Of a stretch of 64,000 bases of DNA, positions 1 through 64,000 are shown piece after piece. Each line of letters begins with the position of its first letter. Position 1 is the first letter of the stretch. Both the position numbers and the translations under genes were made by a program. The DNA comes from Clostridiaceae bacterium (GTDB lineage Bacteria; Bacillota; Clostridia; Lachnospirales; Lachnospiraceae), in NCBI GenBank assembly GCA_910574345.1, contig CAJSZV010000024.1, positions 1 through 64,000 of the forward strand, in the 5' to 3' direction. Below the pieces are notes generated by a model that worked only from the letters and a program-made list of their open reading frames with translations, was not told where the DNA came from and searched no databases.

Positions 1-90
1 GAAGGGGAACCCTCCTTCAGTTATTCATCAGATATGACCTTGTAACTTATTAACTTTATAGCTCTTGTGGCTATATCATTATTATACTAG
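1..90. other. left edge, no gene seen
   Basis: No reading frame longer than a few codons runs through these bases, and a TAG at 88-90 closes the frame used by the TctA-like sequence that follows. The stretch is AT-rich from about base 20 on. It may be foreign DNA joined to a broken permease gene, or simply the start of an assembled contig; the sequence alone cannot tell. Confidence 0.4.
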
Positions 91-1323
91 GAGGCTCTTT
101 ACTATGCAGCATACGCCAGCGCCGTAGGAGGATTTTTCGGGGTCCTCGCCCTGATTTTCTTCACACCGGCCCTTGCCCGGCTTTCTTTAAAGTTCGGTCC
201 TCCGGAGATGCTTTTGGTCTCCCTCTGCGGACTTGCCATTGTGGGCAGCATGTCTGCAGGGAAGATCAGGAGAGGGATTTTCTCTGCTTTGTGCGGCCTG
301 ACTTTGAAGATGATAGGCATGCAGGCTTCCACAGGCATGCCCCGGTTTACCTGGGGAACCACCCTTCTTCTGTCAGGAATCGACACGGTTCCTGCCATCA
401 TAGGTCTTTTTGCCCTGGCGGAAATGATCAGTCAGGCAGTGATCTTGATTCAGGAAAAGGCGGTTGAAGAGAGAATGGGGCTGGAGCATGAAAGAAACGG
501 ACTGGCTGTCTTAAGAAAGACGTTTTCCTTCCGCCATGGGTTCGGAACAACGTTGTGGAAATCCACATTTATGGGAACCATCATAGGCATTCTTCCGGGA
601 ACCGGCGGGACTATTGCGGCATTTATCGCATACGGGGATGCCAGGCGGACTTCCAAACATCCGGAAAGGTTCGGCAAGGGAGCTGAAGACGGCATTATTG
701 CCGCAGAAAGCGCCAACAATGCCGCTGTGGGAGGCTCCATGGTTCCCATGCTGGGCCTTGGAATTCCGGGTTCCACCAATGCGGCCATTATGATGGGAGC
801 CCTGACGGTTCACGGCTTGATTCCGGGATACCAGCTTTTCAGCGAGACCCCTGAGGTTGCCTATGGCTTTCTGTTCGGCATGCTTCTTACCGTAGTGTTT
901 ATGCTGATGATCGGGGTCTTTGGAATTCCTCTTTTTTCACTGATTTTAAAGGTAAAGATGGAATATATTATTCCCGTTGTGGTGGCATGCAGTCTTCTCG
1001 GCGCGTACAGCTCCCGCAATTCCATGGCGGATGTGCTGTTTGCCTGCATCTTTGCCCTCATCGGCTTTGTGTTTCACAAATTCGACATTCCCTGCGCGCC
1101 CATGCTTCTCGGTCTGATTCTGGGAGGGCTGATTGAGAACTATTTTATTAAGACAGCCATGCTGGCCCGCGCCGTGGGGAACAGCATTCCTGTGTTTATT
1201 CTTCAAAGGCCTATGTGCATCATAATTCTTCTGCTGTGCGGATATTTGATTTACAGCAATGCTAAAGACGGGATAAAGACGTCGCAGATAAAAAAAGAAA
1301 TAGGGAAAGAGGGAACTATATGA
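91..1323 (+). pseudogene. 5'-truncated TctA-family tripartite tricarboxylate transporter permease
   Basis: The reading frame is open from 91, but the first ATG is at 208 (371 residues). Family resemblance starts right after the stop at 88-90: AAYASAVGGFFGV, LARLSLKFGPPEM, GMPRFTWG, then GILPGTGGTIAAFIAYGDARR and the MVPMLGLGIPGSTNAA segment typical of TctA large membrane subunits. TctA proteins are normally about 500 residues with about 12 helices and work with a TctB subunit and a periplasmic or lipoprotein TctC receptor to import carboxylates. Roughly the first 90-100 residues, including the first of the two glycine-rich repeats, are missing, and no start codon precedes the conserved region. 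No TctB or TctC gene is seen in the window. The gene's last four bases overlap the sulfatase start (ATGA). It is either a pseudogene or a gene cut by a contig end; I favour non-functional as shown. Confidence 0.65.
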
Positions 1324-2813
1324 GCAAACCCAATATAATCTTCGTATTTACAGATCAGCACAATGGTTCTGTGGTCCATGCCATGGGGGATGAGTATGTC
1401 CGCACTCCCAATATGGATCATATGGCCAGACAGGGGGTAAGCTTTGAAAATGCTTACTGCGCTTCACCGTTATGCGTACCTAGCCGCAGTTCCATGCTGT
1501 CGGGGCGGATGCCCCATGAGACAAAGATTTTTAACAACGCTCAGTGTCTGCCCAGCGACAGAGCCACTTTTGTACATAGCTTAGGGGCTGCGGGGTATGA
1601 GACCGTGCTGTCGGGGCGGATGCATTTTAATGGGCCGGACCAGCGCCATGGATATGAAAAACGGTTTGTGGGGGATATTACCACGGCTGCTTTGGGCGTG
1701 ACATTTTCCAAAGCCAGATACGGTTATTTTGACAACTGCGCCATGCCCGGCCGCCTGTCCATAGAAAAGTCAGGAAAAGGAAGATGCGCGGTTATGGCCT
1801 TTGACAGGGATGTGACCGATGCAGCCTGCGGATACTTAAAAAACAGGAAAGAAGAGCGCCCTCTGTTTCTCACGGTAGGCCTCTATGGCCCTCATCCGCC
1901 CTATGTGGGGCCGGAAGAACTGTATGATTATTACTATGCCTGCCTGCCCGCCTGCAGTCCTCTGACCAGGGAAGAACTGGACAGAGTTCATCCCTTTGAG
2001 AAACGGTTTATGGAGAAGCGAAATATCGGCTATGAGACGGAGGAAGAACTCCGACGCGTCAGAGCGGCATATTACAGTATGGTGGAATATGAGGACAGTC
2101 TTTTGGGAGAACTCCTGAGTGCGGCAGAAGAAAACCTGGACATGGAAAATACTGTGGTGCTTTATGCTTCGGACCACGGGGACTGTATTGGGGACCACGG
2201 ATTGTTTTGGAAATCCAACCTTCGGGAAGGAGCTGTGAAGGTTCCCATGATTTTTATGTGGGATCAGCACATTCCCAGGGGCAGACGGATAAAGACTCCC
2301 GTAAGTCTCATTGATTTAGCGCCGACTTTTATTGGTCTTACAGGGGCGGACCCTCTTCCCGTTATGGACGGGGAAAGCCTGGCGCCTGTTCTTGAGTCCG
2401 GCACAGAACCGGATAACCCGAAGCCGGTGATCAGTGAGATCTGTGATATCAAGGGAGATGATCCGGCTGCCATGATCCGCAGAGGAAGATACAAATACTG
2501 CCAATATTATGGATACGAAGAGCCCATGCTCTTCGATCTGGAGGAGGATCCCAAGGAGGAGAGAAACTTAAGCTCACTTCTGGAATATGCCGGGATAAAG
2601 GAGGAGCTGAGAGCGCTGCTTGAACAGGTATGGGATGAGGAGAAAATCTATCAGGAACGGCTGCTGGCAGAAAAAGATATGGCGATACGGAGGAGATGGG
2701 CAAAACAGCAGGGCGCGAAGCTGTTCTATGACGAATGGCAGCAGACAGGACGGGAGCGAAACGAAAATTATCTGATCACAGACAAAGGCATTGTTTCCGA
2801 CAAAGGGGAATAA
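1320..2813 (+). CDS. type I sulfatase (formylglycine-dependent), cytoplasmic
   Basis: A 497-residue alkaline-phosphatase-superfamily sulfatase. The N-terminus has the metal-binding strand NIIFVFTDQH (Asp12), followed by the sulfatase signature C-V-P-S-R with Cys52, the residue converted to formylglycine, probably by a radical-SAM anaerobic maturase encoded elsewhere. HFNGPDQR and the C-terminal metal motif YASDHGDCIGDHG (about residues 280-292) complete the active site. There is no signal peptide, so the substrate is probably an imported sulfated sugar or glycan fragment. The start ATG overlaps the stop of the upstream permease remnant, indicating they were one operon. The exact substrate cannot be read from the sequence. 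Confidence 0.9.
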   Translation: MSKPNIIFVFTDQHNGSVVHAMGDEYVRTPNMDHMARQGVSFENAYCASPLCVPSRSSMLSGRMPHETKIFNNAQCLPSDRATFVHSLGAAGYETVLSGRMHFNGPDQRHGYEKRFVGDITTAALGVTFSKARYGYFDNCAMPGRLSIEKSGKGRCAVMAFDRDVTDAACGYLKNRKEERPLFLTVGLYGPHPPYVGPEELYDYYYACLPACSPLTREELDRVHPFEKRFMEKRNIGYETEEELRRVRAAYYSMVEYEDSLLGELLSAAEENLDMENTVVLYASDHGDCIGDHGLFWKSNLREGAVKVPMIFMWDQHIPRGRRIKTPVSLIDLAPTFIGLTGADPLPVMDGESLAPVLESGTEPDNPKPVISEICDIKGDDPAAMIRRGRYKYCQYYGYEEPMLFDLEEDPKEERNLSSLLEYAGIKEELRALLEQVWDEEKIYQERLLAEKDMAIRRRWAKQQGAKLFYDEWQQTGRERNENYLITDKGIVSDKGE

Positions 2814-2821
2814 ACTGATTA

Positions 2822-2854
2822 TACAAATAAAAAGAACAATCGTACAAATAAAAA
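2822..2854 (+). promoter_or_regulatory. direct-repeat operator, TACAAATAAAAA x2, 21-bp period
   Basis: TACAAATAAAAA occurs at 2822-2833 and again at 2843-2854, exactly 21 bp (two helical turns) apart, upstream of the nucleotidyltransferase promoter. The same TACAAAT core at the same 21-bp period lies upstream of the sugar-binding lipoprotein gene (8321 and 8342). Direct repeats two turns apart are the usual target layout of AraC-family activators, and an AraC gene (5030-5935) sits in this locus. Binding is inference. Confidence 0.5.
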
Positions 2855-2857
2855 ACC

Positions 2858-2887
2858 GGCCAGCCTATTGATTCCCATAGGCTGGTC
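2858..2887. promoter_or_regulatory. 11-bp inverted repeat overlapping the -35 box
   Basis: Arms at 2858-2868 and 2877-2887 pair over 11 bp with one G-T; the 8-base centre holds most of the -35 hexamer of the next promoter. On the + strand no T-run follows, so it is a poor terminator for the sulfatase gene; on the - strand it would be followed by TTTTTT but no minus gene precedes it. An operator for a dimeric repressor is the other reading. Confidence 0.4.
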
Positions 2888-2896
2888 AGTTATACT
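2868..2896 (+). promoter_or_regulatory. promoter of the nucleotidyltransferase-nahK operon
   Basis: TTGATT (2868-2873) and TATACT (2891-2896) are separated by 17 bp, a good match to the vegetative sigma factor consensus, and lie 82 bp upstream of the start codon. Confidence 0.6.
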
Positions 2897-2977
2897 TAAG
2901 TTACAGTTCACGAGGCGGGAAAAACGGATAAAAAGATGCTCCCCTGTGAACAGCATAACATGATCGGAGGTGTTCTT

Positions 2978-3910
2978 ATGGGAGAAGAAAAGAAACCGGT
3001 ACTGGTGGTGATGGCGGCAGGTATGGGAAGCCGCTATGGCGGGTTGAAGCAGATCGACCCGGTGGACGAATATGGAAATATTATTATGGATTTTTCCATT
3101 TTTGACGCCAAGGAAGCCGGATTCGAGAAAGTGGTTTTTATTATCAAGAAAGCCATTGAAAAGGAATTTAAAGAGAACGTGGGGGCGCGCATGGAACAGC
3201 ATATTCGCACGGAATATGTGTACCAGGAGCTTGACAGACTGCCGGAGGGCTTTGAAGCGCCAAAAGACCGTGTAAAGCCGTGGGGAACGGGACACGCCAT
3301 CCTGTGCTGCGAGGGCGTTGTGGACGGGCCTTTTGCTGTGATTAATGCAGATGACTATTACGGGAAACAGGCGTTTAAGGAGATCTACCGTCAGCTGTCT
3401 TCATGCAGGGACGGGGAGAAATATCAGTACGCCATGGTGGGATACCACCTGAACAATACCATGACGGAACACGGGTATGTGGCCAGAGGCGTCTGTACTG
3501 CAGACGAACAGGGAAAACTCATAGATATCCATGAACGGACAAGAATTGAAAAGCGGGGGAACGACGGGGCCTACACGGAGGACGATGGGGCCACCTGGAT
3601 TACTCTTCCCGGAGATACTACCGTATCCATGAACCTGTGGGGATTTACGGCAAGTATCTTAACCGAGTTAAAGAAGCGTTTCAGTTCCTTTTTAAAGAGG
3701 GAGCTTCCCCTTAATCCTTTAAAGTGCGAGTATTTCCTGCCCTTTGTGGTAGATGAGCTTTTGAAGGAGAACAAGGCGGAGGTAACGGTGCTAAAGAGCA
3801 AAGACCGCTGGTACGGTGTAACTTACAAAGAGGATAAGGAGACAGTGGTTCAGGCTATCAAGAATCTGAAAGAGCAGGGACTGTATCCGGAAAAATTGTG
3901 GGAGGAATAA
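2978..3910 (+). CDS. sugar-phosphate nucleotidyltransferase (NTP_transferase family)
   Basis: A 310-residue cytoplasmic enzyme with the nucleotidyltransferase fold. MAAGMGSRYGGLKQ near the N-terminus is the nucleotide-binding loop, and NADDYYG (about residues 113-119) carries the metal-binding aspartate. The start at 2978 is chosen over an in-frame ATG at 2936 because GGAGG lies just before it. The gene is two bases upstream of a NahK-like kinase, and homologous pairs are common in gut Firmicutes next to GH112 phosphorylases. The likely role is to activate the hexosamine 1-phosphate (GlcNAc-1-P or GalNAc-1-P) made by phosphorylase and kinase into a UDP-sugar. This substrate is inferred from context; a glucose-1-phosphate uridylyltransferase-like activity is possible. 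No galT or galE gene is present in the window. Confidence 0.8.
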   Translation: MGEEKKPVLVVMAAGMGSRYGGLKQIDPVDEYGNIIMDFSIFDAKEAGFEKVVFIIKKAIEKEFKENVGARMEQHIRTEYVYQELDRLPEGFEAPKDRVKPWGTGHAILCCEGVVDGPFAVINADDYYGKQAFKEIYRQLSSCRDGEKYQYAMVGYHLNNTMTEHGYVARGVCTADEQGKLIDIHERTRIEKRGNDGAYTEDDGATWITLPGDTTVSMNLWGFTASILTELKKRFSSFLKRELPLNPLKCEYFLPFVVDELLKENKAEVTVLKSKDRWYGVTYKEDKETVVQAIKNLKEQGLYPEKLWEE

Positions 3911-3911
3911 C

Positions 3912-5033
3912 ATGAGAGACGCCGGAGAAAAAAGGCTGGAGGCAGCAAAAGCTTTTGAAATAAAGGGCCAGGTAAAGAGCTGTGAACCCTATGGAAGCGG
4001 ACATATTAATAATACATTTCTTCTGATCTGCGGGGAAGGGGAACAGGAGTACTCCTATATTCTGCAGGAGATGAACCATGAAGTATTTAAAGACATTGAC
4101 GGACTTATGAAGAATATCAAAGGTGTTACCATGTTCCTGCGGCATCAGATTCAGGAGAATCACGGGGATCCTGACCGGGAGACCTTAAACCTGATTCCTA
4201 CGAAGGACGGGAAGGTGTATTACATGGACAGTCTCGGCAATTACTGGAGGGCCTATCTGTTTATCGCCGGGGCTACCTGCTACAATCTGGTGGAAAAGCC
4301 GGAAGATTTTTATCAAAGCGGAAAAGCCTTTGGAAGGTTTCAGTGTCTCCTGGCGGACTATCCTGCAGACGAGCTGACAGAGACTATTCCCAATTTCCAT
4401 AATACTCCGGTTCGGTTTGAAGCCTTTGAAAAGGCAGTGGAAGAAGATGTGATGGGAAGGGCAGCGGGAGTTAACGAGGAGATCCGGTTTGTCAGGGAGA
4501 GGGAGAAGGAGATGGGACTTGCCCTTAGCCTGCAAAAAGAAGGAAAGCTCCCCCTAAGGGTAAGCCACAACGACACCAAGCTTAACAATATTATGATCGA
4601 CGACGCCACGGGAGAAGCCCTGTGCATTATTGACCTGGACACCATTATGCCGGGATTTTCCATCTTCGACTACGGTGATTCCATTCGTTTCGGCGCCAAT
4701 ACAGCGGAGGAAGATGAAAAGGATCTGTCAAAAGTATCTCTGTCCCTGCCTCTTTTTGAAATCTATACCAAAGGATTCTTGGAGGGAAGTGCGGGGCGTC
4801 TCACAGAGACGGAGATTGAGATGCTTCCCTACGGGGCCAAGATGATGACCCTGGAGTGCGGAATGCGGTTTCTCACCGATTACCTTCAGGGAGATGTGTA
4901 TTTCCACACCAGCAGAGAAGGACATAATTTAGACCGCTGCCATACCCAGTTTGCCCTTGTTGCGGATATGGAAAAGAAGTGGGAAGACATGAAGCGGATT
5001 GTAAAAACATACGAAGGCGCCGCTCTTGGCTAA
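3912..5033 (+). CDS. nahK: N-acetylhexosamine 1-kinase-like phosphotransferase (APH family)
   Basis: A 373-residue aminoglycoside-phosphotransferase-fold kinase. The catalytic motif HNDTKLNN spans residues 219-226 with Asp221 as base, and the metal motif IDLDT (240-244) and FDYGDSIRFGA (252-262) match NahK/LnpB of bifidobacteria (about 359 residues). That enzyme phosphorylates GlcNAc or GalNAc at C1 after phosphorolysis of galacto-N-biose or lacto-N-biose. The start is one base after the upstream stop, so the two genes are translationally coupled. The 3' end overlaps the convergent AraC gene by four bases. The assignment rests on motif match and the neighbouring GH112 gene; the exact hexosamine preference is unknown. 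Confidence 0.8.
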   Translation: MRDAGEKRLEAAKAFEIKGQVKSCEPYGSGHINNTFLLICGEGEQEYSYILQEMNHEVFKDIDGLMKNIKGVTMFLRHQIQENHGDPDRETLNLIPTKDGKVYYMDSLGNYWRAYLFIAGATCYNLVEKPEDFYQSGKAFGRFQCLLADYPADELTETIPNFHNTPVRFEAFEKAVEEDVMGRAAGVNEEIRFVREREKEMGLALSLQKEGKLPLRVSHNDTKLNNIMIDDATGEALCIIDLDTIMPGFSIFDYGDSIRFGANTAEEDEKDLSKVSLSLPLFEIYTKGFLEGSAGRLTETEIEMLPYGAKMMTLECGMRFLTDYLQGDVYFHTSREGHNLDRCHTQFALVADMEKKWEDMKRIVKTYEGAALG

Positions 5034-5935
5034 TGATTCTTTTCTGACAGAAGACGGATGGAAGAGGCGTATTCTGAGGGAGTCATGTGGGTGACTTTTT
5101 TAAACTGCCTGGAAAAGTAATGAACGGAAGTATAGCCCAGACGGTCGGAAACCTGAGTAAAATTCAGCTGATTGCCGCGGATCAGTTCCTTGGCAGTGTC
5201 GATTTTCATTAGAGTGAAAAATTCCATAACCCCGCAGCCATGGAACTCTGCGAACATCTTTTGTAAGCGGGAGCGGCTTACCAGCGTGTTTTTACAGATT
5301 TTTTCGATAGTCAGCTGTTCGGTGATGTGCTCTTCCATATAACGGATGATTCGGTTGTATGTCTCATTGGGGCGTCCTAAAGAGGGGCGTCCCATATTTT
5401 GAGTGGGGACAGGAAGGGGATTGGCAAAGTAACGGCGGTACAGGTGGATTAAAAGCTCTTCCAGATAATTGCGGATCAGCTGTTCCGATCCGAAGCCGGG
5501 AGATAAGTTGTTGCGGATCAGTTCTTCCTGGTATGGATCATCTAAGCGGCCCTGGAAGGCGCGGCGGGTCTCAATAATAATCTGTGCCAACAGGGCGCTT
5601 TCCGTCTCCTGGACCGTCAGGACCTGATTTCGGAAAGCTTTCATACAGGGAGAATGACATTCAAAGGCAATGACCACCAGGCTGGGCGCTATGCGGCCGT
5701 TGGTGATAACATTGTGAAATTCATTGGGTTTATGGAAGATAATGCTGCCTCTCTTAAGAGTATAGCGTCTGTCATCCGCCACGGCGTCGATTTCGCCTTT
5801 ATCCACACAGAGTAGTTCCCAGAAATCATGGCTTTCTCCGGGAAAAGTAAAATCACTCATATAGTCAAAGTAGTGGATGGAAATGATGCTGTGGACCGAC
5901 AGAGTTGTCCGCAGGCGGGTGCATTTGTATGCCAT
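5030..5935 (-). CDS. AraC-family transcriptional regulator of the GNB/LNB locus
   Basis: A 301-residue protein with an N-terminal cupin-type sensing domain (HDFWELLCVDKGE, about 36-48, and LKRGSIIFHKPNEFHNV, about 60-76) and two C-terminal helix-turn-helix motifs: LTIEKICKNTLVSRSRLQKMF and FTQVSDRLGYTSVHYFSRQFKK (about 208-280). It sits between nahK and the GH112 gene and is transcribed divergently from the latter. Its probable targets are the TACAAAT direct repeats seen at two promoters of the locus. The likely effector is a galacto-N-biose/lacto-N-biose-derived sugar; this is inference. Confidence 0.85.
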   Translation of the reverse strand: MAYKCTRLRTTLSVHSIISIHYFDYMSDFTFPGESHDFWELLCVDKGEIDAVADDRRYTLKRGSIIFHKPNEFHNVITNGRIAPSLVVIAFECHSPCMKAFRNQVLTVQETESALLAQIIIETRRAFQGRLDDPYQEELIRNNLSPGFGSEQLIRNYLEELLIHLYRRYFANPLPVPTQNMGRPSLGRPNETYNRIIRYMEEHITEQLTIEKICKNTLVSRSRLQKMFAEFHGCGVMEFFTLMKIDTAKELIRGNQLNFTQVSDRLGYTSVHYFSRQFKKVTHMTPSEYASSIRLLSEKNH

Positions 5936-5967
5936 AGAAGAACCCCCTTAAGTTTTGATGCATAGGA

Positions 5968-5996
5968 AGTATATCACATCCTGCCATTGCCTGCAA
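5968..5996 (-). promoter_or_regulatory. promoter of the araC-family gene
   Basis: Read on the minus strand, TTGCAG (5996-5991) and TATACT (5973-5968) are 17 bp apart, 33 bp upstream of the start codon of the regulator. No equally good plus-strand promoter is seen for the GH112 gene in the 99-bp divergent gap. Confidence 0.5.
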
Positions 5997-6034
5997 GGTG
6001 ACAGGTAGGCAGGTTATCGGAAAGGAGAAAGAAT

Positions 6035-8224
6035 ATGGCAAAGACCAGGGGAAGGGTGACCCTTCCCAGCGAAGGAAACTTTCTGGAAGAGACAAAAGAG
6101 ATGATGGAAAGGTGGGGAGCAGACGCCCTGCGGGACAGTGACGGGACGAAACTGCCGGAGGAGATCAAGGCTCTCGACGCATCTGTCTATACAACTTATT
6201 TTGTAGCCAGAGGACATAACGAGTTTGCCAAAGAACATATGGAAGAGTGCCAACAGCTGTATTTGATGAGCCGGCGGGTCACATCTAAGGGAAAGCGTGT
6301 GGAGATTCCTTTCATGGAAGGGTATTTTGACCAGCAGGTGGTTCCCGATTATGTTCATGACTGTAAAAAATGGTGGCAGGTTATGGACCGGACAAAAGGG
6401 GAGGAAGTAGATGTAGAAAACTGGGAAGTGGACCAGGAAAGGCATGTTGTAAGAGTAGATCATGCCCTGGCTTTCCATGAATATACCGTATCTTTCCTGG
6501 TTTATGCAATCTGGGACCCTACCCAGATGTACAACCATATCACCAACGACTGGGGAGACAAGCCTCATGAGATTCCCTTTGATGTACGCCAGCCCGCATC
6601 CGGTCGATTTGCCAAGGAATACCTGATACAGTGGCTGAAAGACAATCCCAGAACCGATGTGGTCCGGTTTACCACCTTTTTCTATCACTTTACTCTGGTA
6701 TTCAATGACAAGGCCAAGGAAAAATTCGTCGATTGGTTTGGCTATGGAGCAACCGTATCCGTAAAGGCTCTGGAAGAGTTTGAACAGGAGTACGGCTACA
6801 GGATGACGCCGGAGGATATTGTGGACAACGGCTACTATAACTCCACTTTTCGGGTTCCTTCCAGACGGTATCTGGACTATATGGACTTTATTCAGCGCTT
6901 TGTGGCAAAAAAGGCCAGGGAACTGGTGGAGCTGGTCCATGAGGCAGGACGGGAGGCCATGATGTTTCTGGGTGACAACTGGATCGGAACAGAACCTTAC
7001 GGGAAATACTTTCCTGAGATCGGCCTGGACGCCGTGGTGGGAAGCGTGGGAGGGGGAGCCACTCTGCGCCTTATCTCCGACATACCGGGAGTAAAGTATA
7101 CAGAAGGAAGATTTCTACCCTATTTTTTCCCGGACACCTTTTATGAGGGCAATGACCCTTGTGTGGAGGCCAGGGAAAACTGGCTGAGTGCCAGAAGAGC
7201 CCTTATGCGCAAACCCGTGGATCGAATCGGCTACGGCGGATATTTAAGTCTTGCCTATAGGTTCCCAGAATTTGTGGAGTATATCGGGCAGGTGACAGAT
7301 GAGTTCCGTGAGCTCTATGACAATATAGGAAAGAGCCGGCCTTACAGCGGCCTTAAGGTGGCAGTGCTGAACTGCTGGGGGCGGATTCGTGCCTGGCAGG
7401 CATTTATGGTAGCCCATGCTCTTTGGTACAAACAGACCTATTCTTATTTCGGTATGCTGGAGTCTTTAAGCGGAGCCAGTGTGGATGTGGTGTTTTTAAG
7501 CTTTGACGATATCCGAAAAGAAGGGATTCCCAAAGATATTGATGTGATCATCAATGCCGGAGGAGCGGGAACTGCATTTTCCGGCGGAGAAGAGTGGATG
7601 GATGAGGAGATTGTCACGGCGGTACGCCGGTTTGTCTGTGAGGGCGGCGGTTTTGTGGGAATCGGCGAGCCGTCGGCAGTTCATTTCGGCGGACGCTTTT
7701 TCCAGATGGCGGATGTGCTGGGAGTAGACAAGGAGCTGGGATTCAGCCTGTCCACGGACAAATATTTTACCAAAATGAGAGAACACCATTTCTTAAAGGA
7801 AGACAGGAAGGGAGCCTTTGATTTCGGTGAGAGCGTAAAGAATGTATATGCCTTGTCAGAGGAGACTGAGATCATAGAATTCTCTGACGGGGAAGTTCAC
7901 ATCAGCGTTCATGATTATGGAGAGGGAAGAGGCGTCTATATAGCCGGGCTGCCTTACAGCTATGAGAATACCAGGCTTTTGCTCAGAAGCTTATACTACA
8001 GTGCCCATAAGGAAGAGCATATGAAACGCTGGTATGCGGACAACCCTCTCTGCGAGGTGCATGCTTACCCGGAGACCGGAAAATATGCTGTAGTCAATAA
8101 TTCCGAAAAGGCTCAGAGCACAACGGTCTATGACGGGGCAGGGGAAAACGCCGGGATGTGTCTGGAGGGAAGCCAGATCCTATGGAGGGATATGGGACAC
8201 AAAATTAGTAACTATTTGGAATAA
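6035..8224 (+). CDS. lnpA: 1,3-beta-galactosyl-N-acetylhexosamine phosphorylase (GH112)
   Basis: A 729-residue cytoplasmic enzyme with no signal peptide, the usual size of GH112 phosphorylases. It cleaves galacto-N-biose and/or lacto-N-biose with phosphate to alpha-Gal-1-P plus GalNAc or GlcNAc. The TIM-barrel part contains RFTTFFYHFTLVFND (about 211-225) and the conserved FLGDNWIGTEPYG with Asp314, matching the catalytic acid (Asp313) of the Bifidobacterium longum enzyme. A Rossmann/glutamine-amidotransferase-like domain follows (VIINAGGAGTAFSGG, GGGFVGIGEPS). AGGAG lies 8 bases before ATG. With the NahK-like kinase and the nucleotidyltransferase it forms an intracellular pathway for mucin-core or milk-type disaccharides delivered by the ABC importer downstream. 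Preference for GNB versus LNB cannot be read reliably. Confidence 0.92.
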   Translation: MAKTRGRVTLPSEGNFLEETKEMMERWGADALRDSDGTKLPEEIKALDASVYTTYFVARGHNEFAKEHMEECQQLYLMSRRVTSKGKRVEIPFMEGYFDQQVVPDYVHDCKKWWQVMDRTKGEEVDVENWEVDQERHVVRVDHALAFHEYTVSFLVYAIWDPTQMYNHITNDWGDKPHEIPFDVRQPASGRFAKEYLIQWLKDNPRTDVVRFTTFFYHFTLVFNDKAKEKFVDWFGYGATVSVKALEEFEQEYGYRMTPEDIVDNGYYNSTFRVPSRRYLDYMDFIQRFVAKKARELVELVHEAGREAMMFLGDNWIGTEPYGKYFPEIGLDAVVGSVGGGATLRLISDIPGVKYTEGRFLPYFFPDTFYEGNDPCVEARENWLSARRALMRKPVDRIGYGGYLSLAYRFPEFVEYIGQVTDEFRELYDNIGKSRPYSGLKVAVLNCWGRIRAWQAFMVAHALWYKQTYSYFGMLESLSGASVDVVFLSFDDIRKEGIPKDIDVIINAGGAGTAFSGGEEWMDEEIVTAVRRFVCEGGGFVGIGEPSAVHFGGRFFQMADVLGVDKELGFSLSTDKYFTKMREHHFLKEDRKGAFDFGESVKNVYALSEETEIIEFSDGEVHISVHDYGEGRGVYIAGLPYSYENTRLLLRSLYYSAHKEEHMKRWYADNPLCEVHAYPETGKYAVVNNSEKAQSTTVYDGAGENAGMCLEGSQILWRDMGHKISNYLE

Positions 8225-8319
8225 GAAGAGAAAATGAAGAACCTGGGATGGTGAAAATGGAGATGTATATGCAAAAAAAAGCTGGAAAGCCTATGCAAAA
8301 TCACAATAAATATCCTAAA

Positions 8320-8350
8320 GTACAAATATAAGAGCCGATTGTGCAAATAT
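8320..8350 (+). promoter_or_regulatory. direct-repeat operator, GTACAAATAT / GTGCAAATAT, 21-bp period
   Basis: The two 10-mers at 8320-8329 and 8341-8350 differ by one base and are 21 bp apart. They share the TACAAAT core and the spacing of the repeats at 2822/2843. Relative to the -10 box, the first repeat here and the second repeat there lie at the same distance (48 bp from repeat T to the first base of TATACT). This supports a common AraC-type activator. Confidence 0.55.
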
Positions 8351-8368
8351 TTTTGTGTGCAGTTTTAC

Positions 8369-8374
8369 TATACT
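8369..8374 (+). promoter_or_regulatory. -10 box of the importer operon (activator-dependent type)
   Basis: TATACT at 8369-8374 has no recognisable -35 at the right distance (AATATT at 8346-8351), and the downstream operator repeat occupies the -35 position. That layout fits activation by a bound regulator. Confidence 0.4.
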
Positions 8375-8427
8375 AGATTTATAAGAAACACAGGGAAAAC
8401 CCAGTGATAAAGAGGAGGATATTATTT

Positions 8428-9771
8428 ATGAAGAAAAAGGGTTTGGCATTGTTTTTGGCATCTGCTATGGCATTTTCTCTGACTGCATGCGGCGGTGGCG
8501 GCGGACAGACGGCGGAGACCACAGCGGCCCCGGCAGCTCCTGCAGAGACTACGACGGCAGCTCCCGCAGGCGATACCAGCCAGGCGGCGGCAGAAGCCCC
8601 GGCAGGAGACGGAGGAAGTTTGGTGTACTGGTCCATGTGGGAAGCTACAGAGCCTCAGGGTCAGGCCATTCAGGCAGCAGTTGACAAGTTTACTGCCGAC
8701 ACAGGCATCAGCGTAGACTTACAGTTTAAGGGACGTACTGGTATCCGCGAGGGCCTGCAGCCCGCACTTGACGCAGGAACCAATATTGATCTGTTTGACG
8801 AGGACATTGACCGTGTGAATACTACATGGGGCCAGTATCTTATGGATCTGGAAGAACTGGCAAAGGCGGCTGACTATGAAGCCACAGCCAATGCCGGACT
8901 CATGGCGGCCTGCCGTGAAGTGGGCGGCGGAACCTTAAAGTCCATTCCTTATCAGCCCAATGTATTTGCATTTTTCTACAATCAGGCTATTTTTGACGAA
9001 GTAGGGATTACCAGTGTTCCTGCTACTTGGGCAGAGCTGGATGCAGCCTGTGCAAAGATTAAAGAAGCAGGCTACACCCCCATTACCTGCGACGACGCCT
9101 ATATTACCTGTATGTTTGGCTATCATATGTCCAGACTGGTAGGCGAGCCCAAGACAGAAGAGATCGTGAAAGGCGGTCAGTGGGATGATCCATCCGTAAC
9201 CGCCACGGCTGAGGCATATGCGGATTTTGCCGCTAAGGGTTATTTCTCCGAGACCATCGCATCCAACGTATGGCCGGCAGGACAGAATCAGGAACTGGCC
9301 ATGGGAACTGCGGCTATGTATCTGAACGGTTCCTGGCTTCCCAATGAAGTAAAAGACATGGCAGGAGACGATTTTGTATGGGGATGCTTCAGCTACCCGG
9401 CAGTAGATGGCGGAACAGACGGAGTGGACGCTGCCAACTACGGCGCACAGGTACTGGCTATTAACAAAGATTCTCAGAACGCCGAGAATGCATTTAAGCT
9501 GATCTGCTACATCACTCAGGGTGAATTTGACAAGATGCTGTCTGAGTTATCCATCGGTATCCCGGCAGATTCCAACAATACGGAGTGGCCGGCGCTCATC
9601 GCCTGCGTGAAACCAGTTATGGACAGCATGAAGACTCGTTATCCATGGGCAGCCGGTGCTGAGGCTAATGCGGATATGACTCCTATTATTAAAGAGAACT
9701 TCTTAAAACTCTGCGGCGGCAGCATTGATGCTCAGGGCTTTGTGGACGCTTTGAAAAAAGCCGGCAACTAA
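8428..9771 (+). CDS. ABC-importer sugar-binding lipoprotein (GNB/LNB-type)
   Basis: A 447-residue extracytoplasmic solute-binding protein of the family 1 (MalE-like) type. The signal peptide ends in a lipobox, SLTAC, with Cys21 as the lipidated residue, followed by a flexible Ala/Thr/Glu/Pro-rich linker to about residue 62 and then the binding domain (VYWSMWEATEP, SIPYQPNVFAFFYNQAIFDE). The start at 8428 is preferred over an upstream GTG because AGGAGG (8412-8417) precedes it properly. It is the first gene of an importer operon next to the GH112 gene, so the ligand is probably galacto-N-biose/lacto-N-biose or mucin-derived glycans. No ATPase gene follows; a shared MsmX-type ATPase elsewhere would be needed. 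Confidence 0.85.
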   Translation: MKKKGLALFLASAMAFSLTACGGGGGQTAETTAAPAAPAETTTAAPAGDTSQAAAEAPAGDGGSLVYWSMWEATEPQGQAIQAAVDKFTADTGISVDLQFKGRTGIREGLQPALDAGTNIDLFDEDIDRVNTTWGQYLMDLEELAKAADYEATANAGLMAACREVGGGTLKSIPYQPNVFAFFYNQAIFDEVGITSVPATWAELDAACAKIKEAGYTPITCDDAYITCMFGYHMSRLVGEPKTEEIVKGGQWDDPSVTATAEAYADFAAKGYFSETIASNVWPAGQNQELAMGTAAMYLNGSWLPNEVKDMAGDDFVWGCFSYPAVDGGTDGVDAANYGAQVLAINKDSQNAENAFKLICYITQGEFDKMLSELSIGIPADSNNTEWPALIACVKPVMDSMKTRYPWAAGAEANADMTPIIKENFLKLCGGSIDAQGFVDALKKAGN

Positions 9772-9779
9772 TCATAATC

Positions 9780-9815
9780 AAAAGGCGGCAGTGCACCAGG
9801 CTTCTGCCGCCTTTT
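9780..9815 (+). terminator. 12-bp hairpin between binding protein and permease genes
   Basis: AAAAGGCGGCAG (9780-9791) pairs perfectly with CTGCCGCCTTTT (9804-9815). At this position it probably partly terminates transcription or protects the upstream mRNA 3' end, giving more binding protein than permease. A similar hairpin lies at the same place in the second importer operon (47715-47754). Confidence 0.7.
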
Positions 9816-9863
9816 CCATATCATAGGAAACTTTGGTTCAGCTTAATGAAAGGAGGAACCGGG

Positions 9864-10769
9864 ATGAAACGAAATAAAGGCATGATCATCCTGTTTTTGG
9901 CTCCGGCAGTATTGATCTTTTCGGCTATTTTCCTGTATCCCATTGTCCGCACCGTTATCATGAGTTTTTTCAGGATTGACGGAATCACGGATCCCGTATC
10001 CAAATGGCAGTTTACAGGTCTTTCCAACTTTACGAAACTGGCAGGAACCAGTTTGTTCCGCATATCCATGTGGAACTTGCTGCGGATCTGGCTTATAGGC
10101 GGCATTATCGTCATGTCCCTTGCTCTTTTGTTTGCCGTTATCATCACCAGCGGAATCCGCTTTAAGAGCTTTTTCAGGGCGGTTATTTACCTGCCTAATA
10201 TTGTCAGTGCAGTTGCTCTGGCCACTATGTGGCTGCAGTATGTTTACAGTCCCAAGTTCGGCCTTTTGAAAACCGTATTCACCAACTTAGGACTCACTTC
10301 TCTGGCCAAGGTTCAGTGGCTTGACAATGACCACAAGTTTGCGGCCCTTTTGCTGGCCTACTGTTTTGGCATGGTGGGATACCATATGCTTATTTTTGCC
10401 AGCGGAATCGAGCGCATCAGTTCCGACTATTTTGAGGCGGCTACCTTAGATGGTGCTAATAAATTTAATCAGTTCCGGTATATTACGGTGCCTTTATTGA
10501 AAGGTGTTTTTAAGACGAATATTACCATGTGGAGCGTTACCAGTGTAGGCTTCTTTGTATGGTCTCAGCTGTTTTCCACGGTTACGGCGGATACTCAGAC
10601 CATTACTCCCATGGTTTATATGTATATGCAGATCTTTGGAGCAGGCAACAGCATTACGGAGAGAAACTCCGGCCTTGGCGCTGCCATCGGCGTGCTTTTG
10701 AGTATCTGTGTGGTAGCTATCTTCTGGCTGTGTAACCATCTTCTGAAAGACGATGATCTGGAATTCTAA
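9864..10769 (+). CDS. sugar ABC transporter permease (MalF-type)
   Basis: A 301-residue membrane protein with about six helices. It opens with a cytoplasmic basic end and ILFLAPAVLIFSAIFLYPIV. The EAA motif that docks the ATPase is seen as YFEAATLDGANKFNQFRYITVPLL (about residues 191-214; given here in parts EAATLDGA and ITVPLL). The start at 9864 is chosen over 9846 because AAAGGAGG lies between them. It partners the next permease and the lipoprotein upstream. Confidence 0.88.
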   Translation: MKRNKGMIILFLAPAVLIFSAIFLYPIVRTVIMSFFRIDGITDPVSKWQFTGLSNFTKLAGTSLFRISMWNLLRIWLIGGIIVMSLALLFAVIITSGIRFKSFFRAVIYLPNIVSAVALATMWLQYVYSPKFGLLKTVFTNLGLTSLAKVQWLDNDHKFAALLLAYCFGMVGYHMLIFASGIERISSDYFEAATLDGANKFNQFRYITVPLLKGVFKTNITMWSVTSVGFFVWSQLFSTVTADTQTITPMVYMYMQIFGAGNSITERNSGLGAAIGVLLSICVVAIFWLCNHLLKDDDLEF

Positions 10770-10784
10770 AAGGAGGGGAAGATT

Positions 10785-11660
10785 ATGTCGAAAAAAACAA
10801 AATACCGTGATCCGGTAAACTGGAAAAAAGAACTGCGTCTCGCCCCGGGATATCTGATCCTGCTGATCTGGATTTCCTTTACCTTTGTCCTTTTGGGATG
10901 GGTGCTCCTTGCCAGCTTTTCCACCACCAAGGAGATCTTTTCCAATAAGCTTCTGGCATCAGGAATTCATTTTGAAAACTATGTCAAGGCATGGGTGAAT
11001 TCCGATGTGGCCGGCATATTCAGGAATTCCTTGATCTATTCCGTTATTTCCTGCAGTCTGCTTATTGTGATCTGCGCTCCTGCGGCATATGTGCTGGCCA
11101 GATTTATATTTCCGGGGAATAAGCTGATTCAGACAGGCTTTGTGTCCGCCATGGGTGTTCCGGTGGTAATGATTGTGCTGCCTTTATTTGGAATTGTGGC
11201 CAATATGGGAATTTTAAACCATGTGCTAAGCAACGGGATTCTTTTGATCTTTCTGTATATCGGAATCAATGTTCCTTACACTACGATTTTCCTCATGACA
11301 TTTTTCAGCAATCTGTCACGAGCCTTTGAGGAAGCGGCGGCAATTGACGGATGCCCGCCCACCAAGACTTTCTGGTTGATTATGCTTCCCATGGCCCAGC
11401 CAGGAATCATAACCGTTACAATTTTTAACTTTATCAATATCTGGAATGAGTATTTTATCTCCCTGATCTTTGCCAACTCCGATAAGCTGCGCCCCATCGC
11501 CGTAGGATTGTATTCTATGATTAATTCCATGAAATACACAGGTGACTGGGCCGGAATGTTTGCGGCAGTGGTAATCGTATTCCTGCCTACCTTTATCCTG
11601 TATATCTTCCTGTCGGAGAAGATCATCGCAGGTGTTACAGGCGGCGGAGTGAAGGGATAG
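10785..11660 (+). CDS. sugar ABC transporter permease (MalG-type)
   Basis: A 291-residue inner-membrane subunit with about six helices. The EAA loop is EEAAAIDGCPPTKTFWLIMLP (about residues 186-206), and the C-terminus ends in the GVTGGGVKG tail typical of this subunit. It follows the first permease by 15 bases with AGGAGG in the gap and closes the importer operon. Substrate follows that of the lipoprotein, inferred as GNB/LNB-type disaccharide. Confidence 0.88.
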   Translation: MSKKTKYRDPVNWKKELRLAPGYLILLIWISFTFVLLGWVLLASFSTTKEIFSNKLLASGIHFENYVKAWVNSDVAGIFRNSLIYSVISCSLLIVICAPAAYVLARFIFPGNKLIQTGFVSAMGVPVVMIVLPLFGIVANMGILNHVLSNGILLIFLYIGINVPYTTIFLMTFFSNLSRAFEEAAAIDGCPPTKTFWLIMLPMAQPGIITVTIFNFINIWNEYFISLIFANSDKLRPIAVGLYSMINSMKYTGDWAGMFAAVVIVFLPTFILYIFLSEKIIAGVTGGGVKG

Positions 11661-11721
11661 GACAGAGTGAAGAATGCTTAAAGGCGGGGAAAGGATAGGG
11701 AACTGAGGGGCAGAATATATC

Positions 11722-12297
11722 TTACCCTTCAAAGAATTCCCTCTCCACGAACAGGCACACGTCCTTTACAAAGCCTTCCACATCACACCCGTTTTCCAGA
11801 TAGCATTTTCCCATACTCACATAGAGATCGGCCAGCAGGTAGGTAAATACCGGCTGGCTGATCTTAAGTCCATGGCCTTCTAAAAGGGAATCGTCCAGCT
11901 TCTGATTTAATACCTGAATTAAGTAGTCTCTTAAAATATCCATAAAGATTCCGTTTTTATTGGTCTTCCATATTCTGAGGAAGGAATCTTTGTTCTTATC
12001 CATAACGGTAATCAGCTTTGTCACAAACTTCTTTGATTTCCCGTCTTTTAAATACACTACATCCTTATCCAGATTGGCATCGTCAAAAAAGGTCTGAAGA
12101 CAGTAGTAGAGAAGATCATATTTGTCCTCAAAATATCGGTAAAAAGTGGAGCGGGGCACCATGGAGTGGCTGCACAGCTGGGTCAGGGAAATCCTCTCAA
12201 AAGGCGTCTCTTCCAGAAGGGCAAACAAAGAGCGGCTTAAAAGCAGATAGGTGCGGCGGGTTGATATCTTCTCTTTTGTTTCGCTTACAGTGTTCAC
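11722..12297 (-). CDS. TetR-family transcriptional regulator
   Basis: A 191-residue protein using a GTG start at 12297, chosen because AGGAG lies 7 bases upstream and the longer frame (to 12402) would run through the operator region. The N-terminal HTH is PFERISLTQLCSHSMVPRS followed by TFYRYFEDKYDLLYY, the TetR_N signature; a TetR_C-type ligand domain follows. It is transcribed divergently from the MMPL exporter gene and probably represses it and itself through the palindrome at 12325-12347. The inducer is unknown. Confidence 0.85.
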   Translation of the reverse strand: MNTVSETKEKISTRRTYLLLSRSLFALLEETPFERISLTQLCSHSMVPRSTFYRYFEDKYDLLYYCLQTFFDDANLDKDVVYLKDGKSKKFVTKLITVMDKNKDSFLRIWKTNKNGIFMDILRDYLIQVLNQKLDDSLLEGHGLKISQPVFTYLLADLYVSMGKCYLENGCDVEGFVKDVCLFVEREFFEG

Positions 12298-12324
12298 GAC
12301 AAATCTCCTTTTTTGTTTAAAAAT

Positions 12325-12347
12325 AGACAGTTTTAAGAAAATTGTCT
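12325..12347. promoter_or_regulatory. TetR-type operator palindrome
   Basis: AGACAGTTTT (12325-12334) and AAAATTGTCT (12338-12347) are inverted with one mismatch around a 3-base centre. A third half-site, AGACA, is at 12358-12362. The palindrome lies 28 bp upstream of the regulator's GTG in the divergent gap shared with the exporter gene, the classical arrangement for TetR control. Confidence 0.65.
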
Positions 12348-12447
12348 CATTTGGCACAGACAGGAAAAACTGATTCTTGAGTATTTTATCACAATGATAC
12401 ATAATATGGCAAGTAACAGCAATGAAAAAGAAAGGATTTAGGAAGAC

Positions 12448-14781
12448 ATGGGAGAGAGAAAAACTTCTGATAATTTCATGATGTGGCTTGCGGCCTTTAT
12501 TGTGAATAAAAGGAAAGCCTTTATTGCGCTGTTTGCCCTTGCATGCATTTACAGCGCCGTTTCCATCCCCAAGGTGGGAGTGGTCAACGACTTAACAGAA
12601 TATCTTCCGGAGAGTACGGAGACCAGGCAGGGGCTGGATATTATGAACGAGGAGTTTACCACCTTCGGCACAGCCAAGATTCTGGTCAGCAACATTACCT
12701 ACGAGAAGGCTCTGAAACTGGGGGAGGAGCTGGATGAGATAAAAGGGATCTCCGCCGTGTCTTTTTATGATGAAGATGACGACACTTATGACAGCCAGGA
12801 GCGGGGGGATTACTATAAAGATGCCAGCGCCCTCTATACTCTTACCTTTGACGAGGAGGAGGATACGGATTTGTCCCAGGAGGCCATGGTACAGGTGCGG
12901 CAGGTTCTGGACGGATACTCCTCCTATGTATATACGACTGTGGATAAAGACGATGCGGCTTCCCTGAAAGCGGACATGAAAGTCATTGTGGTTATTGTGA
13001 TCTTTATTATTCTGGTAGTGCTTTTATTTACTTCCAAGACCTATATGGAGATCGTGATTTTCCTGGCAGTATTCGGAGTGGCGGCTCTCCTAAATATGGG
13101 AACCAACTACTGGTTCGGGGAGATTTCCTTTGTGACCAACGCAGTGGGAGCCGTGCTTCAGCTTGCCCTTGCCATTGACTATGCCATTATTCTGTTCCAC
13201 CGGTTTATGGAAGAACATGAGGACAAGGACACCATAGAAGCCGTCACAGTAGCTTTAAGCAAGGCCATACCGGAGATTTCCTCCAGCAGCCTTACTACCG
13301 TGTCCGGCATGGTGGCTCTGATGTTCATGCAGTTTGGAATCGGCATGGACCTGGGAAGCGTTCTCACCAAAGCCATTATCATCAGTCTTCTCACCGTATT
13401 TCTTTTTATGCCTGCCCTGATTGTCATGTTTTCCAAGGCTATTGACAAGACGGTGCATAAAAACTTTGTGCCAAAGATTAACATTTGGGGCAGGATCGTG
13501 GTGAAGCTTCGGTACGTGGGTATGCCTGTCTTTCTGGTGATCGTGGCGGGGGCGGCCGTTTATTCGGGAAAATGTCCCTACATATACGATATTAATTCCA
13601 TTGAATCCAGCAAGAAAAATGAGTTTATGGCCTCAAAGGAACGGATTGAAGAAACCTTCGAGGTGACCAACACCATGGCAATCGTTATTCCCAGAGGTGA
13701 TTACGAGAAAGAGGGCAGAATCTTAAAACGCCTGGAGGCCATGGACGAGGTGGATACGGCTCTTGGCCTTGCCAATGTGGAAGTCAGCGATGACGGCAAA
13801 TACATTCTGGTGGACCGGTTAAGCCCAAGGGAGTTTTCCGAGGTAGCTGGAGTGGATCTTGACCTTGTAAGGGCCTTGTACCAGTTCTATGCCATTGACA
13901 AGGAGCAGTACAGTGCATTTATGAAGAACCTGGAAGATTACCGGGTGTCCATTATTGATATGATCGACTTTATCTATAACCAGAAAGAAAAGGGCGGTCT
14001 GGAATTTGATGATGATTTGTCGGAAGAAATCGATGATCTGTACAAGGCTGTCTGTGATGCGAGGCAGCAACTGGAAGGGGAGACTTACGACCGCCTGGTA
14101 TTTAACTTAAAGGGCGCCGTCGAAGGGGCAGAGACCTTTGCCACCATTGACCGGATCCGGGATATTGCCCTTGAGTATTATGACGAGGTTTATGTGGTGG
14201 GTGATGCCACCAGCAACTATGATTTAAGTACTTCCTTCCAGAGGGACAATGAGATTATCAGCGTTCTTACGGCACTGTTTGTGGGGATTATCCTTCTGTT
14301 TACCTTCCAGTCCGCAGGACTGCCCTTTTTGCTGGTTCTGACCATACAGGGAAGTATCTGGATTAATTTTTCCATGCCTTACTTAACAGGCAGCACCATG
14401 TATTTCTTAAGCTATCTGGTGGTAAGTTCCATTCAGATGGGCGCGACCATAGATTATGCCATTGTGATTACCAGCCGGTATCTGGAACTGAGAAAGACCA
14501 TGACGGATCGGAAGAAGACTGTGGTGGAGGCTTTAAACCAGTCTTTTCCCACCATCATCACATCAGGAACCATACTGACCAGCGCCGGTTTTGTCATTGG
14601 CTGTCTGACAGGCAACGCTGTCATCGCATCTCTTGGAAAGGTACTGGGGAGAGGAACCTTGATTTCCATTATTCTGGTTATGACAGTACTGCCTCAGCTT
14701 CTTCTTCTGGGTGATAAGCTGATTGACAAGACAGAGCTGACAAGGGCAGTAAAACTGGGACAGGAAAAGGAGGAGGCATAG
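12448..14781 (+). CDS. MMPL/RND-family transporter
   Basis: A 777-residue polytopic protein with the two-fold RND layout: one helix (about 24-42), a large extracytoplasmic domain, five or six helices (about 178-340), a second loop domain, and a second helix bundle (about 610-760). The MMPL signatures are seen twice as LQLALAIDYAIILFHRFMEE and MGATIDYAIVITSRYLELR. Such proteins export lipids, surface polymers or toxic compounds using the proton gradient. Its gene is followed after three bases by a surface protein gene, so it may export, assemble or act with that cell-surface component. Control by the divergent TetR gene is likely. Confidence 0.85.
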   Translation: MGERKTSDNFMMWLAAFIVNKRKAFIALFALACIYSAVSIPKVGVVNDLTEYLPESTETRQGLDIMNEEFTTFGTAKILVSNITYEKALKLGEELDEIKGISAVSFYDEDDDTYDSQERGDYYKDASALYTLTFDEEEDTDLSQEAMVQVRQVLDGYSSYVYTTVDKDDAASLKADMKVIVVIVIFIILVVLLFTSKTYMEIVIFLAVFGVAALLNMGTNYWFGEISFVTNAVGAVLQLALAIDYAIILFHRFMEEHEDKDTIEAVTVALSKAIPEISSSSLTTVSGMVALMFMQFGIGMDLGSVLTKAIIISLLTVFLFMPALIVMFSKAIDKTVHKNFVPKINIWGRIVVKLRYVGMPVFLVIVAGAAVYSGKCPYIYDINSIESSKKNEFMASKERIEETFEVTNTMAIVIPRGDYEKEGRILKRLEAMDEVDTALGLANVEVSDDGKYILVDRLSPREFSEVAGVDLDLVRALYQFYAIDKEQYSAFMKNLEDYRVSIIDMIDFIYNQKEKGGLEFDDDLSEEIDDLYKAVCDARQQLEGETYDRLVFNLKGAVEGAETFATIDRIRDIALEYYDEVYVVGDATSNYDLSTSFQRDNEIISVLTALFVGIILLFTFQSAGLPFLLVLTIQGSIWINFSMPYLTGSTMYFLSYLVVSSIQMGATIDYAIVITSRYLELRKTMTDRKKTVVEALNQSFPTIITSGTILTSAGFVIGCLTGNAVIASLGKVLGRGTLISIILVMTVLPQLLLLGDKLIDKTELTRAVKLGQEKEEA

Positions 14782-14784
14782 GTC

Positions 14785-17700
14785 ATGAGAAAGAAAAAAG
14801 AGAATCGAAATAGAAAGACGGCCGTTTTGCTCGCTGCCGCCCTGACCTTGTCCGGTCTGGGAAGTGGAGTTTTCCCGCAGATGGAGGCATTGGCAGCTCC
14901 GGCCGCGGAATCTGCAGAAGAAGAGGAGGAACAAGAGGAAATCCGTACAGAGGAAGTGATCAGCATCACCTCTGTGGAGGAATTCCTTGATTTTGCCAGA
15001 CATTGTGTATCGGAATCTTATTCCAAAGGGAAAATGTTTGTGCTGGAGACAGACGTAAATCTTCAGGGAACGGAGTTTGAACCCATACCTGTGTTCGCAG
15101 GGACATTTGACGGCAAGGGCCATGGTATCGCCGGCCTGTCCGTCCACTCATCCGGATCCGGTCTTGGCCTCTTTCGGTATGTGCAGGAGGGTGCCATAGT
15201 AAAAGATCTTCAGGTTCAGGGAACCCTGGCTCCCCAGGGAAGCAGGATAAATATTGGAGGAATCGCGGGAGTCAACCGGGGGACCATCGAAGGCTGCATC
15301 TTTGGCGGACACATTACAGGCCAGGAATCCGCAGGCGGTATTGCGGGTTACAACGAAGAGACGGGAGTGATCAAAAACTGTGAAAATCATGCTGTCCTCA
15401 CAGGCAACTTAAAGACCGGTGGAATCGCGGGATTCAATGAGGGCCTTATAGAGGGCTGCACCAATCTGGGTGAGATCAACGGCACGGATCAGGAGAACAG
15501 CGGCGGCGCCGACGGACAGCTTACCATGGGGAGCATTGACCTGGAAGAGAATCTCCGGGTGGAGAGGGTCAATGACGCGGGAGGAATCGCCGGACTGTCG
15601 TTAGGAACCATCAGAGGGTGTACCAACCAGGCCGCCGTAGGATATCCGCATATGGGATACAACTTAGGTGGAATCGCCGGACGCCACAGCGGAATCATTG
15701 ATGAATGCAGGAACTACGGTACAATTCAGGGAAGAAAAGACGTAGGCGGTATTACGGGGCAGTTTGAGCCTTACATGACGGTTAAATATGAGGAAGACAT
15801 GTTTGGAAGTCTGGAGAGCCAGCTGGATGAATTGTCCAGTATGGGAGACTCCATGTCAAGCATCCTGGAGCAGACGGGAGATACGGCCAGCAGCAATCTG
15901 GATGCCATTGACAGTCAGCTGGAAAAGATTAAGGACATCGGCAGATTTTACAAAAATCTTTACCGGGGAGGCACCGATGACTTTGACCGGGATGCAGATC
16001 TGGCCTTGGATGAGATCCAGCATATTTTGGACCACATGGATCTGGAACTGACGGGATGGGAGACTCAGGCCCGTTACCGTTCGGCTCAGGAAAAGGTAAA
16101 AGAGATACAAAAACTGCGGGAACAGATGAAAACAAACTATGACGGAGATATCAATGACTTAAATGCCCTGAAAAATTGGCTCAGGCAGCGGAAGGAACAG
16201 ACGGAGCAGCTGATCAAATACGGGACGGAACTTGGGGATGATCTTCTTTATCTGGCAACCAATGCACCGGGAGAAGCCATAGGGGGAGCGGAGGCCTTTG
16301 GCGATGATCTGGAAAAACTGCAGGTGGAGGTCACGGTATTTACGGATATTGTCCGCACCAACGGAGATAAGCTTAAGGGCGATTTGGATTCCATGGATGA
16401 CGAGATGACGGCTGCCCTTGATATCCTTTCCGGCAATGTGGATACCCTGACAGACGATCTGAAAGACAATAGGAATCAGATCAGGAGTCAGAAGAATCAG
16501 ATCCAGGACCAGATCGACCAGATGCGGGGCACCATCTCCGACGGAGTGGACCGGGCGCGGGAAGATAAGGATCTTATTGAGGATGTGTCAGACTTGGAGA
16601 CCGGAGAAACACAAGAGGGCATCATAAAGGGATGTGTGAATCAGGGGAAGGTGGCAGCCGATTTCCAGGCAGGGGGAATCGTAGGAATTATCGGCATGGA
16701 GACCAGCCTTGATCCGGAACAGGATCTGGAAGCCGATGAGGAGCGGACTCTCAATGTGACAAGGAATATGAGAGCCATCGTCACAGGATGTATCAACAGG
16801 CAGCAGATTGAGGTGAAGAACGATTATGCAGGCGGAATCGCAGGGAAAGCCAATCTGGGCGCTCTCATACAAAATCAGAATTATGGCGACATCACGGCTG
16901 AGGACGGCAATTATGCAGGCGGGATCACCGGAAGCAGTGCCTATGTTCTGAGAGACAATTACAACATGTGCACCATACACGGCAATAACTATATGGGCGG
17001 AATCGCCGGATGGGGAACGGATGTTATTCAGAATTATTCCATGGTTTCTTTCGGGAACAGGGAAGGAGAATGGATCGGAGCCGTAGCTGGGGATGTGGAC
17101 CGGGAAGGAACCATAGAGGGCAATGTCTATGTGGATGAAGGAACAGGCGCCGTGGACAACATCACTTATGAAAGCCAGGCAAAAGGATTGGGTTATGAGG
17201 CCTTTCGGATGCAGGACGGGATGCCGGAGGAATTCAGCAGGCTGTCCGTGGAATTTCTGGTGGATGATGAAGTGGTAAAGACCGTGTACTGCCAGTATGG
17301 AGACGGCGTAAAGGAATCGGATATCCCTAAGGTTCCGCAAAAGGACGGGTATTATTATATGTGGGAGCAGAAAGACTTGTCCTGCATAAAGGGCAATGAG
17401 AAAGTTCATGCCGTTTATAAAGCCTGGAATACGACCATCGCTTCTTCCGACGACAAGATGCCGGTTATGCTTGTGGAGTCCAACTTCTATCCCGGCACCA
17501 GTCTGGTGGTAAGGGAGAAGGACAAAGATGCCTGGAATGGGCGGATGACGGTGCCGGAGGGATACGAGATGGCAGGGGACTGGGAATACTCCATTGTCCA
17601 GCCGGACGGCGCGGCTATGCCGGAACATATCCGGGTCCATGTTTTGGCTAAAGGACTGCCGAAAGGGTCCCTTGCAGGAATGGCAGAAAACGGTGAAATC

Positions 17701-18000
17701 CGTGTGGCGGACAGCAGATGGGACGGTTCTTACCTGGTTTTTGAGACGAACGGTCCGGGAGAGATTGTGGTGCTGAGGCCAAAGAGTCAGGTAAAGATGT
17801 GGATTGCCATGGCTGCGGGGGCAGTGACGGGAGCGCTTATTCTGTGGATAATCGCTGCCGGAAGGGGCAAAAAGAAACAGGGAAAAGTCGGCGGGGAAGA
17901 AGAAGCCCGGACAGAGACGGCAGAAGAGGGAGAGGAAAAAGAGGAAAAGAAAGAAGAGGAAGAGGCAGAAGAAAAGGCAGAAGAGATGGGGAGAGGTTGA
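14785..18000 (+). CDS. secreted GLUG-repeat surface protein with C-terminal membrane anchor
   Basis: A 1071-residue protein. A signal peptide covers about residues 1-38 (basic start, then AVLLAAALTLSGLGSGVF). The N-terminal part has at least seven GLUG-type repeats containing GGIAG or GGITG (for example AGGIAGYNEETG, TGGIAGFNEG, LGGIAGRHSG), which fold as a beta-helix-like stack. Residues about 340-600 form a long helical, probably coiled-coil insert (repeated DQIDQMRG/DLDSMDDE-like stretches), and more GLUG repeats follow at about 610-770. A single membrane helix, WIAMAAGAVTGALILWIIAA (about 1009-1028), precedes a Glu/Lys-rich cytoplasmic tail. It is anchored in the membrane with most of it outside. 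Coupling to the MMPL exporter and TetR gene suggests a joint envelope or surface function, not known precisely. Confidence 0.75.
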   Translation: MRKKKENRNRKTAVLLAAALTLSGLGSGVFPQMEALAAPAAESAEEEEEQEEIRTEEVISITSVEEFLDFARHCVSESYSKGKMFVLETDVNLQGTEFEPIPVFAGTFDGKGHGIAGLSVHSSGSGLGLFRYVQEGAIVKDLQVQGTLAPQGSRINIGGIAGVNRGTIEGCIFGGHITGQESAGGIAGYNEETGVIKNCENHAVLTGNLKTGGIAGFNEGLIEGCTNLGEINGTDQENSGGADGQLTMGSIDLEENLRVERVNDAGGIAGLSLGTIRGCTNQAAVGYPHMGYNLGGIAGRHSGIIDECRNYGTIQGRKDVGGITGQFEPYMTVKYEEDMFGSLESQLDELSSMGDSMSSILEQTGDTASSNLDAIDSQLEKIKDIGRFYKNLYRGGTDDFDRDADLALDEIQHILDHMDLELTGWETQARYRSAQEKVKEIQKLREQMKTNYDGDINDLNALKNWLRQRKEQTEQLIKYGTELGDDLLYLATNAPGEAIGGAEAFGDDLEKLQVEVTVFTDIVRTNGDKLKGDLDSMDDEMTAALDILSGNVDTLTDDLKDNRNQIRSQKNQIQDQIDQMRGTISDGVDRAREDKDLIEDVSDLETGETQEGIIKGCVNQGKVAADFQAGGIVGIIGMETSLDPEQDLEADEERTLNVTRNMRAIVTGCINRQQIEVKNDYAGGIAGKANLGALIQNQNYGDITAEDGNYAGGITGSSAYVLRDNYNMCTIHGNNYMGGIAGWGTDVIQNYSMVSFGNREGEWIGAVAGDVDREGTIEGNVYVDEGTGAVDNITYESQAKGLGYEAFRMQDGMPEEFSRLSVEFLVDDEVVKTVYCQYGDGVKESDIPKVPQKDGYYYMWEQKDLSCIKGNEKVHAVYKAWNTTIASSDDKMPVMLVESNFYPGTSLVVREKDKDAWNGRMTVPEGYEMAGDWEYSIVQPDGAAMPEHIRVHVLAKGLPKGSLAGMAENGEIRVADSRWDGSYLVFETNGPGEIVVLRPKSQVKMWIAMAAGAVTGALILWIIAAGRGKKKQGKVGGEEEARTETAEEGEEKEEKKEEEEAEEKAEEMGRG

Positions 18001-18002
18001 TA

Positions 18003-18269
18003 ATGGGGAAAGCAGAGTACCAATGGAATGAGATCGATGAGACAAAACTTACCATTGCAGAGCGCTGCGTCTACAGAATCAGGAGAAAAGCAGTGGAGTT
18101 ATACCAAAAAGGGGACAGCGCAAAGGAGATCTTTCGTGCCACAGGCATGAGTCATACGGAGGTTCTGCGCCTGTGGAACCGGTGCTGCGCCACAGATCCC
18201 AAAACCGGGGAGTGCTGCGGCTATGAAGCTCTGGTGCCGAAGTCAAAGATAAAGAAGTTTATCCGCTAG
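18003..18269 (+). CDS. small helix-turn-helix protein, possibly a transposase N-terminal fragment
   Basis: An 88-residue basic protein starting two bases after the surface-protein stop. Residues about 22-60 (AVELYQKGDSAKEIFRATGM, then SHTEVLRLWNRC) form a clear homeodomain-like HTH of the kind found at the N-terminus of Mu/TniA-like transposases and in resolvase-type regulators. The final GYEALVPKSKIKKF also recalls the linker after such a domain. No catalytic domain follows; the stop lies inside the convergent AraC gene (11-bp overlap). It could be a small DNA-binding protein of the operon or a leftover of a longer gene. I do not know its function. Confidence 0.6.
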   Translation: MGKAEYQWNEIDETKLTIAERCVYRIRRKAVELYQKGDSAKEIFRATGMSHTEVLRLWNRCCATDPKTGECCGYEALVPKSKIKKFIR

Positions 18270-19143
18270 AACGGTCCGGATACTGTGACGGCCGCATTCC
18301 CATGAGCTGACAAAACGTGTTGGAAAAGTGATTGGGGTTTGAAAATCCAACCTCCCTGGAGATCTGGGTAATGGTCATATTCCGCTCTTTGAGAAGCATG
18401 GCCGCATATTCCATTTTGCATCTTAAGATATACTCCTTTGGGGACTGGCCCAGGCCAGAGGTAAATATCTTGTACAGATAGCTTTCGCTGACGCCGCAGG
18501 CATGGCTTACCTGGGAGACCAAAAGCGGTTCCCGCACGTTGGCGGCAATATAGCTGGTTGCCTTGTTGAGAAGAAGATCGGTGCCGTGCACGGGTTTGCG
18601 GGACTTAAGCTCACAGGGATTAAAATCTTTTCTGCGGAGCAGTTCCATAATAAGAAGCATAAAGTAACTGTGGACCTTGTGATAATATCCCGGATGCTGG
18701 CTGGCGCACTCTTCTTCAATGGTGCGGAAATAGAATTCCACAGGGGAATGCAGGGCGTGGAATACCCGTATCTTTAACGAGGTCTCCATCATGGGGATAA
18801 AGTTCTGCTCTTCATGATGAGGGTGGACCTGAAAATACAGATAGAGAAATTCCGGAAGGAGATGATCGTCTAAGCTGGAGGCATTGTAAATGGTATTGGG
18901 GGGTGTGTAAAGCACATCCCCTTTTTTAAGTATCATGGAGGTGTCATGAATCTCATAGCGGACGGACCCGCAGATGACATAAATGATTCGATGGTAAGGC
19001 AGGGTCGTGTTCCTGGCGGCACGGGGGCCGGAGGAGCGGAAGCAGCCGAAGGAGACCAGGGAGAGCTGGTACTTTTTGAGTTCCATGGACAGGGCGTCTT
19101 CGGTGAGGGCAGGGAGGAAGCTGAAATATGTTTGACGGGGCAT
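18259..19143 (-). CDS. AraC-family transcriptional regulator
   Basis: A 294-residue protein. The start at 19143 is chosen because AAAGGAG lies just upstream; the frame continues to 19233 but has no ribosome site there. An N-terminal cupin sensing domain (LPYHRIIYVICGSVRYEIHD, in pieces, and LKKGDVLYTPPNTIYN) is followed by two HTH motifs (LLVSQVSHACGVSESYLYKIF and ITQISREVGFSNPNHFSNTF, about 215-280). It is divergent from the FAD/FMN reductase lipoprotein gene, its likely target, with 118 bp between the starts. Confidence 0.85.
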   Translation of the reverse strand: MPRQTYFSFLPALTEDALSMELKKYQLSLVSFGCFRSSGPRAARNTTLPYHRIIYVICGSVRYEIHDTSMILKKGDVLYTPPNTIYNASSLDDHLLPEFLYLYFQVHPHHEEQNFIPMMETSLKIRVFHALHSPVEFYFRTIEEECASQHPGYYHKVHSYFMLLIMELLRRKDFNPCELKSRKPVHGTDLLLNKATSYIAANVREPLLVSQVSHACGVSESYLYKIFTSGLGQSPKEYILRCKMEYAAMLLKERNMTITQISREVGFSNPNHFSNTFCQLMGMRPSQYPDRSSG

Positions 19144-19196
19144 GGGAGTCTCCTTTTGACTGGAATGATTTTTGTATAAATTATATTGAAAACCGT

Positions 19197-19225
19197 ATGA
19201 CTTTATTTTACAGGAAATATATAAT
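19197..19225 (+). promoter_or_regulatory. promoter of the flavin reductase lipoprotein gene
   Basis: ATGACT (19197-19202) and TATAAT (19220-19225) with a 17-bp spacer lie 37 bp before the start codon, in the gap shared with the AraC gene. Confidence 0.5.
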
Positions 19226-19261
19226 AAAGACAAGAAATTTTTAAATAAGGGAGGATTTTTT

Positions 19262-21289
19262 ATGAAGAAACATGTTTTGGCAGTGACGCTGGCAGCGGCG
19301 CTGGTTCTTGGCGGCTGTTCGTCAGGCGCTTCATCTCAGCAGACCACAGAAGCGCAGAAGGAAACGACTGCAAAAGCCCAGACCACAGAGACTCAGGCGG
19401 AGACAGAGGAAGAGGAAGAGACCGGGAAGGCGCCGGAGGAAGTTTTGTCTTATGATGAGGTGAAAGAAGCGGACGTGGTGATCGTGGGAGCAGGAGGAGC
19501 CGGGCTGTCTGCAGCCATAGCGGCAGCCGATGAAGGGGCCGAGAGTATTATTGTCGTGGAAAAGCTTGGCAAGACCGGAGGCTCTTTAAACTTTACCAGC
19601 GGTTCCATGTCAGGAGCAATGACCGTGATTCAGGAGCTGGATGGGATTGAGGATACAAAGGAATCTTACATTGAGGATATCATGTCCAACGGCGCAGGAC
19701 TGGGCAACCGGGAGTTGATTGAGATTTTTGTGGACGAGGACGTGGATGCCATAGAGTGGCTGTGGAATCATGGTCTCAGTGAGTATACCTTTTCCGAACA
19801 AAACGGCAAAAAGAGCGTGTTTGCACCAGAACATCAGCTTTATTCCGTTCAGAGAACGTATAAGCCCAAGGCCATGGATCCGGCTAATTATAAATCAGCG
19901 GTTCATGAGATTTTGGATAAAGAGATAGCCGGGTATGACAATATTACCATTGATTATTACACGGAAGTGACAGAGCTTTTGGGCAATGAAAAAGGGCAGG
20001 TTCTGACAGCCGTAGGCTATAACAGCGACAGTAAAAAGACTGTGTGCTACCAGGCGAAAAAGGGCATTATCATGGCTACCGGCGGTTATTCCGGCAATCC
20101 GAAAATGATGGGCGAGTACGCAGTCCACGGAGACAAATATCTGGTAGGCGGTGCGGACAGCGCCGACGGCAGGGGAATCCGCATCATGCAGACTGTGGGT
20201 GCGGCGGTGGATCAGGAGAAGCTCTCTTACATTCCTACCTTTCCCATGGGTCTGGAGTTTGCTCCGGGCAAAGGCGCCATCGGCGATGTGTATATGTGGA
20301 AGGCCGGCGGCATCTATGTGAATCAGGAAGGAAAACGGTTCATCAATGAAACTCTGGATGAGGTGGTGCCCAGAGAGACTGCCTTGGAGGAGCAGACCGA
20401 TGCAGTGCAGTATAATATCTTTACAGACAAGATTATTGAAGATCTGAAAGCAGGAGGCGCTGCTTTCATGTGGGATTACTATTATGAGCCGGACAACGGC
20501 ATAGGCCATAAACTGGTTCAGTCGGCGGATACTTTGGAAGAACTGGCCGGTATCATTGGTGTTCCCGCTGACGCCTTGGTCGAAACCGTTAACGCTTACA
20601 ACAAGGCCGTGGAGGAAGGCAAAACCGACGAGTTCGGAAGAGATTTCAGCAATACGCCTACGGCCTACAGTGTGGCGGTGAATAAGATTGAAGGGGATAA
20701 GTATTATGCGGTGCCCATCAAGGCTCTGGTTGTCATGACTCTGGGCGGCGTCACGATCAACAATGATATGCAGGTAGTGGACGAGGCAGGAAACGCCATC
20801 CCTGGTTTATATGCGGCCGGAGAGGTCGTAGGAGGAATCTGGGGGAAATTCGTATCCGGCGGTACAGGGGTTATGGGTCCCGTTGCCTTTGGACGGATTA
20901 CGGGGCGCAATGTAGTGAATATGGAACCGGCAGAGGGACAGCCTGTGAAGGAAGCCTCCTTTGTCTTAAAGGAAGAGCTGTTTGAGAAGAAAGAGGCCGC
21001 TGGAGAAAAGTATGACATGAGCGGCATTAATGACGGCACTTATGAGGCAGTTGTGGATGGACAAAACGGGGATATGACCGTTCAGGTGGTTGTGGCGGAA
21101 GGAAAGATCAGTGAAGTGACTGTGGTGAGCAGCCACGAGACGGAAAATATCGCAGCCCCTGCCATAGAGAAGGTTCCCGCAGCCATTGTGGAACAGAACA
21201 GTCCTGATGTGGACGGTGTGACGGGAGCCACCCTTACCAGCGGAAGAATTATGGAAGCGGTTAAACAGTGCCTTGATCAGGCAAAATAA
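19262..21289 (+). CDS. extracellular FAD/FMN fumarate-reductase-like lipoprotein
   Basis: A 675-residue flavoprotein. The signal peptide ends in the lipobox LVLGGC (Cys19), so the protein is anchored on the outer face of the membrane after a Thr/Glu-rich linker. The FAD_binding_2 domain starts with ADVVIVGAGGAGLSAAIAA (about 74-92) and ends with YAAGEVVGGIWGKFVSGGTG. The C-terminal FMN_bind domain (about 590-675) contains DGVTGATLTS, the threonine site to which ApbE-type transferases attach FMN covalently. Such exported flavoproteins reduce fumarate, urocanate or related enoates using electrons from an extracytosolic flavin/quinone chain. The electron acceptor is unknown; there is no heme-binding CXXCH. 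Regulated probably by the divergent AraC gene; a strong terminator follows. Confidence 0.85.
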   Translation: MKKHVLAVTLAAALVLGGCSSGASSQQTTEAQKETTAKAQTTETQAETEEEEETGKAPEEVLSYDEVKEADVVIVGAGGAGLSAAIAAADEGAESIIVVEKLGKTGGSLNFTSGSMSGAMTVIQELDGIEDTKESYIEDIMSNGAGLGNRELIEIFVDEDVDAIEWLWNHGLSEYTFSEQNGKKSVFAPEHQLYSVQRTYKPKAMDPANYKSAVHEILDKEIAGYDNITIDYYTEVTELLGNEKGQVLTAVGYNSDSKKTVCYQAKKGIIMATGGYSGNPKMMGEYAVHGDKYLVGGADSADGRGIRIMQTVGAAVDQEKLSYIPTFPMGLEFAPGKGAIGDVYMWKAGGIYVNQEGKRFINETLDEVVPRETALEEQTDAVQYNIFTDKIIEDLKAGGAAFMWDYYYEPDNGIGHKLVQSADTLEELAGIIGVPADALVETVNAYNKAVEEGKTDEFGRDFSNTPTAYSVAVNKIEGDKYYAVPIKALVVMTLGGVTINNDMQVVDEAGNAIPGLYAAGEVVGGIWGKFVSGGTGVMGPVAFGRITGRNVVNMEPAEGQPVKEASFVLKEELFEKKEAAGEKYDMSGINDGTYEAVVDGQNGDMTVQVVVAEGKISEVTVVSSHETENIAAPAIEKVPAAIVEQNSPDVDGVTGATLTSGRIMEAVKQCLDQAK

Positions 21290-21303
21290 GACCACAGCAT
21301 AGA

Positions 21304-21350
21304 AAAGAGGATGGGTCAGATTTCTTTAAGAAACCTGACCCATCCTCTTT
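21304..21350 (+). terminator. intrinsic terminator after the flavin reductase gene
   Basis: Perfect 16-bp stem (21304-21319 with 21335-21350) whose loop itself pairs further (TTTCTT with AAGAAA). A T-containing tract follows. It closes the single-gene unit. Confidence 0.9.
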
Positions 21351-21472
21351 CTTGTGTTTTCAGGGAAGGCATATTATAATAGAATAAAAGAATTAGTGGT
21401 AAATTCCCGCTTTTGGAAATATAATATAGATAAGGACTTTATGGGGCAGTAAAAAATGAGGAGGGGAGAGGT

Positions 21473-22483
21473 TTGACCATCAGAGAATCTATGGAGCAGT
21501 TAGAGGAACAGTATTTAAGTCCATATGCCGCTCTGAGTAAAAATACATTGGGAAGGGATAAGAAGGAGACGCTGTGTGACATCCGGCCGGAGTATCAGAG
21601 GGACCGGGACCGGATTCTGCACTGCAAGTCATTTCGCAGGCTGAAACATAAGACTCAGGTGTTTTTGGCGCCGGAGGGGGATCATTACCGGACCCGCCTG
21701 ACTCACACTCTGGAGGTGGCTCAGATTGCCAGGACTATCGCCAAGTCTTTGCGGATGAACGAAAGTCTGGCGGAGGCCATTGCACTGGGACATGATTTAG
21801 GGCATACGCCTTTCGGCCATTCCGGAGAAAGTATTCTTGATAAGCTCTGTGAGGACGGGTTTGCTCACTATCAGCAGAGTGTCCGTGTGGTGGAAGTGCT
21901 GGAGAAAGACGGACAGGGTCTGAATCTGACCAAAGAGGTGCGGGACGGAATCCTCAATCACAGAACCAGCGGCCATCCATCCACCTTAGAAGGGTGTATT
22001 GTGCGGCTTTCCGACAAGATCGCCTATATTAACCATGATATCGACGATGCCATACGAGCCAGGATCTTTAAGGAGGAGGATCTGCCCCGTGAGTACACGG
22101 ATATCTTAGGGCACAGTGTGAGGGAACGGCTCAATACCATGATTCACGATATTATTGAGAACAGCCTTGAAAAGCCTGAGATCGTCATGTCCCCTTCCAT
22201 GGAGAAGGCCATGAAGGAGCTGCGGGCCTGGATGTTTGCCCACGTGTACAGCGGGAGCGTGGCAAAGGAGGAGGAAGGAAAGGCCCAGCGGATGCTGGAA
22301 TTTCTATATGAATACTATTTGAAAGATACAGATGCCCTGCCCCGGGAATACTTAGAGCTCATGGAGCAGAGGGGAGAAAAGAGGGAACGGATCGTGTGCG
22401 ACTATATTGCGGGCATGAGCGACCGCTATGCCATTGATATGTTCGAACAGCTCTTCGTGCCCAAGGCATGGAAGGCGCTGTAG
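21473..22483 (+). CDS. dgt: deoxyguanosinetriphosphate triphosphohydrolase-like protein
   Basis: A 336-residue HD-domain enzyme that hydrolyses dNTPs to nucleoside plus triphosphate, controlling nucleotide pools. The HD metal residues are visible: H in RTRLTHTLEVAQIAR (about residue 76), HD in ALGHDLGHTPFGHSGE (about 106-121) and D in LSDKIAYINHDIDDA. A TTG start at 21473 is used, placed after GGGGAGAGG; no ATG gives the full N-terminus. It is the first gene of the dnaG-rpoD block, the usual clostridial order. Confidence 0.88.
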   Translation: MTIRESMEQLEEQYLSPYAALSKNTLGRDKKETLCDIRPEYQRDRDRILHCKSFRRLKHKTQVFLAPEGDHYRTRLTHTLEVAQIARTIAKSLRMNESLAEAIALGHDLGHTPFGHSGESILDKLCEDGFAHYQQSVRVVEVLEKDGQGLNLTKEVRDGILNHRTSGHPSTLEGCIVRLSDKIAYINHDIDDAIRARIFKEEDLPREYTDILGHSVRERLNTMIHDIIENSLEKPEIVMSPSMEKAMKELRAWMFAHVYSGSVAKEEEGKAQRMLEFLYEYYLKDTDALPREYLELMEQRGEKRERIVCDYIAGMSDRYAIDMFEQLFVPKAWKAL

Positions 22484-22561
22484 GGGAAAGAAAGATGAGA
22501 AGCATTTCTCAGGCGTCTGTCTGCGATCTTTCAGGCGCCGTTACAAAAGCAGGAGGACCTT

Positions 22562-24331
22562 ATGTTTTACCCGGAAGAAATCGTAGAAGAAGTGAGATCA
22601 AAAGTCGACATTGTAGATATCGTATCGGGATATGTAAAGCTCCAGAAAAAGGGCAGCAACTACTTCGGATTGTGTCCTTTTCATAATGAGAAGTCGCCCT
22701 CTTTTTCTGTGGCGCCGGGGAAGCAGATCTATTACTGCTTTGGGTGCGGAGCAGGGGGCAATGCCATTACCTTTCTCATGGAATATGAGAATTATTCCTT
22801 TCCGGAGGCCTTACAGGTGCTGGCGGACAGAGTGGGAGTAACGCTTCCCAAGGAGGAGATGTCAAAGGAGGCCAGGGCCCAGGCGGATCTGCGGGCCTCA
22901 CTTTTGGAGATCAATAAACTGGCGGCAAACTATTTTTATTATCAGTTAAAGCATCCTCAGGGAAGGCTGGGATATGATTACTTAAGGAACCGGCAGCTGA
23001 GCGACGATACTATAAGAAGGTTCGGTCTGGGATTCGCCAGCAAAAGAGGCGACGATCTGTACCGCTTCTTAAGAGAGAAAGGCTATACAGACCAGCTTTT
23101 AAAAGAGACGGGGCTGGTGTCCATCGAAGAGAGAGGGACTCACGACAAGTTCTGGAACCGGGTTATGTTTCCCATTATGGATGTGAACAACCGTGTTATC
23201 GGATTCGGAGGGCGGGTCATGGGAGACGGCGCTCCCAAATACTTAAATTCTCCGGAGACCAGACTTTTTGATAAAAGCCGTAATCTTTACGGCCTGAATT
23301 ATGCAAAGGCTTCCAGGGAGAAATTCTTTTTGATCTGCGAGGGTTATATGGATGTTATCGCCATGCATCAGGCCGGTTTTACCAACGCGGTGGCGTCTTT
23401 AGGCACGGCGTTTACCAAACAGCATGCATCGCTGATCAAGCGGTATACGGATCAGGTGATTCTCACTTATGACAGCGACGATGCAGGCGTGAAAGCGGCC
23501 CTGCGCGCCATTCCCATTCTGAAAGAAGCCGGTGTGTCAGCCAGGGTGCTGAATATGAAGCCGTATAAGGATCCCGATGAGTTTATTAAAAATATGGGAG
23601 CCCACGCATTCAGAGAGAGAATCAATGAGGCCAGGAACAGCTTTTTGTTTGAGATTGACGTGTTAAAGAGAAACTATAATCTGGAAGATCCGGAACAGAA
23701 AACAGGATTTTACAATGCCGCAGCCAGAAAGCTTTTGGAATTTCCGGAAGCTTTGGAACGGGATAACTATATCCAGGCCGTATCCAGGGAGTATTTTATT
23801 AATTACCAGGATTTAAAACAGCTGGTACATAATCTGGGCAGCAGGCTGGGGCCCGTACGGACAGAGGAGAGGAAGCAGGCGGCCTCTTCCTATCAGGAGA
23901 GGAAAAGGGAAAAGGAGGACGGGCCGAAGAAGTCTCAGAGGCTTCTTCTTACCTGGCTTATTGAGAATCCCCGCCTGTTTGACAAGATTGACGGTATCAT
24001 CACGGCAGATGATTTTAAAGAAGATTTGTACCATCAGGTGGCAAAGATGGTTTTTGACGGTCACGCAAAAGGAGAAGTCAGCCCGGCAGGGATACTGAAC
24101 CATTTTATTAATGACGAAGAGCAGTACAAGACCGTGGCTTCCCTCTTTTCTGCAAATCTAAAGGGTTCTTTGACAGATGATGAGTGGAAAAAGGCGTTTT
24201 CGGAGACCGTGATAAAGGTAAAAAAGAACAGTCTGGATGAGGCCAGCAGGACGGCTGCGGATATCGGGCAGCTTCAGGAGATCATTAAGGCCCGGAGCGC
24301 TCTTAAAACATTGCATATTTCCATTGATTAA
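22562..24331 (+). CDS. dnaG: DNA primase
   Basis: A 589-residue primase making RNA primers at the replication fork with DnaB helicase. The CHC2 zinc finger uses Cys38, His41, Cys59 and Cys62 (LCPFH, YCFGCG). The TOPRIM catalytic core shows [13 protein letters not shown] (about 257-269) and [16 protein letters not shown] (about 302-317). A DnaB-binding C-terminal domain follows. AGGAGG precedes the ATG. Confidence 0.97.
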
Positions 24332-24369
24332 GGCAACACTATAGGCAGACTACGGAAAGGTTGGACCAT

Positions 24370-25497
24370 ATGGACGAAAAGATATTGGGATTTGACGACA
24401 AGTTGGCACTTCTGCTGGCAGAGGCGAAAAAGAAGAAAAATGTGCTGGAAAATAAAGAGGTTCTGAGCTTTTTTTCAGATGAGACTCTGGACGCAGACAA
24501 GCTGGATAAAATCTATGATTTTCTGGAAGCCAATAAGGTGGATGTCCTGAGGTTGGGCGAGGAGACGGAGATTGATGCAGATCTTTTCGTAGATGATGAG
24601 ATCGACTTGGACCATGAAGAGGAGATTGATCTGGAGAAGATTGATTTGTCAGTGCCGGAGGGAGTGGGAACAGAGGATCCGGTGCGGATGTACTTAAAGG
24701 AGATCGGGAAGATCCCTCTTTTATCTCTGGACGATGAGATCGAACTGGCGAAAAAGATCGAACTGGGGGACGAGGCGGCAAAGAAGGATTTGGCGGAGGC
24801 CAATCTCCGCCTGGTGGTCAGTATTGCCAAGCGGTATGTAGGACGCGGAATGCAGTTTTTGGATCTGATTCAGGAAGGCAATCTGGGGCTTATTAAAGCT
24901 GTGGAGAAATTTGATTATACAAAAGGGTATAAGTTCAGTACCTATGCAACCTGGTGGATCCGCCAGGCCATTACCAGAGCCATCGCGGACCAGGCCCGGA
25001 CCATCCGTATTCCGGTCCATATGGTGGAGACCATTAACCGCCTGATCCGGGTGTCCAGGCAGCTTCTTCAGGAACTGGGGCGGGAGCCCCAGCCGGAGGA
25101 GATCGCAGCCAAGGTGGACATGCCTGTGGAGCGGGTCAGGGAGGTGCTGAAGATCTCTCAGGAGCCGGTGTCTTTGGAGACGCCTATCGGAGAGGAGGAA
25201 GACAGTCATCTGGGGGATTTTATTCAGGACGACCATGTGATGGTGCCTGCGGAGGCGGCGGCATTTACCCTTCTTCACGAACAGCTCATGGAGGTTCTTG
25301 AGACTTTGACAGACAGGGAACAGAAGGTGTTAAAGCTCCGGTTCGGCCTGGAGGACGGAAGACCCAGGACTTTGGAGGAAGTGGGAAAAGAGTTTAACGT
25401 GACCAGGGAGCGGATCCGGCAGATTGAGGCCAAGGCTCTCAGAAAGCTGCGCCACCCCAGCCGCAGCAAGAAGCTGAAAGATTATCTGGATGTGTAA
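24370..25497 (+). CDS. rpoD: primary RNA polymerase sigma factor (SigA/RpoD)
   Basis: A 375-residue group 1 sigma-70 factor. The start ATG at 24370 is preferred over the in-frame TTG at 24361, which touches the ribosome site. Region 1.2 begins at [14 protein letters not shown]; region 2 contains [20 protein letters not shown] (core binding and -10 recognition); region 4 has the -35 reading [22 protein letters not shown] near the C-terminus. The acidic N-terminal region 1.1 is present. Downstream order trmK then NIF3-like is the classical Firmicute arrangement. Confidence 0.97.
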
Positions 25498-25536
25498 GGG
25501 ACAGAACAGACGGTAAACAGGAAGGGGAGAGGGACC

Positions 25537-26289
25537 ATAAAACTATCAAAGCGGCTGGAGACCGTGGCTTCCTTTGTGGAGAAAGGAAGCAGGATCGCTG
25601 ATGTGGGAACGGACCACGGATATATTCCTATTGTGCTTATGGAGCGGGGACAGGCGTCAGGAGCCATCGCCATGGATGTGGGCGCCGGTCCTCTGGAGAG
25701 GGCCAGGGAACATATCAGGGAAAGACAGCTTGAAAGCACAATAGAGACCAGGCTCTGCGACGGGGTGAGATGTCTGGCGCCGGAGGAGGCCGACACGGTG
25801 ATCATAGCCGGCATGGGCGGAGAACTGGTGATACATATTATGGGAGAGGGAAGCCACCTGTGGGATTCTGTAAAGCACTGGATTTTGTCTCCCCAGTCAG
25901 AGCTTGATAAAGTCCGCAGATTCTTGGACGACCATGGATTTGCCATTGCAAAAGAGGACATGGTGGAGGAAGACGGGAAATATTATACGGTAATGGACAT
26001 TGAGAGAGAGACGGGGGAAGGCAGGAGAAGCGAAACAGGGGGAGTCTGGGACAGCCCTGCTGAGGAGGGAGACGGCAAAAGGGAGGAAGAACTGCGGGAG
26101 GCCAAGTACCTCTTCGGGCCAAGGCTTATAGAGGAGAAACATCCGGTTTTGATGGAATTCTTAAAGAAAGAGGAAAGGGTTCTTGAGAATATTATAGAGG
26201 GGCTTAAGGAGCAGGAAAGTCTTCGGGCCTTTGACCGGAAAAAGGAATTGGAACAGAGACTTTCATGGGTAAGGCGAGCCATGGAGTGA
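25537..26289 (+). CDS. trmK: tRNA (adenine(22)-N1)-methyltransferase, apparent ATA start
   Basis: A SAM-dependent class I methyltransferase that makes m1A22 in tRNA. The conserved N-terminus KLSKRLETVASFV and motif I, ADVGTDHGYIPI, are in one frame. The only ATG/GTG/TTG-type start in this frame is a GTG at 25564, inside the conserved N-terminus. Ten bases after AGGGGAG (25522-25528), at 25537, stands ATA where relatives have ATG-AAA-(Leu). No start codon of any usual type occurs between the rpoD stop and 25564. From ATA the protein has 250 residues, the normal family size, with a helical tail at the C-terminus. Either AUA is used as a rare start, or GTG 25564 gives a shortened protein. Confidence 0.85.
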   Translation: MKLSKRLETVASFVEKGSRIADVGTDHGYIPIVLMERGQASGAIAMDVGAGPLERAREHIRERQLESTIETRLCDGVRCLAPEEADTVIIAGMGGELVIHIMGEGSHLWDSVKHWILSPQSELDKVRRFLDDHGFAIAKEDMVEEDGKYYTVMDIERETGEGRRSETGGVWDSPAEEGDGKREEELREAKYLFGPRLIEEKHPVLMEFLKKEERVLENIIEGLKEQESLRAFDRKKELEQRLSWVRRAME

Positions 26290-26328
26290 GATTTTTTACA
26301 AAAAAGAAAAGGAGATGAGGCGGATAAC

Positions 26329-27132
26329 ATGAGATGCAGTGAGATGATGGACCTGTTTGAAAGGCTGGCGCCGGCGGACCGGGCCTGCTCCTGGGATAAT
26401 CCGGGGCTTTTGGCAGGAAGAGCCGAAAAGGAAGTGACGAAGGTATTGACTGCGCTGGACGCCACGGACCAGGTGGTGGAACTGGCCGTGAAGGAGGGCT
26501 GTGACCTTTTGCTGACCCACCATCCCCTGATTTTTCAGCCCCTTAAGAAAGTCAATGACCAGGATTTTATTGGGCGGAGGATCGTGAAGCTGATTCAGGC
26601 GGATATCTGCTGTTATGCCATGCATACGAATTTCGACAGTGCTGCGGGGGGCATGGCGGATCTGGCAGCCGGACTTCTGGGCCTTAAGAAGGAAGGCCCT
26701 TTGGAGGTTATGGGACAGCAGCCGGATACCGGAGAGCCTTATGGAATCGGCGCCTTTGGGGAACTGGCTCATCCTGAGACATTAAAGGAGCTTGCTCTCA
26801 GGGTAAAAGAACGGTTCGGACTTCCCTTTGTCAATGTATACGGGGCGGAGAGAGAAAGTGAGATGATCACCAGAGCGGCTGTCTGTCCCGGCTCAGGAAA
26901 AGGCATGAGCGGCGCTGCCGTGGCGGCAGGGGCGCAGGTGCTGATCACAGGGGACATAGGCCATCATGACGGGATTGACGCTGTGGCCCAGGGGCTCTGC
27001 ATCATTGACGGCGGTCATTATGGGCTGGAACATATTTTTATGGATTTTATGGAGGGATATCTGAAGGAGCAGGGAAAGGGAGAACTGATAATCATCAAAG
27101 CACCGGCAGCCTGTCCGGTGAAAGCGTGGTAG
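26329..27132 (+). CDS. NIF3/DUF34-family dinuclear metal protein (YqfO-like)
   Basis: A 267-residue NIF3 protein forming hexameric toroids with a two-metal site. Metal ligands are seen in LLLTHHPLIF (about residues 61-70), AMHTNFD and near the C-terminus GDIGHHD and DGGHYGLEH. It lacks the PII-like insertion of longer YqfO forms. Often annotated as a GTP cyclohydrolase 1 type 2 homolog, but the reaction is unsettled. Its place just after trmK is conserved in Firmicutes. Confidence 0.9.
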   Translation: MRCSEMMDLFERLAPADRACSWDNPGLLAGRAEKEVTKVLTALDATDQVVELAVKEGCDLLLTHHPLIFQPLKKVNDQDFIGRRIVKLIQADICCYAMHTNFDSAAGGMADLAAGLLGLKKEGPLEVMGQQPDTGEPYGIGAFGELAHPETLKELALRVKERFGLPFVNVYGAERESEMITRAAVCPGSGKGMSGAAVAAGAQVLITGDIGHHDGIDAVAQGLCIIDGGHYGLEHIFMDFMEGYLKEQGKGELIIIKAPAACPVKAW

Positions 27133-27184
27133 GCTGCATATGGCCAGTGGCCGGAAAAGATAAAATCATGAAGGAGGATTTGTC

Positions 27185-28840
27185 GTGGAATATGTAACCA
27201 TAGGAGGAACATGCAGAGAATATCCTACAGGGACTTCATATCTGCAGATTGCCCAGGAGTATCAGCCTCAGTACGAAAATGATATTATGCTGGTGTCGGT
27301 GAATGGGAAACTGAGAGAACTGCACAAGACCGTAGACGGAGCGTGTACTCTGGAATTTATTACCACGGCTGAGAAGCCGGGTATGCAGGCTTATCAGAGA
27401 AGCGCCAAGCTCATTATGCTGAAGGCATTTTATGAGATCGTGGGCAAGGACCAGATTAAGAAGATCGCCGTGGAGTTTTCCGTGGGGAAGGGGCTTTTTG
27501 TGGATGTGAGAGGGGATTTTACCCTGACCCAGGAACTTCTTGACCGGATCAAGGGGAAGATGAGGGAGTATGTGGAACAGGAGATTCCCATTGTAAAGCG
27601 CAGTGTGAATACAGATGAGGCTGTGGGACTTTTCGAGCGCCATGGAATGCATGACAAGGCCAGTCTGTTTAAATACCGCATGGCTTCCAGGGTAAATCTT
27701 TACAGTATCGGCGGGTTTGAGGACTATTTTTACGGGTATATGGCCCAAAATACAGGGTATATCAAATATTTTGACCTGTTACTGTATGAGCATGGCTTTG
27801 TGCTTATGCTGCCTACCATGGCAAATCCCAGGCAGGTGCCGCCCTTTGAGCCCAGCCGGAAATTATTCGGCGTCCTGAAAGAATCCTCCAGATGGGGGGA
27901 GAGGCTGGGAGTCGGAGACGTGGGCGCCCTGAACAATGAGATCGCCAGGGGCAATGCCAACGACCTGATTCTGATTCAGGAGGCTCTCCAGGAGAAAAAG
28001 ATCGGCCAGATCGCGGAGATGATCGCCGAACAGTCGGGAAAGAAATTCGTCATGATCGCAGGACCTTCCTCGTCGGGAAAGACTACATTTTCCCACCGTC
28101 TCTGCATTCAGCTGAGGGCCCTTGGCCTAAAGCCTCATGCCATCGGCGTGGACGACTATTTTGTCAATCGGGTGGACAGTCCCAGGGATGCCAACGGCAA
28201 TTATAATTATGAGATATTGGAATGTCTGGATATCAAGCAGTTTAATGAGGACATGACCGCCCTTCTGGCGGGAAAGACGGTGGAGCTGCCTCACTATAAT
28301 TTTATTACAGGCGTAAGGGAATATAAGGGAAACATGCTGACTCTGGGGTCAGAGGATATTCTGGTGATTGAGGGAATTCACTGTCTCAACGACCGGCTGT
28401 CCTACACCCTTCCAAGGGAGAGCAAATTTAAGATCTACATAAGCGCGCTGACTCAGTTAAATATCGACGAACACAACCGGATTCCCACTACGGACGGCAG
28501 GCTCATCCGCCGCATGGTGAGGGATGCCAGGACAAGAGGGGCGTCGGCCCGTGATACCATCCGCCGGTGGCCGTCGGTGCGCCGGGGGGAGGAGGAGAAT
28601 ATCTTCCCTTACCAGGAGGACGCGGACATGATGTTTAATTCTGCTCTTGTATATGAACTGGCCGTGCTAAAGCAGTATGCCCAGCCTCTGCTGTTCCAGA
28701 TTCCCAAGGACTGCGAGGAATACCTGGAGGCAAAGCGGCTTCTTAAGTTTTTGGATTATTTCCTGGGAATCAGCAGCGAGGATATACCCCATAACTCTAT
28801 CGTGAGGGAGTTTATCGGGGGGAGCTGTTTTAAGGTGTAA
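27185..28840 (+). CDS. TGS-domain uridine/nucleoside kinase
   Basis: A 551-residue protein with an N-terminal TGS-like domain (about 1-60), a threonyl-tRNA-synthetase second-additional-domain-like part (about 70-230; cf. FERHGMHDKASLFKYR), and a C-terminal uridine kinase-like P-loop domain. Walker A is AGPSSSGKTTF (about 293-303), and VDDYF and LVIEGIHCLN (about 400) match the phosphoribulokinase/uridine kinase family. It starts at GTG 27185 with AGGAGG upstream. Family members are common in clostridia; substrate likely uridine/cytidine but not proven. Confidence 0.88.
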   Translation: MEYVTIGGTCREYPTGTSYLQIAQEYQPQYENDIMLVSVNGKLRELHKTVDGACTLEFITTAEKPGMQAYQRSAKLIMLKAFYEIVGKDQIKKIAVEFSVGKGLFVDVRGDFTLTQELLDRIKGKMREYVEQEIPIVKRSVNTDEAVGLFERHGMHDKASLFKYRMASRVNLYSIGGFEDYFYGYMAQNTGYIKYFDLLLYEHGFVLMLPTMANPRQVPPFEPSRKLFGVLKESSRWGERLGVGDVGALNNEIARGNANDLILIQEALQEKKIGQIAEMIAEQSGKKFVMIAGPSSSGKTTFSHRLCIQLRALGLKPHAIGVDDYFVNRVDSPRDANGNYNYEILECLDIKQFNEDMTALLAGKTVELPHYNFITGVREYKGNMLTLGSEDILVIEGIHCLNDRLSYTLPRESKFKIYISALTQLNIDEHNRIPTTDGRLIRRMVRDARTRGASARDTIRRWPSVRRGEEENIFPYQEDADMMFNSALVYELAVLKQYAQPLLFQIPKDCEEYLEAKRLLKFLDYFLGISSEDIPHNSIVREFIGGSCFKV

Positions 28841-28860
28841 GAAGGGCAGATGAGATGTGA

Positions 28861-28883
28861 GGGCGGCAGACTGCCGCCCTTTT
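28861..28883 (+). terminator. intrinsic terminator after the uridine-kinase gene
   Basis: GGGCGGCA (28861-28868) pairs with TGCCGCCC (28872-28879) around a 3-base loop, followed by TTTT. It separates the housekeeping block from the minus-strand reductase gene. Confidence 0.85.
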
Positions 28884-28906
28884 CCCGGTTTTATCGGAAT
28901 GGGATC

Positions 28907-29524
28907 CTACCTGATAAAATTGGTTCTCTCAAAAGGCTCTTTCTCAGGCAGGCCGAACCGTTCTCTGCCGAGGGCAATGCTCTTCATGAGGAAAGCCATG
29001 TTCTTTGCCAGAGTCCGCATGCCCTGAAGGCCTTCCATGTCCTGGGCGGCTTCTCCCTGGCTGGCTCCGTGAATGCTGTTCCAGTACTGGCCGGAGGCCA
29101 CAGGCATTCCGCAGATGGTAAAATACTTGTTCAGTTCGTCAAAGGTGGAAGACAGACCGCCCCGCCTTGCCGCCACCACGCTGGCTCCCACTTTCATCGT
29201 CTTGTCAAAGGGAGTGCTGTAGAACAGACGGTCCAAAAACGCGATGAGGGTGGCATTGGCCGAGGCATAGTACACAGGGCTGGCGATGACAAGACCGTGG
29301 CAGGCCTGGAATTTGGGCGCCGCTTCATTGACCATATCATCAAAGACGCATCTGCCGGCTTTCTTGCAGGACATACACGCCACGCAGCCCCGGATATCCT
29401 TGTTTCCCACATGGAGAATCTCCGTCTCAATTCCTTCTTTTTCGAATATTTCTTCCATCTGGTGAAGCGCTACATAAGTATTGCCCTTACTGTGGGGGCT
29501 TCCGTTGATCATCAATACTTTCAT
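28907..29524 (-). CDS. flavodoxin-fold NAD(P)H reductase with a Cys cluster motif
   Basis: A 205-residue FMN-binding protein of the NADPH-dependent FMN reductase/iron-sulfur flavoprotein group. The N-terminal MKVLMINGSPHSKGNTYVAL loop binds the FMN phosphate. RGCVACMSCKKAGRCVFDDM (about 45-64) carries the compact cysteine set typical of iron-sulfur flavoproteins, and VIASPVYYASANA (about 79-91) contacts the flavin ring. Likely a cytosolic electron-transfer or oxidative-stress enzyme; substrate unknown. Monocistronic, facing away from the rpiR gene. Confidence 0.85.
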   Translation of the reverse strand: MKVLMINGSPHSKGNTYVALHQMEEIFEKEGIETEILHVGNKDIRGCVACMSCKKAGRCVFDDMVNEAAPKFQACHGLVIASPVYYASANATLIAFLDRLFYSTPFDKTMKVGASVVAARRGGLSSTFDELNKYFTICGMPVASGQYWNSIHGASQGEAAQDMEGLQGMRTLAKNMAFLMKSIALGRERFGLPEKEPFERTNFIR

Positions 29525-29757
29525 GTAAATACCTCCGTTTTGATTATAACCCTTGGGGTCGGGAAACTTAAGAGACCCTCAGGGGTTGTACTTTATTTTA
29601 CAGGGTTTTTGCCAAAATTTCAATGGGGATAATCGGCGCTGCCCTTCAGGCGGAGCTGCGCATTTTATGGAAAAACAGCAGAAGGTTTGACAGCGCATGG
29701 GTATTGTGATATTCTGAGACTATGAAATAAATTTACGTAATTGGAGATGAACGAGAA

Positions 29758-30612
29758 ATGAATAATCAAGGTATATCGGGAACCATCTGCGCTTTTTATG
29801 AGCAGTTTTTTGATGCGGAAAAAAAGATTGCGGATTTTATTATGGAGAATAAGAAAGCTGTGGTGGATATGACCGTGGCGGAGCTGGCAAGAGCAAGCGG
29901 CACCAGCGACGCCACAGTATCCCGGTTCTGCCGCAGGTGCGGATTCAAGGGATTTCAGAGCCTGAAAATGGATTTGGCCAAGGAAGTGATGAAGGAAGAG
30001 AGGGACAGCCTTCAGGTGTCCAATGAGATCAGCAGGGGGAATCTGTCCCAGTCCCTTCAGAATATCCTGGCCAACAAGATGGCGGAGATGACAGGCACAA
30101 TCGGTATGATGGACACAGATAACCTGGAGGTGATTCTGAACGTTCTGGAACATGCCGGAATCATCCAGTTCGCAGCCGTGGGCAACACCATTCCCGTGGC
30201 CATGGACGGCGCGTTTAAATTTAATCAGCTGGGACTGCGTTCCGTGTCAGGAAGCATATGGGAAGCTCAGGCGGCCCATGCCTATAACCTGGGCCCGGAA
30301 GATGCCGTGGTTGTGATCTCCAACTCCGGCACATCAAAAAGACTTCTGGCTCTGGTCCGGGGGGCTAAGGAGAACGGCGCTAAGATCATTGTGATTACCA
30401 ATAATGAATCTTCCCCCCTGGCAAGAATCAGTGATTACAAGATTATCACTGCCACCAGGGAAAAACTTCTCACAGGAGAGTTCTGGTTCTCCAGGATTCC
30501 GGCTATGCTGGTGATCGAGACCCTGTATCTCCTTTTGTTTGTGAGTAAGAAGGATGCCGCAGAACATATCCGGCGGCATGAGGAGTCCATCAGGCCGGAT
30601 AAGATGGAATGA
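29758..30612 (+). CDS. RpiR-family regulator, probable control of the fru operon
   Basis: A 284-residue MurR/RpiR protein. The N-terminal HTH_6 domain contains TVAELARASGTSDATVSRFC (about 40-59), and the C-terminal SIS sugar-phosphate-binding domain has AVGNTIPVAMDGAFKFNQLG and VVISNSGTSKRLLALV (about 182-197). It lies upstream of fruK-fruA in the same direction but separated by 460 bp with its own terminator. Paired AAATAAAATTTC boxes at the fru promoter are its likely sites; fructose 1-phosphate or a related phosphate would be the ligand. Both are inference. Confidence 0.82.
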   Translation: MNNQGISGTICAFYEQFFDAEKKIADFIMENKKAVVDMTVAELARASGTSDATVSRFCRRCGFKGFQSLKMDLAKEVMKEERDSLQVSNEISRGNLSQSLQNILANKMAEMTGTIGMMDTDNLEVILNVLEHAGIIQFAAVGNTIPVAMDGAFKFNQLGLRSVSGSIWEAQAAHAYNLGPEDAVVVISNSGTSKRLLALVRGAKENGAKIIVITNNESSPLARISDYKIITATREKLLTGEFWFSRIPAMLVIETLYLLLFVSKKDAAEHIRRHEESIRPDKME

Positions 30613-30650
30613 GGGGATGGGATGGCGTTTTCGTGAGTGGACTCTTCTTT

Positions 30651-30680
30651 GCCCCGTCCTTTTTGTTTTCAGGACGGGGC
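30651..30680 (+). terminator. hairpin after the rpiR-type gene
   Basis: GCCCCGTCC (30651-30659) and GGACGGGGC (30672-30680) form a 9-bp stem around a T-rich loop. No strong T-run follows on the plus strand, so it may be a weak terminator. Confidence 0.6.
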
Positions 30681-30711
30681 TGTGATGTTTTCGGATTCTC
30701 CCCATTTCATA

Positions 30712-30927
30712 CATGACCTTTTGACACTGGTATCGTATGATGTTGGGGTCAAAAGGTTTTTTGACCCCTGATGCCAACGGATTGCTCCGCATTTCATGCT
30801 CCCGCAATCCTAAAAACATTCAAAATCCGCCCTATCGGGCTACTTTTTCATGTTTTTTCGGGTCCCAAAGTCATGTATTGACATGCAAGCATGTCATTCA
30901 TGACCTTTTGACCCTGGCATCATCGTA
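30712..30927. repeat. hairpin-rich intergenic element bounded by direct repeats
   Basis: A 216-bp non-coding stretch. A 26-29-nt direct repeat beginning CATGACCTTTTGAC stands at both ends (30712-30737 and 30899-30927), with a third, inverted core (GTCAAAAGGT) at 30748-30757. Inside are four stems: 30745-30754 with 30759-30768 (10 bp perfect), GGATTGC 30779-30785 with GCAATCC 30804-30810, GCCC/GGGC at 30829-30840, and the 16-bp palindrome GACATGCAAGCATGTC at 30880-30895. It looks like a small dispersed repeat (MITE-like) or a folded RNA. No gene is seen in 30613-31073 apart from this and the fru promoter. Confidence 0.5.
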
Positions 30928-30968
30928 TATTCTATTTTCAAAAACATTCTCATTTTATCCCTGGGCCA

Positions 30969-31048
30969 AAATAAAATTTCTTAAAAAATATACTTGACGA
31001 AACAAAACAATCATGTTATCATATACTCAAGATAAGAAATAAAATTTC
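30969..31048 (+). promoter_or_regulatory. fru promoter with paired RpiR-type boxes
   Basis: TTGACG (30994-30999) and TATCAT (31017-31022) are 17 bp apart. AAATAAAATTTC occurs at 30969-30980, upstream of -35, and again at 31037-31048, about 15 bp after -10. Both copies continue with a similar (T/A)TAAAA, so the shared block is about 18 bp. Flanking boxes suit looping repression, probably by the neighbouring RpiR protein. Confidence 0.6.
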
Positions 31049-31073
31049 ATAAAATTAAAAAGAGGTGATAGAT

Positions 31074-31979
31074 ATGATTTACACAGTAACATTCAACCCG
31101 GCTCTGGACTATGTGGTGCAGGTTAACCATTTTACGCCGGGCAGTGTGAACCGGACCGTGAAGGAGAACATTTTTTACGGAGGAAAAGGGATCAACGTAT
31201 CGGCAGTACTGGCTAATCTGGGATACGAGAGTACGGCCCTGGGATTTGTGGCCGGGTTTACAGGGGATGAGATTGAGAGGGGCGTGAAGACTCTTGGGTT
31301 TTCTTCTGATTTCATCCGGGTGAAGGAGGGGATGTCCCGCATCAACGTGAAGCTGAAATCCGACGAGGAAAGCGAGATCAACGGCATGGGGCCCCGGATT
31401 GCGAGGGAGGATGTGGATGAGCTGTTCGGGAAACTGGGAAGGCTTGTAAAGGGAGACGTGCTGGTGCTTTCCGGAAGCATTCCCTCATCCATTGACAGCA
31501 GAATCTATGAGAGTATTCTGGAGGCTCTGGACGGAAAAGGGATTCTGGCGGCAGTGGATGCGGAGAAAGATCTTCTTCTCAATGTACTCAAGTACCATCC
31601 CTTTCTGATTAAACCCAACAATTTTGAACTGGGTGATATGTTCGGAGTTGCTTTGAAGGGGGAAGACGACATCGCAGAATATGCCCGCCGCCTTCAGGAC
31701 AAGGGCGCCAGGAATGTGCTGGTGTCCATGGCAGGGGACGGAGCCCTTCTGGTGACGGAGACGGGGCAGGTATTAAAGCTTGGGGTCGCCAAAGGTCAGG
31801 TCAGGAATTCCGTGGGAGCGGGAGATTCCATGGTAGCGGGATTTTTAGCCGGTTTTTTGGAGAATGGAGATTACGGCCATGCCTTAAAGCTGGGAACCGC
31901 AGCCGGAGGGGCCACTGCATTTTCCGACGGTTTAGGGACAAGGGAAGAGATTATGAGATTGTATGAGACCCTTTCATGA
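31074..31979 (+). CDS. fruK: 1-phosphofructokinase
   Basis: A 301-residue PfkB-family kinase turning fructose 1-phosphate into fructose 1,6-bisphosphate. The substrate-binding start is MIYTVTFNPALDYVV, with GGKGINVSAVLANLG (about 37-51) and the catalytic/anion-hole signature NSVGAGDSMVAGFLAGF (about 244-260; Asp250). The ATG at 31074 is chosen over GTG 31065 because AGAGGTGAT precedes it. First gene of the fru operon with the PTS permease 40 bases downstream. Confidence 0.9.
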   Translation: MIYTVTFNPALDYVVQVNHFTPGSVNRTVKENIFYGGKGINVSAVLANLGYESTALGFVAGFTGDEIERGVKTLGFSSDFIRVKEGMSRINVKLKSDEESEINGMGPRIAREDVDELFGKLGRLVKGDVLVLSGSIPSSIDSRIYESILEALDGKGILAAVDAEKDLLLNVLKYHPFLIKPNNFELGDMFGVALKGEDDIAEYARRLQDKGARNVLVSMAGDGALLVTETGQVLKLGVAKGQVRNSVGAGDSMVAGFLAGFLENGDYGHALKLGTAAGGATAFSDGLGTREEIMRLYETLS

Positions 31980-32019
31980 GAGGGAAGGCTGTATGGAGGC
32001 CGGATAAGGAGGAGCATAG

Positions 32020-33993
32020 ATGAGAATAACGGAATTATTAAAGAAAGAGAGCATTGAACTGGGAGTGGCCCTGGATTCTAAGGATGCAGCCATTGATAGG
32101 CTCACAGGTCTCATGGAGGCAGGGGGAAGGCTTCATGACAGGGGAGGATATAAAGAGGGGATTCTTGCCCGTGAATCCCAGGGGAGTACGGCCATCGGAG
32201 ACGGAATCGCCATACCCCACGCCAAGGTGGAAGCCGTAAAGGAGGCGGGGCTGGCTGCTGTCACGGTTCCGGCCGGCGTGGATTATGAGGCTTTTGACGG
32301 CTCTTTGGCCAACCTGATCTTTATGATCGCGGCTCCGGCAGGCGGGGCGGACGTTCATCTGGAGGCACTGGCCAGGCTTTCCACACTCCTCATGACACCG
32401 AATTTTAAAGATAATCTGATTCAGGCTTCCAGCAAGGAAGAGTTTTTAAAGATCATTGACCAGGCGGAGAATGATAAGTATGGGGAGAAAGAGGGCCGGT
32501 CACAGGGTGATTCCCAGGATTTAAAAGACCATGAGGCGACACAGGATGTGTCCGGCGGCGGGAAGGAAGGATATCGTCTTCTGGCGGTTACGGCTTGTCC
32601 CACGGGCATTGCCCATACCTACATGGCGGCGGAGAACCTGGAAAGTACGGCAAAAAAGATGGGGATTTCCCTGAAGGCGGAGACGGATGGTTCCGGCGGA
32701 GCCCAGAATGTGCTGACCAGGGAGGAAATCGCCGCCGCGGAGGCGATCATCGTGGCAGCGGACAGGGAGATTGAGATGGCCCGGTTTGACGGAAAGCCTG
32801 TTCTTCAGGTACCTGTTGCCGACGGAATTCACAAGGCAAAGGAGCTTATCGAGAAGGCAGCATCGGGTCAGGCGCCTGTTTACCGTCATGCAGGCGGGGG
32901 AGACGGTGGTGCTTCATCGGCGGGAGCCGGGGACAGTGCGGGACGCAAGGTTTACAAGCACTTGATGAACGGTGTTTCCCATATGCTTCCCTTTGTTATC
33001 GGCGGCGGGGTTCTCATTGCACTGGCGTTTTTGTTTGACGATTATTCTGTCAATCCGGCGAATTTCGGTAAGAATACACCCCTGGCAGCTTATTTAAAGA
33101 CCATCGGCGAGCAGGCTTTCGGCATGATGCTTCCCGTGCTTTCCGGTTATATTGCCATGAGCATTGCAGATCGCCCCGGACTGGCTGTGGGATTTGTGTC
33201 GGGAATTGCGGCCAAGGCAGGCATGACATTTTCCAATCCTGACGGCGGCGCGGTTAACGCGGGATTTTTGGGAGCCCTCTTTGCAGGGTTTGCAGCGGGT
33301 TACCTGGTTCTGGGACTTAAGAAATTATTTTCCAAACTCCCTAAGTCTTTAGAGGGAATCAAGCCGGTGCTTCTGTATCCGGTGCTGGGGATTTTCCTGG
33401 GTGCTGTGGCGACTACATTCATTAATCCTTATATGGGTATGATCAATGACGGCCTCACCGGCTTTTTAAACGGCATGGGCGGGGCAAGCCGGATTGTCCT
33501 TGGTATGATTGTGGGCGGCATGATGTCTATCGATATGGGCGGTCCCTTTAACAAGGCAGCCTATGTGTTCGGAACCGCCCAGCTGGCGGAGGGGAATTTT
33601 GAGGTTATGGCGGCGGTTATGGCCGGCGGCATGGTTCCGCCCATTGCCATTGCCCTGTGCACCATGTTGTTTAAGAAGAAATTTACCAAAAAGGAGTGCC
33701 AGTCAGGTATTGTCAATATTATTATGGGATTGTCATTCATCACCGAGGGCGCCATTCCCTTTGCGGCGTCTGATCCGGTCAGGATTATTCCCTCCTGTGC
33801 TGCGGGAGCGGCAGTGGCCGGCGGTTTGTCCATGTTCTTTGGCTGTACTATCCGGGCGCCCCATGGGGGAATATTTGTCCTGCCTACTGTGGGCAATCCT
33901 TTTGGGTATCTGGGAGCCGTGATCATAGGTTCCGCGGTCGGATGCGTGATACTTGGTTTGCTTAAGAAGGAGCTGGGGGAGGATGAGAGATAA
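32020..33993 (+). CDS. fruA: fructose PTS permease, IIABC fusion
   Basis: A 657-residue fused permease. Domain order is IIA (about 1-150; active His in AIPHAKVEAV), an acidic/serine linker, IIB (about 178-285; active Cys in VTACPTGIAHTYMAAE) and the membrane IIC domain (about 310-655; GVSHMLPFVIGGGVLIAL onward). It imports fructose as fructose 1-phosphate for FruK using HPr-phosphate. Confidence 0.93.
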   Translation: MRITELLKKESIELGVALDSKDAAIDRLTGLMEAGGRLHDRGGYKEGILARESQGSTAIGDGIAIPHAKVEAVKEAGLAAVTVPAGVDYEAFDGSLANLIFMIAAPAGGADVHLEALARLSTLLMTPNFKDNLIQASSKEEFLKIIDQAENDKYGEKEGRSQGDSQDLKDHEATQDVSGGGKEGYRLLAVTACPTGIAHTYMAAENLESTAKKMGISLKAETDGSGGAQNVLTREEIAAAEAIIVAADREIEMARFDGKPVLQVPVADGIHKAKELIEKAASGQAPVYRHAGGGDGGASSAGAGDSAGRKVYKHLMNGVSHMLPFVIGGGVLIALAFLFDDYSVNPANFGKNTPLAAYLKTIGEQAFGMMLPVLSGYIAMSIADRPGLAVGFVSGIAAKAGMTFSNPDGGAVNAGFLGALFAGFAAGYLVLGLKKLFSKLPKSLEGIKPVLLYPVLGIFLGAVATTFINPYMGMINDGLTGFLNGMGGASRIVLGMIVGGMMSIDMGGPFNKAAYVFGTAQLAEGNFEVMAAVMAGGMVPPIAIALCTMLFKKKFTKKECQSGIVNIIMGLSFITEGAIPFAASDPVRIIPSCAAGAAVAGGLSMFFGCTIRAPHGGIFVLPTVGNPFGYLGAVIIGSAVGCVILGLLKKELGEDER

Positions 33994-34033
33994 AGAGAGA
34001 CGGTAAATATTGGCAATACAATTTGCAATGATT

Positions 34034-34078
34034 AAAGGTGCAAAGCCATGGTGACGTGATAATGGTTTTGCACCTTTT
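34034..34078 (+). terminator. terminator of the fru operon
   Basis: AAAGGTGCAAAGCCAT (34034-34049) pairs almost fully with ATGGTTTTGCACCTTTT (34062-34078) and runs into a T tract. Confidence 0.85.
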
Positions 34079-34149
34079 TATGTGCCAATTTGATTTTTAA
34101 TTAATTTTCTGGTAGTATATAATAAGATGAAAAGGGCGGGGGAATTTTT

Positions 34150-34398
34150 ATGAAATCTATCGATTTAACAGAACTGGGGATAACATTTCTGGAATCCTTT
34201 AAACGAATATCCGGATTTTCGGAGAGTCAGTTTGTACAATATATGAATAATAATAATATGTGGGATATATTGAATGACACACATTTAATACGAGGCTTAA
34301 TGGGGGCGGATATAGAGGATATTGTAGAAATAATAGGGAGGTATTTATCATTAGATGAGCGGCATAATATTATATCACGGTACAATAGCAGATTTTAA
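34150..34398 (+). CDS. small DUF3791-like protein of a DUF3990 module
   Basis: An 82-residue protein with predicted helices and an Asn run; ISGFSESQFVQYM and IEDIVEIIGRYL suggest the small helical DUF3791-type partner often found beside DUF3990 genes. Its frame overlaps the next gene by 44 bp, suggesting tight coupling. TATAAT at 34118-34123 may be its -10 box, and GGGCGGGGG precedes the ATG. The stretch is much richer in A and T than its neighbours (AATAATAATA, ATATATA), a sign of recent acquisition. Candidate antitoxin; function unproven. Confidence 0.55.
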   Translation: MKSIDLTELGITFLESFKRISGFSESQFVQYMNNNNMWDILNDTHLIRGLMGADIEDIVEIIGRYLSLDERHNIISRYNSRF

Positions 34399-34882
34399 TA
34401 TTGTTGATTTGGCGCATACAAGAGACAATAAAGATTTTGGAAAAGGTTTCTATCTTACAACGGATTATACACAGGCATATGACTGGGCATATAAGATGAA
34501 AATGAAGGCTATATACAGAGGATATAATTCAAAAGGATATATATACAGTTTTAAGCTTAGTATTGATCGGCTAAAACAATTAAACACACATAAGTTTACC
34601 GGTGCTAATAAGGCATGGTTAGAGTACATAATATATAATAGAGATCGAAAAACCAATAATCATCAATATGATTATGATGTTGTGATAGGAAAAGTGGCAG
34701 ACGCTAATGCACAGGAATTAATAGATGCTTATACAGTATTAACAGAAAAGACAGATGCTGAAAAAGAAAAGCTGTTAAAAAGATTAAAGGCAGAAAGATT
34801 AAAAGATCAGTATTGTTTTAAGACTGCCAAGGCAATAACGTTATTAAATGAATTCGGGAATGTTAAGAGAAAGGAGTTTTGA
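34355..34882 (+). CDS. DUF3990 protein, ADP-ribosyltransferase-like
   Basis: A 175-residue protein beginning IILYHGTIADFN, with FGKGFYLTTDYTQAYDWA (about 29-46). The Y-H-G-T and G-F-Y-L-T-T patterns match DUF3990, placed in the ADP-ribosyltransferase-fold clan; a C-terminal helical tail is rich in Lys/Glu. It could be a nucleic-acid or protein modifying toxin neutralised by one or both small neighbours. The start ATG at 34355 follows AGGGAGG by 12 bases. AT-rich like both flanking ORFs. Confidence 0.7.
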   Translation: MSGIILYHGTIADFNIVDLAHTRDNKDFGKGFYLTTDYTQAYDWAYKMKMKAIYRGYNSKGYIYSFKLSIDRLKQLNTHKFTGANKAWLEYIIYNRDRKTNNHQYDYDVVIGKVADANAQELIDAYTVLTEKTDAEKEKLLKRLKAERLKDQYCFKTAKAITLLNEFGNVKRKEF

Positions 34883-35125
34883 ATGTTATCAGAAGCAGAT
34901 AGACAGCATATAATTGAGAAAAAGACGGCCATAATAATAGAGATTATAATGCAGGAAAGAGGATTATCCAGAGCAGAGGCAGCAAAGCTATGGTATAATT
35001 CAAGGACGAAAAAGGAAACCTTGGATAAGAAGGAGTATTCTTTTGTATCACCATCCCGCTGTTATGATGAATTGGAAATGGAGATAACGGGAGATTCGTA
35101 TTGGCTGTTGGGATCGTTTGAGTAA
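34883..35125 (+). CDS. small conserved protein of the DUF3990 module
   Basis: An 80-residue protein starting directly after the DUF3990 stop. The helical segment IIEIIMQERGLSRAEAAKLWYNS (read in two parts, about 16-38) and the SPSRCYDELEME stretch look conserved. I do not recognise a named domain with certainty; a DUF3791-type or antitoxin role is inferred from position. Its stop lies nine bases before the -35 box of rnpB. Confidence 0.6.
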   Translation: MLSEADRQHIIEKKTAIIIEIIMQERGLSRAEAAKLWYNSRTKKETLDKKEYSFVSPSRCYDELEMEITGDSYWLLGSFE

Positions 35126-35133
35126 AGAATACA

Positions 35134-35163
35134 TTGGACAATCTTACCATTCTATGGTAAAAT
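35134..35163 (+). promoter_or_regulatory. rnpB promoter
   Basis: TTGGAC (35134-35139) and TAAAAT (35158-35163) with an 18-bp spacer put the start of transcription at about 35170, where the P1 helix of RNase P RNA begins. Confidence 0.65.
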
Positions 35164-35169
35164 CTCTTT

Positions 35170-35515
35170 CGGAGTAAGACAGATGGCCGCTGCCGCGCTG
35201 CCTAAGAGGCCGCGGGAGAGGAAAGTCCGGGCTTCACAGGGCAGGATGCCAGATAACGTCTGGCGGAGGTGACTCCAGGGACAGTGCAACAGAAATATAC
35301 CGCCGGCTTAGCCGGTAAGGGTGGAATGGCAGTGTAAGAGACTACCGCCTGTCTGGTAACAGACAGGGCACATGTAAACCCCATTCGAAGCAAGACCAAA
35401 CAGAAAGCATAAGGCGGCCCGTCTGCTTTCGGGTAGGTTGCTTGAGCCTGACGGTGACGTCAGGCCTAGATAGATGGCCATCCAACGACATAACCCGGCT
35501 TACCGTCTTACTCCG
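35170..35515 (+). ncRNA. rnpB: RNase P RNA component
   Basis: The catalytic RNA that trims pre-tRNA 5' ends with RnpA protein. The ends pair as helix P1 (CGGAGTAAGAC 35170-35180 with GTCTTACTCCG 35505-35515). Universally conserved parts are clear: GAGGAAAGTCCGGGCTTCAC (CR-I) near 35216, AGAGACTACCGC near 35337, GCAAGACCAAACAG near 35389, and TAGATAGATGGCCATCC with ACATAACCCGGCTTACCG near the 3' end. About 346 nt, a type A-like bacterial RNA. Confidence 0.95.
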
Positions 35516-35556
35516 CTGTTAAGACAGATGGGTAAGCTTTATGAGAGACTGAAAAA

Positions 35557-35576
35557 GGGGTCCGCATGGCGGACCC
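35557..35576. terminator. bidirectional terminator between rnpB and pyrI
   Basis: GGGTCCGC (35558-35565) and GCGGACCC (35569-35576) form an 8-bp stem with a 3-base loop. On the minus strand it is followed by CTTTTTC, a good terminator for pyrBI; on the plus strand by TTGATTTATTT, serving rnpB. Confidence 0.8.
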
Positions 35577-35581
35577 TTGAT

Positions 35582-36007
35582 TTATTTCCCATATTTCTCT
35601 TCACAGTACATGCACCGGTAAGTCTCCGTGGCCTCATCTGACAGGAAGAATACGTGGGGGAGTTCCTGCTCAATGGAGGTGATGCACCGGGGATTCTTGC
35701 AGTGGATTACGTTGGTGATCTTCTTGGGAAGCTTTAACGTCTTTTTCTCTACAATCTTATCATCTTTAATGATATTGACTGTGATGTTATGGTCAATATA
35801 TCCCAGGACTTTTAAGTCCAGATTATCCAGGGCGCCCTCGATTTTGATAATATCTTTCCGGCCCATTTTGCTGCTTTTGGCATTTTTGATGATGGCTACC
35901 TGGCATTCCAGCTTGTCCAGGCCTAAGTGATAGTAGATGTCCAGACTTTTGCCTGCCTGGATATGATCCAGAACGATGCCTTCTTTTAATCCGCTGATAT
36001 TTAACAT
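35582..36007 (-). CDS. pyrI: aspartate carbamoyltransferase regulatory chain
   Basis: A 141-residue regulatory subunit that binds CTP/ATP. The four zinc cysteines are Cys103, Cys108, Cys132 and Cys135 (HCKNPRC, RCMYC). The nucleotide-binding N-terminal domain is slightly shorter than in E. coli (153 residues). It overlaps pyrB by seven bases and is co-transcribed. Confidence 0.95.
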
Positions 36008-36924
36008 GGTTTTTCCACCTCCAGTAATGTCATAATCAGAGCCATGCGCACATACACTCCATATTGGACCTGACGGAAGTAGGCGGCTCTTGGGTCACTG
36101 TCCACTTCAACGGATATCTCATTGACTCTGGGAAGAGGATGGAGGACAAACATATGCTCTTTGGCCAGCTTCATCTTGGCTTTGTCTAAGATGTAGCAGT
36201 CTTTTAAGCGGATGTAGTCTTCTTCATTGAAGAAGCGTTCTCTCTGAACGCGGGTCATGTAGAGGATGTCAAGGTCAGGCATGGCGTCGTCCAGATTGCC
36301 CACCTCGGCGAATTCCACATTGCCTGCTTTGAGTACGTCTTCCCTGATGTATTCGGGAACCCGCAGTTCCGGCGGGGAGATAAGTACGAATTTTACGCCT
36401 GGGTAGCGGACCAAGGCGTTAATCAGAGAGTGAACCGTACGGCCGAATTTCAGATCGCCGCAGAGGCCTACAGTCATATTGTCCAGGCGTCCTAAGAGGG
36501 AACGGATAGTCATCAAGTCTGTAAGGGTCTGGGTGGGATGCTGATGGCCTCCGTCGCCGGCGTTGATTACAGGTATGGAAGAGTGAAGAGAGGCGACTAA
36601 AGGGGCACCTTCTTTGGGGTGGCGCATGGCGCAGATATCCGCATAGCAGGAAATCATGCGTATGGTATCGGACACGCTTTCGCCTTTTGCCGCGGAACTG
36701 GAGGCGGCAGAAGAAAAGCCAAGAACACTACCCCCTAAGTTCAGCATAGCGGCTTCGAAACTTAAGCGGGTACGGGTACTTGGCTCATAGAATAAGGTGG
36801 CGATCTTCTTACCGTCGCAAACATGGGCATATCCGGGAAGGTCATGTTCAATATCAGCGGCTAGATCAAGCAGTTTCTCAATCTCTTCCACGGAAAAGTC
36901 CAGGGGATTTAACAGATGTCTCAT
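36001..36924 (-). CDS. pyrB: aspartate carbamoyltransferase catalytic chain
   Basis: A 307-residue enzyme of pyrimidine synthesis, joining carbamoyl phosphate and aspartate. [13 protein letters not shown] (about 45-57) binds carbamoyl phosphate; HPTQTLTDL and HPLPRVNEI are the other active-site stretches. Forms the heteromeric enzyme with PyrI. Confidence 0.97.
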
Positions 36925-36955
36925 GGGGGTCTCCTTTTCTTTTTGAATTTCTTTG

Positions 36956-36984
36956 ATTATATCGGATTTTTGTACAGATTTCTA
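36956..36984 (-). promoter_or_regulatory. pyrBI promoter
   Basis: On the minus strand TAGAAA (36984-36979) and TATAAT (36961-36956) are 17 bp apart. The leader to the pyrB ATG is only about 25 nt, so no PyrR or attenuator hairpin fits in it. Confidence 0.5.
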
Positions 36985-37110
36985 CTGTTTTTTCTTTAAT
37001 TTATGATATACTTTCATGTAAGAAAACCTTAAAGAACATTAAGAATAAATTATGGGACAAACCGCATAGGGCGTTGTAAGATAATAAGGACTATTGGCAG
37101 ATATGGCAGC

Positions 37111-37902
37111 GTGTCAAAGGACGGGAGGCAGCAGGGGTTGGATGAAGTGAAAGTACCGGATACAAGGGAGTCAGTGGCTTTACGGGAGCGGATTCCTATT
37201 ATTGAAGTGAAAAATCTATATAAAATATACCGGGTGGGCGAGACCAAGGTCTATGCCCTGGGGGGTGTGGACTTTACCATGTACAAGGGTGAATTCTGTG
37301 CCATCGTAGGTCCTTCGGGTTCCGGCAAGTCCACCCTTCTCAATATGCTGGCGGGACTTGAAAAGCCTTCCAAGGGAGAGATCATCATTGATAAAGTACA
37401 TATTGAGAAGATGAAGGAGAATGAACTGGTGGCTTTCAGAAGGGCCAGGGTGGGATTTATCTTCCAGTCCTATAATCTGTTAAAGACCTTGAATGCCGTG
37501 GAAAATGTGGCTCTTCCTCTCTCTTTCAGAGGAATGCCGAGACGAAAACGCAATGAGATCGCCAAAAAATATTTAAAATTAGTGGGTCTGGAAAAGCAGA
37601 TGAACCACATGGCCAACGCCATGTCCGGAGGCCAGCAGCAGCGCGTGGGAATCGCCAGGGCTTTGGCTGTAAAGCCCAGGATTATCTTTGCCGACGAGCC
37701 CACAGGCAACTTAGATTCCAAGACCACTATGGAGATATTAAAGCTGATGAAAAGGATTGTCAGGGAACAGAATCAGACCCTTGTCATGGTTACCCATGAC
37801 AATCATCTGGCATCCTTTGCGGACAGGCAGTTTCACATTGTTGATGGAAAGATATTTAAGATTGAAGAATGCCATCATGAAGAGGAAGAGGAGATCAAGT
37901 GA
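37111..37902 (+). CDS. ABC transporter ATP-binding protein (LolD/MacB type)
   Basis: A 263-residue ATPase. Walker A is [12 protein letters not shown] (about 74-85), the signature LSGGQ-type motif is [15 protein letters not shown] (about 171-185), and Walker B is [14 protein letters not shown]. It starts with GTG at 37111; the first about 28 residues are extra to the family and the true start could be later. Type VII (MacB/LolD) ATPases power mechanotransmission export rather than uptake. Followed by an adaptor-like protein and a permease with overlapping genes. Confidence 0.9.
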
Positions 37903-39716
37903 TGAAAAAGAGTGTTGCAGCAAGAGGAATGGCCTTTTTGATGGCTTTTATGATGGTCTTTGCCCTGGTGCCGCCTGTAACCGGAAGGGCGGAGATGGTG
38001 AATACCAGTGAGAACAGCTGTATTATTTCAAAAAATGTGCCCAAGGGAAAGTCGGGAAGGCGGATGAATCTGACCTTTGTCGTAAGGAATTTTGATGAAG
38101 GAAGAACATGGAAAGACGTGGAGGTTGGAATTGTAAACAACGGTACTTATATTGCAGGCCCTAACCCCGGAGACGCCGAGTATGTGTTTCCTTTTGAGGT
38201 GACCACAGCGACCTTTCAGACCAAACATCTGGGCAGTATCGGTTCGGGCCATGACAAAAATGTCTCTCTTCCTGTGAGAGTACGGGCTGATCTGCCGGAA
38301 GGCTACTATACTGTGGAGATAGAGGTTCTCAGCGAGGGAAGCCATGTGGCCAATGAATTTATCAACATCTGGATCAGCAAACCCACAGGAGCAGAGGGCG
38401 AGGAAGAAGAGGATGAGAAGGAAGTATCCTTTGTTCTGGGAGAGAATCAGGCCACGCCTTACGGCGTGTATCCCAACGTAGTGGAGTTTGCCATCAACAT
38501 GCGCAACAAAGGCCTGACGGAAGCCAGGGATGTGAATGTAGCCATGGTTCTGGATAAAGACAGCAATGTATTTCCCTTTGACATCAATGACGGCAATTAT
38601 GACAGGAATTTTGAGAAGATAGATTCCGGTGAGACAGTCCAGATGCCATACAGCATGGCCATCCGCTCCGATGCCTACAGCGGGTATTATCCCATCAAGT
38701 TCAACATCAATTACCGGGAGACGGCCACAGGGACTATTAAGACAGAGGAAGACACTTTCTGGGTACGGATTAAGAACAAAGAGAAGGACGACACCAGCGG
38801 GGAATTCAATGAGAATGACAGAACCAAAGCCAGAATCGTAGTGGACAGTTTTCAGACCATTCCAGAGACCATTATTGCGGGAGAGCCTTTCCGCCTGGTT
38901 CTCCGAATGAAGAACGCCTCTTCCAGTATTGCGGCCAGCAATATTCTCTTTTCCCTGGAGTCGGAGAAGGTGGACAACAGCGCCGTATTTACCACAGAGT
39001 CCGGGTCTTCTTCCGTGGTGGTCAATTCCCTGGCGGCGGGGGAGGTGACGGAGCTGACCGTAGATATGCTGTCAAGAGCAGGCATTGACCAGCGGTCCTA
39101 TGCCCTGACCATTAAGGAGACTTATGACAGCCCGGAATTTAAGAACGCGTCAGAATCCGTGACCATTGACATTCCCATTAAGCAGATTGCCCGGCTGAAT
39201 ACGGGGACGGTGGAGGTAATGCCGGACAACTTAACCGTAGGCTCCGAGAGCAATATCATGTTCCCCATCAACAATACGGGAAAGGTGATTCTCTACAATG
39301 TGATGGTTGCCTTTGAAGCGGATTCCATTCAGCCCACAGATACCTACGTAGGCAATATAAAGCCAGGAGAGACGGGGAATGTGGACGTGATGATCTCCGC
39401 CACAGCTCCCACGCAGGATGAAGGCAAGGTAAAGATGCTGATTACCTATGAGGACGAGAACGGTGAAGTGCAGCCGGCGGTGGAGAAAGAATTTAACCTG
39501 ATGGTTATGGAAGATATGCAAGAGGATTTCGGCATGGATATTGATGTAGGTGATTTTACGGATGTGCCTATGGAGGACGGCTCTTTCTTTGGAAAATATA
39601 AGATACAGATAGGCGCGGCGGTTCTTCTGGCGGCAGCGGCGGTCTTTCTGGTAATCCGCCTGAAAAAGAAGAGAAAAGCACAGCAGGAAGAGGATGATGT
39701 AGATGAGATTTCTTGA
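37902..39716 (+). CDS. exported, membrane-anchored adaptor-like protein of the MacB-type system
   Basis: A 604-residue protein starting at ATG 37902 in a TGATG overlap with the ATPase gene. A signal peptide (about 1-30, AFLMAFMMVFALVPPVTG) is followed by several beta-sandwich repeats of the CARDB/COG1361 kind (for example MNLTFVVRNFDEG, VEFAINMRNKGLTEARDVNV, FRLVLRMKNASSSIAASNI, IMFPINNTGKVILYNVMV). A C-terminal helix (about 566-584) and a basic/acidic tail anchor it. It occupies the place of MacA in MacB systems but is built of Ig-like repeats; whether it hands substrate or senses the surface is unknown. Confidence 0.75.
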   Translation: MKKSVAARGMAFLMAFMMVFALVPPVTGRAEMVNTSENSCIISKNVPKGKSGRRMNLTFVVRNFDEGRTWKDVEVGIVNNGTYIAGPNPGDAEYVFPFEVTTATFQTKHLGSIGSGHDKNVSLPVRVRADLPEGYYTVEIEVLSEGSHVANEFINIWISKPTGAEGEEEEDEKEVSFVLGENQATPYGVYPNVVEFAINMRNKGLTEARDVNVAMVLDKDSNVFPFDINDGNYDRNFEKIDSGETVQMPYSMAIRSDAYSGYYPIKFNINYRETATGTIKTEEDTFWVRIKNKEKDDTSGEFNENDRTKARIVVDSFQTIPETIIAGEPFRLVLRMKNASSSIAASNILFSLESEKVDNSAVFTTESGSSSVVVNSLAAGEVTELTVDMLSRAGIDQRSYALTIKETYDSPEFKNASESVTIDIPIKQIARLNTGTVEVMPDNLTVGSESNIMFPINNTGKVILYNVMVAFEADSIQPTDTYVGNIKPGETGNVDVMISATAPTQDEGKVKMLITYEDENGEVQPAVEKEFNLMVMEDMQEDFGMDIDVGDFTDVPMEDGSFFGKYKIQIGAAVLLAAAAVFLVIRLKKKRKAQQEEDDVDEIS

Positions 39717-41046
39717 TCTGCTTACAATGAGCGTCAATAACTTAAGGCGGAGAAAGCTGCGTACAGCCCTTACGGTGCTGGGAGTCATCATCGGTGTGGC
39801 TTCCGTGGTGATTATGGTGTCTTTAGGCATAGGGCTCAATGCGCTGATGCTGGAGCAGTATGCCTCCTACGGGGATATGACCACGGTTACGGTTTACTCC
39901 AACAGTTATTATGGAGGGTCGGACTCCGAGAATCCGGAGGCGGAGTTTCTGACAGACGAGGTGATAAAGCAGTTTGAACGGCTGGATCATGTGGAAAGTG
40001 TCTCCCCTATGCTCAGTACTTATGTGATTATGAAACAGGGAGCCTATGAGACCAATGTATCCATCACAGGAGTCAGCCGGGAGTATCTGGAGAAAATTCC
40101 TTTGGCGGAAGGTCAGGTGCCGGAGGGGGACGAGATGAAGCTGATTTACGGCAATATGATCATCCAGAGGTTCCGCAACAGCAAAACCGGCGCAGGATAC
40201 TGGGACACAGGGGAATTGGCGGACATTGATTATATGAATAAGCCTATGTTTGTTATTTTCGATGTCAATGCCTACTATCAGTCCCAGGGCGGCGGGGAGA
40301 ATCAGACGAAACCGCCAAAAAAGTATATGATCAATGCCGCCGGCGTGGTGGAAGGCGGAATTACGGATTATAACAATTACTGCTATTCCGTATACACAGA
40401 TGTGGAGTCCTTAAAGACCATGTTAAAGCAGATCTTTAAGAAGAACCCAATTCCCGACCAGCCCACCAACAAAAAGGGAAAGCCTTATCCCTACTTTATC
40501 TACGAACAGGCCATTGTGTTTGTGGATGATATGGCCAATGTAACAGATGTACAGCAGACCCTGATTGACATGGGATATCAGGCGGACAGCCAGATGCAGT
40601 GGATCGAGCAGTCCCAGCAGACTTATGATATGATCCAGCTGGTGCTGGGAGGAATCGGAGCCATCTCCCTTTTCGTGGCTGCCATCGGAATCGCCAATAC
40701 TATGATGATGTCCATCTATGAGCGGACCAAGGAGATCGGTGTAATCAAGGTTCTTGGCTGTGATATGGGCAATATTCGGAACATGTTTCTCATAGAATCC
40801 GGTTTTATCGGTTTTATGGGAGGCGTTATCGGCCTGATTATCAGTTTTACCGTGTCCTATATCATGAACAACTATCTGGGAATCGGACAGATTATGATGG
40901 GAGTCGAGGGGGATATCTCCAGAATCCCCCTGTGGCTGGCAGCGTCCGCCATAGGGTTTGCCATTCTGGTAGGCATGGTGGCTGGCTTCTTCCCGTCTCT
41001 GCGGGCCATGAAGCTGAGCCCCCTGGCGGCTATCCGGAATGAGTAG
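39703..41046 (+). CDS. MacB-type ABC permease (FtsX domain)
   Basis: A 447-residue permease: N-terminal helix LRTALTVLGVIIGVASVVIM (about 18-37), a large extracytoplasmic MacB_PCD domain (about 40-310), and three C-terminal helices of the FtsX domain (about 315-440; GAISLFVAAIGIANTMMMS and LSPLAAIRNE end). It overlaps the adaptor gene by 14 bases, so the three genes are a unit. It is probably an exporter or mechanotransmitter for peptides, lipids or antimicrobial compounds. Confidence 0.9.
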   Translation: MRFLDLLTMSVNNLRRRKLRTALTVLGVIIGVASVVIMVSLGIGLNALMLEQYASYGDMTTVTVYSNSYYGGSDSENPEAEFLTDEVIKQFERLDHVESVSPMLSTYVIMKQGAYETNVSITGVSREYLEKIPLAEGQVPEGDEMKLIYGNMIIQRFRNSKTGAGYWDTGELADIDYMNKPMFVIFDVNAYYQSQGGGENQTKPPKKYMINAAGVVEGGITDYNNYCYSVYTDVESLKTMLKQIFKKNPIPDQPTNKKGKPYPYFIYEQAIVFVDDMANVTDVQQTLIDMGYQADSQMQWIEQSQQTYDMIQLVLGGIGAISLFVAAIGIANTMMMSIYERTKEIGVIKVLGCDMGNIRNMFLIESGFIGFMGGVIGLIISFTVSYIMNNYLGIGQIMMGVEGDISRIPLWLAASAIGFAILVGMVAGFFPSLRAMKLSPLAAIRNE

Positions 41047-41083
41047 GGGGTGTTGCTGTTCGGGGACGGGGCGATAGGGGTCC

Positions 41084-41224
41084 GCCAGGAGGGGTTCCCA
41101 TATTCCCATTCGGGACCGCTTTCGCTTAAGTTGCCCCCGCAGCGGTACTAAGCGCCCAAAAGACGTGCGCTAAGGACCGGCGGGGCAAATATCCCTCATC
41201 GGGAACATGGGAACCCCTCCTGGC
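41084..41224 (+). repeat. folded element, copy 1 (plus orientation)
   Basis: A 141-nt unit closed by a perfect 18-bp stem (41084-41101 with 41207-41224). Inside, TTGCCCC (41131-41137) pairs with GGGGCAA (41182-41188), and an apical hairpin at 41151-41171 has loop AAAAGAC. ACCGCT (about 41115-41120) can also pair with AGCGGT (about 41141-41146), a possible pseudoknot. Together with copy 2 it shows compensatory changes, so the pairing is under selection or was copied as a structure. No reading frame in the area is convincing. Confidence 0.6.
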
Positions 41225-41240
41225 TGCGCTGTCGGCAGGC

Positions 41241-41320
41241 CGAACAGAAACAGGAGGCCCCCGCCAATAAAGCGGCGGTTCGGACAGAAACAGGCGAGCC
41301 CCATGAATAAAGCAGCGGGT
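41241..41320 (+). repeat. two tandem 40-bp repeats between the folded elements
   Basis: Units 41241-41280 and 41281-41320 agree at about 31 of 40 positions, both starting CG(A/G)ACAGAAACAGG and containing AATAAAGC. A partial third copy (GTTCGAACAGCCG) follows. Confidence 0.5.
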
Positions 41321-41373
41321 TAGACCGGTTCGAACAGCCGCATATGTTATTTTTTATGGCAGGCAGTACACCA

Positions 41374-41510
41374 GCCCGGACAGCCGGGTATTCTCGATGA
41401 GGGGTATTTGACCCGCCGGTCCTTAGTTCGCGTCTTTTGCGAACTTAGTACCGCTGCAGGGTCAACCTAAGCGGAAGCGGCCCCGAATGGGAATACCCGG
41501 CTGTTCGGGC
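41374..41510 (-). repeat. folded element, copy 2 (minus orientation)
   Basis: A 137-nt inverted relative of copy 1. It is closed by a 20-bp stem with one G-U (41374-41393 with 41491-41510) whose sequence is unrelated to that of copy 1. Inner helix TTGACCC/GGGTCAA (41408-41414, 41459-41465) and apical hairpin AGTTCGC/GCGAACT (41425-41445) replace the corresponding pairs of copy 1 base for base; the 7-nt loop and joining segments are conserved. Confidence 0.6.
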
Positions 41511-41555
41511 GGAACTTCCGCCCCTCCCCCCCAAAAAAATAACATATAAAACCCC

Positions 41556-41584
41556 TTGCATTCTGCGGGGGAATGGGATATGAT
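41556..41584 (+). promoter_or_regulatory. promoter of the purine operon
   Basis: TTGCAT (41556-41561) and TATGAT (41579-41584), 17-bp spacer, just upstream of the ZTP riboswitch. Confidence 0.7.
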
Positions 41585-41589
41585 TAACA

Positions 41590-41695
41590 CATAACGTGCG
41601 ACTGGCGGAAAAGTGGGTAACCACAGGGGAGCACGTATGACAAAAGCCGACCGCCTGGGCGCCTTCATAGGGGATGTCCAGGCGGTCGGCTTTTT
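41590..41695 (+). promoter_or_regulatory. ZTP (pfl) riboswitch with terminator platform
   Basis: The conserved core is present: CGTGCGACTGGCGG, a GTGGGTAACCAC hairpin, AGGGGAGCACG closing the first helix (41595-41599 with 41631-41635), and after a short linker CCGCCTGGGC, the second conserved part that pseudoknots. The same CCGCCTGG is the 5' arm of a 13-bp terminator (41646-41658 with 41678-41690) followed by TTTTT. Binding of ZTP/ZMP would keep the pseudoknot and stop the terminator from forming, turning on the two downstream purine genes when 10-formyltetrahydrofolate is short. Confidence 0.92.
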
Positions 41696-41799
41696 ACAGG
41701 GCTGCACAGGCGGAGACTCTTGGTTGAGAGGCGGCCGGCAAGGGGCGTGCAGCCATGGCCCAAGGCGGTTTTCAAAATAAGCAAGCAGGAGGAAGCATC

Positions 41800-42531
41800 A
41801 TGAACATCATTGATTTGGCGGAGGAATTAAAGAGCAATTCTTATCCGGGCAGAGGAATTGTTATTGGGAAGACACCGGATGGGACAAAGGCGGTTACCGC
41901 GTACTTTATTATGGGAAGAAGCGCGAACAGCAGAAACCGGGTGTTTGTGGAGGACGGGGAGGGGATCAGAACCCAGGCCCACGACCCGTCAAAAATGGAA
42001 GATCCAAGTCTTATTATCTATGCGCCGGTGCGGGTTTTGGGCAACAAGACCATTGTGACCAACGGAGACCAGACAGACACCATCTATGAGGGAATGGACA
42101 AGCAGATGACCTTTGAGCAGTCTCTGCGCTGCCGTGAGTTTGAGCCCGACGGGCCCAATTATACTCCAAGGATTTCCGGAATTATGCATATAGAAAAGGG
42201 TTCCTACAATTATGCCATGTCTATCTTAAAGAGCAGCAACGGCAGTCCGGAGGGATGCAACCGGTTTACCTTTGCCTATCACAATCCGGCGGCAGGAGAG
42301 GGACATTTTATTCACACCTATATGCACGACGGCAATCCGCTGCCCAGTTTTGAGGGAGAGCCGAAACCGGTGGGAATTCCCGATTCCATAGAAGAGTTTA
42401 CAAAACTTCTGTGGGACAACTTAAATGAGGAGAACAAGGTTTCCCTGTTTGTCCGCTACATTGATATTCACACAGGAACTTATGAGACAAAGATCGTCAA
42501 TAAAAATCAGGAGGAATCAATAGACCAATGA
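41800..42531 (+). CDS. IMP cyclohydrolase, PurO-like family
   Basis: A 243-residue protein of the IMP cyclohydrolase family related to archaeal PurO (PF07826), not the N-terminal domain of bifunctional PurH. It closes the FAICAR ring to IMP, the last step of purine synthesis. Conserved stretches are YPGRGIVIGKTPDG, YFIMGRSANSRNRVF and YNYAMSILKSSNGSPEGCNR (in parts). The start ATG 41800 follows AGGAGGAAGC; the frame begins at 41755 but that start lies before the ribosome site. It overlaps the transformylase by four bases under the ZTP riboswitch. Confidence 0.88.
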   Translation: MNIIDLAEELKSNSYPGRGIVIGKTPDGTKAVTAYFIMGRSANSRNRVFVEDGEGIRTQAHDPSKMEDPSLIIYAPVRVLGNKTIVTNGDQTDTIYEGMDKQMTFEQSLRCREFEPDGPNYTPRISGIMHIEKGSYNYAMSILKSSNGSPEGCNRFTFAYHNPAAGEGHFIHTYMHDGNPLPSFEGEPKPVGIPDSIEEFTKLLWDNLNEENKVSLFVRYIDIHTGTYETKIVNKNQEESIDQ

Positions 42532-43706
42532 GAGAACTGGAACTGAAATACGGATGCAACCCCAATCAGAAACCGTCCCGCATCTTTATGAACGGGGACA
42601 GAGAACTGCCCATTACCGTGCTCAGCGGAAAGCCGGGATATATTAATTTTCTGGATGCCTTCAACGGATGGCAGCTGGTAAGAGAGCTTAAAAAGGCCAC
42701 AGGACTTCCGGCAGCCACCTCCTTTAAACACGTATCCCCGGCAGGGGCGGCGGTGGGGCTTCCCCTTGATGAAACTCTGGCCAAGATCTACTGGGTGGAT
42801 GATATGGGGGATTTGTCTCCTCTGGCATGCGCTTATGCCAGAGCCAGAGGGGCGGACAGAATGTCTTCTTTCGGCGATTTTATCGCTCTGTCTGATGTGT
42901 GTGATGTGGACACCGCAAGGATTGTTAAAAGAGAAGTGTCCGACGGTATTATTGCGCCGGGATTTGAGCCCCAGGCCCTTGAGATATTAAAGGAGAAGAA
43001 AAAAGGCAATTACTGCGTTATCCGGATTGATGAAAATTATGTTCCCGAAGCCTTGGAGCACAAAGAGGTCTTCGGCATTGTCTTTGAGCAGGGAAGAAAT
43101 GAGTTGGATATCAATGAGGAGCTTCTTGCCAATGTGGTGACAAAAAAGAAAGAGATTCCCCAGGCGGCAAAGAGAGACCTAATGATCTCCCTCATTACCC
43201 TTAAGTACACCCAGTCCAACTCCGTGTGCTATGTAAAGGACGGCCAGGCTATCGGCATCGGCGCAGGCCAGCAGTCCAGGGTTCACTGTACCAGACTGGC
43301 AGGCAATAAGGCGGATAACTGGTTTCTGCGCCAGGCGCCTCAGGTGTTATCCCTCCAGTTTGTGGACGGAATCAAGAGAGCGGACAGAGACAATGCCATT
43401 GACGTGTACATCGGTGAGGAGTACATGGATGTGCTGGCAGACGGCGTGTGGGAGAGGACCTTTAAGGTGAAGCCGCCTGTGTTTACCAGAGAAGAGAAGC
43501 GGGCATGGCTTGACCGGATGAAGGGCGTGGCCTTAGGTTCCGACGCCTTCTTCCCCTTTGGCGATAATATTGAGAGAGCTTATAAGAGCGGCGTGGAATA
43601 TATCGCGGAGCCGGGAGGTTCCGTGAGGGACGATCAGGTAATCGAGACCTGTGATAAGTACGGTATGGCCATGGCATTTACCGGGATTCGTCTCTTCCAT
43701 CACTAG
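42528..43706 (+). CDS. AICAR formyltransferase (stand-alone, split PurH)
   Basis: A 392-residue enzyme corresponding to the C-terminal transformylase domain of PurH alone; it makes FAICAR from AICAR (ZMP) and 10-formyl-THF. The catalytic pair Lys67-His68 lies in TSFKHVSPAGAAVG. QSNSVCYVKDGQAIGIGAGQQSR (in parts, about 234-256) and the C-terminal GGSVRDDQVIE match the family. The cyclohydrolase is supplied by the upstream gene; control by a ZTP riboswitch fits because its substrate ZMP is the ligand precursor. Confidence 0.93.
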   Translation: MRELELKYGCNPNQKPSRIFMNGDRELPITVLSGKPGYINFLDAFNGWQLVRELKKATGLPAATSFKHVSPAGAAVGLPLDETLAKIYWVDDMGDLSPLACAYARARGADRMSSFGDFIALSDVCDVDTARIVKREVSDGIIAPGFEPQALEILKEKKKGNYCVIRIDENYVPEALEHKEVFGIVFEQGRNELDINEELLANVVTKKKEIPQAAKRDLMISLITLKYTQSNSVCYVKDGQAIGIGAGQQSRVHCTRLAGNKADNWFLRQAPQVLSLQFVDGIKRADRDNAIDVYIGEEYMDVLADGVWERTFKVKPPVFTREEKRAWLDRMKGVALGSDAFFPFGDNIERAYKSGVEYIAEPGGSVRDDQVIETCDKYGMAMAFTGIRLFHH

Positions 43707-43758
43707 TACTGCCTTGGGGAAATAACGGCGAACTTTAGCCCCCTCATAAAGCATAAGC

Positions 43759-43793
43759 AGGAAAGCACAGGCTAAGGCAGCCTGTGCTTTCCT
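43759..43793. terminator. 15-bp convergent terminator
   Basis: AGGAAAGCACAGGCT (43759-43773) and AGCCTGTGCTTTCCT (43779-43793) pair perfectly over a 5-base loop. It lies where the purine operon meets the end of the minus-strand rpiR-type gene, whose stop codon is inside it. Confidence 0.75.
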
Positions 43794-44629
43794 ATAATAT
43801 CGATGACATTGTCCATATAAGACACAGATTGTTCTTCCATCCGGCTGCTGATATAGGCACAGATGCTGTCAAACACCAAAAGTCCCGTAAGTCTGGAGGT
43901 GACGGCTTCCTTGTGTGTCTCCGACTCTTTCGTGGCGGTGATAAGGGAGTGGTCGCAGAGGCGGCTTAAGGGGCTGCTGGCATAGCTGGTCATGCAGATG
44001 GTAACGGCTTTATGGGCTTTGGCGATCTCCATGGCACTGACAGTCTCAATGGTTCTTCCGCTGTGGGAGATGCCGATTGCCACGCTGGTCTCGTCCAGCA
44101 TGGAGGCGGACACGGAGCTGATATGAGGATCCGTAACCGCATAGATGGGGATGCCCAGGCGCATAAGACGGTAATAGATGTCCTCAGCCACCACAGCGGA
44201 GCTGCCTACCCCATAGATCTCGATTCTGCCTTTGGCATGGGTAAGAGCGTGAATGACTGCCGACAGTTCCTCCTCTCTTATGGCTTCATAGGTGGACAAA
44301 AAGGCGGCCCAGGCGTTGTCCGCCATTTTTTTGAAGGCGGCTTTGGGGGAATCCGTAGGGGACACGGTGTCGAACATGTAGTTGTTCTCCGGCGCCTGCT
44401 GTGCGGCCAGACGAATCTTTAACTGGGAGAAGCCTGTAAAACCCAGCTTTGAAGCAAACTTGATGATGCTTCCTTCAGACACCTGTATCCGGGCGGCAAA
44501 AGCTTTCGTAGTCATATAGATCACTTCATTCTGGCTCTCCAGAATATAATCCGCAATTTTTTTCTCCACTCCTGTCATGGAGGAGTAATTTCGCTTAATA
44601 AGTCCTGTGACTTGTTCTGTATGTTCCAT
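43772..44629 (-). CDS. RpiR-family regulator of the sialic-acid-type locus
   Basis: A 285-residue protein with N-terminal HTH_6 (TTKAFAARIQVSEGSIIKFA, about 39-58) and a C-terminal SIS domain (IYGVGSSAVVAEDIYYRL, AIGISHSGRTIETVSAM, about 129-200). It is transcribed with the MFS gene away from the ABC importer, so both arms are probably under its control. NanR-type RpiR regulators in Firmicutes sense ManNAc-6-P or GlcNAc-6-P; that ligand is inferred. Confidence 0.82.
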   Translation of the reverse strand: MEHTEQVTGLIKRNYSSMTGVEKKIADYILESQNEVIYMTTKAFAARIQVSEGSIIKFASKLGFTGFSQLKIRLAAQQAPENNYMFDTVSPTDSPKAAFKKMADNAWAAFLSTYEAIREEELSAVIHALTHAKGRIEIYGVGSSAVVAEDIYYRLMRLGIPIYAVTDPHISSVSASMLDETSVAIGISHSGRTIETVSAMEIAKAHKAVTICMTSYASSPLSRLCDHSLITATKESETHKEAVTSRLTGLLVFDSICAYISSRMEEQSVSYMDNVIDIIGKHRLP

Positions 44630-44638
44630 ATAAATCTC

Positions 44639-45862
44639 CTAACAATCCTCAAGTTTGAAAAAGCCCGCAAAGGCCAGAGCACATGATCCGGCGGTAAGCC
44701 AGAAGAGAAAGATGTTTCTGAAACTTCCCGCTGATACCAAAATCCCTAAGCAGAAGGAAGACATGGCGGCTCCAAGGTAGGACATGAAATCAAAGATTCC
44801 CACTAAGGTTGACACCATATGATATCGGCTGAAAGAAATGGGGATATAAGACAAAAGCAGGGTGTTGCATCCGTACATGATTCCGGAGACGGAGGCAATG
44901 AGCAGAACGGATGCATATTTGCTGCATTCATAGAAAAAATACAGTGTAAGGGCACAGCTAAGGGCTCCTGCAAACAGGAAGCCAAGGACCTTTTTCACAC
45001 TGCCTTCGGTGCGTCGGATCAAGATGCCGGACAAGAGGATTCCGCCCATGTTAAAGACCGGAATAATGGAAATCAGCAAAAAAGACTGATGGATATCCAT
45101 GGAGAGCATACGTGTCATAAGGGTGGGAGCCCACAGGGATACACTTTCTTTAATGGCGCCCAGACAGAAGCAGGCAAGAGCTATAACCCAGATCCGTTTC
45201 CCCAGGAACACGGAAAAAAATGAGACTTGTTCTTCCCCGGAAGGACAGACTTTGGAGCCGGCGGCCTTCTTGGACAGCGGGGACAGAGGACGAATACTCA
45301 GGAAACCGGCACGGATGAGACTCACAATCCAGAACATGCCCATAGCCAGGGCAGCCCCAGCCGGGACCAGAAAGTACCAGTTCCAGGAAAGAGATGCAAA
45401 TGCTTTGCCGAATACGGCCCAGGACAGGATAAAGCCGGCCACCATGGAGGAGGACATACGGGCAGACACCTTTATCCGTTCATGGGGCTCAAACCGCTCT
45501 GACAAAATCCGCATCATAGGTCCCCAGAGCATGGACTGTATGTATCCGTTTAATCCCCAGATGAAGGTCAGGCCTAAAGAGGAAACCGTCTGGGACATAA
45601 GAAGATTGAGAAAGCCGGTGGCCGTTATGGCAGCGGAGATAAACACAAAGGGCGGGATCCTGTCTCCTAAGAATCCGTTGACCAGCTGTCCAAGGGCATA
45701 AGAAAAGAAGAAAACGCTTCCGATCACCCCCAGCTTTGCCAGATCAATGCCTGTGCCCAAGGACAGCTTTTCCATGGCTGACGAGAAATTAACCCGGCAC
45801 AGGTAGGTAATCACATAGGTGGTCCAGCACAGCATAAACACATGGTTCTTTTTGGCAAACAT
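44639..45862 (-). CDS. MFS transporter, organophosphate:phosphate antiporter-like
   Basis: A 407-residue 12-helix permease. The start at 45862 is chosen because AGGAGG lies 8 bases before it. TYVITYLCRVNFSSAM and GQLVNGFLGDRIPP (about 13-64) match the OPA/GlpT-UhpT group. It may import a sugar acid or sugar phosphate; gene order with rpiR suggests a sialic acid or hexosamine-derived substrate, but the specificity cannot be read. Confidence 0.8.
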   Translation of the reverse strand: MFAKKNHVFMLCWTTYVITYLCRVNFSSAMEKLSLGTGIDLAKLGVIGSVFFFSYALGQLVNGFLGDRIPPFVFISAAITATGFLNLLMSQTVSSLGLTFIWGLNGYIQSMLWGPMMRILSERFEPHERIKVSARMSSSMVAGFILSWAVFGKAFASLSWNWYFLVPAGAALAMGMFWIVSLIRAGFLSIRPLSPLSKKAAGSKVCPSGEEQVSFFSVFLGKRIWVIALACFCLGAIKESVSLWAPTLMTRMLSMDIHQSFLLISIIPVFNMGGILLSGILIRRTEGSVKKVLGFLFAGALSCALTLYFFYECSKYASVLLIASVSGIMYGCNTLLLSYIPISFSRYHMVSTLVGIFDFMSYLGAAMSSFCLGILVSAGSFRNIFLFWLTAGSCALAFAGFFKLEDC

Positions 45863-46213
45863 AAAAATTTTCCTCCTGGGTAAGATTTCAGTCAAAATGC
45901 AGATTTATGGGGAGAGCGTATCACAGCTGTGTGTAATTGTCAATGAGTAATATTTATTAATAACGATAATAAAATGAGTTTTATTTCTTTTTCGAGGAAA
46001 GCAAAATGCAAAGTTGCTGCTGCCCGAAAAATCAGAAAAAAGAGAAAGCTGACCGTAAAACTGATAATAGCTGCCCGAAAAAAGTCAGAAATATTGACTA
46101 TGATTATCGAATTATGCTATTTTTAATGTGCATAACGAAATAATATTGCACAGAATCACGACTGCAAAAGCCGGCTGGCAGCGTAATCTGGCAACCCTGA
46201 AATAAGGAGGACG
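45863..46213. promoter_or_regulatory. divergent regulatory region of the sialic-acid-type locus
   Basis: 351 non-coding AT-rich bases. A palindrome AATAAAA-TGAG-TTTTATT (45968-45985) resembles RpiR sites. CTGCCCGAAAAA is repeated at 46020-46031 and 46071-46082, both followed by a TCAGAAA, 51 bp apart. TTGACT (46094-46099) with TATTTT (46118-46123), 18-bp spacer, is a likely promoter for the importer operon. No gene is seen. Confidence 0.5.
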
Positions 46214-47683
46214 ATGAAGCATATGAAAAGAAAGATATGTTTGGTATTGGCTGCAATAATGTCGGTTTCCCTGTGTGCCTGTTCGGGCAAAGGAGAAGCT
46301 TCTAAGGGAACATCTGCCCCTGGGGCGTCTTCTTTAGAGACTGCAGAGGAAGAGAAGACCACCGCTGCATCAGGCAGTGAGACGCCCTCACAGCCAGCCG
46401 CCGCAGCCGGCGGGGAGAAGCTGCCTTCCGGTCCTGTGGAAATACAGCTGTGGACGGATTTTACCATTGACGACAATATTTTGGTTCATGCAGTGGACGG
46501 ATTCAATGAGGCTTACAAAGATAAAGGATATACAGTAGTTCTTGACAAATTTGCCGGTTCCGAGCGCAGTGCCAAGATGGCAGCGGCCATTGAGGCCAAC
46601 CAGCTTCCGGCCCTGTTCTTTTCCGCCTGGTTTACCACCTCTGACTTTGTCCATCAGGGCTATGTGGCGGATATCAGCGATATCGCCGCCGCAGTAAAAG
46701 AAGACATGTTCCCCAGCGCCTATGAGGCGACGCAGATTGACAAAAAGAGCTATATGATCGGGCTTTATCAGTCTTATTTTGGAATGATGTACAATGGGGA
46801 CATGTTCCGGGAAGCAGGTCTTGAGTCCTATATTCCGGAGGATGAGAATGCCCTGGCTTACTGGACCCTGGATGAGTTTGATGAGATTCTCACAAAATTA
46901 AAGGATTACTTTGGGGGAACGGAAGGGTATCCCATGGGACTTTTTGCCGCCTCCAGCCAGGCGGACACCTTTATGCTTGACTGGCTGTGCATGTACGGCG
47001 GGAACATGTGGAGCGACGGGAAAAGTTCTGCCGGCTCCGATGAGAATGTGGTGAAGGCTCTGGATACCATGATTCAGTGGATGAAGGACGGAAAGGTGAA
47101 CAGCAACGTGGCGACCAAGGACGGCACGGAAGTAGCTCCTGATTTTAAGAATGGCCTGTCCGCCATCTGCAGTGCCCAGATCTCCAGCTACAACAGCACC
47201 ATCCGCTCCATGGAGGCAGGGGAATTCGCAGAGTGCGATCTGCGAATGGCGGCGGTTCCTGTAAAGGACGGCGGCAAGGACACCTCTCTAATGGCTAATT
47301 ATATTTACGGGGCTTCCATTCTGGAGAACGGAAAAGAAGATGAGATGGCTGTGGCCAGGCTGTTTTTGACATGGCTTCTTGAAGACAAGGAGTCCCTGAC
47401 AGCCATAAACACCAATGCCTTTCCGTGCTTTTCTGGTATTGCGGAGGATCCGGCAGTGGTGGCGGATCATCCCATGTATCCGGCTTACACGGAAGCGGCG
47501 CCTTTTATCTGGGACTTTACGGGCAATGTGCCCGGATATGTCAGCACCCGCTCCAAGTTATTCCCCCAGCTTCAGGCAGCTTTCTCAGGAAGCAAGACAG
47601 CAGCTCAGGCCCTTGAAGACTACTCTAAGGATGCCAATGAAGTGATTGAGGAATATACGCAGAATTCCCTGGTTCTTAATTAA
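46214..47683 (+). CDS. ABC-importer sugar-binding lipoprotein (sialic-acid-type locus)
   Basis: A 489-residue family 1 solute-binding lipoprotein. The signal peptide ends in the lipobox SLCAC (Cys23), followed by a Ser/Ala/Thr-rich linker to about residue 70 and a binding domain (EIQLWTDFTIDDN, IDKKSYMIGLYQSYFGMMYNG in parts). The start may be 46214 or 46223; AAGGAGG lies three bases before the first and 12 before the second. First gene of an operon with NanA, so the ligand may be sialic acid or a sialylated/anhydro derivative; inferred. Confidence 0.83.
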   Translation: MKHMKRKICLVLAAIMSVSLCACSGKGEASKGTSAPGASSLETAEEEKTTAASGSETPSQPAAAAGGEKLPSGPVEIQLWTDFTIDDNILVHAVDGFNEAYKDKGYTVVLDKFAGSERSAKMAAAIEANQLPALFFSAWFTTSDFVHQGYVADISDIAAAVKEDMFPSAYEATQIDKKSYMIGLYQSYFGMMYNGDMFREAGLESYIPEDENALAYWTLDEFDEILTKLKDYFGGTEGYPMGLFAASSQADTFMLDWLCMYGGNMWSDGKSSAGSDENVVKALDTMIQWMKDGKVNSNVATKDGTEVAPDFKNGLSAICSAQISSYNSTIRSMEAGEFAECDLRMAAVPVKDGGKDTSLMANYIYGASILENGKEDEMAVARLFLTWLLEDKESLTAINTNAFPCFSGIAEDPAVVADHPMYPAYTEAAPFIWDFTGNVPGYVSTRSKLFPQLQAAFSGSKTAAQALEDYSKDANEVIEEYTQNSLVLN

Positions 47684-47714
47684 CCCTGTGTTTGCAGCCC
47701 CAATTAGGAAAGAT

Positions 47715-47759
47715 GGCTGTCCGGCTATTCCCGCACTCCATGGTCGGGACAGCCGTTTT
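47715..47759 (+). terminator. hairpin between binding protein and permease genes
   Basis: GGCTGTCC (47715-47722) pairs with GGACAGCC (47747-47754) followed by GTTTT. It probably attenuates read-through from the lipoprotein gene into the permeases, as at 9780-9815. Confidence 0.6.
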
Positions 47760-47771
47760 CAGGAGGTAGAC

Positions 47772-48656
47772 ATGAATAAAAAATTTCTGGAAAGCCTGAA
47801 AGCTTATGTGTTTATCGGACCTTTTGTGATCCTGTCGGGAGCCTTTATGATCTATCCGGTTTTTCAGGGTTTTATCCGCAGTGTCTATAACAGCAAATGG
47901 AACCGGACCGTATTTGTGGGCCTTGAGAATTACAAAAAAATATTCAGCAGCGATGTATATTTGCTTTCCATCAAAAACAGCCTTTTATTCGTTCTGGTCG
48001 TGGTCCCTCTTCTAATTGTCTTCGGGATCTGGATCGGGGGAAGCATCTTTGATAAAAAACCCTTGTACGTATCGTCTGTGAGAGCCTGCCTGTATATTCC
48101 CGTTATTGCGTCCATGGTGGTTATGTCCATTATCTGGCGTTTTATCCTGGATTCCCAGACAGGACTGGTAAGGTATTTTGCCATGGTTCTCGGTTACGAT
48201 AAGGCGCCTAATATTCTTGCCGACAGGACATGGACCCTGGTGCTTCTCATGATAATTCTGTTTACCATGAATATCGGGCAGACAGTTCTTCTCTATGTGG
48301 CGGATATGATCGGCATATCGAGGGATCTCATTGAGGCCTGCCGTATCGACGGCGGTTCCCGGCTGGACCTTTTTTGCTATGTGCTTGTGCCCCTTACCAT
48401 GCCTACTACGATTCTCACCTTTATCACCCAGACTTCCGCCGTGTTAAAGGTCTTTGTGGTGATTCAGCTTTTGACAAAGGGCGGGCCTAATTACGGAACT
48501 ACTACCATGATGTATCTTCTGTATCAGGATGCTTTTGAGAACCGGGATACGGGAACCGCTTCCGCTATGGGCGTCCTCATGTTTATGATCTCGCTGATCT
48601 TGATTTCCATGAGATTCGTGGCCATGTCCAGGGAAAGAAAGGAGAAGGGCTTATGA
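47772..48656 (+). CDS. sugar ABC transporter permease
   Basis: A 294-residue MalF-type subunit with about six helices, starting at ATG 47772 after AGGAGG (an in-frame start at 47646 lies inside the lipoprotein gene and is rejected). The EAA loop is EACRIDGGSRLDLFCYVLVPL. It overlaps the next permease by four bases. Confidence 0.87.
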   Translation: MNKKFLESLKAYVFIGPFVILSGAFMIYPVFQGFIRSVYNSKWNRTVFVGLENYKKIFSSDVYLLSIKNSLLFVLVVVPLLIVFGIWIGGSIFDKKPLYVSSVRACLYIPVIASMVVMSIIWRFILDSQTGLVRYFAMVLGYDKAPNILADRTWTLVLLMIILFTMNIGQTVLLYVADMIGISRDLIEACRIDGGSRLDLFCYVLVPLTMPTTILTFITQTSAVLKVFVVIQLLTKGGPNYGTTTMMYLLYQDAFENRDTGTASAMGVLMFMISLILISMRFVAMSRERKEKGL

Positions 48657-49483
48657 GAAAAAGTAAATTCGATCTGATTTCCAATATAGTGATTGTGATT
48701 TTCTGCCTCTTTTCCTTGTTCCCCCTGTATTGGCTGTTTACCGGTTCTCTTAAATACTCAAGCGACGTGGTGAAGATACCGCCGGACTGGATCCCCAAGG
48801 CTGTCACATGGTCCAATTACCGGAAGGTTTTTGAAAATTATCCTGCCTGGAACTGGATTTTCAACAGTGTGGCCATTACCCTTCTTACCTGCGGGGGAAT
48901 CGTGCTGGTGGCGTCGGGAGCCGGTTATGCGCTGTCGAAAATGAAGTTTCCGGGGAAAAACCTGATCTTCGCCTACACCATTGCGGCTCTTCTGGTTCCC
49001 ATGGAGATCTACATCCTCCCTCTGTACCGGGAAATGGTTGAACTTGGAATCAAGGGAAAGTATATAAGCTACATTCTTCCCAATCTGGCCATGCCTTTTG
49101 GCGTATATCTGCTGAAGAATTTTTATGATTCCATTCCCAACGAGATTATGGAGGCAGCTCAGATCGACGGATGCGGCCGGGTAAAGTTTTTCTTCTGGTT
49201 CGGAATCCCCTTGTCAAAGCCTGGGATCGCGGCTCTTTCTATCTTGTCCGCCATCCGAATCTGGAATAATTATTTGTGGCAGCTTCTCATGGCTGATCCT
49301 GATAACCGAAGCTTTACCCTTCCCGTAGGCGTGGCAAAGATGTTTGACGCCACGGCGGGGGATATGGATTACGGTCTCCGATTTGCCGCATCGGCTCTGA
49401 CCGCCATTCCGCTGATCCTGGTATTTTTCTCGTTTCAAAAATTTTTCACCGGCGGCGTGTCTGCCGGGGCTGTGAAGGGGTGA
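48653..49483 (+). CDS. sugar ABC transporter permease
   Basis: A 276-residue MalG-type subunit; EAA loop MEAAQIDGCGRVKFFFWFGIP, C-terminal GGVSAGAVKG. ATGA overlap with the preceding gene. No ATPase gene is in the operon. Confidence 0.87.
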   Translation: MRKSKFDLISNIVIVIFCLFSLFPLYWLFTGSLKYSSDVVKIPPDWIPKAVTWSNYRKVFENYPAWNWIFNSVAITLLTCGGIVLVASGAGYALSKMKFPGKNLIFAYTIAALLVPMEIYILPLYREMVELGIKGKYISYILPNLAMPFGVYLLKNFYDSIPNEIMEAAQIDGCGRVKFFFWFGIPLSKPGIAALSILSAIRIWNNYLWQLLMADPDNRSFTLPVGVAKMFDATAGDMDYGLRFAASALTAIPLILVFFSFQKFFTGGVSAGAVKG

Positions 49484-49487
49484 ACCT

Positions 49488-50396
49488 ATGAGACTGTCCA
49501 CATCAACCAATATTCATGAGATATATGGGGACAACCTGTATTATTATACCATTGAAGAAAGCATAAAGGAGTGTGCCCAGGCGGGGTTTCGGGTTCTGGA
49601 CATCAATCTCCACACGGCTTCCCTGGCCGGCGGTCCTTTGGACAGAGAAGACTGGGAGGCCTGGGTAGACTCAATAGAGCAGTTAACATGCAGTCTGGGA
49701 GTGGAGCTGTCTCAGGCCCACGCTCATTTTTATACATGGCCTGTGGAAGAGGGACGCCTTGAATGGCACGAGGAGATGATGCGCCGGAGTATTCTTGCGG
49801 CAGGGCGGCTGGGAGTCTCCTGGCTGGTTGTCCATCCCTTTTCTTTGGAGGATGAGGCCTGGTATTCCCGCAGGAAATCCATGGAAACCAACCTGTATTA
49901 TATGAAGAAATACGAAGCCCTGGCCGCGCCCTTTGCCGGTCTGGGCCTTGCGGTGGAAAATATGGTGGAGAGCAGGGAGAAACGCCGTTTCGGAAGCAGC
50001 GCCGAAGATCTGCTGGAGTTATATGAGGCCCTGGATTCAGAACGTTTCGGCCTATGCTGGGATTTCGGACACGCAGAGAGATCTAAGGCGGATCAGAGAG
50101 CGTCTCTTCTTCAGATGGGAAAGAGTCTGAAAGCCACTCATGTGGAGGATACCAACGGAATGTATTTCGGATGTGACCATCTTCTTCCCTTTGCGGGTAT
50201 GGTAAAGTGGGAGGAGGTTATAGATACCTTGGCGGAAATCGGGTATGAAGGGGATCTGACCTTTGAGATTCACAACTTTACCCGCAATATGCCGCCGGCT
50301 CTGCGCACGGCGGCAGTGAAATTTTGTTATGAAGTGGGATGTTATCTGGTAAAACGAGCCCATGGCCCATACATTTTGCAGGAGGATAAGAAATGA
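49488..50396 (+). CDS. sugar phosphate isomerase/epimerase-like TIM-barrel protein
   Basis: A 302-residue xylose-isomerase-like barrel. The metal ligands appear in LAVENMVE (about residue 160), FGLCWDFGHAE (about 187-197), KATHVEDTNG and DLTFEIHNF (about 255-263). It overlaps the NanA gene by four bases. In this cluster it might epimerise or isomerise a sialic-acid breakdown product (for example substitute for a ManNAc epimerase), but this is only inferred. Confidence 0.75.
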   Translation: MRLSTSTNIHEIYGDNLYYYTIEESIKECAQAGFRVLDINLHTASLAGGPLDREDWEAWVDSIEQLTCSLGVELSQAHAHFYTWPVEEGRLEWHEEMMRRSILAAGRLGVSWLVVHPFSLEDEAWYSRRKSMETNLYYMKKYEALAAPFAGLGLAVENMVESREKRRFGSSAEDLLELYEALDSERFGLCWDFGHAERSKADQRASLLQMGKSLKATHVEDTNGMYFGCDHLLPFAGMVKWEEVIDTLAEIGYEGDLTFEIHNFTRNMPPALRTAAVKFCYEVGCYLVKRAHGPYILQEDKK

Positions 50397-51283
50397 ACAA
50401 ACGGTTTCAGGGGATTTATGCAGCGCTGGTGACCCCCTATACAGAAGACGGTGCAGTGAACTGCAGGGAAGCGAAAAAACTGGTCAGATACCTTCTGGCC
50501 AAGGGAATTGACGGATTTTATGTAGGAGGCAGTACGGGAGAGGCTTTTCTTTTGACTCAGGAAGAGAGAAAACTGCTTTTGGAGGCGGTTCTTGAGGAAA
50601 ATAACGGACAGGCAAAAGTCATCGCCCATGTGGGTCAGATCTCCACGGATCTGGCCTGCGACCTAGCCCGTCATGCTTCGAAGGCAGGAGCCCATGGAGT
50701 TTCCGCTATCAGCCCTTTCTACTACAAATTCAGCTTAAAAGAGATCGAGGAATATTACAGGGACATTATGGACGCCTCTGACCTTCCCATGTTTGTGTAC
50801 AATTTTCCCAATCTCTCCGGTTTTTCCCTGTCTCCGGAGGCTTTGGATGATCTGTGCCGCATGGGAGATGTGGCCGGGGTCAAGTTTACTTCCAACAACT
50901 TTTTCGATATGGAGCGGATGCGCAGAAAGCACCCGGAGCTGACCATATGGAACGGGTACGACGAGATGCTGTGCTGCGGCCTTATGACAGGGGCTGACGG
51001 CGCCGTAGGTTCCACTTACAATATTCTTTGCCCTATCGCAAAGAAATTATATGAACATATGAGGGAAGGCCGTATGGAAGAGGCACGCCAGTGTCAGGAT
51101 AAAATTAACCGCATGGTGGCTGTCAGCAAGAGATATCCCAACATATTTGTGGTCATTAAGGCGGTCCTTGACAGGGACGGCTTTTCCATGGGGGGTTTGA
51201 GAAAGCCTTTTTTGGGTCTTCCTCAGGGCGCCGGAGCAGATATAGAAATGATTTACCGGGAATTTGTGGAACCATTTTCATAG
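50393..51283 (+). CDS. nanA: N-acetylneuraminate lyase (DapA superfamily)
   Basis: A 296-residue class I aldolase splitting Neu5Ac to ManNAc and pyruvate. GGSTGEAF (about 45-52) binds the pyruvate carboxylate; Tyr136 (VYNFP) and the Schiff-base Lys164 (GVKFTS) match Tyr137 and Lys165 of the E. coli enzyme. VIAHVG, SPFYYKFS, NGYDEMLCCGL and GADGAVGSTYNI are also shared with NanA. A 2-keto-3-deoxy sugar-acid aldolase of the same family is the alternative. Confidence 0.85.
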   Translation: MNKRFQGIYAALVTPYTEDGAVNCREAKKLVRYLLAKGIDGFYVGGSTGEAFLLTQEERKLLLEAVLEENNGQAKVIAHVGQISTDLACDLARHASKAGAHGVSAISPFYYKFSLKEIEEYYRDIMDASDLPMFVYNFPNLSGFSLSPEALDDLCRMGDVAGVKFTSNNFFDMERMRRKHPELTIWNGYDEMLCCGLMTGADGAVGSTYNILCPIAKKLYEHMREGRMEEARQCQDKINRMVAVSKRYPNIFVVIKAVLDRDGFSMGGLRKPFLGLPQGAGADIEMIYREFVEPFS

Positions 51284-51302
51284 GACAGAGGGGGGAACGG
51301 TT

Positions 51303-52736
51303 ATGGAGTTTCGGGTATGCGCAAAAGAGGCAGGCAGTTATGACGTCCTTGTCATTGGAGGCGGTCCTGCCGGAATGGGAGCCGCAGCGGCCGCGGCAAA
51401 GAGAGGGGCCAAAACCCTTCTCATCGAGGGCCTTGGCTGTGTAGGGGGAACGGGAACAAGCGGAGGGCTTCCCTTCTGGCTGGGAGCCACCACAGGTTCC
51501 ATCCCCTATTATAAAATGCTGGAAAAAGGCCTGGCTTACTCTGAGCTTCCTCATCCCAGGAAAGCCGTTGGAGGAATTTTTGAGGAGGCCATGGGCCGCC
51601 TTCGGGACGCGGGTCTGGGTGTGGGGCCTGCCATAATGGGGCAGACAAAGGAATGTCCGGGCCTGGACCGTCTTGGATGTCATGATGAGTTTACCTATGA
51701 CTTGGAAGGCGGCAAGAGGATTCTGGAGCAGATGATTCTGGAGGCAGGAGCCGGGATTTTGTATTTTACCCATGTGGTGGGAGTAAAGGTGCAGGACGGT
51801 ATTCTGGAAGGGGTCTTTGTCTCCAACAAAGAGGGAATCTCTTTTATAAGAGCCAAACGTTTTGTTGACGCTACCGGCGATGGGGACGTGGCGGCTTATG
51901 CCGGATTTGAGACTTATAAGGGAGACAGAAAGACAGGGGAGATGACATCGGCAAGCCTGGTAGTTCATATAGAAGGTGTTGACAGCAAAGCATTTGAGGC
52001 ATATTTAAATCAGGGCGGGGATCCATGGCTTCGCCATGCATGCAGACAGGCCCAGAAGGCTCATCCGGAAATGGATTTTAACGACAACATTATTCTCTTT
52101 CCCATGGTCCGGGAAGGGGTGTTTATGATTAACGGAGGAACGGCCTTTCATTTTATAGACGGCACATGTGCCGGGGATTTGTCCGGGCTGATGCACAGAG
52201 GGCGCATGCGGGCTTACAATCTTCTGGAGTACCTGTTTAAGCCCTATGTGCCGGGATTTGAGAACGCCGCAATCCGCCTGACTGCCTCCTATCCGGGGAT
52301 CCGGGAGACCAGAAGGATTGTGGGGGAGTATATTCTGACGGAGGAGGATGCTCTTGAGGGAAGGGAGTTTGAGGATACCATAGCCCTTGCAGGCCGTCAT
52401 TTTGACCTGGGACGGGTGCAGAGACGGGAGGACGGTTCTCTGGAGTATGTTCAGCCCACCCACAAGAAGGAGCTGAAACCGGGGGGAGGCGTCATGAGAA
52501 TTCCCTACCGGTCCCTGATTCCGAAAGGGTCTTATAATCTGATTGCGGCAGGGCGGTGCATCGCGGCTGACGGGCAGACCATGGGGCCGGCCAGAATTAT
52601 GTCCACCTGTATGGCCACGGGGCAGGCAGCGGGCACGGCGGCGGCCATGACTCTGATTGAAAACTGCGGATTCGCACAACTGGATGCCGGACTTCTCAGA
52701 GAACAGCTGAGAAATGACGCCGCAATCGTTGACTGA
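51303..52736 (+). CDS. FAD-dependent oxidoreductase of the sialic-acid-type locus
   Basis: A 477-residue FAD_oxidored (PF12831-type) protein. SYDVLVIGGGPAGMGAAAAAA (about 12-32; Rossmann) and FVDATGDGDVAAYAG (about 187-201) bind FAD, and the C-terminal LIAAGRCIAADGQTMGPAR closes it. The CVGGTGTSGG motif near residue 45 is typical. No signal peptide, so it is cytosolic. Ends one operon of import, epimerase, NanA; the oxidised substrate is unknown, possibly a sialic-acid derivative. ATG 51303 is used, after GGGGGGAAC. Confidence 0.8.
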   Translation: MEFRVCAKEAGSYDVLVIGGGPAGMGAAAAAAKRGAKTLLIEGLGCVGGTGTSGGLPFWLGATTGSIPYYKMLEKGLAYSELPHPRKAVGGIFEEAMGRLRDAGLGVGPAIMGQTKECPGLDRLGCHDEFTYDLEGGKRILEQMILEAGAGILYFTHVVGVKVQDGILEGVFVSNKEGISFIRAKRFVDATGDGDVAAYAGFETYKGDRKTGEMTSASLVVHIEGVDSKAFEAYLNQGGDPWLRHACRQAQKAHPEMDFNDNIILFPMVREGVFMINGGTAFHFIDGTCAGDLSGLMHRGRMRAYNLLEYLFKPYVPGFENAAIRLTASYPGIRETRRIVGEYILTEEDALEGREFEDTIALAGRHFDLGRVQRREDGSLEYVQPTHKKELKPGGGVMRIPYRSLIPKGSYNLIAAGRCIAADGQTMGPARIMSTCMATGQAAGTAAAMTLIENCGFAQLDAGLLREQLRNDAAIVD

Positions 52737-52772
52737 TGGGGAATGCGGGAATGAAAGGGGGTTTTGCAGACT

Positions 52773-53873
52773 ATGCTGCGGTATCTGGAGATAAAAGAAC
52801 GGCTTAGGGAATCCATACTGGTAATGCAGCCCAATGATAAACTTCCTTCCAGGCCTCAGCTGTGCAAGCGGCTGGATACCACCAGAACCACCTTGGATAA
52901 GGCCATCAAAGAACTGGTGGAGGAAGGGCTTTTGACGGCTCACAACGGTTCAGGAACCTATGTGACGGAAAAAAGCATTGACCAGGTGACCATTAAGGGA
53001 AGCTTAGGGGTGATTGTCCCTAATATTATGGAATCTGTCTATCCAAGCATGGTGCGGGGGATCGAGAACATCGCCCACAAAAACGGGTTTACTATTACCT
53101 TATGCAATTCTGATTCTTCCGTGAAAAAGCAGGAGAGGTATGTGCACCAGATGATCCGCTCCGGCGTGGCGGGGATTATCATTGTCCCTGTAATTACCGA
53201 TAACCCTCAGAAAATCTATCAGCTGTATGAGCAGCTGTGCAGGGTTCAGATTCCTTTGGTATTCTGCAACCGGAACATTCCCAAGATTGATGTGCCTTTT
53301 GTAACCTCCAATAGTTTTTACGGAGGCTATCTGGCGACCAGACATTTGATCGTCCGGGGCTATCGCCATATTGCCTATATTTCCCGGAAAAACTACTGTA
53401 CCAGTGTGGAGAGGTGCCAGGGTTATCTGGCTGCCCTGGTGGAAGCGGGGCTTGACATTGACAGGGAGATCATCGTCCTTCAGGGCAGATCAAACAGCAC
53501 CAACGAGGAGGCAGGCTATGTGGAGATGGCCCGTCTCTTAAAGGAAGGCCACGCCATGGACGCCGTGTTCTGTTTTAATGATTATGTGTCCCGCGGAGTC
53601 ATCCGGGCCGTCAGAGAGCGGGGCTTAAGAGTATCGGCGGATATCGGGATTATCGGCTATGACAATGAGATATTCGGAGAGACCATGAATCCTCCTATCA
53701 CCTCTGTCTCTTATCACAATCTGGAGATCGGAGAGAAGGCGGCGGAGCTGATGTGCACCATGCTCAGAAAGGAAAAGCTTCCGGAATTTAAGTATTATCT
53801 CTATGAGCCGGAAGTCATCGTCCGGGAGAGCAGTCTGGGACCGGAGAGGAAAGAGGTGATAAAAATAGTATAA
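52773..53873 (+). CDS. GntR-HTH / LacI-ligand-domain regulator
   Basis: A 366-residue AraR-type regulator: N-terminal winged HTH (KLPSRPQLCKRLDTTRTTLD, about 24-43; then VEEGLLTAHNGSGTYV) plus a periplasmic-binding-protein-like sugar-sensing domain (LGVIVPNIMESVYPSMVRGI ... ADIGIIGYDNE). It probably senses a sugar handled by the upstream operon. A TTG at 52764 is an alternative start. Confidence 0.85.
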   Translation: MLRYLEIKERLRESILVMQPNDKLPSRPQLCKRLDTTRTTLDKAIKELVEEGLLTAHNGSGTYVTEKSIDQVTIKGSLGVIVPNIMESVYPSMVRGIENIAHKNGFTITLCNSDSSVKKQERYVHQMIRSGVAGIIIVPVITDNPQKIYQLYEQLCRVQIPLVFCNRNIPKIDVPFVTSNSFYGGYLATRHLIVRGYRHIAYISRKNYCTSVERCQGYLAALVEAGLDIDREIIVLQGRSNSTNEEAGYVEMARLLKEGHAMDAVFCFNDYVSRGVIRAVRERGLRVSADIGIIGYDNEIFGETMNPPITSVSYHNLEIGEKAAELMCTMLRKEKLPEFKYYLYEPEVIVRESSLGPERKEVIKIV

Positions 53874-53954
53874 GCCGCCATAGAAGGTGTAAAAGCACTT
53901 TGAAAGCTACCTGAGCATAAACTTTAAGTAAGTTTTGTTTTAGGTGGCTTTCTT

Positions 53955-54584
53955 TTGAAAACATTTCTCAAACCATTAAGTGCCCATGAGGAGCGAGAGT
54001 GCCTGGAACGCTTAAAAGAAGGCGACCAGGAAGCCCGTGCGGCACTGATAGAACATAATATGCGCCTGGTGGCCCATGTGGTGAAAAAATATCAGTATAC
54101 GGATTATGAGACGGAAGATCTTCTGTCTGTGGGGACCATCGGACTCATCAAGGCAGTCAACACCTTTAACATGGACCGGGGCTCCCGCCTGGCTACCTAT
54201 GCGGCCAAGTGCGTGGAGAATGAGATCCTTATGCTCCTTCGGGCCCACAAGAAGTATTCAAAAGAGGTATCCCTTTATGATCCCATCGGAGTGGATAAGG
54301 ACGGGGAATCCGTCAGCCTTGTGGACGTGATTGAGATGGAGACAAAGGATACTTTGGAAGACATGATTCTTGATCAGGATATAAAGGAACTTTACGGCGC
54401 CTTTGAAACATGCTTAAAACCTACGGAAAAACAGGTGGTGAGGATGCGGTACGGACTCTTCGGGAGCAAGGAGTATACCCAGAGGGAGATCGCAGCGGTG
54501 CTGGGGATATCCCGGTCTTATGTGTCGAGGATTGAGAAAAAGGCGGTGGAGAAGCTGCGGGCGGGGATGGAGTGTTTGGGGTAG
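53955..54584 (+). CDS. sigK: sporulation sigma factor SigK
   Basis: A 209-residue sigma-70 factor active in the mother cell late in sporulation. LKPLSAHEE, IEHNMRLVAHVVKKY, LLSVGTIGLIKAVNTFN, RLATYAAKCVENEILM and VSLYDPIGVDKDGESVSL are SigK marks; region 4 ends with QREIAAVLGISRSYVSRIEKKA. A TTG start after AGGTGG is used. In-frame sequence before it holds a stop at 53925, so there is no N-terminal pro-sequence. The gene is intact, but its last 66 coding bases are repeated at 61955 after the accessory island. Confidence 0.9.
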   Translation: MKTFLKPLSAHEERECLERLKEGDQEARAALIEHNMRLVAHVVKKYQYTDYETEDLLSVGTIGLIKAVNTFNMDRGSRLATYAAKCVENEILMLLRAHKKYSKEVSLYDPIGVDKDGESVSLVDVIEMETKDTLEDMILDQDIKELYGAFETCLKPTEKQVVRMRYGLFGSKEYTQREIAAVLGISRSYVSRIEKKAVEKLRAGMECLG

Positions 54585-54601
54585 GAAAATTAGAATGGAG
54601 A
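54519..54601 (+). repeat. attachment-like direct repeat, copy A (3' end of sigK)
   Basis: 83 bases from the end of sigK through 17 bases beyond its stop. Copy B (61955-62037) has the same length and differs at 7 positions (about 92% identity), with a 30-base identical core. The two copies bracket the accessory island. Confidence 0.8.
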
Positions 54602-54647
54602 TAACGTGAAGAGACCAGAAAAAGGCTTTTTGTGTTATCTCTGTTTT
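54598..54647 (+). terminator. sigK terminator
   Basis: GAGATAAC (54598-54605) pairs with GTTATCTC (54634-54641) across a long loop (with AAAAAGGCTTTTT inner pairing), followed by TGTTTTT. Confidence 0.7.
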
Positions 54648-54675
54648 TGATTTATATTTTGATTTGTAATTGTAT

Positions 54676-54704
54676 TTGGCAAATAATGGTTTTAATGATA
54701 TAAT
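54676..54704 (+). promoter_or_regulatory. promoter of island operon 1
   Basis: TTGGCA (54676-54681) and TATAAT (54699-54704) with a 17-bp spacer, close to consensus, 56 bp upstream of the first island gene. Confidence 0.75.
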
Positions 54705-54759
54705 GAAAGACATAGAACCCATGTTCTCATAAACTACTTCCGAAAAAGGAGACAGAAAT

Positions 54760-56733
54760 ATGGCTATAGGTTGGAATTTTCCTAGCAACAATTATGGGAC
54801 TCTCAATGGTATCGGCGAAGCAGGCATAGAAACTTTTAAAGGAACGCCATACCGTTCTTTAGCCAGAGAAATCTGTCAAAATTCTCTGGATGCCAGAATG
54901 AGCGAGGACAAGCCGGTTATTGTAGAATTTTCTTACTGTGAGATTCCCATGTCAGTAGTGTGGGGATACGGTGAACTAAAGGATGCCATAGAAAACTGCC
55001 TGGATTTTTGGAAGAAGCAGAAGAACAAAAAGACCGTGGATTTTTTCAGAAAAGCAGTCAAAGTGATCAGACAGGAAACAATACCTATCCTCAGAATCAG
55101 TGATTTTCATACCACCGGATTATTAGGCTCTGCCCAGGACTATAATACACCATGGCAGAATCTGGTGAAAGCTTCTGGTGTTTCAGATAAAGGAGATGGT
55201 TTAGGCGGAAGCTTTGGTATTGGCAAGTCAGCGCCGTTTGCTTGCTCGGACTTAAGATGTGTATTTTATGCTACCAGAGATAAAGAGGGGATAGAAGCCA
55301 CCCAGGGAATTGCAAGACTTGTTTCTTTTGCTGTGAAAGATCGCGCTGCGAAAAATGGGTTTTTCAAAAAGGAACAGGATATGCTTACTACCGGAATAGG
55401 GTATTATGGTGAAATGGTAAAGAATCGCGCCATACCGGAATGCCGTACTTTGGACAGGGATTTTTTACGAAAGAAGACAGGAACCGATGTATTTGTTTTG
55501 GGATTTAAGAATCAAAAAGACTGGGAAAAAGAGATCATCGCATCGGCTTTGGATGACTTTCTTATTTCTATTTATTTTGACTATCTGGTTGTAAAAATAG
55601 GTGAAACCATCATTTCAAAAAAGACGCTGCCCAGGATGGTTGAAGAGTTTAAGGAAATTGCACCAATGGCTTATAATTATTATCAGGTCCTTGTTTCGCC
55701 GGATACGGATGTGCGGGAGGAAGACTATGGAGACTTAGGGGCAGTCAGGCTGTATATTTTAGTACAAAACGGTCTCCATCGCGGGATACTTATGAGCCGG
55801 AGCAATGGTATGAAGGTATTTGATCAGAAGAACTTTCCCAGCGCTATTCAGTTTGCCGGAATCTGTATTTTAAAAGATAAAAGGATTAATTCTTATTTTA
55901 AGGAAATGGAAAATCCAAGACACGATGCATGGGAGCCGGAGAGGCATTCACAGCCTGGGGAAGCGAAAAAAACGCGGCAGGGATTATTTCGGTATATGAA
56001 AGAGGCTGTGTTGGAATTGGGCAGGAGAACCACGGCAGAGGCAGTCGATGCAGAGGGGATGGGAGAGTATCTTCCCGATGAAGAAATTCCGGATAATCAA
56101 GGCCAAAATCATGAGGATATCACAGATGTGACAAAAACCATAGACTTAAATCTATCGTCTCTACAATATGGACAAAAAGGCTTCGAGTTTGTGTCAGGCG
56201 GCCAGGAGGAGAGTACAGAGGAAGAGATGGGGGAATCCGAAGAAATGTATTTTGGAGGAAAAGGAAGAAAAGACTATGGGGAAGAACAGCCCAATATGAC
56301 AGAAGGCGGGGAAGGATACGGAGCAGGCCCGGGTATGGGGCCGGGAGTCAATGGCAATGGTGTCAATCCTGTCTGGGGCGGGGAACCGTCAAAAGGAGAA
56401 AAGGCAAAAGTAAGGAAAAGGGTGGAAATACATACCATGTCCGTCCGGCTGATACTCCTTGACGAGAGGAGGAACCGGTATCGGCTAAGCTTTATTCCAG
56501 AACGGACGGCCGGGAATGCATATCTTGAGCTGAATCTTTCAGGGGAACAGGGAAGCCTTACAGTAAATACCAGCCAGGCGGTTGACTGTACTACAAAAGA
56601 ACCGTTGATTTCGAAAGATAATTTAATCTACATACAAGATATTGCCATTTCCGGCAAGAGAACCGTGGAGTTTAATCTTGATTATGGGGAGAAGAGTTCT
56701 TTGGAGGTGAGGCTGTATGGATATAAAGCATAA
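54760..56733 (+). CDS. GHKL-type ATPase protein (MORC/Hsp90-like), island operon 1
   Basis: A 657-residue protein with an N-terminal GHKL (Bergerat) ATP site: N-box EICQNSLDA with Glu37 and Asn41, G1 box DFHTTG (Asp115-Gly120) and G2 box GDGLGGSFGIGKSAPF (about 145-160). A second large part (about 230-400) probably is the transducer domain; then comes a low-complexity Glu/Gly/Pro-rich linker (about 425-555) and a C-terminal beta domain. Not a histidine kinase (no phospho-acceptor His domain) and not MutL. Such proteins act as ATP-driven clamps or sensors. Gene overlaps the next one. More AT-rich than the core genes; likely horizontally acquired. A phage-defence role is inferred from context. 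Confidence 0.75.
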   Translation: MAIGWNFPSNNYGTLNGIGEAGIETFKGTPYRSLAREICQNSLDARMSEDKPVIVEFSYCEIPMSVVWGYGELKDAIENCLDFWKKQKNKKTVDFFRKAVKVIRQETIPILRISDFHTTGLLGSAQDYNTPWQNLVKASGVSDKGDGLGGSFGIGKSAPFACSDLRCVFYATRDKEGIEATQGIARLVSFAVKDRAAKNGFFKKEQDMLTTGIGYYGEMVKNRAIPECRTLDRDFLRKKTGTDVFVLGFKNQKDWEKEIIASALDDFLISIYFDYLVVKIGETIISKKTLPRMVEEFKEIAPMAYNYYQVLVSPDTDVREEDYGDLGAVRLYILVQNGLHRGILMSRSNGMKVFDQKNFPSAIQFAGICILKDKRINSYFKEMENPRHDAWEPERHSQPGEAKKTRQGLFRYMKEAVLELGRRTTAEAVDAEGMGEYLPDEEIPDNQGQNHEDITDVTKTIDLNLSSLQYGQKGFEFVSGGQEESTEEEMGESEEMYFGGKGRKDYGEEQPNMTEGGEGYGAGPGMGPGVNGNGVNPVWGGEPSKGEKAKVRKRVEIHTMSVRLILLDERRNRYRLSFIPERTAGNAYLELNLSGEQGSLTVNTSQAVDCTTKEPLISKDNLIYIQDIAISGKRTVEFNLDYGEKSSLEVRLYGYKA

Positions 56734-57586
56734 ATTGTATCCGTATCCGGTGCTTATCTCGGAAGCTGACGATTATGTTAAAAGTACATTTGCTTTCCAT
56801 GTCCATGTAGAAAAGGGGATTCGGGAATTAAAGTTTCATTTTGAGATGGATTTAAAAAATGATGAGATGGCTGCTTTGATTAAAGAAGGGCTGGCAGAAT
56901 TTCTGGTCCATATAGAGTGCCCTCGTACCTGCTACCGCAGCATTGTTACATCTGATAATAAGGATTTTGGAGAAAGAATATTGGAGAAAAAACTAAACGG
57001 AAGGGTTTCTCTGTGCGGTTTTGTTGTGGCAAAAGTAAATCTGGAAAAATATCAAAACTCAGATTTCAACAGGGATTATAATGGAATGAGTTTTGATATT
57101 GACAGAGGAAGCGTTTTGGCTATTGGAGGTCAGTATAATCTTGACATTATAAAAGAGACAGATGACTTGGCCAAGGTACCTTCCATTTTTACAATCTGCA
57201 GGTATGCGGCAGATATGGATAAAAGTATGAGGATTGATATGGATGGGGAAAAGATCACAGTGGCATTGTCTGATGAGAGTTTTCAAAATCATAAGATACT
57301 ATGTGGTATGCCCTCATACCTGCCAATTTTTCATGGAATGATTATTGTTCCGGCGCTGATTTATGTACTGGAAACATTGCGCAGGGAAGGGGTTGAAGAG
57401 TATGAGTCCCGGCGATGGTTTGCCGGCATCCGTAAGGCTCTGGCCAGATATGACATACCATTAAACTGCGATACTCTAAATGATATGGCCTCCTATGATC
57501 TTGCGCAAAAGTTATTGGATCTGCCTATAGACAGGGCGCTTCAATCAGTCATCACCATGGGAGAACGCTGTGAGGAGGAAGAGTAA
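56717..57586 (+). CDS. unknown protein of island operon 1
   Basis: A 289-residue protein with no domain I recognise. It starts inside the ATPase gene (17-bp overlap). A beta-rich first half (YPVLISEADDYVKSTFAFHV in parts, KFHFEMDLKNDEM) and a helical second half are suggested by the residue pattern. No signal peptide or membrane helix is seen. Its tight coupling suggests a complex with the ATPase and the next gene product. Confidence 0.6.
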   Translation: MDIKHKLYPYPVLISEADDYVKSTFAFHVHVEKGIRELKFHFEMDLKNDEMAALIKEGLAEFLVHIECPRTCYRSIVTSDNKDFGERILEKKLNGRVSLCGFVVAKVNLEKYQNSDFNRDYNGMSFDIDRGSVLAIGGQYNLDIIKETDDLAKVPSIFTICRYAADMDKSMRIDMDGEKITVALSDESFQNHKILCGMPSYLPIFHGMIIVPALIYVLETLRREGVEEYESRRWFAGIRKALARYDIPLNCDTLNDMASYDLAQKLLDLPIDRALQSVITMGERCEEEE

Positions 57587-57587
57587 A

Positions 57588-58373
57588 ATGGTCATTCATT
57601 TTATGAAAGAGGACTGCCTTGCAGCGCTGAAAGTGAATGTAAAAGGCAATCTGAAACAATACGAGAACCTTACAAATGAATGGATATATGAATTTTTTGA
57701 GGGAGATACCCCATTTGCGGAATACAAGGTACCTGTAGAATCCATTCAACTGGATACAGGCCAATCCGGTGAAAAAGAAAAAGGCAGGCAGGATGTGGGG
57801 AATGCGATTCGGCTGTATAGCGCCATGAAAAATTTGTCCGATACCCAGGCCGCAGATGAGCGCCTTTGGGCGGGATTGTGCCATGGAGATTTTTGGACAT
57901 ATATGAACAAACGGTGGGAAGGGTTTAAGCCCTCAAGAGATCCGGTATCCAGTATTTTGTGGAGATATTTTTTTAATGGAAAGAGCAGTGTAAGAAGGGC
58001 TCTTTTCAGAAATACCTTGTCCCGTCTGTGGTGGCTTGGACGGCTTACTTATGATTCGGAGCGAAAGGATCCTTTTGAATTGACCCGTTATTGGGAAGAG
58101 GATTTTGCCACAAAGTCCCTGATCCTTTTTTCCAGCAACTATATGGGAAATCCAAAGCTGACCCAAGGACTTATTTCGGCGCTTATGGAACTGGATAAGC
58201 AGGGATTTGCTTATGGGTCTGGCAAGAGGGAGGTTTATTATACCGCCAGTCAGTATCTGAATGTTTTTGGTGGGACTCATATACTGGATTATTTTACTGC
58301 TGATGAGATCAGAGAAAGGGTTTTATATTATATGCGGGGGCTGGCGGGCGGGAAAGTTCCAAACAATACGTAG
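57588..58373 (+). CDS. DUF6339-like protein of island operon 1
   Basis: A 261-residue protein starting one base after the upstream stop; ATG 57588 is preferred over GTG 57570 because AGGAGG lies between them. TQAADERLWAGLCHGDFWTY and RRALFRNTLSRLWWLGRLTY are the patterns that recall the DUF6339 family. No catalytic motif is obvious. Third and last gene of the operon. Confidence 0.6.
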   Translation: MVIHFMKEDCLAALKVNVKGNLKQYENLTNEWIYEFFEGDTPFAEYKVPVESIQLDTGQSGEKEKGRQDVGNAIRLYSAMKNLSDTQAADERLWAGLCHGDFWTYMNKRWEGFKPSRDPVSSILWRYFFNGKSSVRRALFRNTLSRLWWLGRLTYDSERKDPFELTRYWEEDFATKSLILFSSNYMGNPKLTQGLISALMELDKQGFAYGSGKREVYYTASQYLNVFGGTHILDYFTADEIRERVLYYMRGLAGGKVPNNT

Positions 58374-58559
58374 TTATTTTATATAGCTTTTGTAATAATC
58401 ATAGGATTGAAAAAATGCATCCTCAATAGAGTCTGCCCAACCGAAGCCGTTGTTGGAGGGAGACTTAGAATCTTCCTCTTTTATGATACACCAGAAATAA
58501 CGGAAAGTATTATTAATTTTTTCGGGTTCGAGATGGATTTCTAATCTGAATCTGGTCAA
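58374..58559 (-). CDS. small minus-strand protein between the two island operons
   Basis: A 61-residue frame starting at TTG 58559 after GGGGTG. TRFRLEIHLEPEKINNTFRY and FGWADSIEDAFFQSYDYY have the look of a conserved small protein. Its stop abuts the stop of the DUF6339-like gene. It could be a regulator or antitoxin of one of the modules, or not a gene. Confidence 0.4.
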   Translation of the reverse strand: MTRFRLEIHLEPEKINNTFRYFWCIIKEEDSKSPSNNGFGWADSIEDAFFQSYDYYKSYIK

Positions 58560-58621
58560 AATAATCACCCCACGAAATAGTATATGCAGGATATCAAAAA
58601 CTATGTAAGGAGTTAAGCTAA

Positions 58622-59896
58622 ATGCTGTCAGAAAAGTATAGAAATGAACTGGATAAACTGATAGGGATTGCCACCAATTATCGGGATGGAACATTAAGCA
58701 GATCTTTGTTTATGGATGTCATTTTTTCTCTGCCAGAAATAGACAGAAAGACGGAACTTTGTGAGAATTATATCGTTGATAAGGGGGTGCAGTTGGTAAG
58801 TGGTGATGATGATGTGGAGGATGTAAAAGAAGAAGGGGATTACGCAGAACTGATTAAACCCTATGATACATCCAAGATAGATATTTCACCGAAGCCTCTG
58901 TCACTGGACATGATTCTTGCACGATTAGAAAATGACGAGATTGATTTGATGCCGGATTTTCAAAGAAAAGGCGGATTGTGGAAAGGAATTCAAAAAAGCC
59001 AGTTAATAGAGTCTTTGCTGCTTCGGATACCTTTGCCAGCATTTTATTTTGATGGAAGCAATAACAACAGATGGGTCGTGATTGACGGCCTTCAGAGACT
59101 GACGGCGCTGAAAGAGTTTTTTATAGATAAGACTTTAAAACTATCAGGATTGGAGTTTTTAACAGATTTAAACGGAATTGGTGTGGAGGATATGCCAAGA
59201 TCCTATATGAGAAGAATGAAGGAGACGCAAGTTATTACTTACATTATAAATCCCGGAGCGCCTGTGAACTTGAAATATAATATTTTTAAACGTATCAACA
59301 CTGGTGGGCTGGAACTGGAACCTCAGGAAATCAGACACGCTTTATGCCAGGGATTTGCCACAAAATATTTGAAAGAGCTTGCTAATGAAGAGATATTTAA
59401 GAAATCCACAGGATATTCCGTAAAAACAGACCGCATGCTGGATCGGGAGTTTGTTCTTCGATTTCTTACATTTTATGAATTGGGTGTATCGGAATATAAG
59501 GGTTCTATTGATTTGTTTTTAAATTCAGGAATGGACTATATCAATAAAAATTATTATGAGTCTTATGGCGAGGATATACGAAAATTATTTATTATGGTTT
59601 TAAATACCAGTATGAATATATTTGGAAAATTTGCATTCAGACGTATGCCGGATTTAGATAAAAGAAGGCCAATCAGCAAGGCGTTATTTGAAACCTGGAC
59701 AAGTATTCTGGCCCGTTATTCCAGGGAGGATTTGTATGTATTGGAACACAAGGGAGAAGTGATAATCGAAAGATACCGGATTATGTGTTCTGAAGATGAA
59801 GAGTTTATTGAGTCCATTGGGAGCGGAAAAGTTTCGTCAGTAAAAAAGAGGTTTGAAAAAATAGGAGGACTCATAGAAAAGGTGGTTAAGCTATGA
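58622..59896 (+). CDS. DUF262 (GmrSD-N/ParB-like) protein, island operon 2
   Basis: A 424-residue protein with a DUF262 domain: PDFQRKGGLW (about 111-120), IPLPAFYF (about 136-143), IDGLQRLTAL (about 154-163) and KRINTGGLELEPQEIRHAL. The D-G-x-Q-R motif is the NTPase/nuclease-type active site in GmrS and SspE-like proteins. DUF262 proteins often restrict modified phage DNA. No HNH (DUF1524) domain follows, so a nuclease partner would be needed. It overlaps the ATPase gene by four bases. Confidence 0.8.
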   Translation: MLSEKYRNELDKLIGIATNYRDGTLSRSLFMDVIFSLPEIDRKTELCENYIVDKGVQLVSGDDDVEDVKEEGDYAELIKPYDTSKIDISPKPLSLDMILARLENDEIDLMPDFQRKGGLWKGIQKSQLIESLLLRIPLPAFYFDGSNNNRWVVIDGLQRLTALKEFFIDKTLKLSGLEFLTDLNGIGVEDMPRSYMRRMKETQVITYIINPGAPVNLKYNIFKRINTGGLELEPQEIRHALCQGFATKYLKELANEEIFKKSTGYSVKTDRMLDREFVLRFLTFYELGVSEYKGSIDLFLNSGMDYINKNYYESYGEDIRKLFIMVLNTSMNIFGKFAFRRMPDLDKRRPISKALFETWTSILARYSREDLYVLEHKGEVIIERYRIMCSEDEEFIESIGSGKVSSVKKRFEKIGGLIEKVVKL

Positions 59897-60963
59897 TTGA
59901 GAGAATGAAATTAAAAAACTTTAAGTGCTTTGAGGAATTGGATCTGATGCTTCATAAACTTAATGTGTTTTCCGGGCTTAACGGAATGGGAAAGTCCACG
60001 ATTATGCAGTCAATACTTTTGCTGAAACAGTCGGAGCAGCAGAATTGCCTGCCTGACAGCGTCTGCCTTAATGGAGAGTATGTGAATTTAGGGATGGCCC
60101 AGGACATTTTATACGAGTATGCCAATGATGAATCTATAGTGCTCCAACTATCAGAGGGAGAGAAAAGGTTTGGCGCAAAGATTAAATACAGGATGGACTT
60201 TGACATGCTGGAAACGGAATGTATGGGGGATTATGGTGAGATTTCTCTTTTCAGGGAACATTTTGAATACCTCAATGCAGAGAGGAAGGCTCCTCAGGTC
60301 ATCTATCCGAAATCCAGTTCTCATGTAGACTTTAGGGCACAATTAGGAATTAACGGGGAATATACGGTTCATTATCTGTCTAAATATCAGGATCATGATG
60401 TGGAATTTTATGGTGAAAGGAAATCTTTGAAAGAAGCAGTACAGTTTTGGCTTAATGAGATATCCCCTAATGTGAAGTTTGATGTTTCTCAAATTGAGAA
60501 CACAGATCTGGCAAAGCTGGGATTTTATTATTTTGATAAGTCGAAAAGCAGAACATTCAGACCTACTAATGTAGGATTTGGAATTTCTTATGTTTTGCCG
60601 GTGATTGTGGCTCTGCTGAAAGCCTGTGAAGGAAGTATTCTGATGCTGGAGAATCCGGAGGCCCATCTGCATCCGAGAGGACAGAGAAAAATGGGAGAGC
60701 TGATTGCGCTCTGTGCTTCAAAAGGAGTTCAGATTTTTTTGGAAACTCACAGCGACCATATTTTAAATGGGATACGAATTGCCGTGAAGCAGAAAGTACT
60801 AAAGGGAGATCAGGTGGGATTATTTTACTTTTCTAAAAATCAGGAATATGATAAAACCGTTCATTGTGTAGAAACTCCGCAGATTTATGATAATGGCCGG
60901 CTTGATTATTGGCCGGACGGATTTTTTGATGAATGGGAAAAGGCATTGGATGAGATTATTTAA
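59893..60963 (+). CDS. AAA/ABC-type ATPase of the DUF3696 kind, island operon 2
   Basis: A 356-residue SMC-like ATPase. Walker A is GLNGMGKST (28-36), the signature region is TNVGFGISYVLPVIVALL (about 225-242), and Walker B is ILMLENPEAHLHPRGQ with the D-loop His (LETHSDHILNGIRIA). The C-terminal NGRLDYWPDGFFDEW is the DUF3696 mark. Such ATPases are the motor/sensor in several defence systems. Overlaps the DUF262 gene. Confidence 0.85.
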   Translation: MIERMKLKNFKCFEELDLMLHKLNVFSGLNGMGKSTIMQSILLLKQSEQQNCLPDSVCLNGEYVNLGMAQDILYEYANDESIVLQLSEGEKRFGAKIKYRMDFDMLETECMGDYGEISLFREHFEYLNAERKAPQVIYPKSSSHVDFRAQLGINGEYTVHYLSKYQDHDVEFYGERKSLKEAVQFWLNEISPNVKFDVSQIENTDLAKLGFYYFDKSKSRTFRPTNVGFGISYVLPVIVALLKACEGSILMLENPEAHLHPRGQRKMGELIALCASKGVQIFLETHSDHILNGIRIAVKQKVLKGDQVGLFYFSKNQEYDKTVHCVETPQIYDNGRLDYWPDGFFDEWEKALDEII

Positions 60964-60981
60964 AACGGAGGTACTGATGAT

Positions 60982-61923
60982 ATGCAGATGATCTTCAATG
61001 AACTTTCATTGATTGAAAAGGAAATGGATGAAAATCAGGCAGCACAGATATTTGAACAGTTTATCAGTACTTATAGCGAAGCGGTAAAGAAAAAGAATGG
61101 GTTTGACAGGGGGATTTTAACGAGTTTGGATTTCAACTCATTAACTTTGGCAAAGGGATTTCATGTATCAAAATGGCGTAACCATATAAAGGACAGGGAT
61201 ATGCTCCGGCGGTTTTTGGATATGTGCGACAGACAGATTGTGGTAGGCTTTTGTCAGGATGAATCAGAACTGGTCTGCGAAAAAGGGACAGGAAAGGGAC
61301 TTCTTGCAGCATATGAGAATTCGGCTTTCTCTATTAGCTTTACTTATGATTCTTATTGGAAAGCATTTAAAATACCTTGCAGATATTATTCTCTGATAGA
61401 GGATGCGGAGATTTCTGTACAGATTTATAATTTATCAAACCCAGCTCAACTAGAAGAGCATTTTGAGAGTATTGAGGAGATTAAGAAGAAGGAAATAACA
61501 GAAATAAATACGCCTGAGCAGCTTCTTGACAGGCTGGACAGTCTGTTTCCCTCATTAATATTTCATGAGGTTGCATTGAATCAGCTTAAAAGCGAAGTAC
61601 AGGCCTATCATATTCCGATCGTATGCAGAAAGCTTATGAGCCTGGAGCGATATTTTTCAGAGTGGGACGGAGGGAAATTTGATGAGATCGCATTTCCGCC
61701 AAAGAGTGTTTCACCGCAGTCAAAAGAGACCCTGAAAAGATTTAAAAAAGAACATACCTTTTCTTTCCCAGAGGAACAGATAGTAGTGAGTTATCATATT
61801 AGATATACAGGGAATGTACCGGGAAGAATTTATTTTCATCCGGCGGAACGGCTTAAAAAAGCATATATCTGCAGTTTGACAACAAAACTTCCGACCGTAT
61901 CAGAACCGAAGATGCATATTTGA
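60982..61923 (+). CDS. unknown protein of island operon 2
   Basis: A 313-residue protein 18 bases after the ATPase gene. It begins with a helical segment and contains FHVSKWRNHIKDRDMLRRFLDMCDR (in parts, about 61-85). No catalytic motif, membrane helix or signal peptide is recognised. By position it is the candidate effector or adaptor of the DUF262/DUF3696 module. It ends 31 bases before the second sigK-end repeat. Confidence 0.65.
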   Translation: MQMIFNELSLIEKEMDENQAAQIFEQFISTYSEAVKKKNGFDRGILTSLDFNSLTLAKGFHVSKWRNHIKDRDMLRRFLDMCDRQIVVGFCQDESELVCEKGTGKGLLAAYENSAFSISFTYDSYWKAFKIPCRYYSLIEDAEISVQIYNLSNPAQLEEHFESIEEIKKKEITEINTPEQLLDRLDSLFPSLIFHEVALNQLKSEVQAYHIPIVCRKLMSLERYFSEWDGGKFDEIAFPPKSVSPQSKETLKRFKKEHTFSFPEEQIVVSYHIRYTGNVPGRIYFHPAERLKKAYICSLTTKLPTVSEPKMHI

Positions 61924-61954
61924 GAAATTTTTTATCCCTAACTTGACAGGAGAG

Positions 61955-62037
61955 TATGTGTCCAGGATTGAGAAGAAGGCAGTGGAGAAGCTGCGGGCGG
62001 GGATGGAGTGTGCTGGGTAGGAAAATCAGAATGGAGA
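61955..62037 (+). repeat. attachment-like direct repeat, copy B (displaced sigK 3' end)
   Basis: In frame it still encodes YVSRIEKKAVEKLRAGMEC-A-G-stop, the C-terminus of SigK, but no sigma factor gene precedes it. Most differences from copy A in the coding part are silent. It marks the right end of the island. Confidence 0.8.
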
Positions 62038-62118
62038 GAAAACGAAAAAAATTTCCATCAATTAGGAAGAAATATAAACAAAACATAAAGAAAATAAAAA
62101 TAATTCATAAAAAACTAA

Positions 62119-62147
62119 TTGACTTTTCATTTCATTTTTGGTAAAAT
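62119..62147 (+). promoter_or_regulatory. promoter of the PTS operon
   Basis: TTGACT (62119-62124) and TAAAAT (62142-62147), 17-bp spacer, 27 bases upstream of the RAT site. Confidence 0.7.
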
Positions 62148-62173
62148 AAAGCCATAAAAACCAAAAACCAATT

Positions 62174-62253
62174 GGATTGTTACTGACAGGCAGGCAAAAC
62201 CAGTTTTGAATCATAGACTTCTACAGGGTCCATTGTTCAAGATTGGTTTTTTT
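62174..62253 (+). promoter_or_regulatory. RAT antiterminator site with overlapping terminator
   Basis: The sequence from 62174 to 62201 fits the ribonucleic antiterminator consensus of BglG/LicT proteins (GGATTGTTACTG ... GGCAGGCAAAACC). Its 3' end, AAAACCAGTTTTGAA, is also the 5' arm of a terminator whose 3' arm ends in TTGGTTTTTTT (62243-62253). Binding of the antiterminator encoded next would keep transcription going. Confidence 0.88.
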
Positions 62254-62300
62254 GTTTCACAGGCTGCAGAGAGGCAGTACTCGTAAGTTGGAGCGGTTGT

Positions 62301-63128
62301 ATGAGAATCAGCAAAGTAATAAATAATAACGTCTTAAGCGCTGTAGACGATACCGGATCGGAAGTGGTGGTCATGGGAAAAGGCATTGGCTACCACATGA
62401 AGAAGGGGATGGAGATCCCTAAGGAAAACATCGAAAAAATTTTCCGTCTGGAAAGTCCGGGAGCGGTGAGTAAGTTCAGGGATCTGCTGGAGAAGATGCC
62501 TTTGGAACATCTTCAGATTTCCGCGGAGATCATTGAGTATGCCAGGAATGTGCTGAACCGGAAGCTGAACGAGAGTATTTATCTTACATTGACAGACCAT
62601 ATTAATTTTTCCATTGAGCGGTTTGAAAAGTGTATGATGTTCAGCAATCCCTTAATTCGGGAAGTGAAGAGTTTTTATAAGCAGGAATACCTGGTGGGGG
62701 AATATGCCATTGCCCTTATTGAGAAAAAACTGGGGATTCGGCTGCCTGTGGACGAGGCAGCCTCCATCGCTCTTCACATCGTCAATGCGGAGTACAACAT
62801 TAAGATGCGTGACACCATTGATATCACCAATCTGATACAGGAGGTGCTGGGCATCATCCGCTCCTATTTTTCCATGGAGCTGGAAGAGACGTCCATAAGC
62901 TATGAGAGGCTCATTACCCACTTGCGGTTTTTGGCGGAGCGGATCTACTGCAAGGAGATGCTGGGCGGTGAGATCCCGGAGTTCTGTGAGATGATCGCCA
63001 GGCTTTACCCGGAGGAATATCAGTGCAGTCTTAAGATCCGGGATCATATACAGAAGACATATGAGCACTATGTAACTGATGAGGAAGTATCATATTTAGC
63101 CGTGCATATCAAACGGGTGCGGGTATAA
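62301..63128 (+). CDS. BglG/LicT-family transcriptional antiterminator
   Basis: A 275-residue protein: N-terminal RNA-binding CAT domain (1-56; ISKVINNNVLSAVDDTGSE) and two PTS regulation domains with conserved histidines (TDHINFSIERF about 99; ALHIVNAEYN about 162; LITHLRFLAERI about 209; AVHIKRVRV at the end). It binds the RAT just upstream, controlling its own operon in response to PTS phosphorylation. Confidence 0.93.
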   Translation: MRISKVINNNVLSAVDDTGSEVVVMGKGIGYHMKKGMEIPKENIEKIFRLESPGAVSKFRDLLEKMPLEHLQISAEIIEYARNVLNRKLNESIYLTLTDHINFSIERFEKCMMFSNPLIREVKSFYKQEYLVGEYAIALIEKKLGIRLPVDEAASIALHIVNAEYNIKMRDTIDITNLIQEVLGIIRSYFSMELEETSISYERLITHLRFLAERIYCKEMLGGEIPEFCEMIARLYPEEYQCSLKIRDHIQKTYEHYVTDEEVSYLAVHIKRVRV

Positions 63129-63139
63129 AGAGAGGAGCG

Positions 63140-63637
63140 GTGAAGTTGTTTGGTTCGTTGAAGAAATTGTTTGGCGGCGAAAGCGGGGAGAAGAAGCAGA
63201 TTCTGGCACCGGTTTCCGGCCGGGCCATCCCCATGAAAGAGGTGGCAGACCCTACTTTCAGCCAGGAGATTTTAGGCAAGGGGGTGGCTATTGTTCCCAC
63301 AGAAGGGGTGATCGTGGCTCCGGCTTCCGGGGAGGTTGCGGTGATGTTCGAGACCGGCCATGCGGTGAGCATCAAGACGGATTTTGGGGCGGAGCTTATT
63401 GTCCATGTGGGACTGGATACAGTGAATCTGAAAGGCCAGTACTTTAAGCCCCATGTATCCCAGGGGGATAAGGTGAAGGCCGGCGATGTGCTGGTGGAGG
63501 TAGAACTGGATAAGGTGAAGGAAGCGGGCTATGATGTGACCACACCGGTGATTATCTGTAATACGCCAAGCTTCCCCGACATGGTTTGTCACAGCGGTAT
63601 GGAGGTAAAAGCTTTGGATCAGATTATCGAATTATAG
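63140..63637 (+). CDS. crr: PTS glucose-type IIA component
   Basis: A 165-residue EIIA-Glc domain protein. Active His89 lies in ELIVHVGLDTV and the partner His74 in ETGHAVSI; the ILAPVSGRAIPM start and GDVLVEVELDKV are conserved. It begins with GTG at 63140 after GAGGAG. It passes phosphate from HPr to the IIBC permease that begins at 63970. Confidence 0.93.
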   Translation: MKLFGSLKKLFGGESGEKKQILAPVSGRAIPMKEVADPTFSQEILGKGVAIVPTEGVIVAPASGEVAVMFETGHAVSIKTDFGAELIVHVGLDTVNLKGQYFKPHVSQGDKVKAGDVLVEVELDKVKEAGYDVTTPVIICNTPSFPDMVCHSGMEVKALDQIIEL

Positions 63638-63645
63638 GTGATGTT

Positions 63646-63906
63646 ATGCTTAAGAGAAAGGTTATCTTAGGAGACCTGGAAGGGATTCATGCAAGAAATT
63701 CGGCAAAGATTGTTATGATCTGCCGGGATACGGAAGCTTTTGTGAGATTGGAGTACATGGGCGAGGCTGCAGATGGGGGAAACATTCTGGAAATTATGTC
63801 TTTAAAAGCCCGGTACGGAGACGAGATTTTGGTGACAACAGACGGATTACAGGAGCAAAAAGCCATGGAGGAGATTGAAAAAGTTTTGGGAGACAGCATG
63901 ATTTAA
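63646..63906 (+). CDS. HPr-like phosphocarrier lacking Ser46
   Basis: An 86-residue HPr-fold protein, start ATG 63646 after AGGTGATG (a longer frame from 63586 lies inside crr). GIHARNSA keeps the phosphorylated His15 and Arg17, but Pro18 is Asn. The regulatory site is changed: GGNILEIMSLKA has Asn46 where HPr has Ser46. So it can carry phosphate for the PTS but should not be a substrate of HPr kinase. Likely a dedicated carrier for this operon and not the general HPr. Confidence 0.85.
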   Translation: MLKRKVILGDLEGIHARNSAKIVMICRDTEAFVRLEYMGEAADGGNILEIMSLKARYGDEILVTTDGLQEQKAMEEIEKVLGDSMI

Positions 63907-63969
63907 ATTCCAAAAGGGATTTAAATAAACCAAGCAGGCAGCTTTTGCTGCAGGAAAGGAGTTTTTATT

Positions 63970-64000
63970 ATGATGAAGTATTTTCAGAAACTTGGCAAGG
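63970..64000 (+). CDS. PTS glucose/N-acetylglucosamine-type IIBC permease, 5' end only
   Basis: The window ends after the first ten codons (MMKYFQKLGK), preceded by AAAGGAG. Such a start is typical of the IIC domain of glucose/GlcNAc-type permeases, and IIA and an HPr-like protein precede it. The rest lies outside the window. Confidence 0.6.
   Translation, partial: MMKYFQKLGK

Follow-up and report, generated by a model that had tools for sequence, protein, structure and literature searches.

A putative recombinase-free cassette at codon 189 of sigK and related sigK-splitting elements in Lachnospiraceae

The duplicated sigK end and the island it encloses

Analysis of the window (the whole 64,000 nucleotide stretch of DNA presented here) revealed an island of six ORFs lying between two copies of the 3′-end of sigK. 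The features of the locus are as follows.

53955..54584, + strand: sigK (209 aa; Sigma70_r2 and Sigma70_r4), completed by copy A
54519..54604, + strand: copy A, the left sigK 3′-end (direct repeat), imported in the proposed model; crossover probably at the TA at 54519-54520
54587..54653, + strand: terminator-like hairpin and T run directly 3′ of sigK, at the left end of the cassette
54760..56733, + strand: PDC-M33A (657 aa), PADLOC E 2.9e-215, without a Pfam match
56717..57586, + strand: PDC-M33B (289 aa), PADLOC E 1e-97, without a Pfam match
57570..58373, + strand: PDC-M33C (267 aa, DUF6339), PADLOC E 1.6e-80, PF19866
58622..59896, + strand: NsnA (424 aa, GmrSD_N domain), PADLOC E 8.8e-122, PF03235
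59893..60963, + strand: NsnB (356 aa, AAA ATPase with DUF3696), PADLOC E 4.3e-119, PF13175 and PF12476
60982..61923, + strand: NsnC (313 aa), PADLOC E 3.7e-48
61930..61954, + strand: right element end (P arm), TTTTATCCCTAACTTGACAGGAGAG; the same or a similar arm is found at 12 right ends
61955..62040, + strand: copy B, the right sigK 3′-end on the chromosome side (direct repeat), followed by the licT leader
62301..63128, + strand: licT/BglG-type antiterminator gene of the right chromosomal flank, named by eye and by homology within the comparison

The two copies (54,519–54,604 and 61,955–62,040) were identical at 78 of 86 nucleotides (91%) and spaced 7,436 nucleotides apart; the duplication described in the original prediction is thus real, but it measures 86 nucleotides and ends at 62,040, rather than 83 bp ending at 62,037. 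Among the 36 direct-repeat families between 52 kb and 64 kb it greatly exceeded all others in length, the next families, among the 20 of 36 shown, reaching at most 30 nucleotides. A 121-base sigK-end query against the organism's own genome (5.6 Mb, 106 contigs) gave strong matches to copies A and B alone (E 8e-58 and 5e-28), the third-ranked match having an E value of 0.3. This uniqueness and the length rank of the repeat ruled out a chance repeat. The copies differed at eight positions; in the coding part the changes were mostly silent, as had been noted, with three silent codon changes (191 S, 195 K and 197 A) and one replaced codon, 208 (L to A). The sigK of the window was intact, unlike the skin type, in which sigK is split and has no second copy; it had a single close match in its own genome, the second-best being 45% identical. 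The G+C content of the island was 40.5%, compared to 50.2% on its left side and 45.2% on its right.

The six ORFs formed two blocks, recognised by PADLOC as the modules PDC-M33ABC and NsnABC, each with its A, B and C components side by side in that order. These profile matches suggest that both are likely anti-virus defence genes; a literature search for their PADLOC names found nothing. None of the six proteins matched a recombinase family among the Pfam and PADLOC profiles, tyrosine integrases included. The hairpin following copy A (MFE -24.7, z -4.5) was much stronger than the structure following copy B (MFE -5.3, z -1.5). A strong hairpin was present at eight of 13 other imported-type ends examined and absent at five (G015 5190, L069, L100, L088 and G449 C35); hairpins were also found at two native sigK ends.

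The sigK site in related genomes

Empty sites, with a single sigK end followed directly by licT, were found in one congener (G016, which is L042) and three Hungatella relatives (L047, L049 and L050), as the original prediction had anticipated. As licT adjoined sigK in some congeners and not in all, its absence beside sigK was left out as evidence. Other cargo at the site, likewise anticipated, included restriction-type genes and a type I-E CRISPR-Cas locus; the latter is not called complete because its cas3 was divided between two ORFs and the interval from cas8e to cas7e had no intact ORF matching cse2 in size.

Several units followed one another in relatives. The congener G015 carried a chain of four units (ends at C9:37446, 5190, 4335 and 716) with a further end on C71, and five further G015 proteins had no PADLOC match; in strain 1XD42-76 (L069), two ends were separated by 3.0 kb. 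One combination of arm, gene end and position recurred, with differing cargo, in several genomes of at least three host lineages. This recurrence speaks against the reading that the sigK end was duplicated locally and unrelated defence genes were inserted afterwards, which is compatible with the repeat taken alone and which we consider scarcely credible.

A search with the gene end only (35 sequences) returned seven copies detached from sigK, each with the arm in front of it. For six of them, the 23 nucleotides before the TA contained no more than one mismatch; the arm at G015 5190 had five mismatches in a 29-nucleotide pattern. Searches with the arm added five ends and three genomes, so that one conserved arm, consensus TTATCCCTAACTTGACAGGAGAG followed by TA and in part variant, preceded right-hand sigK ends at 12 ends in six genomes. 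G005 was counted among these for its arm on contig C227 and not for its sigK contig. A search of 26 genomes from the genus, including that of the organism itself, gave six exact occurrences of the 17-nucleotide core of the arm, always before a sigK end; with two mismatches allowed, nine matches lay outside sigK ends, each followed by unrelated sequence. Of 397 family genomes, two (the genome under study and one other) contained the 23-nucleotide pattern with two mismatches allowed. The arm places the end of the element precisely where the repeat begins, in agreement with the earlier assignment.

Other DNA was also seen directly 3′ of sigK on the sigK contigs of G006, G009, G010, G022 and G005, that of G010 with M33ABC. 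No right arm was seen on these five contigs, and G006, G009, G010 and G022 were therefore left out of the proven set. Several short, partial sigK-end matches were additionally present at G008:C89, G012:C222, G025:C39 and G331:C26:17923.

The sigK genes of L058, L069, L071, L088 and L100 were compared with that of the window, having been chosen because their SigK ends looked alike. In L058, L069 and L100, which belong to other genera, the last 63 coding nucleotides were closer to the window than the remainder of the gene. L069 showed 59–78% identity across the nine blocks that end at codon 188, and 89% beyond it; the corresponding values before and after the crossover were 56–83% and 92% for L058, and 48–70% and 79% for L100. 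The last block of sigK in L088 and L071 did not stand out at the DNA level. Genome searches allowing three mismatches located an arm for L069 and L100, and none for L058, L088 and L071. Three further candidates (L078, L085 and L086), taken as sigK genes truncated at residue 193, were dropped when their ends were found intact.

In L087, G015 and G024, homology to sigK ended right after TAY and the shared left arm followed, such that sigK was split at codon 189 without a repaired end. For G024 the left arm alone was seen, as the contig ends there. The second-best sigK match in each of these genomes was 46% identical. The element of L087 was complete, measured 7,478 bp from TA to TA and encoded a chemoreceptor and three recombinases with PF00239 and PF07508 domains, followed by the sigK end. 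The stop codon of the third recombinase gene lay inside the right arm; in the G005 unit, the 24 nucleotides before the arm matched the end of this same gene with one mismatch. Unlike the window island, the L087 element thus has three neighbouring serine integrase genes close to one of its ends. G015 also carried a tandem triplet at sigK, 64/53/51% identical to that of L087 (other recombinases compared reached at most 46%), with 6.5 kb of other genes separating it from the right arm. No triplet-type recombinase was found in the assembly under study (97% complete), where the best matches were 34% for the middle member and 45% for the first; none of the 38 PF07508 matches listed in this genome lay on the contig of the window.

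A proposed two-form element family and its alternatives

The crossover probably lies at or near the TA of TATGTG in sigK codon 189. The 3′ part of the gene is indeed used, as first proposed, but the crossover falls inside the gene, within the Sigma70_r4 match (153–203). Aligned around the TA, the attP arms were palindromic at 16/24 and 18/24 positions at offset 0, compared to 4–10 at other offsets; 8 and 0 of 200,000 letter shuffles reached these values, for arms chosen by eye.

We propose, with a probability of about 0.78, that site-specific insertion at sigK codon 189 gave rise to the island, a non-autonomous cassette of 7.4 kb belonging to an element family with two forms. The attP of the autonomous form (P arm - TA - P′ arm) would be an imperfect palindrome, and the element would carry three tandem large serine recombinases. 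As this form splits sigK, the gene would be expected to function only after excision, as with skin. In the cassette form, seen in the window, the stretch from the crossover to the left end of the element would contain a duplicate of the sigK 3′-end; because the element brings its own gene end, insertion would swap that end for an equivalent one, leave sigK intact and rebuild the insertion site, so that units could line up in tandem. Our preferred reading of the island is a cassette that lacks a recombinase and, having captured the 3′-end of sigK, no longer breaks the gene. The terminator-like hairpin at the left cassette end would keep transcription of sigK out of the cargo. Site-specific insertion with an element-borne replacement gene end, as in the original prediction, agrees with the empty sites, the other cargo, the conserved arm and the chimeric sigK ends.

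The triplet is likely the recombinase of this family; it would act on these sites and also accept the P-TA-sigK-end site of the cassettes. The earlier remark that no recombinase is present accordingly applies to the island itself, a probable one being found in relatives. The window cassette would move only if an enzyme acted on it in trans or if its gene ends recombined with each other. Several points count against the model, among them that the island has no recombinase and the assembly under study none of the triplet type, that the triplet was found at sigK in two genomes only, and that the cassette form requires an enzyme joining attB with an attR-like site, a reaction not known for single phage serine integrases. 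The assignment of native and imported copies is less certain than first stated. Copy B adjoins the licT leader, but it may be a scar left by a previous cassette, since its 3′ UTR resembles those of copy A and of the left end of the 1XD42-76 cassette.

This 3′ UTR sequence common to both window copies is also compatible with homologous recombination, in which a sigK end on incoming DNA pairs with that of the resident chromosome, the arm being shared only because the donor segments have a common ancestry. Near-identity over 63–86 nucleotides, with flanking DNA, could suffice for this, and the window cassette has no recombinase. The same TA boundary was, however, found at unrelated loci and in the sigK interruptions without a left gene end (L087, G015 and G024), the arms are palindromic around the TA, and serine recombinases abut the arm in L087. 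We consider homologous recombination unlikely as the source of the island.

Genomic islands of tyrosine integrases typically carry a replacement gene end that begins at the crossover, as is the case here, and an ordinary island of this type at a gene 3′-end could have lost its integrase. Both recombinase-bearing elements that share the arm at this site encode serine recombinases, however, and the target was split at codon 189 without a repaired end in three genomes; this origin appears highly improbable. No tRNA or tmRNA target was found in the window. A phage or plasmid origin was also rejected, as the arm, the island and the middle recombinase had no close counterparts in the viral and plasmid records searched. 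Exact arm patterns gave no match in viral_contigs; five stretches there matched a pattern of the middle recombinase, none being a close relative, and its best plasmid match was 32.5% identical. The island had no near match in plasmid and phage records.

Relation to known elements and significance

In SCC/ECC cassettes the target gene stays intact and cassettes occur in tandem; sigK was likewise intact in the window, with direct repeats at both ends, and several units in a row were found in relatives. By analogy, the family described here appears to combine SCC/ECC cassettes with skin/gin elements. SCC/ECC, as described in the part of PMC6222049 drawn on here, insert in the rlmH 3′ region, have direct repeats at their ends, highly variable cargo, the large serine recombinases ccrAB and the att core TATCATAA. 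Both groups insert into the 3′ region of conserved genes and have in common end repeats, variable cargo and large serine recombinases (the last in relatives). The target, however, is sigK, the crossover lies approximately 60 coding nucleotides before the stop codon, the att sequence is another one, and sister elements split the target. Relatives have a triplet in place of the ccrAB pair (Ccr being compared by description only), and the window island has neither ccrAB/ccrC nor any other recombinase gene.

Like skin of Bacillus subtilis and Clostridioides difficile, the elements of L087, G015 and G024 interrupt sigK, no other close match being present, and the family thus includes a large-serine-recombinase element in this gene. 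The contrast first drawn, with skin inside the gene and the island at its 3′-end, was too sharp, as these three genomes have an unrepaired, skin-like interruption at codon 189. Differences are the position of codon 189 in the 3′ part of the gene (skin sites being compared by description only) and the three recombinases; moreover, the window form leaves sigK uninterrupted, carries defence genes and lacks a large serine recombinase. The skin elements of the two species are inserted at different sites and in different orientations, and that of C. difficile is excised by CD1231 with a directionality factor (PMC5025042, in part). The gin element in gerE of Bacillus cereus is a non-phage element intervening in a sporulation gene and has three serine recombinase genes, girC lying apart from girA-girB, with GirC and GirX performing the reaction (PMC5595907, in part). 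The resemblance to gin is drawn from gene content; the target gene differs, and the portion of PMC5595907 used here gives gin no replacement gene end. Streptococcal ICEs have three co-oriented serine integrases together, which insert by disrupting mutT, traG or hsdM with 2–8 bp repeats (PMC4701971, in part). The ORFs of L087, unlike these ICEs, included no conjugation genes by eye, and the section of PMC4701971 used here mentions neither cassette derivatives with a captured target end nor tandem stacking.

Among the literature matches listed, titles and abstract beginnings held no description of cassettes at the sigK end, most subscription journals being outside this scope. Whether an undescribed class of Lachnospiraceae elements is at hand seems to us an evenly balanced question. 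Such a class would lead from a skin-like triplet element to cassettes with a captured target end, for which sigK would be a harmless, self-renewing landing site; these would gather defence modules in tandem, including type I-E CRISPR-Cas, and replace the SigK end across genera.

These findings link the elements that interrupt sporulation genes (skin and gin) with the cassette chromosomes that gather accessory genes, which are usually kept apart. If the model is true, the sigK end would be a precise address for finding defence genes in gut spore formers, the family would be a carrier for a CRISPR-Cas locus, and its site would be a natural case of a recombination site built from the end of a host gene. 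The C-terminal, DNA-reading part of a sporulation sigma factor would then have been replaced by horizontal transfer in several lineages.

Duplicated sigK end and the island between the copies

The end of sigK had been seen to be duplicated around an accessory island, and this was borne out, with a repeat slightly longer than noted: 86 nt with 8 differences between the copies.

54519–54604: copy A of the sigK end, which completes sigK
61955–62040: copy B of the sigK end
58374–58694, minus strand: 106-aa ORF between the two island modules, matchless in PADLOC and Pfam

In the coding part, three of the codon changes between copies A and B were silent and one codon was changed. A search of the window's own genome with the sigK end revealed no further strong copy. 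The G+C content was 40.5% between the copies versus 50.2% and 45.2% in the flanks. The six island genes, all in one direction, made up two modules that PADLOC identified as PDC-M33A/B/C and NsnA/B/C; these are family labels, and the defence role is putative. Pfam analysis of the six proteins identified a DUF6339 protein, a GmrSD-type nuclease domain and an AAA ATPase with DUF3696, and none of the recombinase, relaxase or phage families.

Of 546 sigK loci, the best 80 were kept, and five of these carried licT downstream of sigK within the locus. In four of these (L042 from congener G016, L047, L049 from H. effluvii and L050 from H. hathewayi) sigK adjoined licT with a single gene end; the fifth, L078, had ~1.9 kb, partly N, between the genes. 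The same kind of licT leader lies 3′ of copy B in the window and, as copy B abuts it, copy B would be the old end in the model proposed here. Alternatively, it may be a scar left by a previous cassette, since GGAAAATYAGAATGGAGA after the stop is common to copy A, copy B and a cassette end in Bacterium 1XD42-76 (G331, equated with the genome of locus L069 because the match coordinates coincide). The sigK–licT neighbourhood is not universal, as several congeners have licT elsewhere: on another contig than sigK in G015, G006, G024, G010 and G009, and 12.7 kb from sigK in G022.

A conserved arm and interrupted sigK genes

A gene-end search of 35 sequences found seven sigK-end copies unattached to a sigK gene (one in the window, five in G015 and one in genome G005). 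All seven were preceded by one arm, consensus AATTTTTTATCCCTAACTTGACAGGAGAG, and then TA; six arms were near-identical, and that at G015 5190 had five mismatches in the 29-nt pattern. Arm searches added two ends in 1XD42-76, one in locus L087 and two in the genome of locus L100, giving 12 ends in six genomes. The 17-nt arm core, allowing up to two mismatches, matched 16 times in 26 genomes of the genus; six exact matches and one with two mismatches stood before a sigK end, and unrelated sequence followed the other nine, each with two mismatches. A 23-mer of the arm occurred in 2 of 397 genomes drawn evenly from the family, the window's own and 1XD42-76. The arm was absent, at up to three mismatches, from the genomes of loci L058, L088 and L071.

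In G015, G024 and L087, sigK homology breaks off immediately 3′ of TAY and is followed by a shared left arm, CTGTTATNATAGGGATAAAG; the sigK end is not directly behind it. The split frame runs out in unrelated residues, so that the Sigma70_r4 match (153–203) loses over a quarter of its length. Because of this loss, and because the next-best sigK match in each was 46% identical, which is paralogue level, production of SigK in these three would presumably require excision, as with skin. One element was complete:

L087 (accession: CAJTGE010000013.1): element of 7,478 bp from TA to TA, in the order left arm, methyl-accepting chemotaxis protein, three tandem serine recombinases, right arm, sigK end

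The recombinases were 567, 562 and 520 aa, the stop of the third being inside the right arm. All three had Resolvase and Recombinase domains and the first two a zinc ribbon. In G015, the first unit of a chain encoded a triplet with 64, 53 and 51% identity to that of L087, 6.5 kb from the right arm of the unit; other recombinases in the compared loci had at most 46%. Among the 26 genomes of the genus, the middle recombinase was found at triplet level in G015 only (53%), with at most 39% elsewhere and a best match of 34% in the window's own genome. In G005, the arm at the unit's right end is preceded by 24 nt that match the terminal stretch of the third L087 recombinase gene with a single mismatch, which is what a remnant of that gene would look like; the contig stops at this stretch, and a search of G005 for the middle recombinase found none.

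Around TA, the paired arms of a single element are imperfectly palindromic (16 of 24 positions in L087, 18 of 24 in G015), the arms having been picked by eye ahead of the count. Other offsets gave 4–10, and the observed value was reached by 8 (L087) and 0 (G015) of 200,000 letter shuffles. An attP used by a serine integrase is expected to be arranged in this way.

Other serine-recombinase triplets were present in the window's own genome (contig C34 at ~15400–20350 and C33 at 38700–43490) and in G015 (C108, C128, C22 and C8); PF07508 matches numbered 38 and 50 in these genomes, respectively.

Further interruptions of sigK were also seen. In L097 (JALEWG010000188.1, ~1–6050) a ~5.5-kb stretch interrupts sigK at ~codon 189–191 and is followed by a sigK end; it contains ORFs that by eye resemble aroE/aroD and a single serine recombinase, which has 40% identity across 375 aa to the first recombinase of the triplet. 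A second recombinase family seems to use the same sigK spot. In L126 (G013, C26; 2010–2354 and 13232–13504) a 10.9-kb stretch that includes a PF07508 recombinase (337-aa frame) splits sigK at ~codon 91. The 3′ part of this sigK also departs from the sigK frame at ~codon 191, where the left sequence is the one found in L097; the gene may be interrupted twice. Matches to sigK stop at query base 275 in G025 and at the contig end in G008 and G020 (L137, L134 and L136), which may reflect additional interruptions 5′ of codon 189.

Chimeric sigK ends, chains of units and cargo

Compared with the window, sigK of 1XD42-76 showed 59–78% identity in nine blocks to codon 188 and then 89%, L058 showed 56–83% and then 92%, and L100 48–70% and then 79%. 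The last block was not outstanding in L088 (46–72%, then 71%) or L071 (59–79%, then 71%), despite SigK tails alike as protein. Ends taken as native had 53% (L049), 55% (L075) and 79% (congener L042) identity to the window. The sigK genes of L058 and L087 are similar (40 mismatches over the first 560 nt); the L058 end is of the imported type, resembling the window's, and the end beyond the L087 element reads KALSKLREKFEER. The SigK of L100 is 58% identical to the window's and has an imported-type end, with the arm and another end 10 kb on. These loci illustrate chimeric ends and give no frequency estimate, since they were picked for look-alike ends.

Several ends may follow one sigK. Those on the L044 contig of G015 were all in the same direction:

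C9, 60662–60097: sigK
C9, 37446, 5190, 4335 and 716: further gene ends

The unit lengths were ~22.6, 32, 0.86 and 3.6 kb, and G015 had one additional gene end on C71. Two ends lay 3.0 kb apart in 1XD42-76. From TAT to stop the units had 63 coding nt, except for G015 5190 (81).

In L100 the unit (10771–20470) is filled by a type I-E CRISPR-Cas locus. PADLOC identified Cas3 in two ORFs, Cas8e, Cas7e, Cas5e, Cas6e, Cas1e and Cas2e-DEDDh, and an array with a 61-nt period stands directly before the right arm. No intact cse2 was seen between cas8e and cas7e, as the plus-strand ORFs there were all <100 aa. The array was short, with two identical spacer-repeat stretches. In 1XD42-76, sigK is followed by Vsr, an HEF_HK histidine-kinase-like protein and a response-receiver protein; a C5 methylase precedes the first arm on C26, and the 3.0-kb unit encodes an HNH protein and an AAA-ATPase/PD-(D/E)XK protein. 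A CARF protein, PRTase, ThyX, N6 methylase and ORC-CDC6-like protein lie beside the G015 triplet. The cargo is not defence alone, as the 32-kb G015 unit carries NusG-like and sugar-transferase genes; that of L087 is a chemoreceptor. In G010, M33ABC (88–93% identical) follows sigK, and the contig ends before any right arm could show.

Two protein types, singly or together, recurred beside sigK ends in several genomes: an AAA-ATPase/PD-(D/E)XK protein and a Uma2-family nuclease. They were named by Pfam for the L197 (562 aa) and L058 (191 aa) proteins and by eye for L123 and L125:

L123, 9649–12443
L197, 2637–5126
L058, 11061–11636
L125, 2597–3172

A stem and T run follow the gene end at copy A (z −4.5; 60 letter shuffles). 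Such hairpins were also found at G015 37446, 4335, 716 and C71, at the G005 end, at L058 and at the two C26 ends of 1XD42-76 (z −2.6 to −5.8, again with 60 letter shuffles per end). L087 right and L220, which were regarded as native ends, and sigK of G006 (L040) had hairpins as well. They were absent at copy B, the G016 empty site, L069, L100, L088, G015 5190 and contig C35 of G449. The left arms had one in G015 and G024 and none in L087. Judged from sequence, the hairpin could be a terminator shielding the cargo from sigK.

Known systems and a proposed mechanism

The systems compared were skin of C. difficile (PMC5025042), gin in gerE with its three serine recombinases (PMC5595907), ECC at rlmH (PMC6222049) and the serine-integrase triplets of streptococcal ICEs (PMC4701971). 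The site, a captured gene end, coexisting splitting and repairing forms and defence cargo did not appear together in the available portions of these four articles, and no title or abstract start among the literature matches listed described this combination.

In the proposed mechanism, attB would be sigK left half–TA–sigK end and attP would be P–TA–P′, where P is the conserved arm, and insertion would split sigK. Serine integrases join sites at the central dinucleotide. A putative cassette site, P–TA–sigK end, could be joined with attB at TA. The left junction of the product would then be sigK left half–TA–imported end, and its right junction P–TA–old end. The main rival is recombination between gene ends. 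The layout predicted for cassette joining is exactly that of the window. After cassette joining, the left junction would again be a full attB, which would explain the chains.
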